From Euphorbia lathyris (taxonomy: Eukaryota > Streptophyta > Magnoliopsida > Malpighiales > Euphorbiaceae), in assembly GCF_963576675.1 (NCBI RefSeq), contig NC_088914.1, forward strand, positions 85,434,441 through 85,498,440: a stretch of 64,000 nt of DNA, in the 5' to 3' direction. This document shows, in pieces, positions 1-64,000 of the stretch. Both the position numbers and the translations under genes were made by a program. The notes below the pieces were generated by a model that saw nothing but the letters and a program-made list of their open reading frames with translations, was not told the DNA's origin and searched no databases. Numbering within the stretch: position 1 is the first letter of the stretch; each line of letters begins with the position of its first letter.

Positions 1-297
1 AGAAATGATTCTGAGCAAATTTAATTCTTAAATTTTTTAGTTTTAAAATCATTTAAGTGTTGTTCGGTTAGGTGAAAAAAAGTGATTGTTTAGAGAGAAC
101 AATATCCAAAAAATACGATTTAGAAAATAAAAAACGATGGTTCCACGAAAAATATAGTTATAAACAAGTTTAATTTTGGATGTGTTCAACGTTAAAATGA
201 TCATTATATTAATAAAATATAAAGTTTCGAAACTATAATATTCGGTTTTGAAATTCAAAATTTAAAATAAAAAAATGTAAAAAATGAAAAAAAAAAA
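1..297. repeat. Fragment of a Mutator-like MITE interior
   Basis: There is no gene here. Bases 40-240 (a stretch about a growth-like motif 'tgttcggttagg', then 'agagagaa', 'gatttagaaaataa' and a 'ggttccacgaaaa' block) match in order the interior of the complete MITE at 38184-38708. Neither terminus is present in the window, so this is a truncated or diverged family member. The last 40 bases are A-rich and form the 3' flank of the ATL gene. Confidence 0.5.
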
Positions 298-1032
298 TCA
301 TTGTCTTTCTAGATCTAAAAAACGTTCTTCTTGAACCTCAAGCTGAATTCTCCTCGAAGATCTTTCTCTACTGAGCATTCTTCGAAACGAACTCAGCCGA
401 GAAACCGAACCGCTTCCCTTCTGACTCGAACTCCCCTCCGTGCACGGCAGCGATGTACAATCCACTGGACCACCGGCCGCCGGACCTTCACGTCGCACCG
501 GTGAAATCATCGGCTCAGCTTCCGTCCGGCAAACAGGGCAATTAGAATGCGAATTCAACCATTTATCAACACACTCAGCGTGAAAAATATGTTTACAATT
601 AGGCAAAATCCTCGCCATCTCTTCCTCCTCAAGACCGCTCAAACAAACCGCACATTCTAATTCCGACTCATCTCCGCCGTGTACGGCGGAGATTTTCTTG
701 TAGACGAAAATTGGAAGTGAAGCGATGATGGCCGGATCAAGTCCAGTCCTCGGTGGCTCACCGGAGTGAGTATCGGCGGCTCTTGTTATTCCTAAACTGC
801 GGAGGACGGCCCGTTCTCGAGCTTGACGTCGGAGTATAAATCTGGCGTAAATGTGAAGAGTTATGAGTACTAATACGACGACGGATATTGAAATTATAGC
901 TGTTAGCATGATTTTGCTGTTCAAATCGTATGTGTTTAACCTGTACTCATTGTATGGAGATGAATAATTCAAACTTATGTTGACGCCGGGAACTTGTGCC
1001 GCCGGCAACGGTAACGTCACACGGTGAGCCAT
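298..1032 (-). CDS. ATL-family RING-H2 E3 ubiquitin ligase, copy 1
   Basis: Single-exon gene of 244 aa, typical of the plant ATL family, which are membrane-anchored E3 ubiquitin ligases. One hydrophobic segment (about residues 40-68) follows a short luminal or extracellular N-terminus. A basic stretch (RRQARERAVLR) comes next, then the ATL 'GLD' signature (TGLDPAIIASLPIFVYK, about residues 97-113). The RING-H2 domain (about residues 127-168) has the full C-x2-C-x15-C-x-H-x2-H-x2-C-x10-C-x2-C ligand set and the conserved Trp of CVDKWL, so it should be able to bind an E2. The C-terminal tail is Ser/Arg-rich with no recognised domain. The start MAH is the first Met and fits family N-termini. The gene is about 91% identical by eye to the copy at 6673-7404, so the two are a recent tandem pair. 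The substrate cannot be inferred. A TATAAAG motif lies about 70 bases upstream of the ATG. Confidence 0.93.
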   Translation of the reverse strand: MAHRVTLPLPAAQVPGVNISLNYSSPYNEYRLNTYDLNSKIMLTAIISISVVVLVLITLHIYARFILRRQARERAVLRSLGITRAADTHSGEPPRTGLDPAIIASLPIFVYKKISAVHGGDESELECAVCLSGLEEEEMARILPNCKHIFHAECVDKWLNSHSNCPVCRTEAEPMISPVRREGPAAGGPVDCTSLPCTEGSSSQKGSGSVSRLSSFRRMLSRERSSRRIQLEVQEERFLDLERQ

Positions 1033-2405
1033 TGGAGATGGAAATAGGGAAGGAATTGAGGAAATTGAAAGAGGGTTTTTAGTTTTGTTTATTGATCTTC
1101 TTTATACCAACAATATGAGGGTTGACTGTTTGACTTTGAATTTTATTTTTCCTTTTTGCATATAATATGCTACAATCAATTTAATAAAGGAACTCCATTG
1201 CTAAAATTAATATTATTCGAGTTCTAGCATACGCAGAAAATCTTAATTAGGAAAGAATCCAGTTAAAAGAATGTTTCACGAGCCTCAAATCGAGAAATTA
1301 AATAAACAATAAAAAAATTGAGATATTAGACAGTTAAGTGTAGAATCTTATGTCGCCTTTATATATCGAATAGGACTAATTTCATTTTCTTCAACTCTTA
1401 TCATTATTGTTAGTTATTTATCGTTTGTTGTTACTGATAAATATTAGATATTAGATTATTTTGTGGCTAAACTAAAAAGTTATTTTTAATTTTCACGGAG
1501 TACTTTTTGTCTTTCGTTTGGAATTGAAAGACAGAAAAATAATTACGACAAATCAAACTAAAAAAAACTTAAATAGGATTTACATATATTTTGGCTTATT
1601 AGAACACTAGTGTTAGTTATATGTAGTTAAAAAGAGAAAAGTGGTGGTTGCATAATTATAATATAATACTACATGATTATTAACATCCATGTGGTCAAAA
1701 CTGTTATATTATTTCATTCGGGATTTTAATATATGTCATTTAAAGTTATTCACTAAAACCAATAAAATATCACTTAAACAAATATCACTTAAACGGTTAA
1801 AATGACCAATTTATTCTTAATATTTTTCTCATCAAACTCTAGTTTATATCCAAAATTTCACTTTCTTCTTAATTATGATACAGCTTAATTAGAAGTGTTT
1901 GCATTAAAGATCTCGCTTATTATAAATAATGAGTAGTTCTTTTATTTCTCGGTTCGAGACTCGTATGTATTTTTTAGATGGATTCTCTCCCAATTAAAGT
2001 TTTATGCATATGCTGGAACTCGAACTCGAAATCTAATTTAAGCAGCATGAGACCCTTAATTAACTTTTATTACTTAGGGATTAAAATTAAATAAAAAAGT
2101 GACCTAATATAAATAGAGTAAACTTGGGGATATTGCTTTGACTTTCTTGTAAAAAACAAAAATTCCAAGGACTAGAATAGAATAGTGTGTTTAGAATAAT
2201 AATTACTTGTAACAAGAGTTGCGGTTTTGAAGGGTCTAAATTCTAATACTCTATAGTAGTCAATAAAGGAGACTTCTTTTAGCTCTTTGGGTTTTTCATT
2301 AATCCCACACAATTTTCTTTGTTCAATGAATGATGTTAGGGATAAATAGTGTTATTATTAGAACCTTAACGAGCCGAGTTGGGACCGAACTTCAATAGGT
2401 TTAGA
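1033..2405. other. 5' flank of ATL copy 1 (duplicon unit A)
   Basis: AT-rich non-coding DNA. Blocks at about 1405-1560, 1690-1800 and 2088-2400 reappear upstream of ATL copy 2 at about 8641-8820, 9180-9270, 16490-16599 and 17245-17420, in the same order. The stretch therefore belongs to the tandem duplication. The 1405-1560 block also resembles the dispersed CCGTTTG MITE family (30137, 33092, 38871). No gene seen. Confidence 0.7.
1100..1106 (-). promoter_or_regulatory. TATA-like box of ATL copy 1
   Basis: On the minus strand the sequence reads GGTATAAAGAAG about 70 bases before the ATG of ATL copy 1, a plausible TATA position for a plant gene with a short 5' UTR. The aligned position in copy 2 reads GCTCTAACAAAC, with no TATA. 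Function is inferred from position and sequence only. Confidence 0.45.
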
Positions 2406-3017
2406 CAGTGGAATATATAATTGTTTGGTTGGAAAGGCGATTTTATACGTGGTATGTAAAAATAAAATAAAAAATTCTAAATTAAACTTGTTTAAATTTT
2501 TTTCGTATATATACATGTTATAATCGGATTTCGTAGATATACGTGTTATAATCAGAGTGGTTAAAAAACAAATTTTAAGTATCAATGTAAAACGTTTTAA
2601 AATTAAGCTATATTTGTGTTTAAGATTCTTAACATGTAAAAAATTGTCTAATAGAAAAAATCGAATTTAGGGATAGTCTAATAGGAAAAAAATTAGAAAT
2701 TTGGATTTAAAAATGGCCTATCATATACCAAAAAATTAGAAATTTGGATTCAATGAGGCCCTAACAGCACAAAAAAAAAATTTGGATTTAGAGATAACCT
2801 AACAGGCTAAAAAATTGGAATTTTATGTTTAGAGATGGTCTAACAAGACCTGAGCTAGTTTTGGTGTGCTAATTCAGCACCCGGTCATTACTTCTTGGAA
2901 ACAGAGGGTCAGAATCGCCACAGCTTCAAATTTCGTGGAGACAAGATGGGCGAAACTACTCGTGGTCATGGTGGTTCCGGCGCATGGAGGGGCCCGGGGC
3001 CTCTATCTCTGCCCCTG
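2406..3017. mobile_element. hAT-like non-autonomous element in duplicon unit A
   Basis: A 612-bp insertion flanked by 8-bp near-identical direct repeats (GGTTTAGA at 2398-2405, GGTTTAGG at 3018-3025). Its ends are hAT-like (CAGTGG... / ...CCCCTG). The paralogous flank at about 17553-17640 continues uninterrupted through the same point, so it shows the empty site. The interior (about 2640-2860) holds some five degenerate copies of a ~45-bp AT-rich repeat (AAATTTGGATTTAGAGATGG-like). No coding capacity. Confidence 0.6.
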
Positions 3018-3296
3018 GGTTTAGGTTCAGTTTGTTAATATCTTGAGCCGAGTTATTTTGAATCGAGTTTTGACCAATTTTTAACCTAATTCATCATACA
3101 TGTATAGAATAAATAGCATAAATAATAAAAAAAATCATATAGCATACTCCACATGAATTTAAAAAAATAAAAAAGAAAAATCATTCGTCACGACTAAGTG
3201 CCTAGTAGCTATAACTGGTGGATAATAGTCGATAGTATTAGAACAGAACCAATAGTAACCTTAAGATAATATGTTTTCTATAAGAATTGTGGTTCA
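3018..3296. other. Duplicon unit A flank
   Basis: Non-coding. It matches about 17590-17714 and 18687-18790, the same sequence in unit B where it is split by the fold-back element. It ends at the hAT relic. Confidence 0.6.
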
Positions 3297-3881
3297 GGGG
3301 TGTCAAAATGGGTTAGTGGGTCGTAAACGTGTCGTGTCAACCTACTCAGGTGATCCGTTTATTGAAACCCATGCACAACTCGTTTAATTTAACGGGTTGA
3401 CACAGGTCAACCTGGATAACCCATACAGGTCAATTTTTAACACAGCCCGTTTATACTTAACGAGTCAGAACATCCTAAACGAGTTATCTGACCCATTAAC
3501 ACTTTAAACTTTCAATAAAATTTCAACAAATCCATTAAGCAACATTCAATTCAAGTTCAACATAACAAAACATAAAAAAAAACATCCAAATAGTTCAACA
3601 TAAACAACAAACCATAAAAAAACATCCAAATAGTTGAACATAATCAACAAACCATTAGAAAAAAAACGCAAAGGCCACAAATCATGAAACAACTGTTTAA
3701 CAAATAAAATCATAACATTCAATTGACAGCATCAGAATTGGCATCTTGCTGGTTAGGCTTTGATTCATGAGATTCAAGTGTAATTCCATCAACTCCTTTT
3801 CAAGTTCATCATCCTCCTTATAGTTTTCATCCACACCTAAAAAAAGTATAAAAAGAAATAATCGGAATATAATTGAAGTAT

Positions 3882-4082
3882 TTAAACCAAAAAAATAACC
3901 AAATTTTGTGAAAAGATTTTACCATCAATTTCACAAGAAATCCAATCTTTAGTACATAGAAATGCTTCCACAACATTAGATTTTAATGCACTCCTATATT
4001 GGTCAAGAACTCTTTCGCTGTTGCTAAATGCACTATCTGAAGCTACTGTTATAATTGGAATAGCTAGCACATCTTGGGCCAT
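3882..4082 (-). pseudogene. hAT transposase C-terminal dimerisation fragment
   Basis: About 66 codons contain the conserved hAT C-terminal pattern: LAIPIITVASDSAFSNSERV followed by LDQYRSALKSNVVEAFLCTKDW. This matches the dimerisation domain of plant hAT (RICESLEEPER/Ac-like) transposases. The rest of the transposase (zinc-finger BED domain and DDE catalytic core) is missing, so only a tail survives. It reads leftward and lies inside the hAT terminal repeats at 3297-4786. Confidence 0.85.
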
Positions 4083-4497
4083 GGCTGCAATTTAAGGGCA
4101 TTTAAATTGATTTGCTTTCCAATAAACTAATATGTCTAAATTAAGAATGGCTCCTCAAGAATAAAAACGCAACCTTATGTGGATCCCAAACATGAGTGCC
4201 ATATATAAACTGTAGATGTTATGTTGTGCAGTTGAATAATTGTATAACCCCATAACAATACAGTGTAAAATCATCTATTTCTAGGTCATAAGAAAAAGTA
4301 AAAGAAGGGTTCTCGAAGATAACCTTCTTCATAAAGAGGACGGCGGTAAGGAGATCAGAAACGACGACAAAAAGATAACGGCCGCGGAAGGGTTTGAAAA
4401 AAATTTAAAGGAGAAAAATTTGAGAGAATTGGTCTTGGTGGTGTTTGGTGGGTGGATAATCGACACCCCTAATATTGGAAAACCTAACAATTTGATA

Positions 4498-4520
4498 CAT
4501 ATATATATATATATATATAT
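4498..4520. repeat. (TA)n microsatellite
   Basis: Pure alternating AT tract inside the hAT relic. Confidence 0.9.
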
Positions 4521-4786
4521 CAAGCTCTGGAATTACTAGTATACCCATTATAAAATCTGACATTTTCAATAGCTAAACGGGTTATACGGGTTATATGGCC
4601 GAGTTTTGCAAATTAGTGAAACAGGTTGACCCGACACGTTAACTCGTCTAAAATTATACGGGTTGTAGCGAGTTTGCGAGTCAACCCGTTGATCCGTTTA
4701 ACACTAAGCCTCAATTGTAACTCACTTAATTTGCGGGTTATGCGAATCGTGTTATCGTGTCATGGCCCATATTGACAGCTCTAGTT

Positions 4787-6066
4787 CTTCTTATTATCAT
4801 GCCTAATAAGGAAATAAGGAGTGTGATACAACCTTCCATATTTAACACGATTTAACCTAATTAGGAGGTTTGTTACTATGTATTATCTAATTAGCTATAT
4901 TTAAGCAATGTTCAAGAATAAAGCTGTTTGTATTGCTTAGCTACTCAAAATCGAGAATTTCTTTTGATTTTCTCTATTTAGGCTCTGGGTGTTTTTTTGG
5001 CTACATTGACCTCTTAGAAGTTGTCAAGGTTAATCTTGGGAGCTGCTTGGACAGCAAACAAAAAATGTTTTTTTATCATTATTATTTTAATTTTTTTACT
5101 TTATTATAATTCACTTTTAAATTGAATCCGCTAAAAAATTAAAAAATGTATGTGTCAACAGTTTTATGAAATGAGACCAAAACTCAACAAAAATATCTAT
5201 ATTGGATGGGAATAACCTCCAAAATTATCAAAATTTCAGCTCCATATTAATAATTAACTTGAGCAACGAGTCTAATATGTTCAAAACTGTGAGTAGCTAG
5301 TAGAAGAAGAGTATAGTGATATTTAAATTTTATTAATAATTTAACTTTTTTTTAAATTTAAAGTATATTTTATAATAAAAAAGTTTATTCGGGGTCCCAC
5401 GAGATTTTTCGAAGATTTCCACATGGATTTATATGGTAATAGGAATTCCACGGGATGGATATAACAATCTCATCCCTATTTAGGTTTTGAGAAAAAAGTT
5501 GACCCCCGTCCCTATCCCCACTTTTTACGGTTATTTTCTATCCCTATCAGTTCGGATACCAGTATTTTTCGAATAATCCCCTCTCATTGTCACCCTTAGT
5601 TCTTTAGCCTTTTTACTAATCCCACGCAATTTTCTTTCTTCAATGAATGATATTAGGGGCAAATAGTGTCATTATTAGACTTCACCAACCGAAACAGGAC
5701 CGGACCTAGATAGATTCAGTTCAGGCTCGGTTTATTAATATCTCGAGCCGAGTTATTTCGAGTCGAATTTTAATTGAGATTTAACTTCATATATCATACA
5801 TGTATAAAAATAAATAGCATAAATAGTAAAATAAACAAAACTCTATAACATACTATATCATTTTCTTAATTATTATTTTTCAATATGATTTTACATCATT
5901 CTAAACTACATATATTTCAAGACGCTAGATTTGAGGGAAAGCATCTTGCATCCTAAACTCCTAATCTATCGAATACAAAACCAAAATCATTCTTACTATG
6001 GATGATTTCAGAGCGGGAGACGGCCCTAGCACCCGTATCCCCGCCCTCATATCACATGGTATTATG
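4787..6066. other. Duplicon remainder and a third partial copy of the ATL flank
   Basis: No gene. About 4860-5120 matches about 18785-18830 and 20100-20290 of unit B (the stretch with 'gattttctct...tttttttggctac'). About 5600-5890 is a further copy of the flank block seen at 2281-2400/3020-3150 and 17320-17700. This suggests a third, partly deleted repeat of the duplicated unit. About 5390-5590 is G/C-biased (ggggtccc...aatcccc) and may be another small inverted-repeat element. Confidence 0.5.
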
Positions 6067-6618
6067 TAGGGGTGAGCAAAATAACCGGTAACCGATAACC
6101 GAACCGAAATTTTAGTTTGGTTCGGTTATTTTAACATTCTGGTTCGGTTCAATTTTCATTTTAGCTCAATTTGGTAATCGGTTATCGGTTCGGTTATTGA
6201 AAAAAAATATCGGTATAACCGATAACCGAACCGAACTTCATATATAAATATAAAAAATATAATTTTATCTTTATATATATATATATAAATAAAAAGTCCA
6301 ACCCTAAAAAATACACTTTTATCTTTGTATATATATATTTTGGTTTAGTAGCCTTTAATTTATTCAATTGTAACTTTTGTACAAGGATATTATTTGAAAA
6401 CTAATTAAATAAAAATGTAGAAAAAATTAAATATTTTATGCTTTCGGTTATTCGGTCGGTAACCGAACCGAACCGAAAATTTTCGGTTAAATGAAATTCG
6501 GTTACCAAACTTATTCGGTTCGGTTCGGTTATGAAAATAGAGCAAATTTCGGTTCGGTTAACCGACAGTTCGGTTCGGTGTTCGGTTAGTAACCGAACCG
6601 AACTGATGCTCACCCCTA
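6067..6618. mobile_element. hAT MITE with CGGTTCGGTT-rich arms
   Basis: A 552-bp element with inverted termini TAGGGGTGAGCA / TGCTCACCCCTA and a perfect 8-bp target duplication GTATTATG (6059-6066 and 6619-6626), which fits the hAT superfamily. Subterminal DNA is packed with TTCGGTT/AACCGAA motifs in both orientations. It is non-coding and lies about 50 bp downstream of ATL copy 2. Confidence 0.85.
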
Positions 6619-6672
6619 GTATTATGTACTATTAAAATCTAAAAAAATAATAAAAAAATGAAAAAAAAAAAT

Positions 6673-7404
6673 TTATTGTCTTTCGAGATCTAGAAAACGT
6701 TCTTCTTGAACCTCAATTTGAATTGTCCTCGAAGATCTTTCCCTACTAAGCATTCTACGAAACGAACTCAGCCGAGAAACCGAACCGCTTCCCTTCTGAC
6801 TCGAACTCTCCTCCGTGCACGGCAGCGATGTACAATCCACCGGATCACCAGCCGCCGGACCTTCACGGCGCACCGGTAGAATCATCGGCTCAGCTTCCGT
6901 CCGGCAAACAGGGCAATTAGAATGCGAATTCAACCATTTATCAACACACTCGGCGTGAAAAATATGTTTACAATTAGGCAAAATCCTCGCCATCTCTTCC
7001 TCCTCAAGACCGCACAAACAAACCGCACATTCTAATTCCGACTCATCTCCGCCGTGGACGGCGGAGACTTGCTTGTAGACGAAAATTGGAAGTGAAGCGA
7101 TGATGGCCGGATCAAGTCCAGTCCTCGATGGCTCACCGGAGTGAGTATCGGCGGCTCTTGTTATTCCTAACCTGCGGAGGACGGCCCGTTCTCGAGCTTG
7201 GCGTCTGAGCATAAATCTAGCGTAAATGTGAAGAGTTATGAGTACTAATACGACGACGGAGACTGAAATTATAGCTGTTAGCATGATTTTGCTGTTCAAA
7301 TCATATGTGTTTAACCTGTGCTCATTGTATGGAGATGAATAACCCAAACTTATGTTGATGCCGGGAATTTGTACCGGCAACGGTAACAGCGGAGGGTGAG
7401 CCAT
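6673..7404 (-). CDS. ATL-family RING-H2 E3 ubiquitin ligase, copy 2
   Basis: Intronless 243-aa paralogue of the gene at 298-1032 in the same orientation, with the same layout: short N-terminus, one transmembrane helix (about residues 39-67), basic juxtamembrane stretch, GLD motif, complete RING-H2 with all eight Cys/His ligands and the CVDKWL Trp, and a Ser/Arg-rich tail. About 21 residues differ from copy 1, clustered in the first 20 residues and the tail. The RING differs only by Ser-to-Cys inside the first loop, next to the second Cys pair. The reading frame is intact, so both copies look functional at protein level. Its proximal promoter lost the TATA-like motif seen in copy 1, and a hAT MITE (7605-8156) sits about 200 bp upstream, so expression may differ. 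Confidence 0.93.
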   Translation of the reverse strand: MAHPPLLPLPVQIPGINISLGYSSPYNEHRLNTYDLNSKIMLTAIISVSVVVLVLITLHIYARFMLRRQARERAVLRRLGITRAADTHSGEPSRTGLDPAIIASLPIFVYKQVSAVHGGDESELECAVCLCGLEEEEMARILPNCKHIFHAECVDKWLNSHSNCPVCRTEAEPMILPVRREGPAAGDPVDCTSLPCTEESSSQKGSGSVSRLSSFRRMLSRERSSRTIQIEVQEERFLDLERQ

Positions 7405-7604
7405 TGGAGATGGAAAGAGAGAAGGAATTTAGGAAATTGAAAGAGGTTTTTTTTTTTTTTAGTTTTGTTTATTTGATGTTTGTTAGAGCAACAATATGAA
7501 GTTTTTATTTATTAATACAATTTCTAAAAGGTTGACTGTTGACTTTGAATTTTATTTTTTCTAGCAAAGGAAATCTGGTGTACCAAATCGCATGTGGTTT
7601 TTCC

Positions 7605-8156
7605 TACGGAGAGCATCGGTTCGGTTCGATTATAACCGAACCGAATTATCGATTAACCGAATTGAATTTTGTATAATTTTAAAAACCGAACCTTATCAAA
7701 TAATTAAAATAACCGAAGTTGACTTGAACCGAAATTTTTTGGTTCGGTTCGGTTATCAACCGAATAACCGAAATTTTTATATTTTATATTTTTAATTTAA
7801 ACATTTAAACATTTAAAATGTTATAAATTATGAAATTTGAGCTTCATTAATTTAGAATTTACAATTTCAAATTCAATTAACCAAATACCTTATATATTAC
7901 AAATTAATTGAATAATGTTTAAAACTAAAATTTTGAGATTTCTTGTACAAATTAAAGTATGAAAAACAAATAAATAAGTAAAATATATTATGCTTATTTA
8001 AATATATATTTAGTTCGGTTTTTGGCTAAACCAATATTTTTTTCTGAATAACCAACCCGATAACCGAATATCGAACAAGGAAAATTTGATAACCGAACCG
8101 AACCTAATAAGAATTTCAGTTTAATCATCGGTTATTGGACTTTTTACTCACCCCTA
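7605..8156. mobile_element. hAT MITE upstream of ATL copy 2
   Basis: A 552-bp relative of the element at 6067-6618. Its termini TACGGAGAGCA / ...CTCACCCCTA lie between 8-mers GTTTTTCC (7597-7604) and GTTTTTTC (8157-8164), a target duplication with one mismatch. It is rich in TTCGGTT/AACCGAA motifs and non-coding. It is more diverged than the 6067 copy, so probably older. Confidence 0.75.
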
Positions 8157-9506
8157 GTTTTTTCGGTCCCTCGCTTAATTAAATTAATATATTGTGTGAG
8201 TGAAAAGGTTGACATAGTAAACAGACATCATTTTTTGTAAGATGAACAACGAATGGAATAATAGAGTCAGATATATAGTAAAGGAAATCTGATCTACCAA
8301 ATCTCATGTCTTCATTCACTTAATTAAACTAATATATTGTTTGAGCTAGAAGGTTGCGCATAATAAAAAAAGATATCATTTTTTTAAGATGAACAACAAA
8401 TGGGACAATAGCGTCGGGATATCATATTCTTTTCTTCAATAGATATAATAAATTGGTTTGAGTGGTTAAGGATATGAAGTCGCTTAATATAGTGATCTCG
8501 TATTTGAATCCTAATATGCGCATAAAACTTTAATTACGAGAGGATCGATATAAAGGGTGTATGACAAGCCTCGAATACAGAAATTAGATAAACTATCGAC
8601 AAAAAATAGATTTTATTCAAACGGAAATAATCTCGTTTTGTTCAGCTCTTACTATTACTGTTAGTTAGTTATTTATTGTTCGTTGTTACGGATAGATATT
8701 AATTAAGTTATTTTACTGCTAAAAGTTGCTTTTTTAATTTAGGAAAGTTATTTTTAATTCTTCCTACTTGCTTTTTGTCTTTCGTTTAGAATTGAAAGAT
8801 AAAAAAACAGTTACGAGAAAACCAAAAACTTAAATAGAATTACGTTTTTGCTTACTTATCTATTATAGAGAAATTTTATTCCGAATATAGAATGTAATTT
8901 ACTTTTCCATCCGTCCTATTATGTAAAAATGTGTTTATACACTAAGTAAGAAAATATTTAATATTTTTAAAAAAGAAAAAGTATTAAATATTTCTTCAAA
9001 ATAAATAAATAAATATTATTATTATTTTCTTTATATATTACTCAATTAATGGAGTGTTTTAATGATAAAGTATTTAATTTATCTTATGTTTAATAATTTT
9101 AAATCATAATAAATAAAGATATAATAGGAAAGTGTTAGTTATATATTGTTAAAAGAGGAAAGTGGAAATTATATAATTATATTACTTCTTTCCTTTCCGA
9201 TTTTTAATATGTGTCATTTAAAGTTGTTCACTAAAACCAATAAAATATCAATTAAATTTTTAAAATGACTAATTTACTCTTAATATTTTTTTTATCAAAT
9301 TCTAATTAAAATTTCTTTTTCTCTTTAATTACTATGGCTTAGTTGGAATTGTTTGCATTAATTATTAAGCATCTTTCCTATCATAAATAAGGATAAACTT
9401 AAAAAAATATTATATAAAATGCATTGGTAATAAAACGACATATAAAAAAAGACCAAATTAAAAAATTTAAACCAGTATCTATTTGAGATATGATGGAGTA
9501 TATTTA
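8157..9506. other. 5' flank of ATL copy 2 (duplicon unit B)
   Basis: AT-rich with no gene. It aligns in blocks with 1380-1930. A short repeat of about 50 bp (AAGGAAATCTG...CCAAATC) is found on both sides of the MITE (about 7566 and 8281). The stretch is cut by the Copia element at 9507. Confidence 0.6.
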
Positions 9507-9631
9507 TGGAATAAGACACAAAAGTGAAATATAATAAATTCTCTTATTTATGATATTAAGGTACAAGTATTTATACTACTAATTACAATGTTGATTTACT
9601 ATTCTACCCTTAATATATTAATACATTAACA
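9507..9631 (-). repeat. 3' LTR of short-LTR Copia
   Basis: 125 bp. On the minus strand it runs from TGTTAATG to TTCCA. It is a direct repeat of 15217-15341. Confidence 0.92.
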
Positions 9632-9639
9632 CCCCCTCC

Positions 9640-12600
9640 TCAAATTGGAGGCTGTGAGGAAACGAGACCCTGTTTGGGAAGAAAGAAATAAAGTGTTGCT
9701 GCAGATAAAGGTTTAGTGAGTAGATCAGCGAGTTGGAGTTTAGTAGAAATATGTGGAGTGGACAGAAATCCGGAAGTAATATGATCACGAACAAGATGAC
9801 AATCGATATCTAAGTGTTTAGTGTGTTCATGAAATACTGGATTAGATGCAATATGAATGGCGGCTTGACTGTCACAATGTAGCTGGATAGGTAAGGGAAG
9901 TGAAATTTGAAATTCACGAAATAAATATGAGATCCACTTGAGTTCACAACTGGTGGTTGCCATACTGCGATATTCAGCTTCAGCGGAAGATTTACTGACT
10001 GTAGGTTGTTTCTTTGCCTTCCAAGAAATAAGAGCATTCCCAAAAAAATACAATAACCACCAATGGATCTTCGTGTTTCTTTACACCGACCCCAATCAGC
10101 GTCACAATAAGCCGTGAGGCGAAAATCTGAATTAACTCCATAAAATAAACCATAATGCAGCGTGCCTTTGAGATAGCGCAAAGGATAGAACAAGGCCTCA
10201 AGGTGATTAGAACAAGGTTGGTGCATAAACTGACTAAGCTGTTGAACAGCAAAACCAATGTCGGGGCGAGTGAAATTTAAATAAAGTAATCTTCCAACAA
10301 GCTTGCGATACTGATTGGGAGCGGGAATGGGAGTGCCAAGAGCGGGGTCCAAATTAGTACAAGATTGCATTGGACAATGAGAGGAATGAGCGGAAGCTAA
10401 CCCTGTATCAGAAAGCAAGTCAGAAATATATTTTTGTTGGGACAGAAAAATTCCCATTTTATTACGAGCAAGTTCAATGCCTAGGAAGTATTTAGCAGGG
10501 CCTAGGTCTTTAATAGTAAAAAGAGAGTGTAAATGATCTTTGACATGAAAAATAACATCCTCGGAATTACCCGAAATGAGTATATCATCAACGTAAACGA
10601 TGAGGATGATAAAAATGTCAGGCTTGGTATACGTGAATAAGCAATGATCACAAGATGCTTGGGTAAAGCCAAATGCAAGAATTTTAGATGTGAATTCTTT
10701 ATTCCATTGGCGACCCGCTTGTTTAAGACCGTAAAGATATTTACGTAGTTTACAAACCTGACCGGGTTTAGTCTTTTGATAACCCTCCGGAGGTTGGAGA
10801 TAGATGTCTTCATCCACAAAACCATGAAGATAAGCATTATTTATGTCAATTTGATGAATGGGCCAAGCTTTGGCAGCCGCAATGGCAATCATGAAGCGAA
10901 CGGTGACTACTTTAGCAACCGGAGAAAAACTCTCTAAATAATCGATACCTTGGATTTGATTATAGCCACGGGCCACTAAACGAGCTTTGTATCAGTCAAC
11001 GGAACCATCAGGTTTATGTTTAATACGAAAAATCCATCGAGTAGAAATAGCCTTCTTACCAGGAGGTAAAGAAGTAATGTCCTATGTATCATTGTCTTCT
11101 AATGCTTTTAATTCAACATACATGGCCTGAAGCCATTGAGGAGAAGAGGCTGCCTGTTTGTTATTGGTAGGTTCAGTGCATTTATTAATAGTAGAAATAA
11201 AGGCAGAATGCAAAGAACTAAATGGGGGTAAAATGGGAATGGGGGTAGAAGATACATGACACGAAGAAGTAGGAGAGAGTGTGTAGTAAAGTCTTGAAGC
11301 CAAGATGGAGTTTTAAGAGGTCGTCCAAAACGAGAATTACGTTGAGGAGGTGGAAGTGTAATTCGATCAAAAGGAGTGGAAATGGGATTGTTAGAAACTA
11401 AAATGGGGGTAATGGAGGTGCTTACGGGAATAGGTAAGGAGGATTCTGCAAGGGGTTGAGTGGTGGGAGATGAACTCGAAATAGGGGAATGCAAAGGAGA
11501 TGAGTGAGATTGAGTATGATCAAATGAGGTAGAAATAGGAGCCTCAATAGAGAGAAGAGGGGATGAAGTAGGTGGAACAGGAATTGTTGGGGAAGAAGAA
11601 ACAATAGGTGTTGTGGAATGAAGTATATTTGGTATGGGAAATATGGGATTGGATGATGAAGTCGTAACTGTAGAATCAGAAGCGTGAGAAGTGTATGGGA
11701 AATGAGTTTCGTTAAACACTACATCATGAGAAATGATGATTTGATTGGTATTAAGATTGTAAATCTTATATGCTTTATGATCAAAAGCATAACCAACAAA
11801 AATACCGGGAAATGCCCGAGGATCCAACTTATCACGAGAAGGATGTAAATTAGAAAAGAAACAATGACAACCAAAAACTTTCAAAAAGGAGTAATTGGGA
11901 GATTTGCCATGTAATTTTTCATAAGGTGATTTCCAATCCAATAAAGGAGTTGGAAGTATATTAATGATATGTGTGGCAGTTAGAAGTGCTTCGCCCCAAA
12001 AAACCTTAGGAAGCGATGCATGAAATAGTAGTGCTCGTGTGATTTCAACGAGCAAATGTTTGTGTTTACGTTCAACAATACCATTTTGTTGAGGTGTATA
12101 TACAAATGATTTTTGATGAAAAGTTCCCCTATTTTGGAAAAAAACTTGACAAGTGTGATTAAGAAATTCAGTGCCATGATCAGTTCGAATTTGTTTAATT
12201 TTTGTGTTAAATTGATTCTCAATTAACAAAATGAATGATTCAATGGCAGTAAAAACACTAGTTTTATCACATAGCAGTATGGTCCAAGTAGCACGGGTAT
12301 AGTTATCCACAATGGATAAAAAATACTTGGCTCCCGTAAGGGTAGCAAGTTTATAAGGGCCCCAAAGATCCATATGAAGTAATTGAAAAGGAAAAGTAGT
12401 AGAGATATCTGTGCGAGAAAAGGATAAGCGATGTTGTTTTGCCATAGGACAAACATTACATGATATATTGTTGGAAACAGAAGAAATAACAGAAATATGT
12501 GCTAATTTGGATGCCGAAGCATGTCCTAAGCGATGATGCCACAAAAACACAGAATCGTTGTTAGTAACAACATTAGTAAGTGGTAATGGCGATGAAATAC

Positions 12601-14559
12601 ATGGAACAATGTACTCTTTATTACAAACATAGCTAGCTATTATGGCGGGATCAAAAGATTGAGATGTAAGGTAATATATGCCTCCTTGGAAAAAAAACCA
12701 ACATCAATAACAGTATCAGAATGATGGGCCTGAAATAAGCAAAAATTAGGAAAAAAACAAAGAACAATATCAGAATCATGTGTTAAGCGTCCAACATACA
12801 ACAAGTTATGAGTAAAAGTAGGTATGTGTAAAACGTCCTTTAGTATGAATTCAGGACGAATTATAATAGAACTAATATGTGTAATCTTATTTTTAGATCC
12901 ATCGGGTAAATGAACCCAGTTATTTGTGTTAGTAGAGTTAATGTGAGTAAAAAGACTAAGCTTGTTACTCATATGAGATGTAGCACCAGTATCAATTATC
13001 CAAACAGATAATGGAGTAGTAGGAGAAGAGTTTGTAGAAAAAACACTAGGATAGTTAGATTGTGATGTAGAGGATGTACCTGCGAAGCCAGAAAAGTTGG
13101 CCAAAGGCATATGAGAAGTGGATGGTTGGTCATCTCCATATTGTTTGGAATTGTTGTTCTTCATCACTTTTTGAACTTCATATTGAACCATTTGAGCAAA
13201 GCCATGAGGCATAGGATAGTTGGAAGCACCAGTTTCTGTGTTCTCAAAATCAGATCCGTCAAGAGGTGTATCGGCCGAAGCACAATGAGCACGAGGCTTG
13301 GTATTCTTATTCTTCTTCTTTTTTAATTCCTGAAACCACTCAAGATAACCATGCAATTTAAAACATGATTCCTTCTCATGACCAGATTTGTTACAATGAG
13401 TACAGAACCGATCAGCTTTGGTACTAGGATCTCGTTTCTGACCATGAGTATGGGGAGAAGTAGTAGGAATGGATGTCTTAGAAGCAAGAGCTGCAATCTC
13501 AAATGAGGCATGTTCAGAGGTAACCTCTTTTTGTTTTTCCACATTTTGTAACATAGAGTATGCTTTATGCAAATTGGGTAAAGGATCCATCAACAACATT
13601 TGATGCTTGATATGAGAATATTCAGAACGTAATCCCATAAGGAATTGTACAAGCTGATTAGTATTGTGAGATTCATGTGCCTTTTGTGTAGCAAAACAAG
13701 TGCAAATATGTGATGCTTCACAAGAATAGACAAATACAGGGCATAAGTAAGCTAACTCGTCCCAAAGTCTTTTGAGCTGAGTAAAGTAGAGAGCAATTGA
13801 TAAAGTACCCTGACGAAAAGCATTAATCTCACGTTTTAATTTGTAAATCAGCGAACCATTGGAACCTCCAAAACGTTGTTCAAGTTCTTTCCACAATGCT
13901 CTTGCAGATGAAGAAAAAATGAAAGCATCTGCTAGGTCCTTAGTAATAGAATTCTGAATCCATGACATAACCATACAATCAGCCCTCTGCCACTGATGAT
14001 AATCAGGTGAAGTTTGGGGTGGGGTAAATTCATCACATAACACAAAATTCAGTTTCTCTTTAGTAGATAGGGCTAATATCATAGCTCTTCGCCATGTAAC
14101 ATATTTATTGCCATTCAATGGCATGGTAACAAGAATAGTACCAGGATTATCAGTTGTAGTTAGCTGTAAAGACAAAGCATAATCGTCTTGAACATTCGAA
14201 GAACGATGAGTATGAGTATTGACATGGCAAAAACGCTCAGTGTTCATGTTATGAATTGGTGTAGGAGACGAAAAATGATCATGTGAAGCAGAATGGTGTA
14301 CCTGAGAATAAGATGGAGACGCCGGTGTTCTACTGACCGGTGGAGTTAAACGAGGCATTTTGGAGTTGACATTAAGCATTTGTGCCTGACCAAAAGTTAC
14401 ATGCCGTTTAGACTTCATATTAGCAGGAGCATTAGATACTGGCTCAGATAGAAATAACTGTGGCGGATTCACTGGTGATTTAGCAAGCATTGATGGAGTT
14501 GGAGAAGAATCAGATGAGACAGAATCAACTTCAAAATCTACAAAGCCTCGTTTAGCCAT
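9640..14559 (-). pseudogene. Copia gag-pol polyprotein, several frameshifts and stops
   Basis: The reading starts at Met 14559. Gag (to about 13300) has the LTR-Copia N-terminal motif and one CCHC knuckle (CTHCNKSGHEKESC). Protease shows WIIDTGATSHMS. A frameshift in an A-run near 12690 separates it from the integrase (about 11700-12550), which has the HHRLGHAS...CNVC zinc site, a catalytic Asp in TDHGTEF and Glu in VERKH. Another frameshift lies near 11290. In-frame stops follow at about 11079-11081 (TAG where Trp is expected) and 10992-10994 (TGA just before YKARL). Reverse transcriptase (to about 10260) has YVDDILISG. RNase H (to about 9650) lies in two frames (YCDADWG, then SSAEAEYR and HCDSQAAIHI). 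No functional polyprotein can be made. Confidence 0.9.
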
Positions 14560-15202
14560 TGCAGGGAGTGAAACAAATGTAGAACAAAAGGAGCTTCAAG
14601 TAATTAACCACAGATGAAACAACAAAAATATCCAAATCACGTTGCCAGAAAAAATCCAGAACAAGATGAGGAACTGCAGATAATCACCGAAAACAGATGA
14701 AAACAAAAGCCGTCAAACCGTAATCCCCGAAAACAGATGAAATAAGAACAGGAATCGCAAACCACTCGAGATTGCGAGAAAACCGCAAAAATCACAGGAA
14801 GAAGATGATCGATTAACAGAAACCACAAGAACTGAAAGAAGACCAGTGCTAATCGCAAAAATTAGATGACCTGAAGTTCGATAAAAACAGCGCAAATCGC
14901 AGGAAGTAAAAGAGGAGCAAATCACGAGAATATAGCAAGCGATGCAAGTCGCAAATGTGAAAAGAAAATATCAGTCTGTAATCTGATAGCTTGTGTGAGA
15001 TTTAACTACTGCATTGCACTGCCCAAGCATACAGAGAGAAAGAGAAAAACGAGTTCCCAAGGCAGGAAAGGCGGAAGGATTGGATTAAAGCAACTGTTGC
15101 TTAAACGGTGTAATTTGTTGTATGTGCAGAGAGTAAAATCTTATAATAGATCCTTTAAACTAATAAGTTTTGTTATAAGGGTGAGAGAGGAGAAAAACTT
15201 TT

Positions 15203-15214
15203 GCTCTGATACCA
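15203..15214 (-). other. Primer-binding site, initiator-Met tRNA type
   Basis: TGGTATCAGAGC on the minus strand, two bases inside the 5' LTR. This is the standard plant Copia primer site. Confidence 0.85.
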
Positions 15215-15216
15215 TA

Positions 15217-15341
15217 TAGAATAAGACACAAAAGTGAAATATAATAAACTCTCTTATTTATGATATTAAGGTACAAGTATTTATACTACTAATTACAATG
15301 TTGATTTACTGTTCTACCCTTAATATATTAATACATTAACA
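15217..15341 (-). repeat. 5' LTR of short-LTR Copia
   Basis: 125-bp direct repeat of 9507-9631. It would hold the promoter, but no obvious TATA is recognisable in so short an LTR. Confidence 0.92.
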
Positions 15342-16599
15342 ATATTATATTAATTGGTTACTAAAAAGATGCAATTCAAATTAGTGAGATGGACGAGAAG
15401 AGAAGAGGAAACACTACTATTCCAGCATCCCCGGTGGATGAGAAGAGAGAGAATTTCATAAATTAAATATTATGTGTGGGTCCATTTTTTATTTTTTAAT
15501 TTGTTAATAGTAAGTCATTTATATTAACATATTAATTCGATCCCAAATTGAACGTGATATCAATTGTAAAATAATGTCATGATGAAATTTATTTTTAAAA
15601 TTATAATGATTTAAGAGTATAAACTCACACTCTGCAAAACAAATACGTGATGAAGATACTCTTAAAGTAGGATACAAACACCTACTTAACAAAGATAATG
15701 GCAATATTAGATTTTGATCATGTGACAATAAAAATATTTGATATTAAAAGCATGGTTATTAAAATTCATTTTTAATATTAACATATTATTAAATTTTGTT
15801 TCTTTTGAAATAATGATTTAGACAAATTTAATTATATCATTAAATTTTTCTTCTCATTCAATACATAAAAAAAAAACATGATCTTATTATCATTGTCATC
15901 TCTCCTTAAATTTTAAGGAAATTTTACTTTGAACTTTAATCTAATAAAATTTTAAATTTTAAAAAAATTATATTAAAAATGAAATTTAGAAACTATAATA
16001 TTAGAAGCAATATAATTTAGGACCATAAATATAATTTATCTTATACCTTTTTACATAAAAATCACACTAATTATAAAAATTACAATATCAGTTAAATATA
16101 TAATAAGCACTTTCTTTTCTTTTATTTTTTTATAGCTTTTATCAGTTAAATATATAAATACGTGGTGAATTAACTTTTTTTTTAAGCAAGTGAATTAACT
16201 TTTGTTATTAGTTATTAAAATTAGGGTTCTTTACATAAAAATCATAACTGATAATAGTATTATTGCTTTATCCATATGAATAATTTAATTCTTAAAATAT
16301 TAAAAACATTAAAATTTATTTTATAAATGTCAAGTAATCTTCTAAATAATTAATTGGTGAAATGCAGGCCGAAGATCCATTTTCTTTCAACTGCCATGCT
16401 ATTTTTGGCTTAATAGAATTCAAAATATTGATTGACAAAATTGTAGATAAATTTTAAAACTTAAATTTTCTTGTAAATTTCCCTTAAAATTAAATAAAAA
16501 GTGGCCTAGTAGATGGCGTAAACTTGGGATATTGCATTGACTTTCTTGTAAAGAAACAAAAATACCAAGGACTAATAATTACTTGTAACAAAAGTTGCG
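15342..16599. other. AT-rich duplicon flank
   Basis: No gene. Very AT-rich. From about 16490 it matches 2088-2220 of unit A, giving the empty site for the insertion that follows. Confidence 0.55.
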
Positions 16600-17244
16600 C
16601 CCAAAAAAAATGCTCCCAATCTTCCTCCTCCCCAATTTTCTCTGTTTTCTGCCATTCTTTTCTCATTTTCTGTCCAAATTTCATCATCTGTTGAGTTTCA
16701 AATTGTCCTCTTTTGAAGATCTACTTTGAGTGGGAAGAAGGAAGGAAGTTTGTCTTCCTTCTTCCTACCACACCGGTTAGATTTTATGTGTTTTACTTTA
16801 TTGTTTTTTTCTTTTTAGTCAATTTCCATATATTTTATCAGATTTCTTCATCCGTTTGAATTGTATCTGCTTTCTATTATTCTTTCATTTATATCATTTT
16901 CGAATTTAGCAAGTGCGGAAACGGTTTATCTTGTACGTGGATCAATATATCTACGTGGTTGCATCAAAAGAAAGGACTCAGATCCGAATGTTCGGAATGA
17001 CCTAAATTCTGAAGACTGGATTGCATCTACTTTTCTGCAGATTTCGATTTACGATAAATATATGTTTTATTGTTGTTTTGTGTTTTTTTATGCCTTTATG
17101 GCATTTTTTGCTCTCTGTAGCCGTTTAATTCTCTTTATAGATCTTGTAAGAATTGATTTCTTACTGTTGTTTCCTTGTTGTACTTGTTGTGTTTTTATCT
17201 AATGAAGTTATAAGCATTTTCATCAAAAAAAAAAAAAAAAAAAA
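16600..17244 (+). mobile_element. Poly(A)-ended retroposon or processed transcript copy
   Basis: About 645 bp ending in an uninterrupted A-run of about 20 (17225-17246). It is flanked by the 13-bp direct repeat AACAAAAGTTGCG (16587-16599 and 17245-17257). Unit A carries one copy of this sequence at 2211-2223 without the insert, so the empty site is visible. These are the marks of LINE-machinery retroposition. The start is pyrimidine-rich (CTTCCTCCTCCCC), like a 5' UTR. I found no convincing coding sequence and no pol III A/B boxes, so this could be a processed non-coding transcript, an unusual SINE or a 5'-truncated LINE tail. Confidence 0.8.
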
Positions 17245-17400
17245 AACAAAAGTTGCGGTTTTGAAGTGTCTAAATTCTAATACTCTGTAGAAGTCAACAA
17301 AGGAGACTTTGTTTAGCTCCTTGGGTCTTTCATTAATCCCACAAAAAAAAAAATCAATGAATGATGTTAGGTATAAATGGTGTTATTATTAGAACTTTAA

Positions 17401-17714
17401 CGAGCCGAGTTGGGACCGAACTTGGATAGATGTAGATTCGGTTTGTTAATATTTCAAGCCGAGTTATTTTGAATCGAGTTTTAACCAATTTTTTTCCTAT
17501 TTCATCATACATATATAGAATAAATAGTATAAACGATAAAAAAAAAGTTCTATTATTATTAAAACCTTAACCAGCCAAGTTGGGACTGAAGTTGTGTAGG
17601 TTTAGGTTTGGTTTGTTAATATCTTGAGCCAAGTTATCTTGAGTCGAGTTTTAATTAATTTTTTACCTAATTCATCATATATATGTAGAATAAGTAGTAT
17701 AAATAATAATAAAA
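17401..17714. repeat. Tandem ~160-bp duplication inside the ATL flank
   Basis: Two diverged tandem copies (about 17385-17545 and 17553-17714) share 'CTTAACGAGCCGAGTTGGGAC', 'GGTTTGTTAATATC' and 'TTCATCATA..TAGAATAA' segments in the same order. Unit A (2350-2405 plus 3018-3130) and the fragment at 5676-5840 each have a single copy. Confidence 0.7.
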
Positions 17715-17854
17715 GGGCTAATTACAAATCTAGCCCAATTAAGAGGAGTCATTTACATATCTAACCCACTTTGCTTCCATCTTACCAAATTAGATCATTT
17801 CATCCATTTTGGACAAAATTACCCTTAGTTCTATTGATCGATGGATCTGCTCCT

Positions 17855-17962
17855 GCTTCTTCTTCTTCCGCTTCTTCTTCTTCTTCTTCTTCTTCGGCTT
17901 CTTCTTCTTCTTCTTCTTCTGGTTATGGTTCTTCTTCTTCTTCTTCTTCTTCGGTTCATCTT
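17855..17962. repeat. (TTC)n low-complexity tract
   Basis: Imperfect TTC repeats on the plus strand. The apparent Lys- or Ser-rich ORFs here are artefacts of the repeat. Confidence 0.9.
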
Positions 17963-18151
17963 CTTCGATTTCTGATATCAATCGTTAGCGATTTTTGAGA
18001 TTTTTGAAGTATTATGTTCAATTTCCCGTAGAAATTGTATGTTTTTCGCTTATACGCCTGCTTTTCTCGCTGGTGTTGCATCTTTCTTCATCTGTAATGG
18101 TATCGTTTCAATTTTCTATTTTTTCCATAATTTTCCATCATTTTTCTCCAT

Positions 18152-18380
18152 TGTTGTCGCATTTGTGACGAAATTTGTTGCATTTCGTCACAAATGCGAC
18201 AACAGTTGTCGCATTTCGTCGCAAATGCGACAACACTGGTCGCAGAGTCACAAATGCGACAAGAGTTGTCGCATTTGCGACGAAATGCGACAAGAGTTGT
18301 CGCATTTGCGACGAAATGCGACAACTGTTGTCGCATTTGTGACGAAATGCGACAAATTTCGTCACAAATGCTACAACAAT
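18152..18380. repeat. Array of GTCGCATTTG/GACGAAATGCGAC hairpins
   Basis: About ten alternating direct and inverted copies of a ~20-bp unit (GTCGCATTTGTGACGAAAT and its complement) are packed without spacers at the centre of the fold-back element. Units differ mainly by T/C at one position (GTGACG or GCGACG). The sequence could form a series of perfect stem-loops. Confidence 0.9.
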
Positions 18381-18686
18381 AGAGAAAAATGTTGGAAAAT
18401 TGAGAAAATTGAAATGATACCATTATAGACGAAGAAAGAGGTAAGACCAGCGAGAAAAGCAGACGTATAAGCTAAAAACATACAATTTCTACGGGAAATT
18501 GAACATAATACTTCAAAAGTCTCAAAAATCTCTAACGATTGATATCAGAAATCGATCTATCAATCAATAGAATTAAGGGTAATTTTGTCCAAAGTGGATG
18601 AAATGGTCTAATTTGGTAAAATGGAAGCAAAGTGGGTTAGATATGTAAATGACCCTTCTTAGTTGGGCTAGATTTGTAATTAGCCC

Positions 18687-19113
18687 TAAAAAAATCTATA
18701 ACATACTCCACATTAGTTTAAAAATTAAAAAAAAATCACTTGTTATGAACGAGCGTCTAGTAACTATAACTGGTAGACATTAGTTGTTACTATGTATTAT
18801 CTAATGAGCTAGATTACTTTCCTAATTGTAATATATATCGTATACAAGTTTCCTATACGAATTAGGATTACTCAAGGCCCCGAACTTCAACAAGTATTCT
18901 CTTATTATGTTTATTAGCTCAATACAAGAATTTAACCATTTAACCTTCTTAAAATATATTGTTTTTCTAAATACAGTTGTAAAAGATGCTAGGCGTTAGT
19001 CGGGCGAACAAGGTCCTTACAGATTAATTGGAATTGTATTTTTTGTAGTTTTATATTTTTTATTAAATAAAGTATATAATTAATATATGAATTATACCAT
19101 GTAAAAATAATAA
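18687..19113. other. AT-rich duplicon flank
   Basis: No gene. It continues the unit B flank (compare 3130-3250 and 4860-4910). From about 18985 the GCTAGGCG/GTCGGGCG motif resembles the ends of a small GC-tipped MITE whose other end may be near 19915-20060. Confidence 0.45.
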
Positions 19114-19671
19114 GGGTAATTAATTTATTAGTCCCTGTATTTTGATAAAACACACTGTTTAGTCCTTGTATTTTTAAAAACACATGGAAAGGTCCCTAAC
19201 CTTTTTCTCAGTGAACTGTTTAGTCCTTCCGCCTGTTTGTTAGATTTTTTACCATTTATGACTTCGGAAATGACTAAATTACCCTTTACTATTTACCATC
19301 AAACTTTAGAAGAGGAAATCCAATTTAGAAGAAGAAGCTATTTGTATGGAAACAAGAAAAAGAACAGACTTAATGCTTACGAATTTGAACGATTAAGAAG
19401 AAAATCAAGAAGAAGAACACTCAAAGTTGATTTCAGATGTATTAGAGTTTAAAGGAAAGGAAAATAAAGGAAAAGAAGAATGCAAATCCAAATTGACTAA
19501 CAAAATCTTCATGAGGGTCTAACGGCAGGGACTAAACAGTTCATCGAGAAAAACGTTAGGGACTAAACAGTTCATCGAGAAAAAGGTTAGGGACTTTATC
19601 ATGTGTTTTTGAAAATATAGGGACTAACATTGTGTTTTGTCAAAATATAGGGACTAGTAAATTAATTACCC
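19114..19671. mobile_element. Mutator-type MITE with perfect 9-bp TSD
   Basis: 558 bp. The termini GGGTAATTAATTTATTAGTCC and its complement (ending GGTAATTAATTTACTAGTCC inverted) extend as inverted repeats beyond 100 bp. The target duplication AAATAATAA is exact (19105-19113, 19672-19680), and 9 bp is the Mutator length. Short TTTAGTCC/GGACTAAA motifs recur. The small ORF inside is not a gene. Confidence 0.9.
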
Positions 19672-20590
19672 AAATAATAATATAACATATTTAGGATAGA
19701 TGAATATATATATTTTAATATTATTTATATTAATGTCCTTAAAAAAATAACGAATGCATCAATAAAATAATATTTATAACAAAATGTATCAAAATAAAAT
19801 AAAATTAATATTTTTAAAAATACATTTGATAATTTAAGGTTTTTTTATTTAATATTTTACTTAAAATTAAAAAAAACATAAAATTTAAGGGTCAGTTTTT
19901 TTTTTAAAAAAAAAGGCCGCCTAGGAGCCGCCTGAGGTCGTCTAGACCCGTCTAGGAGACCAAAAATCAGTTAACCAATTTATACCGTCCGACTATTGAA
20001 AATCGGGACTGTATGTTCTAAAAATCTCCACCTAGGTGGCTTTGACCGGTTTTTAGAACACTGATTTTAAGCAATGATTAAAAACAAAACTAACTGGATG
20101 ACGTAGATATTCAAAACCAATAATTTTTTCTGATTTTCTCTGTCTAAGCTCTTGTGTGTTTTTTTGGCTACCTAGATCCCTTAGAAGCCATCTAAGGGCA
20201 TCTTGAAAGGTGTCTAGACGGGGATGAAAAAAAAATAAAATAAAAATTCATTATTATTTTGAATTTTTACTTTATTAAAATTTACTTTTAAACCTTTGTT
20301 TAATTGCGTTATCTATTTTTTTCATGCTACGATTAAAGACTTTAATGACATTATTTCATAGTTTTCAATTAATTATATTATTTATAAACATTATCTTTTA
20401 CTTGTTTTGGTTGTTACCATGATATCTTTATTGAAATAATTTTTTTACACGCTTTATCTACATTAAATCTTTTTATATTATTATTTTTAAATAGTATAAT
20501 ACATATTTTAATTTTATTTATAAAAAAAAATACAAATCCGGTTAATCTCCAAAAATCATGTCCGCTTCACTAACGCATAATGTTTAGATT
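19672..20590. other. AT-rich intergenic DNA
   Basis: No gene seen. About 20100-20290 matches 4951-5120 and marks the distal end of the duplicated unit. Confidence 0.5.
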
Positions 20591-20695
20591 TAAGTATTAG
20601 ATTACCTCTCATCGGACAGGACCAGACCAAGATCTAAATAAATTTAAGTATTAGATTACCTCTCATCGGACCGGACCGGACTGAGATCTAAATAA
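20591..20695 (+). repeat. Direct repeat of ~53 bp, two copies
   Basis: Two adjacent near-identical copies, each beginning TTTAAGTATTAGATTACC and ending AGATCTAAATAAA. They differ at a few bases (GGACAGGACCAGACC against GGACCGGACCGGAC). Confidence 0.85.
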
Positions 20696-20699
20696 ATAC

Positions 20700-21670
20700 T
20701 GAGTTTACAAGAGATTTATTAGGATAATTCGTCAAAATACAAAAATACAAAAAAAAAAAAATTGAAATTGCTAGGAAATTGAAATTCGTCAAGATCTTAG
20801 GGTTGCTGGTGTTGACTTTGAATTAGATAGACTTAGAGGGTCCATATTTCAAAATTTTGAAGTTTCATGGCGTCTGCTTTTGTGTTTGGTTTGAAATGTA
20901 GTACGAAACACAAATTCTTTTTGGTTCTTTAATTTCAGGTAAATTACATCCATAACCACTAACTTTTACTTATTTTCACAATGCGGTTATTAAAGTTTAA
21001 AATGTAACATAAAAGTCACTCAATTCTTTATTATTATAGTCACTGAATATTAGTTAATGCTTCAAAATAATTGTTGATAATCTCAAAATTGGAAAGTCTA
21101 AGAATTTATGATATTTTAAACAACTTTATTAATTCTTCTACTTTTTCGTTTGGAGTTAATTATTTAAGTGTTATTTTGTTAGGAGAGAGAAAATTAAAAT
21201 TTAGGAAGAGAAACTTCTAAAAATTATATTTTAAAAAATAAAAAATGTGGTTCCATGATAAATGTGATTTTAAACAATTTTAATGTTTGTACATTTTTAT
21301 TTTAAGATCGTTAATAATCATTTTAAGGCGTTAATTAAGATTTACTAACCATAATATTAGAAAATATAAAGTTGAGTGAGTTTTATATTACGTTTTAAAG
21401 ACAAATAACATACCGTGAAAATGAGTAAAAGTTCAGTTTGAAACGGGTTACCTTTTAATGTCTACATAGGGTGACTTTTTAATACAAAACTAACCATATG
21501 ATTAGGACTACCCTTGTGGCCAAAAAGAAAATTAAATTTTCTCAAAAAAAAAAAAAAAAAAACAAAATCTAACACATTCACATTAAGATAAAATATAATT
21601 AATTATGTACCAGAAGCTTTTCTCAAAAAAAAAAAATAAAGCTATTAAGAAATTAAAACTCGGTATGATT
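20700..21670. other. Intergenic DNA with a degraded Mutator-like MITE
   Basis: No gene. From about 20939 (GGTAAATTACATCCATAACCACTAAC) to about 21430 the order of motifs follows the MITE at 38184-38708 (start, 'tttggttagg'-like centre, 'gtgaaaatgagtaaaagtt' end), but the termini are decayed. Confidence 0.5.
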
Positions 21671-23645
21671 TGTTTTTTTTTTTTTTTTGGTAGGAAAGGA
21701 AAGGAAAAGAACAAACAAGAACACCTAACTCGGGATCAGTCTAGGAAGGCTGACCCCAACCCTATCCTCGAGAAGAATAGACAAAAGAGAAGAAGGAGGA
21801 ACAGAAAGGATAGACACACCTAACATCCCTCCATGGCCAGCAGCAGCCAAGCGATCCGCCACGCGGTTTTGCTCCCTATAAACATGGGAGAAGCTAAGAG
21901 CCTCAAAGGCAGGATGAAGCCTCAAAATAGCTTTGATAAGATTCTGGCTATTCAGACCAACAGCCTGTCTATCAGTAATCATGTTAATCGCCTCCAAATT
22001 GTCAGACTCCACCGAAAGTCTCTTAACACCCATGCGAATGGCAAGTTTAATACCTGACAGAATACCCCAAAGCTTCGCAGAGAAGGACGAGCCCAACCCC
22101 AAGTTATGGGTAAACCCAGCCAGCCAAGCGCCACCAGCATCCCGAAGAACTCCTCCAGCGGCAATTCTGCCATTGCTAAGACAAGAGCCATCCGCGTTTA
22201 ACTTCACAACCCCTTCACTAGGCTTACTCCAACCAACTAACTGGACAACTTTATCCGGGAGGGGGCTACCAAGGGGCTCCCCTTCAAAGCTATTCAAAAT
22301 AACAGAGAGCTTTTTCGAGAAGTAATCAAGTAAATGCGGAATAAGGCAAATCTTACCGGCAAAAAGCTCTTCATTCCTCCATTTCCAAATTTGGTGACAA
22401 ACAATAGCGAAGAAAATGTCACCATGCTCTCTGCTGGCCAACACCTTCCCATTGGCACCATCAGTGAACCAGTCAACCTCAGAATAAGCCATAAAAGAAA
22501 GAAGGGTATGGTGAGGGAGAATCCCTTCCCAAATCTTTTTACTGTTAGGGCAATCCCTCAAGGCATGGCACAAGGTTTCCACATGACCTCTGCATCTACT
22601 ACAGGTTCCTGACTCAGCCAAATGCCTTCTGTGCCTATCCGCATTAGTGAGCAGCCTATCCTTGACGCCCAGCCACAGAAAGCTCCTAATACGATAAGGG
22701 ACTTTAAGGGCCCAAATGGACTTCCAAATTTCTAAGGGAGGATCCACCCTATTAGAAGAAAAAGCTTCATAGGCCGATTTACATGAGTAAATGCCATTAT
22801 TCGTCAGGGCCCAGCAGTGTCTATCCTTATCCTCCTCCTGATTGCTAATCTTGACTCCTCTAATCTTAAGGAGGGACTCCAGGCTAAGGTAAGAAGCGAA
22901 CTTAGACCAGATCCAATCTCCCTCCGAGTCCACCACATCAGCCACTCGCCAGGAACGAATATCATTAGGCGGAGGAGAGCTACACACCTCAATCAGCGGC
23001 TTATCACCAATCCAGATGTCATCCCAGAAGCTAATGGATTTACCATTACCCACCTCCAGACCAATCCCCGTGCAGAACTCTGCAAAAACGGCGCTAAGCC
23101 CTTTCCAAAGGAAGGAGCAGCTCGCAACCCTCTCCTTTGGACCGCCAAAAATTCTGTCTTTCCGATACTTGCCATACAGCAGACGAACCCAATGGGAGGA
23201 GGGGCATTGCCACATTCTCCAAAGAAGTTTCATTAAAAGGACTTTATTATTGTCCTTAGCTTGCCTTATACCCAGACCCCCCCTGCATTTAGGCTGGCAG
23301 GCTTCCTTCCAAGGGACCAGGTGAACCTTCCTCCCCTCCCCAGACTCTCCCCAAAGAAAGCGCCGATTAATCTTATCCAGATCGTTAAGAACCGGCTCAG
23401 GGAGCTTACAGGCTTGCATTATGTGATTCGGAGCCGCGCAGTTCACAGACTGGATAAGGGTGAGGCGACCAGCAAGGGAATGAGAATTAGCTTTCCAGCT
23501 AGCACACGAACCATTAGTTTTATCCAGAATGTCTTTAAAGGAGGCTTTGGAAACTCTGTCACTATGAAGAGGGACCCCAAGATACTTCCCCAACGAGTTA
23601 GTCAAGGGAAAACCAGAGATCTCACTAATTTGTTTCATTTGTGGA
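21671..23645 (-). mobile_element. 5'-truncated L1-type LINE
   Basis: A non-LTR retrotransposon 3' portion of about 2 kb. The minus-strand coding part is followed by a short 3' UTR and a poly(A) tail (T-run at 21671-21688). The endonuclease, and nearly all of the reverse transcriptase, are absent, which is typical of 5' truncation during target-primed insertion. I could not identify a convincing target duplication. Confidence 0.85.
21725..23638 (-). pseudogene. LINE ORF2 C-terminal part: RT thumb, zf-RVT and RNase H
   Basis: An uninterrupted 637-codon frame. Residues 1-130 match the region just after the LINE RT catalytic core (LGKYLGVPL, GRLTLIQSVNCAAPNHIMQ, WGE...GRKVHLVPW). Residues about 255-400 form the plant LINE zinc-binding domain, with Cys/His pairs in CSRCRGHVETLCHALRDC. 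Residues about 485-605 form an RNase H domain (LNADGSC, Glu missing or displaced at SAKLWGIL, VESDN, RVADRLA). The apparent Met start is internal. The frame is open along its whole length, so the insertion is probably young. It encodes no complete enzyme. Confidence 0.88.
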
Positions 23646-24432
23646 AATTAATTTTTTTTTTTAATTAGACGTGATATTTAGCTATTGAATTAGGATAAAT
23701 TACATCCATGCTTCCAAATTTTTCTCTTATTTTCTTTATGGCTCTCTGAACATCAAAATTCGACAAAAACGTCTCAAACTTTGCACTTTACTTTCTTTAT
23801 AACCTTTTTTGAGTGTTGACGATCTCAAAGTTACCGATGACAATTTCAAATTTAAAATTTTCAAGAATTAAAGTTCTTTAGAACTACATTTTTTTATGAA
23901 ATCGTCATTTTCGATTTTTTAAATCAAAATTTTATAATTTTTTTCTCTATAAACATTCAATTTCTCTCTTTAAACAAAACGACACGTAAGTGATTTCAAA
24001 ATAAAATAAAAAAAAAAAAAACTTCAAAAATTAAAGTTTTTTAGGGATGCAGATGAGCCAGAACCATGAGGCCCAGCTGAGAGAAAGGCCCAAGCGGAGT
24101 CTAAAAAATTTCTTAGTTATATAAGTAAAAACAAAATATGTTCAACATATTCATAATCATAATGAAATTTATGTAGTACATATATATATCAATACTTTTA
24201 TACTTATTTCCATCAAAAAATAATATTTTTATACTTATATATATTAATATAAAAAAATTATATTAATATTTTCAAATTAATCACATTATTATTATTATTA
24301 TGAATCTTGAAATTTTATGAAAATATTATATCCATAAAATTTATTAAATATGAAAAGTTTATATTTATAATTTTATATAGCTCTACTTCTAATTTTATAA
24401 TTTTAAATTATTCTTAATATATTTTTTTAATA
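23646..24432. other. AT-rich intergenic DNA
   Basis: No gene. About 23691-24030 resembles a truncated copy of the GGTAAATTACA MITE family. The rest is AT-rich. Confidence 0.4.
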
Positions 24433-25097
24433 GAAATTGGGACGAGGCAGAACTTTGGCTGGGTTAAAGTCAATGTGGACGGCTCTGCTTTTGGCACTCC
24501 TGGCGAGGCGGGAGCGGGAGGGATTTTCGCAACTATCGTGGCTTTTCCAAATGTTGTTTTGCTTTTTCTACCCCTCCTTCTTTTGCTTATATGGCTGAAT
24601 TGAGAGCCGTTATTTTCGCAATCGAACTTGCTTGGGAGAAAAATTGGCATCAGCTTTGGGTTTAGTCAGACTCCATGTACGTTGTTAATCTGCTTCGACA
24701 TCGTTCTATGGATGTTCCTTGGAGTATTCGACAAGAGTGGTTGCATTGTCTCAACATTTGCTCTAGGATGAACATTCTTTTTACTCACATCTTTAGGGAA
24801 TGTAATAGAGTTGCTGACGCATTGGCAAAGTTTGGAGTCTCTTCCCCCGTGATCAATTGGTGGCCTTCAGCTCATGCTTTTTGCCACAAGTTTATCAATG
24901 ATGACATTTGTAATATTTCTCATTTGCGTTTTTCTTGACATTTCCTAAACTTTTCTCCTTCCCCCTTCTTCTTGTTTGTTCTCCTTCCTTTTCTCTTGTT
25001 CAAACCTTCACCTTTTCTTTTATTAATATATTTTGGGTTTGCGAGTTCTTGGTCATTGGGTGCTCACCCTGTCCAAGTTCTGCCTCGTCCCAATTTC
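24433..25097 (+). mobile_element. LINE RNase H fragment bounded by a 21-bp inverted repeat
   Basis: The two ends (24433-24453 and 25077-25097) are perfect 21-bp inverted repeats containing ATTGGGACGAGGCAGAAC, beside a T-run on the left and an A-rich tail on the right. Between them on the plus strand lies an RNase H domain with frame breaks: VKVNVDGSAFG near 24465, then MAELRAVIFAIELAW, then SDSMYVVNLL and FRECNRVADALAKFG to 24937. The right end looks like a LINE 3' terminus. The left end would be an inverted copy of it. It could be a rearranged LINE insertion or a TIR element that captured LINE sequence. Confidence 0.7.
24460..24938 (+). pseudogene. RNase H domain of a LINE, broken
   Basis: The catalytic-type positions are recognisable: Asp in VNVDGS, Glu in MAELRA, Asp in SDSMY, Asp in VADALA. 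At least one frameshift (near 24570) and one TAG stop (at WV*SDS, near 24666) interrupt the frame. The C-terminal sequence after VADALAKFG matches plant non-LTR RNase H tails. Residues of RT are absent. Confidence 0.8.
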
Positions 25098-25455
25098 TAA
25101 AAAAGAAAAATAGAACAAGTTCTACGTTATTAAAGGTCTGCTTGATTTACTTGTTGTTTACTGAAAAATATATACTTTTATAAAATTTTAAACAGCAATT
25201 TTAACAGCAATTTTTGGAAAAATGTATACTAAATTAATAATAAAAACCTGACCTGAAATTCATAATGCTTCTGTGATGAACTGGTTTAAAACTATTAGTA
25301 GTATTGGACATAATATAAACTTTTAACTTGAAGGCCCAATGTAATGGAAGACCCAAACCAATTAAATCACAAACCTAACAAAGTTAATGGGCTGTAATTA
25401 TTTCGAAAAAAATAAATTTTAATATATGGCTGGTTCAACTTTTGTTGTTTTTGTT
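25098..25455. other. Intergenic, nothing recognised
   Basis: AT-rich with no ORF or clear repeat. Confidence 0.4.
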
Positions 25456-25940
25456 ACTGTATAATATAAAACAAATATAAAATAATAACGAATGAGCTGA
25501 GGTGTTACTTTCTCATTTTTTACTGATAAAAAATATAATCTAATATGTAATAAATTAATTTTAATTATATTATTATATTTATCTATAAAAATATTATTTT
25601 ATTCGGGTTATAGCTAAGAATTCTACAGAATTTAAATTAATCCCTAAATTCTCTCTAATTCTTAACATATTTATATGATATAAAATAGTAATGATAGAGC
25701 TCACATGTCACTTCTTTCTTTTTTACTGATAAAAATATAATATAATATCTTAATTTTAATTATATTATTGTATTTATATATAAAATGATTATTTAAAGTA
25801 AATATAAAAATAAAATAATAAAATTTAATTTAGATATCACATTTATATCATTAATTTTAATTATTAAATTATAATTTTTTTAATATTTATATGTCAAAGT
25901 GTATCTCTGTATCGCACGGGTCAAAAACTAATACATATAT
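25456..25940. mobile_element. Helitron-like non-autonomous element (degraded)
   Basis: Two head-to-tail ~190-bp units (about 25456 and 25678) share ATAATATAAAA, a GAGGTGTTACTT/CACATGTCACTT block and TTTTTTACTGATAAAAA. The right end TATCGCACGGGTCAAAAACTAAT resembles the common plant Helitron 3' end (hairpin with GCACGGGT, then CTAGT), here with the hairpin stem partly lost and CTAAT at the terminus. Classification is inferred. Confidence 0.4.
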
Positions 25941-26974
25941 ATTCATAGGTCTGGCTCGTGCCAAACCTAATCCAGTTTGACATATAAATTTTCTTTTTTT
26001 TTTGTCCAAAATCCACTATTCATATTGTTTGGGTTGGATCAGACTTGATAATATTAAAAAAGACTAATTCTCAAACTCATCCTAATCTAACCATTTCCAC
26101 TAATATATTTATATTAAAATTAAACTATAATTATAAATAAATGATAATAATAATATATGAAATTTAGTTAATTAATTCAATAAAACTCAATAATATTATC
26201 TTAAATGAACAACAACAAAAAAAAAAACATTTTCAACAAAATATTTAAATATAAAATATAGGTGATTAAATATGTACCTAAATAAATACATGCCTATTGA
26301 ATTCCTTTCTAATCATTCCCATCCCATCAAACATAACTTAGCAAGAATGGTAACAGATAAGATATCAAAAATAAATACTATTTTTAATTGTTTATTTTTG
26401 GTATTCGTCCGGTTCTATTCTATTATCCTAATGAATCTACATTTTGAATCTTATTTTCATACCATACAATTCATAACATTTACGAGTACATGTATCCGTT
26501 AAGAATCAACATATAAATCAAAGAACTATAAATTTACTGAAACATAAATAAAATAAATAATTCTATAAATTTAACAAACAAATTTAAAATTCAAATGCTA
26601 TAAAAAAAAAGTAAAAAACATTTAAATAAATAGTTTCCCTCAATATTTTTCATTTTTTTTCTTCCAATTTTTATCCGCATTTACCAACTCTTCATAGCTC
26701 ACAAAGGTAGTAGATATGAAAGGTATTCCATTTACGTCACATATCCCTTATGAGTATTTTGTTTTTAAAATTTCATTCTCATTCTTATTCCAAACTCTTT
26801 TACACAAAATTCAAGCAATCGCATTAGAATCGATACTCGCAAAATCCGTAATTATCATCCCTAACTTAGAGATAATATTAATAATAAAGATTGCATCTTT
26901 AACTAAAAAATAGAAAGAATCATCGGAGAGGAAGACAAACAACGATTTATGATTATAATAATGCTTCAAAATAT
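25941..26974. other. AT-rich intergenic DNA
   Basis: Nothing recognised; the small ORFs are chance. Confidence 0.4.
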
Positions 26975-27290
26975 AAAACTAATCTATATATAATATAAAA
27001 CAGTAACGATGGAAATGAGGTGTCACTTCCTCCTTTTTTAGTAATAAAAAATTTAATATATTAATTTTAATTTTATTATGTATATTTATCTATAAAAAGA
27101 TTATTTTATCTCATATATCTAAGAGTACTACAGAATTTAAATTAATCCTTAAAATCTCTCTAATTCTTTACATATCTATATATAATATAAAACAGTAATG
27201 ATGGAACTGAGGTGTCACTTTTTCCTTTTTTACTGATAAAAAATATAATATAATATATAATATATTAGTTTTTATTTTATTATTATATAC
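26975..27290. repeat. Second dimer of the ~190-bp AT-rich repeat
   Basis: Two direct copies beginning TCTATATATAATATAAAACAG (about 26979 and 27175) contain GAGGTGTCACTT and TTTTTTA.TGATAAAAA. They are homologous to the units at 25456-25810. The start TCTATATATAATATAAAA matches common plant Helitron 5' ends. No 3' Helitron end is visible here. Confidence 0.6.
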
Positions 27291-28029
27291 CGAAAATACC
27301 GAAAATTCCATATAAACTGTATTTGTGATTTTATTTTTTTTCTGAAATAGTATAAAAAGATGCTTCAAATATTGCTATTCGATTCTAGCTTTAATGTTTC
27401 GACGTAAAAACACTTAAAAAAATATTAATTTATAGTGTTTGATTGCTACTTTTTGACCTTATGTTTGCCTTCTCATTTTGAAAATGAGAATTTTCGGTGT
27501 TTGGTTAAACATCTCCTGTTGATTTTTATAGTTGAAAAGTAGTTTTTTTTATTATATAAAAACAGGTAATCTTTGCTCTTTAGAAAAGCGCAAACCGTAA
27601 AACAACAAACAACAATCAACAGTAAAACGAACAGACCCTTAGCCCCATAAATCATCAGTGTCCACCACAAACATATTTGTAAGTGAATTCTGAACCCGTC
27701 GCTACTGAAAACACCAATAAGAATCCAATTCTAACCAACAATGTCAAGTTTTCTCTATATAGAATAATAGCTAAAAACAATTCAATATCTATAAATAAGA
27801 ACAGCCAAAAAAAGAAAAAAAAAATGTTACTTCCCACAATTTCATCAACCCAATCTCTGATTCTTCATCTTCCAAGAATGGATTTCATTCTATAAAACAT
27901 CCAAACACAAAACAAATTTCCATAATCAGAACAGGAAAAAGAACACCCCTTTATTGCATATAGATAACATGAATTGATTAATTTAAAGAACAAAAAACTA
28001 CCTTTTTTCCTGATGAGAGAAATTGAAAT
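27291..28029. other. Downstream region of the TCP gene
   Basis: No further ORF supported. It would contain the TCP 3' UTR on the minus strand. About 27410-27600 has a diverged copy of the dispersed 'gtttgttg' MITE family. Confidence 0.4.
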
Positions 28030-29131
28030 TCAGTGCTGAGAATGAGGAGAAGAAGAAGAAGGCCTATCAGAAACAACACTTTGTTCTTCCTCCCCATGAA
28101 TTCGAGCCGGAATTCCGAAACCAGACAATCCCCAAGATTGATGAACATCTTGTGTTCTATGAGCATTCTGATGATCATCTGCACAAGAATTAACCATAGC
28201 AAGATCATTCCAAGCTCGAATCGAATTACCGAAACTGGACTGAAGGGTTCCCCTCTGAGAAAATTCTTGATCTTGGCTTATCAATGACAATGGTGGATTA
28301 AATCCCATCATTCTCTGCAAATTCCCCTCATAATTCTGATCCTGAAAAGGGTTAAGTGACAATCCAAGATCCTGATGATAAGCATTTCCTGAGTTTGAAT
28401 CATAATTCTGGAATGAAGCAGTGGAATTTGAAATTGGGAACAAAGATTTCATAGTGTCAGGATGAATTTGATGATGATGATCCAAATTTGGTGCAATAAA
28501 AGATGAGTATCCAGATGATTCAGATTGCTCAGGAATCACCATTTCAGCAGTAGCAGAAACAGCAACATTCTGATTTGATTCATCCATGTTTGTTGTTGAA
28601 TCAAATGGATGCCATGGAGGAAGCTCAGCAAGCTTATCAATGGAAGATTTTGCCTTTTTTATTAACCAATCCACAGCTTTGCTTGGTCTGTCATAACCTA
28701 ATCTATCTTGAACATCATAGAATTGTATTGCTGTATGTGCTGATAATCTCACCCTCCTGTCTCTAGGTCCTTTTGCTGTATAAACTTTGCTGTGCCTATC
28801 TTTTCGGCCCGTCGCCCGCACAATGTGCCCCCCTTGAACTTGCACAATTTCCCCTCCTGTCAAAACGGGTTATCCTGTTATAATCGTGTCTTACATGAAA
28901 TGCAATAAAAATGCTGTAAATTCATGTTGTTGTGTTAGAAATTGACAGCTTCGTGTCTCATATGATATGCAATAAAAATGAATTTTATGCTGTAAATTCG
29001 TGTTTTCGTGTTAGAAATTGACAGTGTTATAATAGTGTCTCACATGATATGCAATAAAAATAGGTTCTATGTAGTAGTAAATTCGTGTTGTCTTGTTAGA
29101 AATTGACAGTTTTACCGGTGCTTCCTTTCAT
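28030..29131 (-). CDS. CIN-type (class II) TCP transcription factor, TCP4-like
   Basis: Two-exon model: ATG at 29129-29131, exon 1 coding part 29116-29131, intron 28857-29115 (GT...AG), exon 2 28856-28030, giving 280 aa. The splice joins MKGST-G and GEIVQVQGG in frame, matching known TCP4-type N-termini. The TCP domain (about residues 22-80) contains the basic [20 protein letters not shown] region and the helix-loop-helix with [19 protein letters not shown]. The family binds GGNCCC-type promoter sites in the nucleus and promotes the switch from leaf-cell proliferation to differentiation. A miR319 site lies at about residues 206-213. There is no R domain, unlike TCP2/24. The C-terminal half is Ser/Gln/Asn-rich with the [14 protein letters not shown] motif of TCP3/4/10-like proteins. 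Confidence 0.92.
28235..28256 (-). promoter_or_regulatory. miR319 target site in the TCP coding sequence
   Basis: The plus-strand sequence here begins CTGGACTGAAGGG and continues TTCCCCTCT, so the mRNA is complementary to miR319 (which begins UUGGACUGAAGGG) at 12 of 13 5' positions, including the cleavage position 10-11. Location and encoded residues (RGTLQSS) match the known site in CIN-TCP genes. Post-transcriptional repression by miR319 is expected. Confidence 0.9.
28876..29112. repeat. Three-copy ~80-bp tandem repeat filling the TCP intron
   Basis: Three consecutive units (about 28884-28951, 28952-29033, 29034-29111) share GTGTCTYACATGATATGCAA, TGTAAATTCGTG and GTTAGAAATTGACAGT. They make up almost the whole 259-bp intron and repeat a TTGACAG sequence like the acceptor end at each unit boundary. 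Confidence 0.85.
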
Positions 29132-29244
29132 GCCTCCCCTCTTTCTTGATCTTGATGCATATTCTGCTATTTTTTCCCCATTTTTCTCCTGGTAAATTGG
29201 GGGATTTTGCTGAGTGAAATCCAGATTCTTTAATATCTTCTTGC

Positions 29245-29341
29245 CTGAAAAAAAAGGGGGAAAAAGATGTATTTCTTATTGTTTTTCTACAAATTTAAAG
29301 GTACTATCTTTATGATTTTTAATCTGCAAAATTCAGCAAAC
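29245..29341 (-). other. Probable 5' UTR intron of the TCP gene
   Basis: On the minus strand the donor AAG/GTTTGC (29341) and a strong polypyrimidine acceptor CCCCCTTTTTTTTCAG (29245) bound a 97-bp intron upstream of the ATG. The exon before it carries a short upstream ORF starting MAEIFGIRSF (ATG near 29390) that stops 5 codons after the splice. This model is inferred from splice signals alone. Confidence 0.45.
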
Positions 29342-29389
29342 CTTAATAGTGCAAGTGGTGAAGCTCCTGATCCCAAAAATTTCTGCCAT

Positions 29390-30136
29390 TGCCTTCTTCC
29401 CCAGCACTAGATCCAAAATTCACACAACACAAGGAATAATTTTAAAAATACCCACTAAACAAAATTCTTGATACCCAAAAGTTGAGGGCCAAGTTGATAT
29501 GTCAGAGAATGAAAAGGTGGGTTACTCAAAAAAAAATTGAGAAAGAAAGATTGAAACTTTTGAACTGGGTTTGTTCAAAAACATGGAAATTGAAGCAAAT
29601 AACTAGAAAGGGGGAATAAATGAGTGTACCCAGAAGATAAAAATGCAGACTTGGTAAGAGAGAAAGAGGGGTTTTGATGCTTCTGCAAAGGGTGTCAGAG
29701 TTAGGTCAGAAAGAGGAAAGAGAAAGAGGAAGATGAATTTTGATTTGTAGATGAAAACAAATGGAACAGTAACACTTTAAGTCACACAAACAAACCCATG
29801 TCTTATCTAGTTTACCTCTACTTGAATTCCAAACCTTTCTCTCTCTAGCTCTTGTATCTTTCTCTCTCTAGGTTTATTGCTACCAGAAATGAAAATTGTG
29901 TTGTGGGTTTGAAGAGTTGGAATTTGAGGGAGTGAAGGTTGGGTTTGAAGGGGTAAGTTTATAACTATGTGAGAGAAAAGAATTATTGTTTAGAGTGAGA
30001 AAGTTTGGAAGATGGTGATTTAGAAAATTGAAAATTCTATGAATATAGGATTGGTCCAGATGGGAGATCTAATTTTACATGTGCGTGAGAAAAGAAAAAT
30101 TAGTTAAATCGAACAAGTTTAAATTTTTTTCCGTGG
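29390..30136 (-). promoter_or_regulatory. Probable TCP promoter and 5' leader
   Basis: No ORF. On the minus strand this region is upstream of the TCP start and contains CT-rich tracts (for example 29690-29735 and 29838-29880), as often seen in plant 5' UTRs or core promoters. I cannot place a TATA box with confidence. Confidence 0.35.
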
Positions 30137-30338
30137 GTCCGTTTGTTTCAGTTATTCCTGTTTGCTGCTGCTGATAGACAGTAGATATTAGTTGTTTTTC
30201 TGCAAAAAAAAAAAAAAAAAAACAGATGTTTCGAAATTTTACCAAACACTTTCTTTCGAAATTTTACCAAACACTTTCTATCTCCTGTTTATTATTGAGA
30301 GGTAAAAAGCAATTCCGAAAAATGGAAACAAACGGCAC
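30137..30338. mobile_element. Small CCGTTTGTTTC-ended MITE
   Basis: About 200 bp with ends GTCCGTTTGTTTC and GGAAACAAACGGCAC. The interior has GATAGACAGTAGATATTAGTTG, CGAAATTTTACCAAACACTTTC (this block is duplicated here) and GGTAAAAAGCAATTCCGAAAAATGG. The same order recurs at 32944-33085, 33092-33254 and 38871-39060, so this is a dispersed family. Confidence 0.75.
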
Positions 30339-31413
30339 CGTATATATACATGTTATCATTTAAGTAGTCCATAATCAATTTTTACGTACCACTATAAAAA
30401 CTTCTTAAAATTAAGCTAAATTTTGACTATAAAAGTAAAATTGATTTATTTTCAATAAATTTAGAAAAAATTATCACCAATCATGTTTTAATCAAGTTAA
30501 ATTTTTGTATTTAAATACAAACTTAATGAGTTAATTAACAACTCTAAACCTTAATTTGTCGGAAACAGGGGCCAAAACCATCCATAGTAAAGGTAGTTTC
30601 AACGATTAGGGTCGAAATAATCCATAATAGGGGTGGTTACGACGGCCGTTAGGGCCTGAGCCCCCTCTAGGCCACCTCTATCTCCGCAACTTTAATTTTT
30701 CGAACTTTTTATTTTGAGAATGACATTAGTCATTTCAATTACATGAACAGTAAAACTTGTTATTATGTTAGTAAAGTACAAAGTTAAAGGTCCACAGTCT
30801 TCGATTTTGAAGTTTAAGCGTCATGTAAAAGTAAGCGTAAAGTTTAGTAATCATAAATGTAATTTATCCAAGATTTTTATATCCAATTTCAAAATTCAGT
30901 GGTTATAAAGAAAGTAAAACTAAAGTTAAAGGATCGTTAGTGTAATTTAACCAATAGAATAGGAGAGAGTATGAAAAGGGAAGTTTATTTTCTTTGATAC
31001 CCACTTGGGTATGATAATGATATCTAACAGCTTTATTTTATTTTTATTTTATTTATATTATTTATTTATGTACTTTAGTTTTGCAATATTAAGATAAATA
31101 TGCGTGTGTGGTTTCACTAAAAAGAAAGGACAAATATACTTCCATCAGACACACTTTTCTTTGCTTCCTTTGTACTCCTCCAATCATCACTTCAACTATG
31201 CCTCTACATTTATATATATAAAAAATAAAAACTTTATATTATAATTCTTATGAAATGTGCATTCAAGTACAACAAATTCTTATATTCTCTTAACATATGT
31301 ATTCTTAATCTGTACTTTCCCTCTTAAAATACTGTTTCTAATAATGTTTTTTTAGGTAAGGCATAGTTAATAACTTTTCTTATATGCTTTTGTTTAACGA
31401 AAGTCGCGTGTCA
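30339..31413. other. AT-rich intergenic DNA
   Basis: No gene. About 30670-30960 (ATAAATGTAATTTATCC and 'gtggttataaagaaagtaaa') is another decayed member of the GGTAAATTACA Mutator-like MITE family. Confidence 0.4.
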
Positions 31414-31660
31414 TTTAGAAGAAGGAGAAATCGTAATAAGATTTCAGTAGGTGAACCTGCGGAAGGATCATTGTCGGAACTTGCACAATAATACTACTTT
31501 TGGACATATTTGTAAACCGAGGAGTCGATGCCGGATTCGTTCAGCATCCATCTCTCATCGAGGCCTATGCGGGGGGTACGGGCGCACGCTCTATGTCATG
31601 CCCTCCGCATCTTCTGTTCAAGGCCTCCTAAAAAAACCCCAACGTTAGAAGCGCTAAGGA
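31414..31660 (+). pseudogene. 18S rRNA 3' end plus ITS1 fragment
   Basis: 31414-31473 matches the last ~60 bases of plant nuclear 18S rRNA, including GGTGAACCTGCGGAAGGATC. The differences I see are mostly G-to-A or C-to-T, for example AAATCGTAATAAGATTTCAG for the usual AAGTCGTAACAAGGTTTCCG. It is followed by ITS1-like DNA starting TTGTCGGAAC and containing the conserved ITS1 motif GCGCTAAGGAA (31650-31660). 5.8S is not recognisable. This is a dispersed, methylation-decayed rDNA fragment, not an active array. Confidence 0.8.
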
Positions 31661-32068
31661 ATTGCAAACGGAAAGATCGCACGAGTAGGAAATCGGTGTG
31701 GAAAGGAAAAAGAATTTCATCTCCTTCCTTTTGAAGGGAGGTTTAGAAAAATCCTATTGATTATAGCTTTTTCCAGATCTTGAAAAAAAGTCGAGACTTT
31801 TAAATTAAGTTTTGAATTAGTGGATGCTAGAATGAGAATGAAGTTTTCATTATGTGCATGTTGTTCCCTTTGCTTGGCTCTTCCTCTAAAGGATTGTTGT
31901 GTAATAAGAATTGGAATGAAAATATCGTTTAATTCGTAGATTTTGGAAAAAAAAGGAAACATATTCTCGACTTTTCTTTTTATCGAAATCGGGACTCGGT
32001 GAAGTAGATATGGTTGTGAAGATATGGACTACCTGATCTATCCAACAACTATTCCATCCTCATTGTCC
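31661..32068. other. Unassigned sequence between rDNA-like and plastid-like pieces
   Basis: No gene. It may contain further decayed rDNA or organelle DNA, but I cannot assign it. Confidence 0.3.
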
Positions 32069-32100
32069 ATCTGACGGAGCAATGCCGCGTGGAGATAGAA
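32069..32100 (+). pseudogene. Plastid 16S rRNA fragment
   Basis: CTGACGGAGCAATGCCGCGT and the following GGAGATAGAA match the conserved 16S rRNA region near position 360 of plastid and bacterial 16S. The flanks do not continue as 16S, so this is a small decayed nuclear copy. Confidence 0.6.
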
Positions 32101-32229
32101 ATTCTATGCTCTTTAGCACGACATTTTGACTCTCGCGTGTCTACTATTTTACTACTAATGCATCTTTAAAGTGGATTTTTTTGGTTTATCATATTCATGC
32201 ATTTACGGCTCAGGTGACGTTATTGATAC

Positions 32230-32345
32230 TTCTTAAAGGAGTTCTATTTTCCCGTGTCCTCACAATCCAAGCACAACGACACAATTATTAGGGGCGCACT
32301 CTACTACTGAACTAATAGCCCATCACGTGGGCCCCTTTCATTCCG
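32230..32345 (-). pseudogene. Plastid trnI-GAU 5' exon and intron start
   Basis: On the minus strand the tRNA-Ile(GAU) first exon is seen from 32321 (GGGCTATTAGTTCAGTAGTA, then GAGTGCGCCCCTAATAA), followed by group II intron sequence (TTGTGTCGTTGTGC, TTGGATTGTGAGG). Differences from the plastid sequence are mostly C-to-T or G-to-A. The opposite strand to the 16S piece shows that the plastid DNA is rearranged. It is not a functional tRNA. Confidence 0.75.
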
Positions 32346-32943
32346 GGGCGATAGAGGGACAATATCATTTTAGCCCATTTTTTCATATTTTTCTTGGAAG
32401 TATGGAGAAAGCATGTCAAACATCCCAAACATGACAAGATTAGCATTGATGTAACCCGAGCGTTATTTTTGGTTATTTACTAACATCCCCTTTTGGCAGA
32501 TACTCAATTAGGTGAAATTTTTGAATTAGATTGTGCGTACTTTGAAATCCAATAGGAAATGCGTAGAGATCAGAAAGAACACTAACGACGAAAGTATTCA
32601 CATTGATTTTTTTAAATTTTTACTAATATTTTCTTGGTATCATAAAAAATTGTAATAGCTAAACGATGGTGTAGCACATTGGGCCTTTTATGTTTTCTAT
32701 GGATATATCTAACTTTGAATTTTCTTGATTTTCATCCTTATGGCCCTTCTGCGTGGCGACATGGGGCGAAAAAAAGGACAGGTTTCATATATAAGGATAA
32801 TGGCGATTAAATTATTGGGATCAATTATTGCAATTATAGCAAAATTTATGGTGACAGTCATGTCAAAATTGAAATTTGTGTGTTGCAAGGTGTTTCTAAA
32901 GAGGTCAATTGTTACTAATCATTATGGATGCTTTTAGAATCTA
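32346..32943. other. Possible further organelle-derived DNA
   Basis: No gene. Segments such as 32736-32785 (GCGTGGCGACATGGGGCGAAAAAAAGG) are less AT-rich than their surroundings and look organelle-like, but I could not identify them. Confidence 0.3.
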
Positions 32944-33254
32944 TTCAGTTGTTGTAATTAATAATTTACTGTTTGTTGCTGCAAATAACTATTAACTAGT
33001 AGATATTATTCAATTTTACCAAATACAGTCTTTTTGTTTGGAATTGAAAGGTAAAAAACAGTTCGAAAAAATGTAACCAATCGGATATTTAGCGTCCGTT
33101 TGATTCATCTATTTCTGTTTGTTATTTGCTGTTGCTGATATATAGTAGATATTAGTTATTTTTCTGTTAAAAATACTTGTTTCGAAATTTTACCAAATAC
33201 ATTTTATATCGTATTATATTTAGAATTAAAAGGTAAAAAGTAGTTTCAACACCG
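32944..33254. mobile_element. Two adjacent copies of the CCGTTTG MITE family
   Basis: Copy 1 spans about 32944-33085. Copy 2 spans 33092-33254, is flanked by the 9-bp repeat GGATATTTA (33083-33091 and 33255-33263) and starts GCGTCCGTTTG. Copy 2 appears to have inserted at the right end of copy 1. Confidence 0.65.
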
Positions 33255-33263
33255 GGATATTTA

Positions 33264-34312
33264 ATTTTGAAATTGTGAACTCAAGATGAGTCAATAAAAT
33301 AAACAAGTGAAGGTATGCACCAATAATAACATGTAGAGAGATAGTTTACTCATGTAACACATGCTGCTATCATTTTGTTGATAAAGTACTCATAAGTACA
33401 ATATTTAATATATTTATTTATGTATGTATTCACTAAAAATCAATTAATTCAATAAGCTAATATGCATCATTAGTACTACATAGATCTATTCACAATTGCA
33501 TCCTATGAACTGAATTAGGTCACGTATTTTTAAGGGGAAAGTATAAAAAGAAAAAGATGCCACTTTATTGATTTTCAACTAAAGAAATATAGTTGTTTCA
33601 AAAAAAAAAACAATATAGTTTTTTATTATTATTATTTGTAGAAAAGAGCATTTATTTTATATAGTTAGAAAAAAATAAAAATAAATTAACAGTGTTAGTT
33701 TTTGATGACGTAACACGTTGAGTTTAATGATGTGTCTTGTTATAATAGTAATCTTTGTTGACGTAACATATTGACTTGATGATATATTCACCTTATAAAT
33801 AAATATATTGCGAATCGAAAAAACCACAAGAATTTTAATTTGACTTCTCTATAATTGTAACATATGGTCATGACTCGACCCAACCTAGTACATGAACACA
33901 TTTAGTTCTATACATAAACAACATCAGTACCAATTAATCAACCTATGCTTCTTAATTTGAGACTAATTGATAACATATGTGAATGTTTGGAGATCTGGTG
34001 TGCGTCCATATCAGATCCTTTTTGCCATTCAACGAACACGCAGTCCCCCCTCATTAAGAGAAAATATCGAGTCATGTCCTATTCAGGAGCCCTTTTAGTG
34101 CGCTCAAATAAAAGCCCAGCAACCGAATTAAGATATCGACCTAGTCCAAGAACCAAAAAGAAGATTGAAAAAGCTCATATACAGGAAGTCTTCTTCAAGG
34201 AGCTGTCTAAGAGGACACATGGACCAATGGTTGTTCCGAACCTCAAAGACACGCTCCTGGCTTTCATAATCAACCATGAAATACAGAATGTAATTAAGCA
34301 AAGGGTTTGAAG
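33264..34312. other. AT-rich intergenic DNA with an unsupported 121-codon ORF
   Basis: Bases 33945-34310 are open on the plus strand (Lys/Arg-rich, with RYRPSPRTKKKIEKAHIQEV) and less AT-rich than the surroundings. I do not recognise a family, and it abuts the broken end of a Copia fragment. It may be an exon remnant or chance. Confidence 0.3.
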
Positions 34313-35289
34313 CTAATAAAGGACTGCCACGTATAATGGTGCTAAATAACCTGAATCAACAACCCACAAAGGATCAAATTCAGCCATAAAAATAGTTCTA
34401 GATACATGAAGTTCACTCACTCTTGAGTTAATAAGATGTACCTTGGGAGCAGTGCAATCACTTGCATAATTCCCCTTAAGCTGACAATTGAAACATTTCA
34501 CACGATAAATATTAGGATTCTTTCTGTTCTTGTGCTTCTTCTCTTTGGGTCCTTCTGCTTTCTTTTGCTCTTTTACCTGTTCTTTACCCTTACCATTGGA
34601 GCGCTTACGCTTCTGGCCTTGAGCCCTGGAACGCCTCCCACTAGATTTGGAACCCATATAGTGAGCTTCAGCATTGATCTTAATCGACGTAAGGCGATCC
34701 TCCTCGAGCTCGAGGTGGCGAACTACAACATCAAATGTTGTTACACTTTCAGTGTGTGTTAGGTGCATCTTCATATGCTCCCAATTGTTCGGTAAAGAAC
34801 GAATAATAGCTTGCACTTTCTGCTCTTCGGTCAGGACATGACCTGCTTCATTGAGTTCGCTGATCATGTTCTGCATTTCTCTTAAATGCTTTTTCATAGT
34901 GTGATCATGGTGTTTCTTGTAAGTATCGAACTTGATAATGAGAGATTGGTTAGAGACATGCCTCCAAACTTCTCCTTTAAGGCGTACCACAGGGCCTTAG
35001 CTGTCTCAAGCTTACAAAACTGACGAGTGAAGTCATCATGCATCGAACTCAAGAGAATGATGCGGGCGGTAGAATCTTTCTTCTTTCACGCCAAATAAGC
35101 ATCTTTCTCCCTTCGATGTTGAGCAGTAGTGCCTTCCTCGGGCATATCCATGACTGTTTCTAAGGTGTCTACAACCTCTTGTTCTTCCAACACATACTTA
35201 ATCTTAATTCCTCATACATCATAGTTATCCCCATTCAGTTGCAGGTCCTTGTTTAGTTCAACTACGATCGATTTTCTAGCTATTGCCAT
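34313..35289 (-). pseudogene. Copia gag with protease start, broken
   Basis: The reading begins MAIARKSIVVELNKDLQLNG at 35289. In-frame stops occur near 35215 (at the usual YD.W position) and 35090 (AYLA*KKKDS), and there is a frame break near 34990. Downstream, gag UBN2-type sequence (VQAIIRSLPNNWEHMK) is followed by a basic linker and a CCHC-like knuckle in which His is replaced by Asn (CFNCQLKGNYASDC), then WVVDSG of the protease. Not functional. Confidence 0.8.
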
Positions 35290-37243
35290 TGTTGACAGGA
35301 GACCTACAATGGAATTGCACGTCTTATTAAGAAGTTCTAGAGGTTTAATACACGTTATAGATTCTCTTAGCAACCTATATCTGGTTAAAAAGTTTAATAC
35401 TAAATTTCAATTTGAACTTGAGACCATATAGGAATGGCTCAAATCACTCTTTACACTTTAATGGTTAGCTTATTAGATAGATATTTATGCTTAGAGAATT
35501 TTTTTATGTTACCTTGCATAACAAGTTATTATAATCTTTTACCATGTGTGGTTATTTATGGAATATGATGACTTTAAGTTCATTATGCTTTTGTTCAGAC
35601 AAGCCCTACTTCTAGGTTTAGCATGAATAAGATAATCATACACATATAATTTGAAAGCATAATCACAAAACATTGCTCATTGAACCAACTAATCAAGAGT
35701 CCAAAAATAATCCAAAAGTTCATTCCACCATGATTGAATGAAAAATAAATTAAAAACGAGCATTTGTTCTAAAAACGATAAACAAAACTAACTCAAAAGT
35801 TTTGACAATAAACTTTGGAATCCATTTAATAAAACAAGTTAAAAACAAAAACCCCCATGAACCTAAGGAGATATTATTCAACATTCATTGGGTTGAAACC
35901 ATCATAACGGATTCTGCGGGGAAACGTCCTTACCATTTAATAAAACGTCCTTATCACTTAATCACGCATGTGACCAGGAAAGTGACCATAGAGGTGATCA
36001 TATCCCTTTTTGTACAACGGAGCCTAGAGTTGCTTCTTTGATCTCAATAGCATTCCTTTTTGCCCCAATGGGAAAGAGGCTCCTCGGGCATCCAAGTTAT
36101 CCAGAAAGATGCGGATAAATCGATTGTAGTTCATGTGGGATCTTGACCAACTATGGAAATACATTCGACTTAGCCTTGAGACAGTAGAGAAATATTTCCT
36201 CACAGTCCTAAAGTGAGGAAGATTACTACTGTCGATGCAAAGGTCACTGTAGCAGACAACGCACTGCATCAGGTTCTGTACCTTGATCAGGTGAAGCACA
36301 TCTTGTTAAAGTAGTCATCTTGTAATTATCCAGCCACTTGCGGAATCTTTTCAAGGTAGCTTTCTGGGCCGGTGTTCTAGGGACTACTAGCGTGTACATG
36401 GTGGCCATTGCTGATTGAATCAACAAAAAAGGAAAGAAGTTAGTGTACTCATACAGAAACTTATTTCATCAATCAAAACTCATTTTGACCGATATTGGGC
36501 CTCCGAAACACAAAAAACAAAACATTAAAACTTTTGGTTTTTTTTGTAAAAGAAAAAACAATTTCCACTGAATGTTATCCCTTTTAGAATATCTAATAAG
36601 GTAAAATTAAATATTCTGACAATTCAAAAATATACCAAAAAGTTCAAAAAATTATTTCGAGTCAATCTACCAAAAAACGGGCGAAAAACAGACATCAGGA
36701 GGCGCCACACGTGCTTCGATGCGCACGTCGCATGCGGTGGTGCGTGGGGGCCACACGCCGCCCTCCCGAACTTCGTTGGCCACCGTAATTTATCGATCCT
36801 AGGGTTTGGGACTTCTGGACACGATGATGGGATCGGTTTTCTCGAAAAAACGTGCCAAAATGATTTGTAGAGAAACAGCAGACCAAAAAACGAATCCAAA
36901 AGACTTTTTCCAATCCATGAATAGATTTTTCAAGAAACACGCATCCCAATGCAGATTCTAACCTTGAACAATTTTGAAAAAACATAAAATATGGATTCCT
37001 TTTGAGTTTCAATCATTTATAGAAGATCAAAAACATATTTTTTATAAGATTTTCTTAATCGAATCAAAACCTTATTTTAGATTGATAAGAAGATCAAACT
37101 TATAAAAACCGTATTTATACCAAAAAACCAAAAACAAAATCAAGAATATATAAAAGTACATCAATTCTACCATTCTTACGAATGATCCCACAAATTTCTT
37201 CACATCTATGGATAGAGAAAAAACACATAGTACAAGATCTGTG
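35290..37243 (-). other. Unusually long Copia leader with unknown content
   Basis: Between the primer-binding site and the gag ATG. It contains an open stretch at 36244-36426 (TLVVPRTPAQKATLKRFRKW...) and a GC-richer island at 36690-36830. I recognise no family. It may be a captured host fragment or nested insertion. Confidence 0.4.
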
Positions 37244-37255
37244 GCTCTGATACCA
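37244..37255 (-). other. Primer-binding site, initiator-Met tRNA type
   Basis: TGGTATCAGAGC on the minus strand next to the LTR end. Confidence 0.8.
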
Positions 37256-37256
37256 G

Positions 37257-37633
37257 TGAAGGGATTAACGGTAATTAATCCATTTGAGACATACGGATTC
37301 AGACGTACCTTATTGAATAGCAGAACCGGTAGATCTCTCAGAGTAGCGGAAGCGGAGCTTAGCACCACGATCTTGTACCACCGGTAACAGGCAACCACAC
37401 AGCGTTAGACGGTGAAGACTGAATAATCCACAGGCTAAAGCGAAGATGAAGAAGGAGAGAGAGAGGGGGAGAGAATTCGGCCAACAGGGAGTTAGAAGAG
37501 TTGTTTTTATTATGATTAGGGTTAAGCCTATTTATAGGAAGCTAAAACTCTAATAATCCTCCATCTCTTAAGATGGGCTTGGTCCGTTTTATTTCAGGCC
37601 GGTCAGATTAATTAGATCCATACCCAATTAACA
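37257..37633 (-). repeat. 5' LTR of truncated Copia
   Basis: 377 bp. On the minus strand it runs from TGTTAATTGGG to AATCCCTTCA (TG...CA). It contains a TATAAATA box (plus 37529-37536). The left boundary is fixed by the adjacent primer site. The right boundary is inferred from the TG. Confidence 0.65.
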
Positions 37634-37682
37634 ATTTACATTAATATTAAATTTCTTTCTCTTATTATAAATAAGGTAAAAG

Positions 37683-37816
37683 CTATGTTTACTTTATTTT
37701 TTACAAAGTAAACCTTACTTTGTGTGTTTTCACCGTTGGATTAATTTTATACTTCATCATCCAATGGTGAAAACACACCAAGTAATGGTACTTTGTCAAA
37801 AACAAAGTAATCATGT
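37683..37816. mobile_element. Small MITE with TTACTTTGT inverted ends
   Basis: Arms of about 60 bp: TTTACTTTATTTTTTACAAAGTA on the left mirrors TACTTTGTCAAAAACAAAGTAA on the right, with GTGTGTTTTCACCGTTGGAT in each arm. The same family is the host of the giant Gypsy insertion (42047-42074 plus 63494-63611). Confidence 0.8.
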
Positions 37817-38183
37817 AAAATTGAGAAAATATTTTTAAAAGTGAATTGATAATATAAAACAGCATATAAAAACAAAAAACTAAAAAAACTACAACATATA
37901 AAAAAAATGGAGGGAGTTAATAGATATTAAATGAAGCATTGATAATGTTTGAAAGATGAAACTACTAGGTGGTTAAAATAGCACATTATAGTTGGTAACC
38001 AACTCATTAATTTAGTTATGATAATAAAAAGCTTTTCCACTTCACACTAATTAAGAATAATTAAAGCATATATTATATTGTGAAAGAGGACCACCAAAGC
38101 CAAGAGGACCAAATTGCATGGTGTGAAGTAAACCCACCTCCACTTCCCAACCAATAAACTCTAACACAAACATTGCAAACTTT
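37817..38183. other. AT-rich intergenic DNA
   Basis: Nothing recognised. Confidence 0.4.
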
Positions 38184-38708
38184 GGGTAAATTACACCCAT
38201 GGCCACTGAACTTTACCCGTTTTCACATTATGGACACGGAACTTCATTTCTTCCCAGTATGACCACTAAACTTTACACTTTTTAACCTCGGTGGCCACTT
38301 AACGCCTCAAAATGACCATTGACGGCTAAAAATAAAAAATCCAAAGCGTTAATGATATTCTAAGGAACTTTAATTCTTGGAAATTTTCGTTTTGAGGTCA
38401 TTTAGGTGTTGTTTGGTTAGGAGGGAGAAAGCGAATTTTTAGAGAGAGAAAGCTCCCAAAAATGTGATTTTCGAAAATAAGAAATGTGGTTTCATGGTAA
38501 ATGTCGTTCTGAACAACTTTAATTCTTGAATATTTTCATTTTGAGGTCGTTAACGGTCGTTAAAGGTCATTTTGAGAAGTTGGTTAATATTGAGTGTCCA
38601 CCGGTGTTAAAAAAGATAAAATTGAGTGGCCATACCGGGAAGAAATGAAGTTGAGTGGCCATAATGTGAAAATGGGTAAAGTTCAATGGCCATGGGTGTA
38701 ATTTACCC
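38184..38708. mobile_element. Mutator-type MITE with perfect TSD
   Basis: 525 bp. The ends GGGTAAATTACACCCATGGCC and the inverted complement (GGCCATGGGTGTAATTTACCC) continue as long inverted repeats. It is flanked by exact TGCAAACTTT (38174-38183, 38709-38718), 9-10 bp as in Mutator elements. It serves as the reference copy for fragments at 1-240, 20939-21430, 23691-24030 and 30670-30960. Confidence 0.92.
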
Positions 38709-38870
38709 TGCAAACTTTATATTAAACAAAAAGCTAAATAATTGGCATAGACTAACATAGAACATTTTCAATCACTCAACCCACCAATTAATTTACTCTA
38801 TATCATATAATTTTAAAAATTAAAAAGTAAAAATATATACATAAAAATAGTCGAAAAGAATTATAACCCG

Positions 38871-39060
38871 TTTGTTCACATGTTTCTGTTTGCTAATTAC
38901 TGTTGCCATTAGATGTTTACTGTTTGTTGTTGTTGATAGATAGTAGATATTAATTGATTTTCTATTAAAAGCAGTTGTTACCAATTTGTATCAAACACTT
39001 TTCTCTCATGTTTGGACTTAAAAAGTAAAAAGCAGTTCTAAAAAATGGAAACAAACGGAC
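38871..39060. mobile_element. CCGTTTG MITE copy
   Basis: Starts CCCGTTTGTTCAC and ends GGAAACAAACGGAC; the interior has GATAGATAGTAGATATTAATTG and AAAAAGTAAAAAGCAGTTC. Same family as 30137-30338. Confidence 0.75.
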
Positions 39061-39194
39061 AATTAATCAACTACATGGTTGATAAGTGGTTAATATATTA
39101 AACTCACTCTAATGGAAGAGAGTTTAACAGAGGAGTGAGTGGTTCATAATTGATACACATTCGAGATGCTGTTAGTTTCAGAAACTCATCCACT

Positions 39195-39195
39195 T

Positions 39196-39243
<48 letters not shown>
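39195..39243. repeat. (CA)n(TA)n compound microsatellite
   Basis: About nine CA units followed by about fifteen TA units. It abuts the hAT-like MITE that starts at 39244. Confidence 0.95.
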
Positions 39244-39247
<4 letters not shown>

Positions 39248-39692
39248 CCTCGACATGGGCCAATGAGTCCGCGGCTCGGCTCGGCCCGAGCCCAGACCCA
39301 TTGAGTCGGGTCAGGACACATAAAATTAGTGTCAGGTCCGGTCCGGTCCAAGCCCGACTACGCCTGCCTAGAAAATGGGCAGACTTGGGCTGTATAAATA
39401 TCCGTCGGGCCTGGTCCGGTCCGGCCCGTTATCTATATATACATTTATAAATTTAATATTTATTTAAATGCCTCATATTAACTATTATGTTTATTATTTT
39501 TTATTAAAAAAAAAGATAGTATTTTATTTTAATTGAATTTTTTTAATATAGATATGGGCTTGGGCGGGCGGGCTTGAGATTCCTTATTTAGACCCGAGCC
39601 CGTCCGAGTCCGAATCCGACTCTAATTAGTGTGGGCTTGGACTTATCAGGTTTTATCAAAAGCCCGACAGGCCCGGCCCATGTCGAGGGGTA
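39244..39692. mobile_element. hAT-like MITE inserted in the TA tract
   Basis: The termini TAGACCTCGACATGGGCC and the inverted TACCCCTCGACATGGGCC match, and GGCCCG/CGGGCC motifs crowd both ends. TA repeats on both sides (…TATAT, then ATATATATATA) hide the exact 8-bp target duplication. 449 bp, non-coding. Confidence 0.75.
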
Positions 39693-40899
39693 ATATATAT
39701 ATATATAGGCAGAAAGTATCCTGAGGCCCATGATGTTATGCATTAAGCTATTGATTTTTCATTTAGATACATTGAGCTCATGATCTTTCATTTTTTGGTG
39801 CATTAAGCCCTCGATCTTTCATTTAGACACATTAAGCCCTTGATCTTTTATATATAAGTGTATTATACATTTTCGTAAATCAATTCATATATAAATGTAT
39901 TAAGGACCTGTTTGGTTCAACTATTAGCTAATAGATGTTACTGTTGTTGTTAGCTGTTTGCGGTTGTAGTAAGCTGTTTGTTGTTACTGTTCGTTGTTTG
40001 TTAGTATTTGCAAATTTAAACCTCAGCTGGTATGAACATAATATTAGGATAATCAAAATGGTACAATAATCACAATAGTTTTTTATTTTATTTTTATTTT
40101 TTTATAAAATGAATCATAATATTTGATTGCAAATTATTTCACATTCAATCAAAATATATATAAAAAAAGGGCCCCATTTAAATAAATGGTATATATAAAT
40201 ATATAAATAGGGCAGTTCCAATAACAAAATGGATAGAGACAACACAAGATCGTGTCTATTTAGCTATTATTATTGTTGCTATATTCATGATCTGTCTATT
40301 TCATGAGAATGGGGCTATGTTTTTTTTAGCTTAAGCTTCACGTATGGGAAATATAGAAAAAAAAATAAAAAAATAAACATTTTTCTAACACATGAAAGTC
40401 TAGTTGTTATCATCCAACTAGGAAATTAAAGTTTCTTATAAAAAAACTTTCGGGAATTTATGCACAGTTTCGTAGTTTAAAAGTTGATAAATATAAATAA
40501 ATGTTTTATGTCTTTTATAAGAGAAACAAAATCATTAAAGATTGATAAAAGATCGAAATATTTCATTCTTTTCGAACTTTTTTATAATTTTTCTCTTTAC
40601 TCTCTCACATCCATCTCTATCTATCTATGTATGCTCTTGCTTCGTTTTTCTCAGCTCCTTCCATCAATAGCTTCACTTTCACCATCTCCGTTATATATCA
40701 ACATCGACTCCACATCCACCATCTCTATTGCTAGCAACAACTCTACTTCCACCTCGCTCGAGCTAGAAAATCCCCAACTATTGGAAATAATTACGAAGTA
40801 TGAAACTAGTGCTATGTTCTTTTCGACTCAAATTAAGTAAACAGAACTAAAATGAAAATATTAGACTTTAAAAATAGCAATGATTAAAATAAATAAGCT

Positions 40900-40900
<1 letters not shown>
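39693..40900. other. Intergenic; short degenerate repeats
   Basis: 39735-39860 holds four degenerate copies of CATTAAGCCCTTGATCTTTCATTTAGA. 39903-40015 is a truncated 'gtttgttgt' MITE. A 118-codon open stretch at 40484-40840 has no recognisable family. Otherwise nothing seen. Confidence 0.4.

Positions 40901-40938
<38 letters not shown>
40901..40938. repeat. (ATA)n microsatellite
   Basis: About twelve AAT/ATA units. Confidence 0.95.
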
Positions 40939-42046
40939 TAATTATAATTATAATAAATAATGATAAATTACTTAACTGAACGGATTTGAAATTACTGATA
41001 CTGAAATTAAGTGACAAAGAACAAGATCCAAGTCTAGCTCCTTCCTTTACCTTCTCATCTTTCTCTCTTCTTTATCTGGCGTTATTGCTTATTCTTTTCG
41101 TTCCCCTATTTCCAATGAGTTCAAACCCCACTCTACTTTTTTATTCGAATCCATAAGGAACGAAGTCCCAAAACCCCATACGAGATTTGATTTTCAAGAA
41201 ATTAGCCAACAAAATCATAAGAGAACCTGGCAAATGAAAATTGCAAAGACCCGATTTCAATCTCTAATCATCAAGAAATAACCTCAAATGTTGAATTGTA
41301 ATGCTGCAAAGAATACAAAAGTTCTCTCAATAAAATTTTAAAAATCTAATTAATAATTCAATAATGATGTAAACTTTCACAAACCTATTGTTTTAGGGTT
41401 CAAATATCTCGAAGGAAAATAAATAATATAAATACATAAAAACTCCTAAATTAATATAAAACATATAATCAGTTAAGGTATCTTAGTCAAAATCCAAAAG
41501 CAACAAATGAGAAAATATCTTTCACCATCTTCAATTTTCGTCCGCTCACGTATCCATATCTTAACTGAATTTAGCTACTAATTTAAAATTGCATAACTTA
41601 ATCTGAAAGGGTGAAGAGAGAAAAAGTAAAACTACTTTTGATAATCAACTTAATCACTTAATTTAAAATATTTAACTTTTTTTATAAAAATTTCTTATTT
41701 AATTTAAACGTGTTTTATAACTATTGTTTTTCAATCACTTAAATTATTCAATTAAGAGGAAAATCTTTTATTTTAATAAATTGAAATATTTAAATTAATT
41801 TAAATTAAAGAATTATCAACTAATAATTTTATATTCAAAATCAAATAACACGTAAGGATAGAGAGAGGGGGAGGTGAGAGATGTAACGGAGAGAGAAAGT
41901 TGGTGAAAAGAGAAAAGAGAGAATAAATAAAATTAAGGAGAAATATAAGTAAAATGTTAAATAAAGTGTCACCGTGTTAAACATTCAATTTCTATTAAAA
42001 TTAGGGAAATTTATATAGAAATTTAATTTGACCTAAATAAGGGTGC
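40939..42046. other. AT-rich intergenic DNA
   Basis: No gene recognised. A less AT-rich stretch at 41030-41290 has no ORF of note. Confidence 0.4.
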
Positions 42047-42074
42047 TTTCTATGGTCACTTTGTTTTTTACAAA
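42047..42074. mobile_element. Left piece of the MITE split by the Gypsy insertion
   Basis: CTATGGTCACTTTGTTTTTTACAAA is the left end of the TTACTTTGT MITE. Its continuation is at 63494-63611. The last five bases ACAAA are the Gypsy target duplication. Confidence 0.85.
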
Positions 42075-42593
42075 TGATGACTTGTGAAGAATTTCCGATT
42101 AGCTTCCGTCTCTGTGGGGGCGTCGTTGGGTTCGACGGGAGAAGCTCCGATGCCAAAGTCAGTATAAAGTATGGAAGAGTAAACTGAATTGACAAAGTAG
42201 GGTTTCTAGGACTGTGTGAATGTGTATCTTGATAGCTTGAGATGCAAGCTATATATAGTCGTGAAGTTGTAACCTTTAGTAACTAGAAAGTCTCCATTAA
42301 TGCTTCATTAATGGCGGTTACTGGTTTCCTTAAGGTATGTTTGTTAGCTTATTAATAGCTCATTAATGGCCTTTATTGCGGAATCGGCTCCGCTGCTCAG
42401 CTGGCGGACCGAGGGGTTATGGCGGATCTCCACATAGGTTTGACTGCGGATCTCACGTGGCGGAGTCTTGGTGATCCGCCTGTCGGATCCCCTCGCCTGA
42501 TATGCCATGGCATTCCAGTATCAGGTGTTCAATACATGGCTGTTCTGGGCGAATATCTCCTTTGATCCTTTGGATAATATCCCAATGTTATCA
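42075..42593 (-). repeat. 3' LTR of Gypsy/Tat element
   Basis: 519 bp. On the minus strand it runs from TGATAACATTGGG to GTCATCA. A near-palindromic CTATATATAG lies at about 42248-42257. Confidence 0.93.
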
Positions 42594-42891
42594 GAAGCGC
42601 CCCTAAAGTTCCTTTAAAGTCCTTTAGGGCTTTTGAGCTTCTTCGCGCACCGTCATAATGACTTGCATTGATGGTCACTCTGTTCGATGCCAATCGATGA
42701 GTGACACGTGTCTTAGGCGCGCCGCTCGAGGGAAGAGAAAACGCCTTCTTCCTTCCTCTCTTTCTCTTTCCACTTCATTTGCATTCCTCTTCCATCTTTC
42801 TTCGAGTTTTTTGTCCAGAGTTTTCCCGGAGTTCAGAATCCTCAAAGCCTTAACTCCTATGTAAGTGAATCTCTTCATTCTGTTTTTCTGA

Positions 42892-45091
42892 ATGTTTAGG
42901 AGTTCTTCTTCATCCTCTGAGTCTACCTTCGAACTTTTTAATTTGATCACTTCTTCCGAAACCGTAGTTAGCTGGACTTCTTCTTCTTCGGAAAATTCTG
43001 TTTCTTCCGAAGGTACTGTTAGTTGCGACTTAGCTGAGTTGCGTAACTCGGCGTGTAATAGCAATCGAACTCGCTCAGGTAGGATTCAGAACCTTCCCAT
43101 CGCCGTTACTTGTCTTGCTCCGGCAATAGATTCTAGGCGGTTTTCGAGGATGGAGGCATCTTCTTCAGCCCCGTCTAGGAAAAAGGCGCCTCGCGCGGAG
43201 TCCACTCCCTCCCGTATGAGCGCCACGGATCTAGCAAATCTTGCGGATCGCTTTCCTTGGATAAAAGAATATGAAACTAAATTGGCGGAAGCTCATCAGC
43301 GACCCGCCTGTCCGCCCATTGGGTATTTGTCTGTGTACAGTTGTCACATAGAAAGAGGGTTCTGGCTTCCTCTTCCTAAGATGATGGCGGATATCTTAGC
43401 CTACTTTGACATCACTGTCAGCCAGCTGCATCCAAATGGCTGGTTAGATCTGGCTCTGGATTGTTACTTAGCCTCAAACTTAGGGGTAGTATGTAACCCT
43501 CGTGTCTTTCGGTCCCTTCACAAACCAACAAAGCGAAAGGTTGAATCTTTCTTCACTTTCGCCAAGTTCAAATCTTATTCGCCCTTCTACGGTAAAATGT
43601 CCAATGTCCATCTTTGGGATGAGAAATTTTTCTATGTAAAGATAAGGGAGGGCGAGTCTCTAGGATTTCCGTCGGTTTGGAATGCCAAACCTTTGCATAT
43701 GGCTGGAGACATGCGTATATTGACGAACAGTGATGAGGCCTGGACATACGCTGACGCCTTGGACTTCATGATGAATGATATTCCCTTAATCCGCCAGGAA
43801 GGGGACAAGACCACTTATGTGAAGTTTACAGAACTTGATGAAGGTAACTTTGTTTTTCCTTGAACCTTGATTATTTTATGGTTCTCTTGTCAGGGGTTTG
43901 TCTAAGGCCAGTCACGCTCTTGTAGAGATACGCAAGAAACTGAAGGAGGATGAAGCTCGAAAGAAGGGGCAGGTCACGGCTCCTCATAAGAGCTTGGAGA
44001 AGCGTCCTGCTGGTGACATGGTTGATCCTCCTCTTCCAAAGAAGAAGAAATCTGTATCCACTAGTGGAGGAAAGCTAATGGCGGATGCCATGCGAGCCGT
44101 GAAACCAACGGCGAGACTCGAAGAGGTACGTTGACCGTATTGTTTTCTCTTCTCTTACTTGAATCTTACTTTCTGCTTCTTAATGCTTACATAGTGGGTG
44201 AAGTCGGACTTGGGAGCTTACTGGTCCGCCAAATATGGTGACAAAGGATCTCTGAGAAATGAATCTGTCATCAACGATTTGGACGAAGCTCTCGGCCAAC
44301 TAGGGGAAGTCCGGGAGAGCCAGAATAAGATCTCGGGATCTGCCCATATCCAGATGGGAAAAACGGAGCTTCTTACGGTAAGTTCCTTCTATCTTTTTTC
44401 GCATTTTTGGATGAAAGAGTGATCTCCTTTAGGGAGAGTTTTGTTTTTGTTCTTTCGCTTAAATTGGCTTTTGCATTGATAGGTATACACCCGTATGCGT
44501 GCTATGGAAGCGGATCTCCTTCAAGGAGTGGCGGATAAGGCAACTATAGAAAGGTTGGAGAAGGAGGTCGCCGTTGCCAATGCGAACGCTGCGTCCGCTA
44601 TTGCCCTAAATGAGAGTAAGGATGCTGAGATCCTTAAATTGAAGGAGCAAATCGATGCGGATGCTAAAGAACATGAAGCTGCTTTAGAGGGCACGGAGAT
44701 CTTGGCAAGGGAGCGAGCTTACTACTATGGCGAGTGGATCATGGCGTATGTTCAACTGGCGCATCCCGAGATTGATTTTACAGATCCGGAGTTCATGGTT
44801 CCTGACGTGGATGTTGTCCTTAAGTATCGCAAAATTCCAGAAGTCAAGGACTATATCCGTGATCACATTCGCAAGGCGATGAACGGATCCGTCGAAGAAA
44901 GCAAACCCCTTGTCGACCTTGAGCCAGAGGACCCCGGTAAAGTGCCTCCGAAGGCGGGTGACTAGAGTGAGGAGCTGATAACCGATTCTACTATTCCTCA
45001 AGGAGGAATTATTTATGTAGAGAAGGAAGCCCTACTGGAGGGTGCATCTGGTGAAAAAGATGCTAAGGAGGATGCTCCTACTGATGTTTAG
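42892..45091 (+). pseudogene. Antisense, intron-bearing ORF of the Tat/Retand element
   Basis: This reads opposite to gag-pol. The first block (42892-43843; Met 42892) has a Ser-rich N-terminus and a region matching plant 'putative gypsy type transposon' proteins (FPWIKEYETKLAEAH, GYLSVYSCHIERGFWLPLPK, LHPNGWLDLALDCYLASN, VWNAKPLHMAGD). The later blocks 43894-44125, 44195-44377 and 44483-45091 are joined by GT-AG boundaries. The last two junctions (44126-44194, 44378-44482) are phase 0 and in frame. The first gap (43844-43893) is only 50 bp and is off by one base, so that junction is uncertain or mutated. The C-terminal part is coiled-coil-like (ATIERLEKEVAVANANAAS). An in-frame TAG at 44963-44965 precedes the natural-looking end at 45091. 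The function of these ORFs is unknown. Confidence 0.75.
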
Positions 45092-45738
45092 TTTTTATTG
45101 TAAAACTAAGTACAATTTTTAATCCTCATGATAACCGTTTACTTTACTTTATGCCTTATATTATTTCAGCAAGTAAATTTATAGGCTTTAGAATTGATTT
45201 GAAGTAGGTGGCCAGCCATACCTCGTGGTGTGAACCTTTGTGAAGGCTTGAAGCTTTTATTCCTTTAGAGGAAGTTAAGCTGCCTTAGGTGATCGATTTG
45301 CTTCCTATCTTTGAGGTGAATCGATCCGCCCTTAGGACTTTGAACCCTTCTTTGGAAAGGGTGTAAGAGAGTGTAAAGATCTTGCGTCTGAGAAATGTTT
45401 TAACTCTATCTCTAATGGTGATCATTTAAGGATTGATCCGCCCATGAGATTGTTCTCCTATCCTTGAGGAGAAAGTAAAGAAAGTAGTTATGTCGTGATA
45501 GCATTGAATGCGTTTGTTGGCCCGCCTTCTTTTGTAATCTGGAATATTTATATTGCTACAAAACAAATACTTAAAAAAGAATTGATAGGACAAAAATTGC
45601 TTCTTATTGAATGGCGATGTGCCTTATTACAGCAAGTGGGTCTTATATGTGAGCCTCGTTAAAACCTTTGATAAGAAAAACCTCATGGGATAAAAACTTT
45701 ATCAAAGGAAAAAGAGTACTCAAGACCGTGATTACATT
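45092..45738. other. Non-coding spacer between antisense ORF and pol
   Basis: No ORF. It lies between the converging ends of pol (minus) and the antisense ORF (plus), where 3' ends of both transcripts would fall. Confidence 0.5.
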
Positions 45739-48700
45739 CTATTTTCCGGTGAAATATTTGCGGAGGTTCTGGATGTTCCATGTACGCGGCAGTGTATTTC
45801 CATCCATGTCTTGGATTTTAAATGTGGCGAATCCAATCTTGGTGACTATTCGGTACGGACCTGTCCAGGTGATCCCCAGCTTTCCTTTCCCCTCCATAGA
45901 TTGGATTTTGTCAGCTTTTCGGAGCACGAGATCTCCCACATTTAGATTGACGAGCTTTGCATTTTTGTCATGATAAGCCGCGATCCGCTGCTTGTAGGCT
46001 GCCATGCGTACATATGCCTTTTCCCGCTTTTCCCCCACTTGATCAAGACTTTCTTTTAACCTTTGGCTGTTTTCATCCTCGCAATAGAATGCAACTCTGT
46101 CACTTGGGACCTGTATTTCAACTGGGATTACAGCTTCCACACCGTGAGAAAGGGCGAATGGTGTTTCGCCTGTGGAAGTTCTAGGAGTAGTGCGATATGC
46201 CCATAGGATGCTCATTAACTGATCCGCCCACTTTTTGTCATGCTCCCCCAGCCTTTTCTTTATCCCCTTAACGATCGTCCGATTTGTAACTTCGGTCATA
46301 CCGTTAGATTGAGGATAATAAATGGAGGCGAATCTGTTCCGAATGCCCAATTTTTCATAGAAAGTTTTGAATTCTCCACAGTTGAATTACGTTCCATTGT
46401 CAGTGATAATTGTGTGGGGAACTCCATACCTTCCTACGATGTTATCCTTAACGAACTCCACCATTCGTTCAGCATTGATAGAGGAGACAGCTTCAGCCTC
46501 TACCGATTTGGTAAAATGATCCACAGCCACTACCACATACTTCCTCTGTCTTTTGGTAGGAGGAAAGGGTCCAACGATATCAATTCCCCAGACTGCAAAG
46601 GGTCGACCTTCGATGATGGGCCTTTGAAGGTGTTTAGCTGTGTGCCATTCATTTGCATGAATCTAACAATTATGGCAAGACTCCACTAACTTTTGAGCAT
46701 CAAGTTCCGCTGTAGGCCAATAAAATCCTGCTAACCTGGATTTCTTCAAAATGGAGGCAGATGCCTCATGGGCTCCACATGTGCCTTCGTGCAACTCTTT
46801 GAGGATCTATTGTCCCTCTTCTGGCACAATGCATTTCAGCCAGGGGTGGCTAAAATACTTTCTGTATAGGCAATCATTTATCACGGAGAAATAGGCCGCC
46901 TTCCTTACTATCCGTCGAGCTTTTTCCTTGTCCAAAGGCACAGTTCCATCTATCAGATATTGGCGGATTGGTGATCTCCAATCACTCTCCACAGACGTGA
47001 GTAAGGATACCATCTCCGAGGCGAATGCCGGTGCTGTCTTGACCTCAAACGGGCACTGCAGATCCGCCCAATGCTCCTTGCTTGAAGCCATTTTGGCTAG
47101 GTGATCGGCCTCTGTGTTAGATCCTCGAGGCACATGGATCAATTCCCACTTGGTGTCTTTGGCTTCGAGGTGATTTAACAGCTTCTTAACCTCGTCAACA
47201 TATTTGGCCAAAATGTCATCTTTTACCTTAAAATTCTTGATCACCTGGTTGACCATTAATTTTGAGTCACTGTAGATCACGATGCGTTCAGGAGTGATTT
47301 CCTTTAACATGCGCAGTCCCAATATCAAGGCTTCGTACTCTGCAGCATTGTTGGTAGCGAGGAAGTCAAGTTTTGCAGCGTAGTGCAGTTTTATATATTG
47401 GGGACCTTTGATCACGATGCCAATACCTACACCTTCCGCCGAAGAAGCCCCATCTCTATACATCGTCCATTCCTCAATTTTAGATTTGGAGAGATTCATA
47501 CCTTCTTCAGTAAATTCATTCACAAAGTCTGCCAAGACTTGACTTTTCAGGGCTGATCGGCTTTCATAGCGAACATTGAATTCCCCTAGGCGGATTGCCC
47601 ATTCCATCAATCTCCCCGAGGTTTCTGGCTTTTGCAACACTTTCCTCATTGGTATGCTTGTGCGAACTATGACAATATGAGCCTGAAAGTAGGGCCTGAG
47701 GCGAATTGATGTGGTGACAACGGCCAGCGCCATCTTATCCAGCTTGGAATATCGGGTTTCAGCATCTTTTAATACTTTGCTCACGTAATAAATTGGATAC
47801 TGCTGGCCATCTTCCTCCCTTATCATGACCGTGCAAACGGCTTTATCTGTAACGAAGACATACATATAGAGATTCTCACCTTTCAAGGGTCGACTCATTA
47901 GGGGTGGTTCTGTGAGAAACCTTTTGATCCCTTTGAAGGCTTTTTCAGAATCCTCGTTCCATTCGAACACCTTTTGCTTCTTGATCACTTCATAAAAGGG
48001 TTGGCATCTTCGAGCTGAACATGAGATAAACCTGCCCAAGGCTACGATACGCCCGTTAAGACGTTGCACCTCTCTAATATTCTGCGGCGTTTTCATTTCC
48101 AGGACAGCTTTGATCTTATCGGGGTTTGGGCTCACCCCCTTTTGGCTGATCATGAATCCCAAGAATTTTCCATACGTCGCTCCAAAGGTACATTTCTCTG
48201 GATTCAATTTAATGTTGTGATGTCGGAGTACGCCCAGTACCTCCTTTATATCATCCGCATGCTTTTCTACAGTGGTACTTTTGATGATCATATCATCCAC
48301 ATAGACAGAAAAGTTATCACCTTTGCTTCCTTCGAATATTTTGTTCATCATCCGTTGATAGGTTGCCCCCGCGTTCTTAAGCCCAAAGGGCATGACTTTG
48401 AAGCAATAGGTGGCTTGGTGTGTCACGAACGAAGTTTTGATTCTATCCAAAGGCTCCATCGGGATCTGGTGATAACTCGACTTCACATCAGTGAAGGAGT
48501 ACATGGCGTGTCCTGCTGTTCCATCGACTAGGATATCGATACACGGCAAGGGGTAGTTGTCTTTAGGACAAGCTTTGTTGAGATCTGTGAAGTCAATACA
48601 CATGCGGTATGATCCGCCTGCTTTTTTGATGAGGACTACATTTGCCAACCACTGTGTATAAAGCACCTCTTCAATGGCGTCCGCCCGCTTGAGCTTGGTG

Positions 48701-49163
48701 ATCTCCTCTTCTATCACCTTCTGCCTCTCAGGACCATGGTTCCTCCATTTTTGTGCCACCGGGACCGCGTCCTTGTCAATGTTGAGTTTGTGAGTGATCA
48801 CATCTGGACTAATCCCTGGAAGAATCTCATCTTTCCACGCAAAGACATCTTCTTACTCATGGAGAACCTTGGTAATAGCTTCCTTAATCTCTCCTTTTAG
48901 CCCTTTAGCCATCCGTACCTGTTTTTCATCCGCCATAAGGTACATTTCTGTTTCACCCAAGGCCATTGTGACAAGTTCTTCTTCGTCCTCGTCTTTAGAC
49001 TGCGGGTGAATCATTAAGGATGCTGAATACGTCTCCTGAGCAACTTTTTGGTTTCCTCGGATCATTACACCTCCCTTGGCCATGGGGGTGTAAATAGTTA
49101 AGTGGCGTATGGAGATGAGCGTCGCGGCTTCGGAGATGAAGGGCCGCCCGAGGATGATATTGT
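45739..49163 (-). pseudogene. Gypsy/Tat pol: protease end, RT, two RNase H domains, integrase
   Basis: One continuous reading frame interrupted only by in-frame stops at 48853-48855 (TAA), 46807-46809 (TAG), 46663-46665 (TAG) and 46387-46389 (TAA). It starts within protease (LGRPFIS side) at the SIRE junction. RT is at about 48700-48150 (YVDDMIIKS, LGFMISQKG). RNase H with DKMALAVV and YESR motifs follows at about 47900-47530. A second RNase H of archaeal type (RDGASSAEG, AAEYEALILGL, YSDSKL, NTEADHLAKMAS) lies at about 47460-47090. Integrase runs from about 46830 (CHNC, GIDIVGP, TDNGT, YPQSNGMTEV) to 45739, ending NLRKYFTGK with no chromodomain seen. The stops at CHNC*IHAN and DNGT*FN fall at positions where Gln is standard. 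Confidence 0.9.
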
Positions 49164-50500
49164 TGTTGGTCCCTTGTTTAGTTGCAAGTATAGTTCCAAG
49201 GGGGGGGGGGTTAGGAACTATTTAAACTTTTTTCGCAATTTAGGCAGACTTCTTTTTCTAAAGAAAGTTTGAACAGCGGCGCTGAGTGAACAGTAAGGTA
49301 CTGGCTTAGTCAACAGGTGACTAGGTCAGTTTCTTAGCTTGAGTCAGGAGATAGCACCTGGAGTCTATTCCTGAACTCAGATGTTCAACGCGCACAACTC
49401 AACTTGACCTCTTTATTTGGTCAGTTTTGATTATTTAAAGCAAGCAATATAAATAAGGAGTTAAGGTAAGAAATACTTCACTCAGCAGATTTATCTAGGT
49501 TCGGCTTCTTCTAAGCCTACGTCTTATCCCCGGAACACGTTCCGAGATTTCAAATACTCTACTGAGCTCTTTAAAGGTAGAGCCTCAAACCTTTTACAAT
49601 ATCAGCAATTGAGTATGACAAGAGTACCTTCCTCTATACTTCTACTCAATCCTAATCTCTTCGCTGAGTACTTAAAATCGAGTACTCAGCCTCTCCTTTC
49701 TATCTCTAGAAATGATAAGTGTTTTGTCCTAATACAAAGATGTGCTAAGACACTTTAGACGATTTACAATCACTCTAGACTTTTACACAGATATGAGAAA
49801 TGTAGTGTAAGAATTTTGCTTTGCTTCTTGCTTGCAGAACTTGTAGAGATTTGGTCAGCGTAATGGCTTGATCAAGTTCTGTGTTTTGTGAAGCTTGTGA
49901 TGACACTATTTATAGAGACGTCTGGGTCATCGGTCATTTCGAATTTCGAAATAACCGTTGGAGGGAAACGGCTATGTGTCGTTGTCATCCTGACTTGTAC
50001 GGAGCTCTCGGCCAATCACAATCGTGTATCTTCTGTCCTCGGTCAGCTCAGCAGATGGTCTCTCCTTTTATGGTAAAGTCAACTGGACATCATACTGTGT
50101 CGTCTAAAATTTGCCAAAAGAGGAAACACTTTGTCTGGAAGTTTTCCTTTGCCAGCTGCTGTCTAGTACGCTTTGTCGAGACTACTCAGCAGCTTCATTG
50201 TGAAGTTGTTCCTGAAGGTCTTCTAGATCCTTCCGTTTGCTGAGTTGCGTTTTTGTTCAAAACGGCAACGTCTTGACATACGCGGGCCGAGTGTACTGAG
50301 TTGTTTGACTTGGGCCTTGGCTTCCATATTGGGCTTGGGCCTTCCAATCCTTATGACTTATAACATTTATACTCAACATTGAACAAACACATTAGTAGAA
50401 TAAATCAAAGCATTTAAACTTAGTGTGTTTAGAATATGTATTTTAATTTATACTTAAACAATTTTGTCAAATCAAAATTATGTGGAAAGGTGTTTCAACA
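49164..50500 (-). repeat. 3' LTR of SIRE element
   Basis: 1337 bp direct repeat of 59270-60602. It contains an 11-base G-run (49200-49210), against 7 in the other LTR. Confidence 0.95.
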
Positions 50501-51064
50501 AACTCCCCCATTTTGATGTTGGCAAAACTATTCAGCAAGGAACTCAGTATGAGCTCCCCCATGATAGTTGACCTAGTATAATTAAGCAAACTCCCCCGTA
50601 AGGGTTGAGCTACTGACTTAGTTTTACTTAAGACATTTAAGGATTTAAATGAGTAAGTCTAAGGTCAGATATAGGTCAGCTATATCACATATTCTATTTA
50701 CTCAGTGTTAGGCGGAAGTTTTTAGACATATAGAGCGTGCTGAATAATTTGTTGTTCAATGAGTTCTTATCAGAATATTTCATAAGTGTATAGGTTCATG
50801 TCAAACATGTTATCAGCATATCATTTAGTCAATAAATATTATAAGTGTTAAACAAAGCTGATATAAATGAAGATACATAATAACTCAGTACTTATTAGCA
50901 TATATCATAACTCAGTATTTGAATAAGAAAAGTAAGTATGATATATAAGTTGAAAGAAGTCAGCAGTTACACAGCAAAAGAAATAATCATAGCACATAGA
51001 TTACAAATGTTAAGACCTAGCCTATCTATTTCTTTTTCTTGCCCTGTGACTGACTTCGCTCGTA
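50501..51064 (-). other. SIRE 3' untranslated region and polypurine tract
   Basis: Non-coding stretch between the extra ORF and the 3' LTR. The purine tract (minus strand GGGGGAGTT) directly abuts the LTR at 50501. CTCCCC blocks recur at 50550 and 50592. Confidence 0.6.
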
Positions 51065-53854
51065 CTAACGTCGCTCATGCTGAGCTCTGGCAGCTTGCGC
51101 TTTCTCCCCCGTTTTGTCAACTTCAGGGAGCTTGAACGCATCGGTTAAGATAGCACGAGAAATTTCTTGTGAAAGCTCTTTTAGTTTGTCAGCACTTTCG
51201 TTTACGCCATCAAAAATGGCAACTCCATCAGCTGATACTTAGACTGGTATATAAAGATCAGCAGCACTGAGCATATTTACACTGAAAGCTTGAGCTTTGG
51301 CTTGCCAGATGAGAGCTTCAGAGAGTCCAGCAAAGACTTGGTGGAAAGTTTTTAAGAGAGCTGAGTCATAATGATGACGCTGGATATTATTATGACGGAT
51401 GTGATTGAAGGATTGCTGTGCGAGAGATAGCAACTCATTCTGTTTCAACGCGTCAGTATCCATCTCTTGTTTGTTGAGGTTAAATAGCCTGATGGCCTCA
51501 CCGATTTGCTCGACTTAGCACTGACTATAGGACACCATTTGCTCATTTGTCTTAAGTTGCTCAGTATGAAGCTGAGCAAAAAGCATCTTGAGTTCTGAGG
51601 AAGTGGCATAGTCAGTGTTCACAGCAGATAACTTCTGAACTTGCTGATGGAGAGAGTTCAGATGTTGAATTATTGATAGCTGTATCTCTGCCAACTTGGC
51701 AAGTGAATCCTTCTTAGCTTGCTGGGCTTGGAATGACAAGACTACATTCAGCAGATCCTTGAGGCCCTTGACTTCGTTGAGAAGTAGAGTGACCTGGGAG
51801 AGCTGAGTTGTCTCAGGAATTGAAGATCCAGCAGCAGGCAAAGCGGAGTGTTGAAGATCGTGGATGAGTGCTTGTACTGAGTCAATGAGCTTTTTGCCGG
51901 ACTCAGTGGCATCCCGATGTACATCAGTATGACCAGAAGAAAGTGGAGTGAAGAGAGTACCCTGGTCAGTGACTGGATGAGTTGGCTCAATCTGCACTTG
52001 AGTTGGAGGAATTGTTGATTGATCAGCAGAGAGAGTTGTTGTAGAAGTAATAACCCGAACACTGTCTGTGCTGACGGCGGAAAGATGGGGAGTCAGCACC
52101 ATGCTTAAGGAGACAGCATGAGCAGTGGTCGGTTCAACCTGACTAGTTGACGTGGTTGAAGTGTTATGGTCGGCATGTTCCTGTTGAGAAGAAATAGAGG
52201 CTTGTTTTTCCAACGGTGCGGAGGAAGTTGAAGTGGATTGCCGCTTGAAGAATGTCAGTTTGACAGTAGAAGGATCCTTTGTTGTCTTGGAGAGGACAAG
52301 TTTAGGAATAGATGGTGATTGCACAGGAGGTTCACTGACCATTTTCTCACTGGCCTTAACCAGCTTTCGCCTTCTACGCGGTGGAGTGGTATGATGAGCA
52401 GGTTCTTCTGAGTGAGTAGGAGAAGGTTCTTTGTGCTCAGTATGGGTCTGGTCAGCTTGCTCAACTTGCTCAACTCAAGCAGCTAACTCGGTGTCAGTTT
52501 GCACAGCTCCACACTCTAACCCAGTGTTAGCATTTTCAACCTCGATTTCGCTGTCATACTCTTCAGACTCCTCAGTGTCATCCTGACCACTGGCTTCAGC
52601 TTCTTCTTCAGCAGTGCTATCTCCATCAAGTTCTTCCTCAGCTTGGGAGATGAAGTGGTCATCTAACTGGACCTCAGTTTCCGTAGCATCAGTACCTTGG
52701 CATTGAGTGAAATGAGAATCACCCGGTATAATAAAGTCGGTCGGTATAACGTCCAGAGGTTCCAGTGTAGAAGTCTTTTGCTTCTTCTGAGGTAGTTCAG
52801 CAGCTTCCTCAGTTCCAGGCTCATATTGCCTGGTTCTCTTTTCAGCTGACTTTCCAGCTGACCTCTGCCTCTTTGTAGGAGACTCAACATTTGGTGAAGG
52901 AGTCTCAACAGACATTCTCTTGCGAGAAGCTGGGGCCTTAGATCGTCGCCCTTTCTGAGGCACATCAGTGGATTCCTCAGCTTGGTCAGTTTGACCAGCA
53001 GCAGCAACTTTTCCCTTCTTCAAGGGTTGTCCAAATTTAAGTGCCCTCAGCGAGGCAGCTGTGATCTCAGTTCCTCTGAAGGATTCCTCGCCTTTGAGAT
53101 CAATCTTGTGGTCAAGAAGAATTCGAGTTATCAGTGACCCAAGTCTCATCGTACCCGTGCTGTGTAGAAACCCAGCAACTAAGAAAACCGGCATGTTGAT
53201 GGGGGTGTACGTCAGCATGTGCCATATGAAGCACTGTTCAAAGTTGGTTGCTGATGTAGTGCAGTTGATCTTTGGGTAAATGAAGTAGCTCAGCAGGTAG
53301 TGAGCCATCTTCTGGTGCTGTCCCATTGAAGATGCTGAGATCTCTCCTGAGTGACCCTCAGGTTTGCAGAAGGTATGGACATAGTCGGTTTTGTCCTGAT
53401 CTCCTGACTTCCTCACCCTTACTCCCTCAGTTTTGAGCTGGAGGAGATTTCCTATGTACAGAGGGTTGATGAAGATGGTTTTCCCTTTTACTTCAGTGCT
53501 TAGGTAGTCGGCGTAGTCACTGGCAACCTTGAGGTTGTGATAAAATTCCCTCACTAGGTCAGGATATGTCTCATCCCTGACCGAGAACAGCCCAGTCCAC
53601 TCATTTTTAGAAATCCATTCGGCAAATGGCTGTTCGTTCTGCACAAAGTGCTCCGAAACCCATCTGGAGGGTTCTACCTTCCATTCAGATATATTGTCGA
53701 AGACCTTGGAGTAGGTCCTGATCTTAACAGCTTTCTCTTTTCCAGAAGTTTGGCCAGTTTTACCCTTGCTCGGTGTAGAAGGGTTTTGTGAAGGTTCATC
53801 GGAGCTGGACTATTGGTGGCCGGCACCGGAGACTTTGAAAGATAACTTAGTCAT
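51065..53854 (-). pseudogene. SIRE env-position ORF (unknown function) with four stops
   Basis: A single 930-codon frame from ATG 53852-53854 to the stop at 51065-51067. It is interrupted by TAG at 53810, TGA at 52475, TAA at 51515 and TAA at 51239, without frameshifts. Residues about 60-280 match the 'putative plant transposon protein' domain found in such ORFs (WISKNEWTGLF, REFYHNLKVA, IGNLLQLK, QHQKMAHYLLSYFIYP, INMPVFLVAGFLHST). The middle is acidic and Lys-rich with nuclear-localisation-like clusters (PQKKQKT, RSKAPASRKR). The C-terminal third is Ser/Thr/Gln-rich followed by a helical region. I see no signal peptide or transmembrane helix, so the traditional 'envelope-like' label is not supported by sequence. 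Confidence 0.8.
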
Positions 53855-54337
53855 TCTTCGAAGATGGAGGAATTAGAGGAATTTGAAAGAAAAGAAGTTC
53901 TAAGTGATTTCTTTGCCTTAAGAATTGATTAAGCGTAAAGAGTAAAAGATGGGGAAATACCTATAATTTATAGACGAAATGAACGGTGTGGATCTTAATC
54001 AAATCCATGTGTGAGTTTTGCCTTGGGATCATGTACCGACAATGATCCTGGCATTTATGACACATTACGGTGAATACGTCATCCTAGGCTATACGCGTGC
54101 TTTGCATTTATGCTAACGGATTAATCACTCAGTATTTAGAATGTCAAGCGTTTGATATTCTGAGTGGTTAGTGCATTATTTAAGAATGATTTTAAGGTCA
54201 AGTTCTAAACTAATTTACTCAGTGTGCAAGTGTACTCAGTATTGTATATTCAGTCAGTTTCAATGAGATACTCAGCAAACAAAAAAATCATTCAGCATGT
54301 AATTCACTCAGCATTCATATTAATTTAGCACAGGAAT
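53855..54337. other. SIRE spacer between pol and the extra ORF
   Basis: Non-coding, rich in ACTCAGTA/TACTGAGT motifs typical of this element. It may contain the splice acceptor for a subgenomic mRNA, but I cannot place it. Confidence 0.4.
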
Positions 54338-57300
54338 TTACTGAAGAGGATTAAACATACCAATTGCTTCTCTCAGTATGCTGAACTGCTCACGGGCCAG
54401 TGGCTTCGTGAAGATATCAGCAAGCTGTTCGTCCATTGGGACAAAGGTCAGCTTGATCTCACCCTTGAGTACATGGTCTCTAATGAAGTGATGTCTGATG
54501 CTGACATGCTTCATTCTGTTGTGTTGAATTGGGTTCTTGGAAAGATCAATTGCGCTTTTGTTGTCACATTTGACTTCAATTGTTTTCGTTTGAACACCAT
54601 AGTCTTCAAGCTATTGCTTGATCCATAGGACTTGAGCAACACAATGACCAGCAGCAATGTACTCAGCTTCAGTGGTGGACAGGGCTACTGACGCCTGCTT
54701 TTTGCTGAACCAGGATACAAGACAGCTTCCTAAGAAGTGGCATCCTCCAGAGGTGCTTTTTCGTTCCAGCTTATCTTGTCCATAGTCAGCGTCAGTGTAT
54801 CCGATGAGTGTAAAATCATGAGTATTTGGATACCACAAACCTGCGTTTACTGAGCTTTGCAAATATCTAAGGATCCTTTTTACAGCAATGTAATGAGATT
54901 CCTTAGGGTTAGATTGATATCTAGCACAGTAGCATACTGAAAACTGAATGTCCGGTCTACTGGCTGTCAAGTAAAGTAGAGAGCCTATCATACCTCGATA
55001 TAACTTGCTGTCTATTGACTTACCATTCTCATCAGCACAGAGGATAGTGTCAGTGCCCATAGGAGTGGATATTGGCTTGCAATTTTCCAAGTCATATTTC
55101 TTTAAGATCTCCTTGGCATATTTGGCTTGACTGATGAAGATGCCATTCTTTCCTTGTTTAATTTGAAGACCGAGGAAGAAGTTGAGTTCTCCCATCATGG
55201 ACATTTGAAACTCAGTCTGCATTTGTTTACTAAACTCCTTGCACATTGATTCGTTAGTTGCACCAAATATTATATCATCAACATAAATTTGGGCCAGCAG
55301 GGTATCTTTACCCTTTTTCTTAATGAATAAGGTTGTATCAGCTTTGCCCCTGACGTAATTTCTAGTCAGCAGGAAACTGGTCAGCCTCTCATACCAAGCA
55401 CGTGGTGCTTGTTTGAGGCCGTATAGAGCCTTTTTGAGTTTATAAACATGGTTTGGGAACTTAGGGTCCTCAAAACCTGGAGGTTACATAAACCTCCTCG
55501 TTTATAACTCCATTAAGAAATGCACTTTTGACATCCATTTGGAATAATTTAAAATTCATGTAAGATGCATATGCACATAATATTCTAATTGCCTCTAGCC
55601 TTGCCACTGGGGCAAAGGTCTCACCGTAGTCTATACCTTCTTGCTGACTGTAGCCCTGAGCTACAAGCCTTGCTTTGTTCTTGACTACGTTTCCTTGTTC
55701 GTCCATCTTGTTCCTGAAGACCCATCTTGTTCCGATGGTCTTTTGACTCTTTGGATGAGGCACTAACTCCCATACATCATTTCTTCGAAATTGATCGAGC
55801 TCCTCTTGCATTGCATTCATCCAGAATTCATCGTACTCAGCTTTAGCGAAATTCTTCGGTTCTTGTACTGAGATGAAAGCAACATTGCTGAGGTACTTCC
55901 TGAGTTGATTCCTCGTCATCAGGGTATTCCCAGCAGAATCAAGGATTGCACTTTCGGAGTGCCCTCTTGGAATCCTTATTTCTTTGGGTAGATTTATGTC
56001 TTGTGTTGTTCCTGTTTCAACAATCTCTGCAGAAGTAGATGGGTCAGTAAAAGTAATCTTAGGTTCACTCTTACTCTTGGTCAGCCTTTTCGTGAATGAC
56101 TCAGTAGCTGGTTCTGGGTCAGTGATGGTTACTGAGTTTGGATCATCTTCGGTCAGCGGCTGGTATCTACCTGCAGGGTCAGTTTCATCGAACTCTACAT
56201 GTATTGACTCTTCTAAAACTTGAGTCCGCTTATTAAAAACTCTGTATGCTTTGCTGTTTGTTGAGTAGCCCAAAAAGATAGCCTCATCAGCTTTTGAATC
56301 AAACTTTGCTAAGCTATCTTTGGTATTTAAAATAAAACATCTACAGCCAAAGGCACGAAAGTATCCAATATTGGGCTTTCTTCCTTTCCAAAGTTCATAG
56401 GGGGTTTTCTTGAGTATAGGTCTAACTAGAGCCCTATTAAGAATGTAGCATGCTGTGTTAACAGCCTCTCCCCAAAAATACTTTGGAAGCCTATGCTCAT
56501 CCAGCATTGTCTTGGCTATTTCAACCAGAGTTCTGTTCTTCCTTTCTACAAACCCATTTTACTGAGGTGTTCTAGGAGCAGAAAAATTGTGGTCAATGTC
56601 GCTGGCTTCACAGAATTCAACAAACTTTTGGTTTTTGAACTCTCCACCGTTATCACTATGGATATGAGCTAATTTTAGGTCTTTTTCATTTTCAATTTTT
56701 CTAACCAAATTTGAAAATGTCTCAAAAGTCTCATCCTTGCTGGTCAGCAAGATGACCCACGTATACCGAGAGAAGTCATCTACAATGACCAAAGAAAATC
56801 TTCTTCCACCCAGACTCAGCGGCTGGACTGGACCAAAGAGATCCAAGTGTAGCAACTCTAACGGACATTTAGTTGAGACAATGTTTTTACTGTGAAAAGA
56901 TTGTTTGGTTTGTTTTCCAGCTTGGCAAGCGTGGCATAATTGATCTTTTTGAAATTTAAGTTCGGGCAGTCCCTCAACCAATTGCTTTCTTGCTAGTTTG
57001 GCTAGGAGGTCCATGCTTACATGACCAAGTCTCCTGTGCCATAGCCAGGAATTTTCTTCCTTTGTTACTAAGCACACAGTTTTTGAAAACTTTTTCTCTA
57101 AGTCTAGCATAAAGACATTATCTATCCGAGGGGCAGTTAAAATTAACTCATTTGTTTTACCCTCGTATATTTTACATCCAGTAGCATCAAATATAACTTT
57201 TCTCCCATTGTCATATAGCTGAGCTACGCTGAGTAAGTTATATTTGAGTCCGCTGACTAGGGAGACAGATTCAATAGTAGGATTACCTCCGATGGTTCCT

Positions 57301-59207
57301 GAGCCTACTATCTTACCCTTCTTGTTGTCTCCAAAACTTACGCTCCCTCCTCCTTTACGTTCAAACGTGATGAACTGAGTTTCATCACCCGTCATATGCC
57401 TTGAGCATGCGCTGTCAATATACCACATCTTTGACTTCTCGGCACATCTCAGGCTTACCTGCATTGTAACTAGTTACTTTTAGGTACCCAATTCTTTTTG
57501 GGTCCTGACTTGTTAGGTGCAACAGGTATAGCATCATACTTTATTTTATGGCGGCATACATGGACAGTATGGCCATTCTTTCCACAGAAGTCACAACTGA
57601 CCTTATGTTTAGGGTTTTTTACTGACTTGTCATCACCCCAGTGCTGAGCGTGCCAGCACACCTTAGTGGTGTATCCTAACTTCCCACAAAAGTCACACTA
57701 GACTTTTCGCTGGGGATTCCATCTCTGCCGAGTACCTCGGTACTGAGTTCTCAGAGGAATGTTATTTTTCTTAGGAACCTTTAGTTGGTTCTGGATGGTT
57801 GTGACGTCCTTCCTCAGTTTCTTTGAAACTGACTGGACTTTAGAGACATACTCATACATGATCTTCATGTTATCATGCAGAGTCGAATTGTCCTGAAGAA
57901 GGTATCTGAGGTCACTCAGTTTGACCTCCTCCACTTCGTCACAGCGCCTGCTGAGTGCTCTAACCTTCTTATTACACTTCTTAACAAGTGTATAGAGGTC
58001 ACTCAGGGCATTAACCATATCGTTTCTGAGCTGGGGAAGAGAAATTACCTCATTTGATTGCTCTTCATCATTTGATGCGATGGATGGATCAGCATGCTCA
58101 GAGACGCATGGCTCAGCAAGTTCGTCAGCCATAAAGCATATCTTCGCTGACTCGGTGGCCTCAGTTTCTGTTGATGAAGATTCATCACTGTCACTCCAAG
58201 TAGCCACCATTGCCTTCTTCCCACTCTTCTTGTCTTTCCTCAGCGTGGGGCAGTTTGACTTAATATGGCCAGTTTGATGGCACTCAAAGCATGTAATGGT
58301 CTTTGAGCTATCCTTTGTATTTGCTGTCGCTTGAGTCAGCCTTATACTTATCAAACTTTTTTTAAGGCTTTTTAGAATATTTGTCGTTCTTCCTAAACAG
58401 CCTTTTCATCTTCCTTGTGAACATAGCCATCTCCTCATCATTAATTGAACTCCCGTCAGTGGAGTCAGCTTTCATGACAAGTGACTTCTGCTTCTTGTCA
58501 TCAGATTTTTCCTTCACCTCAAAGTTTTTCATGGATATCTCATGGGTCAGTAATGAACTGATGAGTTCGTCATATTTGTAGGTGGTTAAATCCTGAGCTT
58601 CCTCAACTGCTGTCTTCTTTGCTTGCCAGTCCTTTGGAAGACTCCTGAGTATCTTTTTGAATTGTTCTTCCTCAGTGAAGATTTTCCCAAGTCTCTTGAG
58701 CTCATTTATGATGTTGGTGAATCTTACGTTCATGTCTGAAATGCCCTCATCATTATTCATCTCGAACAGCTCGTACAGTCTCATCTGCTGATTCACCTTG
58801 GATTCTTTTACTTTATTTGTTCCCTCGTAGGTGACTTCCAGCTTTTTCCAGATCTCTTGTGCCAACTCGCAACCTGAGATTTTGTTATATTCTGCAGCAT
58901 CGAGCGCACAGTGAAGCATATTGATAGCCGAAGCATGGTTTTGAAGCTTCTTAAGATCATCCTCTGTCCATTTGGCCTCAGCTTTTATAACTGTTTGGCC
59001 AGCCATAACCTCGACAGGTACAAACGGGCCTTGGACTATGGATAGCCAGGCACTCATGTTTGTAGCCTGAATGAAGTTTTTCATCCTATTCTTCCAGAAG
59101 GTATAGTTTGACCCGAAGAATAGGGGAGGCCTAGTAATGGACAGCCCCTCAGGCAGTATTTGAGTTGTTTGGTTTCCAGGGAGAAACCGAGTGCTGTTTT
59201 CGCCCAT
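54338..59207 (-). pseudogene. SIRE gag-pol polyprotein, disrupted
   Basis: Starts MGENSTRFLPGNQTTQ at 59207. Gag (UBN2-type) is followed by zinc knuckles CFECHQTGHIKSNC and CDFCGKNGHTVHVC. A frameshift in an A-run lies near 58355-58361, a TAG at 57698, and a frame change near 57465. Protease reads WYIDSACSRHMTG, with Ala where Gly is expected in D-S-G, so it would be inactive even in frame. Integrase has WHRRLGHVS...CHACQAGKQ, HSDNGGEF and, after a TAA at 56559 (TPQ*NG), the Glu region. RT reads to [12 protein letters not shown], with a frameshift near 55490. YVDDIIFG follows. RNase H (YTDADYG, STTEAEYIAAGH) is cut by TAG at 54611, and the frame ends at 54338. Confidence 0.9.
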
Positions 59208-59255
59208 GGTAGGGATCAGCTCAAGGTTGTTAGACCTTTTAAAGTGAGCTTTTAA

Positions 59256-59267
59256 GCTCTGATACCA
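59256..59267 (-). other. SIRE primer-binding site, initiator-Met tRNA type
   Basis: TGGTATCAGAGC on the minus strand, two bases inside the 5' LTR. Confidence 0.9.
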
Positions 59268-59269
59268 CT

Positions 59270-60602
59270 TGTTGGTCCCTTGTTTAGTTGCAAGTATAGT
59301 TCCAAGGGGGGGTTAGGAACTATTTAAACTTTTTTCGCAATTTAGGCAGACTTCTTTTTCTAAAGAAAGTTTGAACAGCGTCGCTGAGTGAACAGTAAGG
59401 TACTGGCTTAGTCAACAGGTGACTAGGTCAGTTTCTTAGCTTGAGTCAGGAGATAGCACCTAGAGTCTATTCCTGAACTCAGACGTTCAACGCGCACAAC
59501 TCAACTTGACCTCTTTATTTGGTCAATTTTGATTATTTAGAGCAAGCAATATAAATAAGGAGTTAAGGTAAGAAATACTTCACTCGGCAGATTTATCAGG
59601 GTTCGGCTTCTTCTAAGCCTACGTCCTGTCCCCAGAACATGTTCCGAGATTTCAAATACTCTACCGAGATCTTTAAAGGTAGAGCCTCAAACCTTTTACA
59701 ATATCAGCAATTGAGTATGACAAGAGTACCTTCCTCTATACTTCTACTCAATCCTAATCTCTCCGCTGAGTACTTAAAACCGAGTACTCAGCCTCTCCTT
59801 TCTATCTCTAGAAATGATAAGTGTTTTGTCCTAATACAAAGATGTGCTAAGACACTTTAGACGATTTACAATCACTCTAGACTTTTACACAGATATGAGA
59901 AATGTAGTGTAAGAATTTTGCTTTGCTTCTTGCTTGCAGAACTTGTAGAGATTTGGTCAGCGTAATGGCTTGATCAAGTTCTGTGTTTTGTGAAGCTTGT
60001 GATGGCACTATTTATAGAGACGTCTGGGTCATCGGTCATTTCGAATTTCGAAATAACCGTTGGAGGGAAACGGCTATGTGTCGTTGTCATCCTGACTTGT
60101 ACAAAGCTCTCGGCCAATCACAATCGTGTATCTTCTGTCCTCGGTCAGCTCAGCAGATGGTCTCTCCTTTTATGGTAAAGTCAACTGGACAGCATATTGT
60201 GTCGTCTGAACTTTGCCAAAAGAGGAAACACTTTGTCTGGAAGTTTTCCTTTGCCAGCTGCTGTCTAGTACGCTTTGTCGAGACTACTCAGCAGCTTCAT
60301 TGTGAAGTTGTTCCTGAAGGTCTTCTAGATCCTTCCGTTTGCTGAGTTGCGTTTTTGTTCAAAACGGCAACGTCTTGACATACGCGGGCCGAGTGTACTG
60401 AGTTGTTTGACTTGGGCCTTGGCTTCCATATTGGGCTTGGGCCTTCCAATCCTTATGACTTATAACATTTATACTCAACATTGAACAAACACATTAGTAG
60501 AATAAATCAAAGCATTTAAACTTAGTGTGTTTAGAATATGTATTTTAATTTATACTTAAACAATTTTGTCAAATCAAAATTATGTGGAAAGGTGTTTCAA
60601 CA
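59270..60602 (-). repeat. 5' LTR of SIRE element
   Basis: 1333 bp. It contains TATAAATA on the minus strand (plus 60009-60016), the likely promoter of the element. Confidence 0.95.
60009..60016 (-). promoter_or_regulatory. TATA box in the SIRE 5' LTR
   Basis: CTATAAATAG on the minus strand. It is conserved in the 3' LTR (about 49907-49914). Confidence 0.65.
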
Positions 60603-60607
60603 ATTGT

Positions 60608-61270
60608 AAGCTAACTGGCCATCTAGGATGGAGAATTCCAGATCTCCCTTCCAGATTTGATCTTCATCTGCCAATTCACAATTTAGTGTTACCTGGCCTT
60701 TTGTTTGGATGGTGTGCCTTGTTACCCCCAAGATGTCTACTATGGTGGTTTTCACTTGGATGGGATCAACCATAAGCTTGGCGAATGCCCTATTGTGATG
60801 ACGTTGCATGAACTTCCGGTGTCAATCATCACTCTTTTCATCTCCCATCCTTCTATCATCATGGTAATGATCAGTGCATCTGCATGAGGAGGAATCTCCG
60901 GACCTACGTCTACAAAAGGGCGATTAAGTGATGCCCTATCTAGGGCAGTGGTCTTTGCCTTTTTCATCACAGGTTGATATCCTGGTCCGCCCGCTACGAC
61001 ATTGATGGTGCCTTTCGCCTTCTTTTTCTGATCGTCTCTTGATCTATCACCATCTCCCTTCTTGTTATCATTTTGGACGAACCTGTCCAGCTTTCCCCTT
61101 TCGATAAGCCTTTCTATCTCTCTGGCCAACTCCCAACATGCGTCCGTATCATGACCATTCTTCCTATGGTATTTGCAATAATTTTTGGGATTTTTCCCGG
61201 TGTTGGTGTACTCCCCCCTTTTGGTTCGGGGTATGAAATGCTCCGCTTGTGCTGGCTGTTCTCTATCCAC
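60608..61270 (-). pseudogene. Gypsy gag C-terminus and protease N-terminal part
   Basis: Frame-shifted continuation of gag (break near 61265). It carries the Tat-type zinc motif YCKYHRKNGHDTDACWEL, a basic linker and the aspartic protease motif MIDTGSSCNVI (near 60805). The frame breaks again, with the track resuming at IQVKTTIVDILGV...LAYN, where the SIRE element interrupts it. The rest of the protease (ILGRPFIS) is at about 49155 on the other side. Confidence 0.8.
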
Positions 61271-62913
61271 ATCAGCACTTCGCTTTTGGAGGCGTTTAAT
61301 GGTGTAAACGACGACATGTATGCCGACTTGTTTTTAGAGCCTCTACGCCTGCCTCTGGATGACGAATCAGGATTCTTGTCCTTTTCTTTATCCCGTCGTC
61401 GAGATTCGCCTTTGTCCTTCTTGGGCGGAGACACTGACTCCCTGCGGATATCATCCACTTCCATGAAGTCTTTGCACCGTTCTATCAAGTCTGCCATATC
61501 TCTGGGCTTCTTTCTGATCAGATCCTCCTGCAAGCTCTTACACGTGGTGTTTTTCACTAGAGCTTCCACCTCCATGGAGACATTCACATCGACAATTCGT
61601 ATACACAATTTGTTGAAATTGTCTACATATTCTCTAAGGGGTTCATTTGCTTTTTGTTTCAACTCAAAAAGCTTCCGTGATTTGACCACTGGAGGGATAC
61701 ATCCGGCGAATTTAGTGCAAAAATCTCTACTCAACTGATCCCAACTGTCTATCGATCTGGGAGGCAAAGATTGGAACCAATCATAAGCAGGTCCTCCTAG
61801 CATGGTGATAAACATTCGGCATAATATCGCTTCACTGGCTCGATTAAGGCTAAGCAACATTCGGTACTTCCTGGCATGGGCTTCGGGGTTGTCTGCACCC
61901 ATGTAAACTGGGATATTAGGAATTTTGAAGTGCCTATCTGTCTCCTCAGCTTCGATCCACGCTGTGAATGGCGAATCACGATTGGCGAATGGGTTATGCC
62001 TGGCATTTTCTTCATTTATGTGGAGCACCATAGCTCTAACTAGATCTGCTAGATTGCTTGGATCCTCTCTGGGGCGTCTCCTATTTGGAGATCTACTCGG
62101 AGGTCTCCTATGTGGAGATCGACTCGAAGAAGATGATGAGCTAGAGCCGGACGACGGATCTGATGGCGAACGCCCACCCCCACCTTCATGTCCTCTAGGA
62201 GGAGCTGGTCTATCTTCCCCTTGGTTCGACGGTGGTTGTGGCCTATCCGGATGAGGTGTCTCTACTGGCCTCTTACTTGGTCTCCGACCTGAGGATGGGG
62301 GTGACCTACCCCGTCGGGATGACCTCTGCCTTGGAGGTGAAGGTGACTTTGATCGCCTGCCGCTTCCCTTCTTTCTCTTTTTGTGTCGTCGGCATTCTGA
62401 TCCGCCTTCTGGGAGATTCGACCGCGGGCGACTTGGGGCACCTGATCCGCCCAGATTCACCCTAGGGTTTACCGGTCCCCCCGAGAGAGTTTGGTCATTC
62501 CTTCGACTCCCTTCTGCTCCATCAGAAAATAGTTTCCGATTGAGTGGTGGGTTACCTGCTACGACGGTAGTAATCACCATGGAATCCGTAGGTTGAGTTT
62601 GGAAAAATGAAGAATCATGGGCGTTCGATCCTATAGCTGCCTGTGGCCATTGAGATGCTGTAGGAGTTGGTGTCGTGCGTCGAAGCTCTGGAATTATCAT
62701 GAATGACCTTAGGCGGTTCTCCATCTCAGGTCCAAACTCTTTTTCTATGGATCCCGCACATATTTCGATGAATGAATCTAGCGACACACACCTTTCACCA
62801 TGCGTTGTAGGAGCATTTATATCAATGCGACCAGCGCTAGTTACAGGTTGGCTTGATGGTGTTACCAATGGTGTTTCAATCCCCGATGAGGGATTCTGAC
62901 CTCCACTCGTCAT
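61114..62913 (-). CDS. Gypsy/Tat gag
   Basis: A 599-codon frame from Met 62913 (MTSGGQNPSSGIETPLVTPSS). The N-terminal 250 residues are low-complexity and rich in Pro, Arg and Ser (RRSKSPSPPRQRSSRRG type). Residues about 290-500 form the retrotransposon gag (capsid-like) domain (FKIPNIPVYMGADNPEAHARKY, LGGPAYDWFQSLPPRSIDSW, LREYVDNFNKL). It is followed by a Lys/Arg/Asp-rich stretch. The last ~50 codons are in a wrong frame after a frameshift near 61265, so the gag zinc motif is lost from this frame. The protein assembles virus-like particles in intact elements. Confidence 0.85.
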   Translation of the reverse strand: MTSGGQNPSSGIETPLVTPSSQPVTSAGRIDINAPTTHGERCVSLDSFIEICAGSIEKEFGPEMENRLRSFMIIPELRRTTPTPTASQWPQAAIGSNAHDSSFFQTQPTDSMVITTVVAGNPPLNRKLFSDGAEGSRRNDQTLSGGPVNPRVNLGGSGAPSRPRSNLPEGGSECRRHKKRKKGSGRRSKSPSPPRQRSSRRGRSPPSSGRRPSKRPVETPHPDRPQPPSNQGEDRPAPPRGHEGGGGRSPSDPSSGSSSSSSSSRSPHRRPPSRSPNRRRPREDPSNLADLVRAMVLHINEENARHNPFANRDSPFTAWIEAEETDRHFKIPNIPVYMGADNPEAHARKYRMLLSLNRASEAILCRMFITMLGGPAYDWFQSLPPRSIDSWDQLSRDFCTKFAGCIPPVVKSRKLFELKQKANEPLREYVDNFNKLCIRIVDVNVSMEVEALVKNTTCKSLQEDLIRKKPRDMADLIERCKDFMEVDDIRRESVSPPKKDKGESRRRDKEKDKNPDSSSRGRRRGSKNKSAYMSSFTPLNASKSEVLMWIENSQHKRSISYPEPKGGSTPTPGKIPKIIANTIGRMVMIRTHVGSWPER

Positions 62914-62973
62914 GTCTTACAACGTGAATGAAAACCCTTTATGTGGTTAAGGGTCCACCTTCACCGCACCAAT

Positions 62974-63493
62974 TGATGACTTGTGGAGAATTTCCAATTA
63001 GCTTCCATCTCTGTGGGGGCGTCGTTGGGTTCGACGGGGGGAAGCTCCGATGCCAAAGTCAGTATAAAGAATGGAAGAGTAAACTGAATTGACAAAGTAG
63101 GGTTTCTAGGATTGTGTGAATGTGTACCTTGATAGCTTGAGATGCAAGCTATATATAGTCGTGAAGTTGTAACCTTTAGTAACTAGAAAGTCTCCATTAA
63201 TGCTTCATTAATGGCGGTTACTGGTTTCCTTTAGGTATGTTCGTTAGCTTATTAATAGCTCATTAATGGCCTTTATTGCGGAATCAGCTCCGCTGCTCAG
63301 CTGGCGGACCGAGGGGTTATGGCGGATCTCCACATAGGTTTGACTGCGGATCTCACGTGGCAGAGTCTTGGTGATCCACCTGTCGGATCCCGTCGCCTGA
63401 TACGCCATGGCATTCCGGTATCAGGTGATCAATACACGGCTGTTCTGGGCGAATATCTCCTTTGATCCTTTGGATAATATCCCAATGTTATCA
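62974..63493 (-). repeat. 5' LTR of Gypsy/Tat element
   Basis: 520-bp direct repeat of 42075-42593. It contains TATATATA at 63150-63157 as a plausible promoter. On the minus strand TTGGTGCGGTGAAGG follows two bases after the LTR and is a possible primer-binding site, but I could not assign the tRNA. Confidence 0.93.
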
Positions 63494-63611
63494 ACAAAGT
63501 ACTATTATTTGGTGTGTTTTCACCATTGGATGATGGATTAGAAAATTAATCCAATGGTAAAAACACACAAAGTAAGGCTTACTTTGTTAAAAACAAAGTA
63601 ACCATAGAATA
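63494..63611. mobile_element. Right piece of the MITE split by the Gypsy insertion
   Basis: Begins with the ACAAA target duplication and continues GTACTATTATTTGGTGTGTTTTC..., ending CAAAGTAACCATAG. It is homologous to 37683-37816 and complements 42047-42074. Confidence 0.85.
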
Positions 63612-64000
63612 CACCATTATTTAAGGTAATTAAATAAGTATTATATCAAACTAATAAAATCATTATTTTTAATATATTTTAGGGATTAAGATTTATAAAT
63701 TAAGAGTTTAGAATATATTTATTAAGGTTCAGAATTTATGAATTAGGGTCTAAATTTTTAAAATTAGAGTATAAAATCATACTTTATTTATATATATGAA
63801 AAACAATGACATATTGAAAAGTTGTTTTGATGATATGATTTAATTGTAAATTTGTAACCAATTATAATATTCATGTAAGAAGACCTAACAAGTATTTAGG
63901 TTTTCATGAGTCCAAATAATTAATATTTTAAACTTAAAAGAAGTTCAGTTGACTTTTATAATATAGATTGAGAGTTAATTTAAGAATTAAACTCATATTT
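63612..64000. other. AT-rich intergenic DNA
   Basis: No gene. Degenerate AT-rich repeats (GATTAAGATTTATAAATTA-like) at 63680-63780. Confidence 0.4.

Follow-up and report, generated by a model that had tools for sequence, protein, structure and literature searches.

The window analysed here, a stretch of 64,000 nt of the Euphorbia lathyris genome, carries an LTR retrotransposon on its minus strand. Between the end of pol and the 3′ LTR of this element a coding series runs on the plus strand and is interrupted by intron-like gaps. The locus thus raises the question whether these gaps are introns of one antisense gene and, if so, how introns could persist in an element that multiplies through RNA. 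From the comparison of genomic copies we consider it very probable (about 0.87) that the series represents a four-exon, spliced, protein-coding antisense gene carried by a Retand (Tat) Gypsy element.

The host element

The element is delimited by two LTRs of 519 and 520 bp (edges set by eye) with ACAAA on either side. Its main features are the following.

42070-42074 and 63494-63498: 5-bp target duplication ACAAA, flanking the LTR pair
42075-42593, minus strand: 3′ LTR of the Retand element, a repeat of 62974-63493 (96.4% identical, K2P 0.035), edges by eye
45739-46386, minus strand: C-terminal part of the integrase in pol, recognised by eye (SH3_Tf2-1, its best match in Pfam, stays below cut-off), convergent with the antisense gene
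46807-48852, minus strand: pol with reverse transcriptase, RNase H and second RNase H (RVT_3), by Pfam
49163-60603, minus strand: inserted LTR element with LTRs at 49163-50501 and 59269-60603 (98% identical), Copia-type by eye from its ORFs
62974-63493, minus strand: 5′ LTR of the Retand element, edges by eye

If rates of 1.3e-8 and 7e-9 are assumed, the K2P distance corresponds to an LTR age of approximately 1.4-2.5 million years. In the pol ORF the domains follow in the order RVT_1, RT_RNaseH and RVT_3/RNase_H (residues 461-590), with the integrase part downstream as judged by eye. From its place, the second RNase H would be of the archaeal type (aRH). The same RNase H order as in Retand-type pol is described for Ogre (PMC6317226). 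The region between pol and the 3′ LTR (42594-45738) comprises 3,145 nt, and for Retand elements 2.9-6.6 kb is given (PMC11963269). The element thus combines an LTR pair with a 5-bp duplication, a second RNase H, a long region between pol and the 3′ LTR and an antisense TRP28 ORF, as Retand elements do.

The convergent arrangement is not peculiar to the window. Among 71 loci examined, nine had no match to exon 4 or none to the integrase; in all 62 loci holding both, the two matches lie on opposite strands and face each other, with their ends 743-1088 nt apart.

Exon-intron structure of the antisense gene

The coding series starts with an ATG at 42892 and ends with a TAG at 45089-45091, and its first part matches the Pfam family PF04195 "Putative gypsy type transposon" (Transposase_28/TRP28) with 34.8 bits at a cut-off of 26.2. 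Both observations agree with the initial annotation, and the antisense coding series as such is confirmed. The annotation had also described GT-AG gaps, two of which (44126-44194, 69 nt, and 44378-44482, 105 nt) join in frame. This is exact for these two, but the count has to be corrected to three, as the gap 43844-43925 (82 nt, GT-AG) joins in frame as well. The AG at 43925 is the first listed one to do so, and 43955 does it too. The following structure results.

42892-43843, plus strand: exon 1, TRP28/Transposase_28 domain at residues 150-209
43844-43925, plus strand: intron 1 of phase 1, 82 nt long (81-87 nt in relatives), most copies also having a second AG at 43893
43926-44125, plus strand: exon 2, open frame with the basic stretch PPLPKKKK
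44126-44194, plus strand: intron 2 of phase 0, 69 nt long (66-74 nt in relatives)
44195-44377, plus strand: exon 3, dN/dS 0.07 between subfamilies
44378-44482, plus strand: intron 3 of phase 0, 105 nt long (78-106 nt in relatives)
44483-45091, plus strand: exon 4 with the helical tail; early TAG at 44963-44965, beyond which the frame stays open up to the TAG at 45089-45091

With the three gaps removed, one frame extends from 42892 to 45091, and the early TAG is the sole one in frame. A shorter version of the first gap (43844-43893) was rejected as the main intron 1, being 50 nt long and out of frame; its AG is conserved and may serve as an alternative acceptor.

The T content of the gaps is 48-52% (the first gap taken as 43844-43893) compared to 19-30% in the exons. 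When splice sites were scored with a textbook 9-base consensus, the donors of the three gaps and of a possible further gap at the 5′ end were all among the six highest-scoring of 123 GTs. Among 167 AGs the acceptors are not outstanding (ranks 15-26 for intron 1, 9-14 for intron 2 and 15-26 for intron 3), and a search for a branch-point-like motif in intron 3 gave no match.

Splice sites in genomic copies

Copies of the gene were collected from the E. lathyris assembly (1.02 Gb), in which the window occupies 85434441-85498440 of its contig. With 43600-45091 as the DNA query, 39 further close copies at 84-95% identity were obtained, the best 40 of 2,267 candidates having been scored, including the window. 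A second family (12 loci) was obtained with the related protein P0001 as query, and further families (12 loci and three more) with P0011. Locus L009 is the window itself, and L001-L008 represent distant TRP28 families, which stand outside the splice-site, dN/dS and open-frame counts. L024, L028 and L046, with exon 1 unaligned, were omitted from the dN/dS, site-difference, divergence, polymorphism and close-copy frame counts, and L039 additionally from the subfamily comparison (dN/dS and site differences).

The exon peptides align to the second-family and further loci in four blocks, the ends of which coincide to the residue or nearly so. Across the 39 close and 12 second-family copies, introns 2 and 3 keep GT and AG without exception (51/51 each) while their lengths range from 68 to 73 and from 81 to 106 nt, respectively; intron 1 (81-86 nt) has its GT in 50 of 51 and its AG in 50 of 51 copies. 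The comparison of GT-AG boundaries between family members, which had been proposed together with the initial annotation, therefore speaks for the intron reading. The 15 further loci give a similar picture: GT 14/15 and AG 15/15 for intron 1 (one boundary being nominal), GT 13/15 and AG 15/15 for intron 2, and 15/15 for both ends of intron 3.

Within 37 aligned rows, none of the 12 splice-site bases is polymorphic, compared to 115 of the 244 remaining positions in the introns (Fisher p 0.0007, to be taken as a guide since the sites share one history). Singletons at splice-site bases, 0 seen vs. 3.3 expected, provide a weak test. GT-AG ends, in-frame joining and a fixed position combined with free length are what would be expected of spliceosomal introns, and on this basis we take the gaps to be probable introns.

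Predicted gene models and related proteins

Database searches, which depend on shared short words and in some of which part of the candidates was scored, returned 23 related proteins, all of them named as E. lathyris proteins. Junction 3 is spliced in all 21 models that reach it, the other two stopping short. Junction 2 is spliced at the same place in 17 of the 19 models that reach it (P0016 counted by eye); P0007 and P0015 are joined otherwise. At junction 1, eight models are spliced as proposed for the window, two retain the intron, five are joined differently and eight do not reach it. In protein alignments with models of other copies no gaps occur at junctions 2 and 3, save P0007 at junction 2. 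Being predictions, these models from NCBI could depend on the very sequence signals that our own reading uses. Four of them are named isoform X1, X2 or X3, and such naming in the NCBI pipeline may point to transcript support.

A basic stretch of the PPLPKKKK type is present in 16 of the 23 models, part of which do not cover that place. The AlphaFold model of the relative P0002 has a long C-terminal helix, but at a mean pLDDT of 43.5 its confidence is too low for use. No relative turned up in three scans of viral contigs.

Open frames and selection on the protein

The spliced frame was followed from part of exon 1 onward into exon 4, up to 44962 or as far as the match extends, with exon ends outside the close family taken from tblastn. 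It is open in 28 of 64 copies, namely in 10 of 37 close copies (including the window), 9 of 12 second-family copies, and 7 of 12 and 2 of 3 others. In contrast, the unspliced frame from exon 2 to exon 4 is open in none of the 64. Family members with an open frame across the junctions do exist, contrary to one of two outcomes that the initial annotation had named as fatal to its reading.

The other outcome, equal rates of evolution in exons and introns, requires a more differentiated answer. In a crude comparison with the window, exons (0.078-0.092) and introns (0.044, 0.116 and 0.077) of the close copies have diverged to a similar degree, and taken alone this would count against introns. A codon-resolved comparison separates the two. 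Between subfamilies, differences amount to 0.079 at codon positions 1+2, 0.270 at 4-fold sites and 0.096-0.186 in introns; the introns thus change more slowly than 4-fold sites, which counts against the behaviour of free introns. For the same level of comparison (224 pairs, exon 1 from 43402 only) dN is 0.073 and dS 0.465, giving a dN/dS of 0.16. Between families (444 pairs, exon 1 from 43402) dN/dS is 0.09 with dS saturated, so this value is a bound only. The ratios show that the predicted protein has been under purifying selection.

These data bear on two other ways of explaining the series. The gaps could be U-rich spacers, or products of decay, between separate antisense ORFs, and surveys have indeed counted separate antisense ORFs in this region (PMC11963269). 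As the exons join residue-perfect in several families although the gap lengths change, and as the close family shows no variation at its splice-site bases, we regard such spacers as hardly credible. The antisense transcript could also act as RNA, for example by forming double-stranded RNA or small RNAs, with the protein frame being a relic. Such an activity has been suggested as a possible parallel role (PMC7264820), and it would be in line with the broken spliced frames of 36 of the 64 copies. Nevertheless, the low dN/dS between subfamilies, particularly that of exon 3, and the invariant splice-site bases imply that selection on the amplifying lineages acted on the protein, which makes a role of the RNA in place of the protein quite improbable. 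A spliced gene encoding a selected protein is the explanation we prefer.

Conservation of intron 1

Intron 1 deviates from the other two. Between families it differs by 0.192, compared to 0.215 at codon positions 1+2, 0.49 and 0.50 in introns 2 and 3, and 0.60 at 4-fold sites. It is therefore as conserved as codon positions 1+2, unlike a free intron.

One explanation accepts introns 2 and 3 as real and takes intron 1 as regulated or optional. It would be either retained or spliced to the acceptor at 43893 or 43925, yielding a TRP28-only or a TRP28-plus-tail protein, and would mostly be coding in the families with an 84-nt gap. Both acceptors persist: of 39 close copies, 36 have the AG at 43893 and all 39 that at 43925, and in the second family each of the two occurs in 11 of 12 copies. 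Moreover, the NCBI models are divided between the 43925 type, retention and other joins as given above, and the frame with intron 1 retained is open in 11 of 12 copies of the second family and 2 of 3 of the other 84-nt family. On the other hand, the gap is mostly 82 nt long in the window's family (31/39) and 85 nt in L061-L072 (10/12), where the retained frame is open in 0 of 37 close copies and 0 of 12, respectively, and splicing to 43893 would be out of frame in the window. Regulated splicing is possible in view of the two kept acceptors and the conservation of the intron, and we give an optional intron 1 somewhat less than even odds. It is unlikely, in our view, that the conservation reflects a sense-strand element of the genomic RNA such as a packaging or priming signal. 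This would explain why the difference between families is low whatever the frame, and why intron 1 falls within the lowest 3% of 82-nt windows by diversity; however, equally low windows are spread across the region. For the four-exon gene we keep intron 1 in its 82-nt form.

Unspliced junctions and persistence of the introns

Junction patterns of the window's family were searched genome-wide with up to three mismatches. The unspliced 24-mer across exon 3 and intron 3 has 444 matches and that across intron 3 and exon 4 has 228, while the spliced exon 3-exon 4 24-mer has none in this family, spliced copies of distant families being beyond its reach. Controls with reversed patterns all gave 0 matches. 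With a spliced query of 433 nt, each of the best 40 of 1,686 candidates (including the window) aligned in three separate pieces, 120 matches altogether. According to this, the family seems to multiply via RNA from which the introns have not been removed, as would be the case for sense RNA. Hundreds of copies with intron 3 junctions, and none found without intron 3, support a replication through sense RNA only.

The introns are probably kept in the copies because the RNA of the element reads the opposite strand, so that they are irremovable. The initial annotation had proposed that an antisense gene retains its introns, and the excess of unspliced junctions fits this proposal. Its premise that retrotransposons rarely keep introns needs to be qualified, as Ogre and EVADE are exceptions on the sense strand (PMC12786077). 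As a whole its interpretation is supported, as far as genomic copies can tell.

The data are consistent with the following course of events. Transcription of the gene would proceed toward pol from near the 3′ LTR, where the start and a promoter are presumably located, and the host spliceosome would remove three short U-rich introns from the antisense transcript. In the predicted product, the N-terminal TRP28 domain is followed by a basic stretch, possibly a nuclear signal, and by a long helical tail; the protein would have a putative regulatory role in the life cycle of the element. Amplification would proceed via the sense RNA, in which the introns read CT...AC and would not be recognised, so that reverse transcription would copy them faithfully. 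Splicing of the genomic RNA should thus pass over these introns.

The 5′ end and the state of the window's copy

Upstream of the ATG at 42892 a further short stretch deserves attention.

42859-42901, plus strand: a start-stop mini-ORF or, at 42861-42901, a possible 5′ intron of 41 nt that splits the start codon; ATG followed directly by TAA/GTAAGT, up to TTTAG/G

The conserved sequence ATG-TAA-GT is followed 41 nt downstream by TTTAG/GAGTTC. Of 36 close copies, 35 have the sequence ATGTAAGTG and 34 the acceptor TAG/G; ATGTAAGT and TTTAG/G recur in two copies of the second family. The stretch 42861-42901 could be a fourth intron that splits the start codon, or belong to a start-stop mini-ORF; 41-44 nt would be very short for a plant intron. 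A G-box at 42703 was rejected as a conserved promoter element, being exact in just 13 of 36 close copies.

The copy in the window is damaged. It carries the early TAG (44963-44965), which is common to 4 of 36 close copies, while the stop at 45089-45091 is present in 36 of 36. The gene model P0016 continues beyond the site of the early stop to the equivalent C-terminus. In addition, the window's copy is missing 36 nt of exon 1 that are present in 38 of 39 close copies (the remaining one does not align there), and the element as a whole is interrupted by a large insertion.

Comparison with known antisense genes and introns of LTR elements

Vicient 2025 (PMC11963269) reports TRP28 in all but two of 63 Retand clusters (97%), predicts DNA binding for it, and describes antisense TRP28 ORFs as nearly universal in young Retand elements, with their origin and function called open. 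The window gene shares the lineage, the place between pol and the 3′ LTR, the orientation and PF04195 with these ORFs. The difference is that single ORFs are described there, collected by ORF Finder at a length of at least 600 bp, or shorter if they contained TRP28, whereas the window gene appears as a spliced unit of four exons. The term "intron" gave no hit in that paper. Titles and abstracts, from a range to which most subscription journals do not belong, yielded no report of introns in antisense TRP28 genes. Retand elements are thus already known to carry antisense TRP28 ORFs, and the new aspect is a probably spliced multi-exon structure with conserved splice sites.

If the window gene is spliced from four exons, several "antisense ORFs" counted per element may be exons of one gene. 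In a count of additional ORFs with 250 or more codons, Neumann 2019 (PMC6317226) found Transposase_28 for 23% of the Retand elements, a low value that may partly result from the gene being split. The multi-exon structure, at least in one genome, may hence explain split or missing TRP28 in surveys of single ORFs, and a likely protein sequence of the antisense gene is now available for tests.

Grande with its gene23 in maize, RIRE2 and Retand of Silene likewise carry an antisense accessory gene at the 3′ end, as compared via a review (PMC7264820). For the Grande gene the review mentions an own upstream promoter and a nuclear protein, and its authors, Vicient and Casacuberta 2020, call for a search for antisense and spliced transcripts. 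HBZ of HTLV-1 is also an antisense gene of an LTR element; its alternatively spliced transcript has its start in the 3′ LTR (PMC1459196). It differs in belonging to a retrovirus, in having its first exon inside the LTR and in encoding an unrelated protein, and for the window gene start and splicing are predicted from sequence features. With a layout comparable to that of HBZ, the antisense TRP28 gene is a natural plant candidate for a spliced antisense gene. Introns inside plant LTR elements are known from Ogre and EVADE (PMC12786077, PMC6317226), but these are introns of the sense RNA, in Ogre spliced from a subset of transcripts. The Ogre intron is located between protease and reverse transcriptase, whereas the window introns are antisense and lie beyond the integrase; they are therefore of another kind.

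Distant TRP28 loci of E. lathyris (L002-L008) show a poorly conserved gap GTGAGG...AG behind the TRP28 region in 7 of 7 cases, starting at about position 2140 on the gene strand. The frame is shifted across this gap in three loci (L006-L008), a stop lies inside it in three (L003-L005), and it is open in one (L002). Tentatively, and with considerable doubt, a general scheme may be suggested. Retand elements of flowering plants might as a rule carry a spliced antisense regulatory gene, the introns of which are preserved since only sense RNA is copied; intron 1 might switch between TRP28-only and TRP28-plus-tail proteins, the catalogued ORFs might be exons of this gene, and an old GTGAGG...AG intron might indicate that the gene entered the element bearing introns and in reversed orientation.

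Other elements and genes in the window

The inserted element at 49163-60603 has extra sense ORFs between pol and its own 3′ LTR at 51515-53809, and for the ORF 51515-52474 no Pfam match was obtained. Env-like ORFs between pol and the 3′ LTR are a feature of Sireviruses. On the minus strand, a separate LTR element is recognisable by eye from Copia-like gag and pol ORFs at 9810-14595. Two near-identical ORFs on the same strand (298-1101 and 6673-7428, 93% at the DNA level) resemble, by eye, genes for ATL-type RING-finger E3 ligases, and 28030-28869 (minus strand) holds a gene for a transcription factor of the TCP family (PF03634, 113.9 bits).
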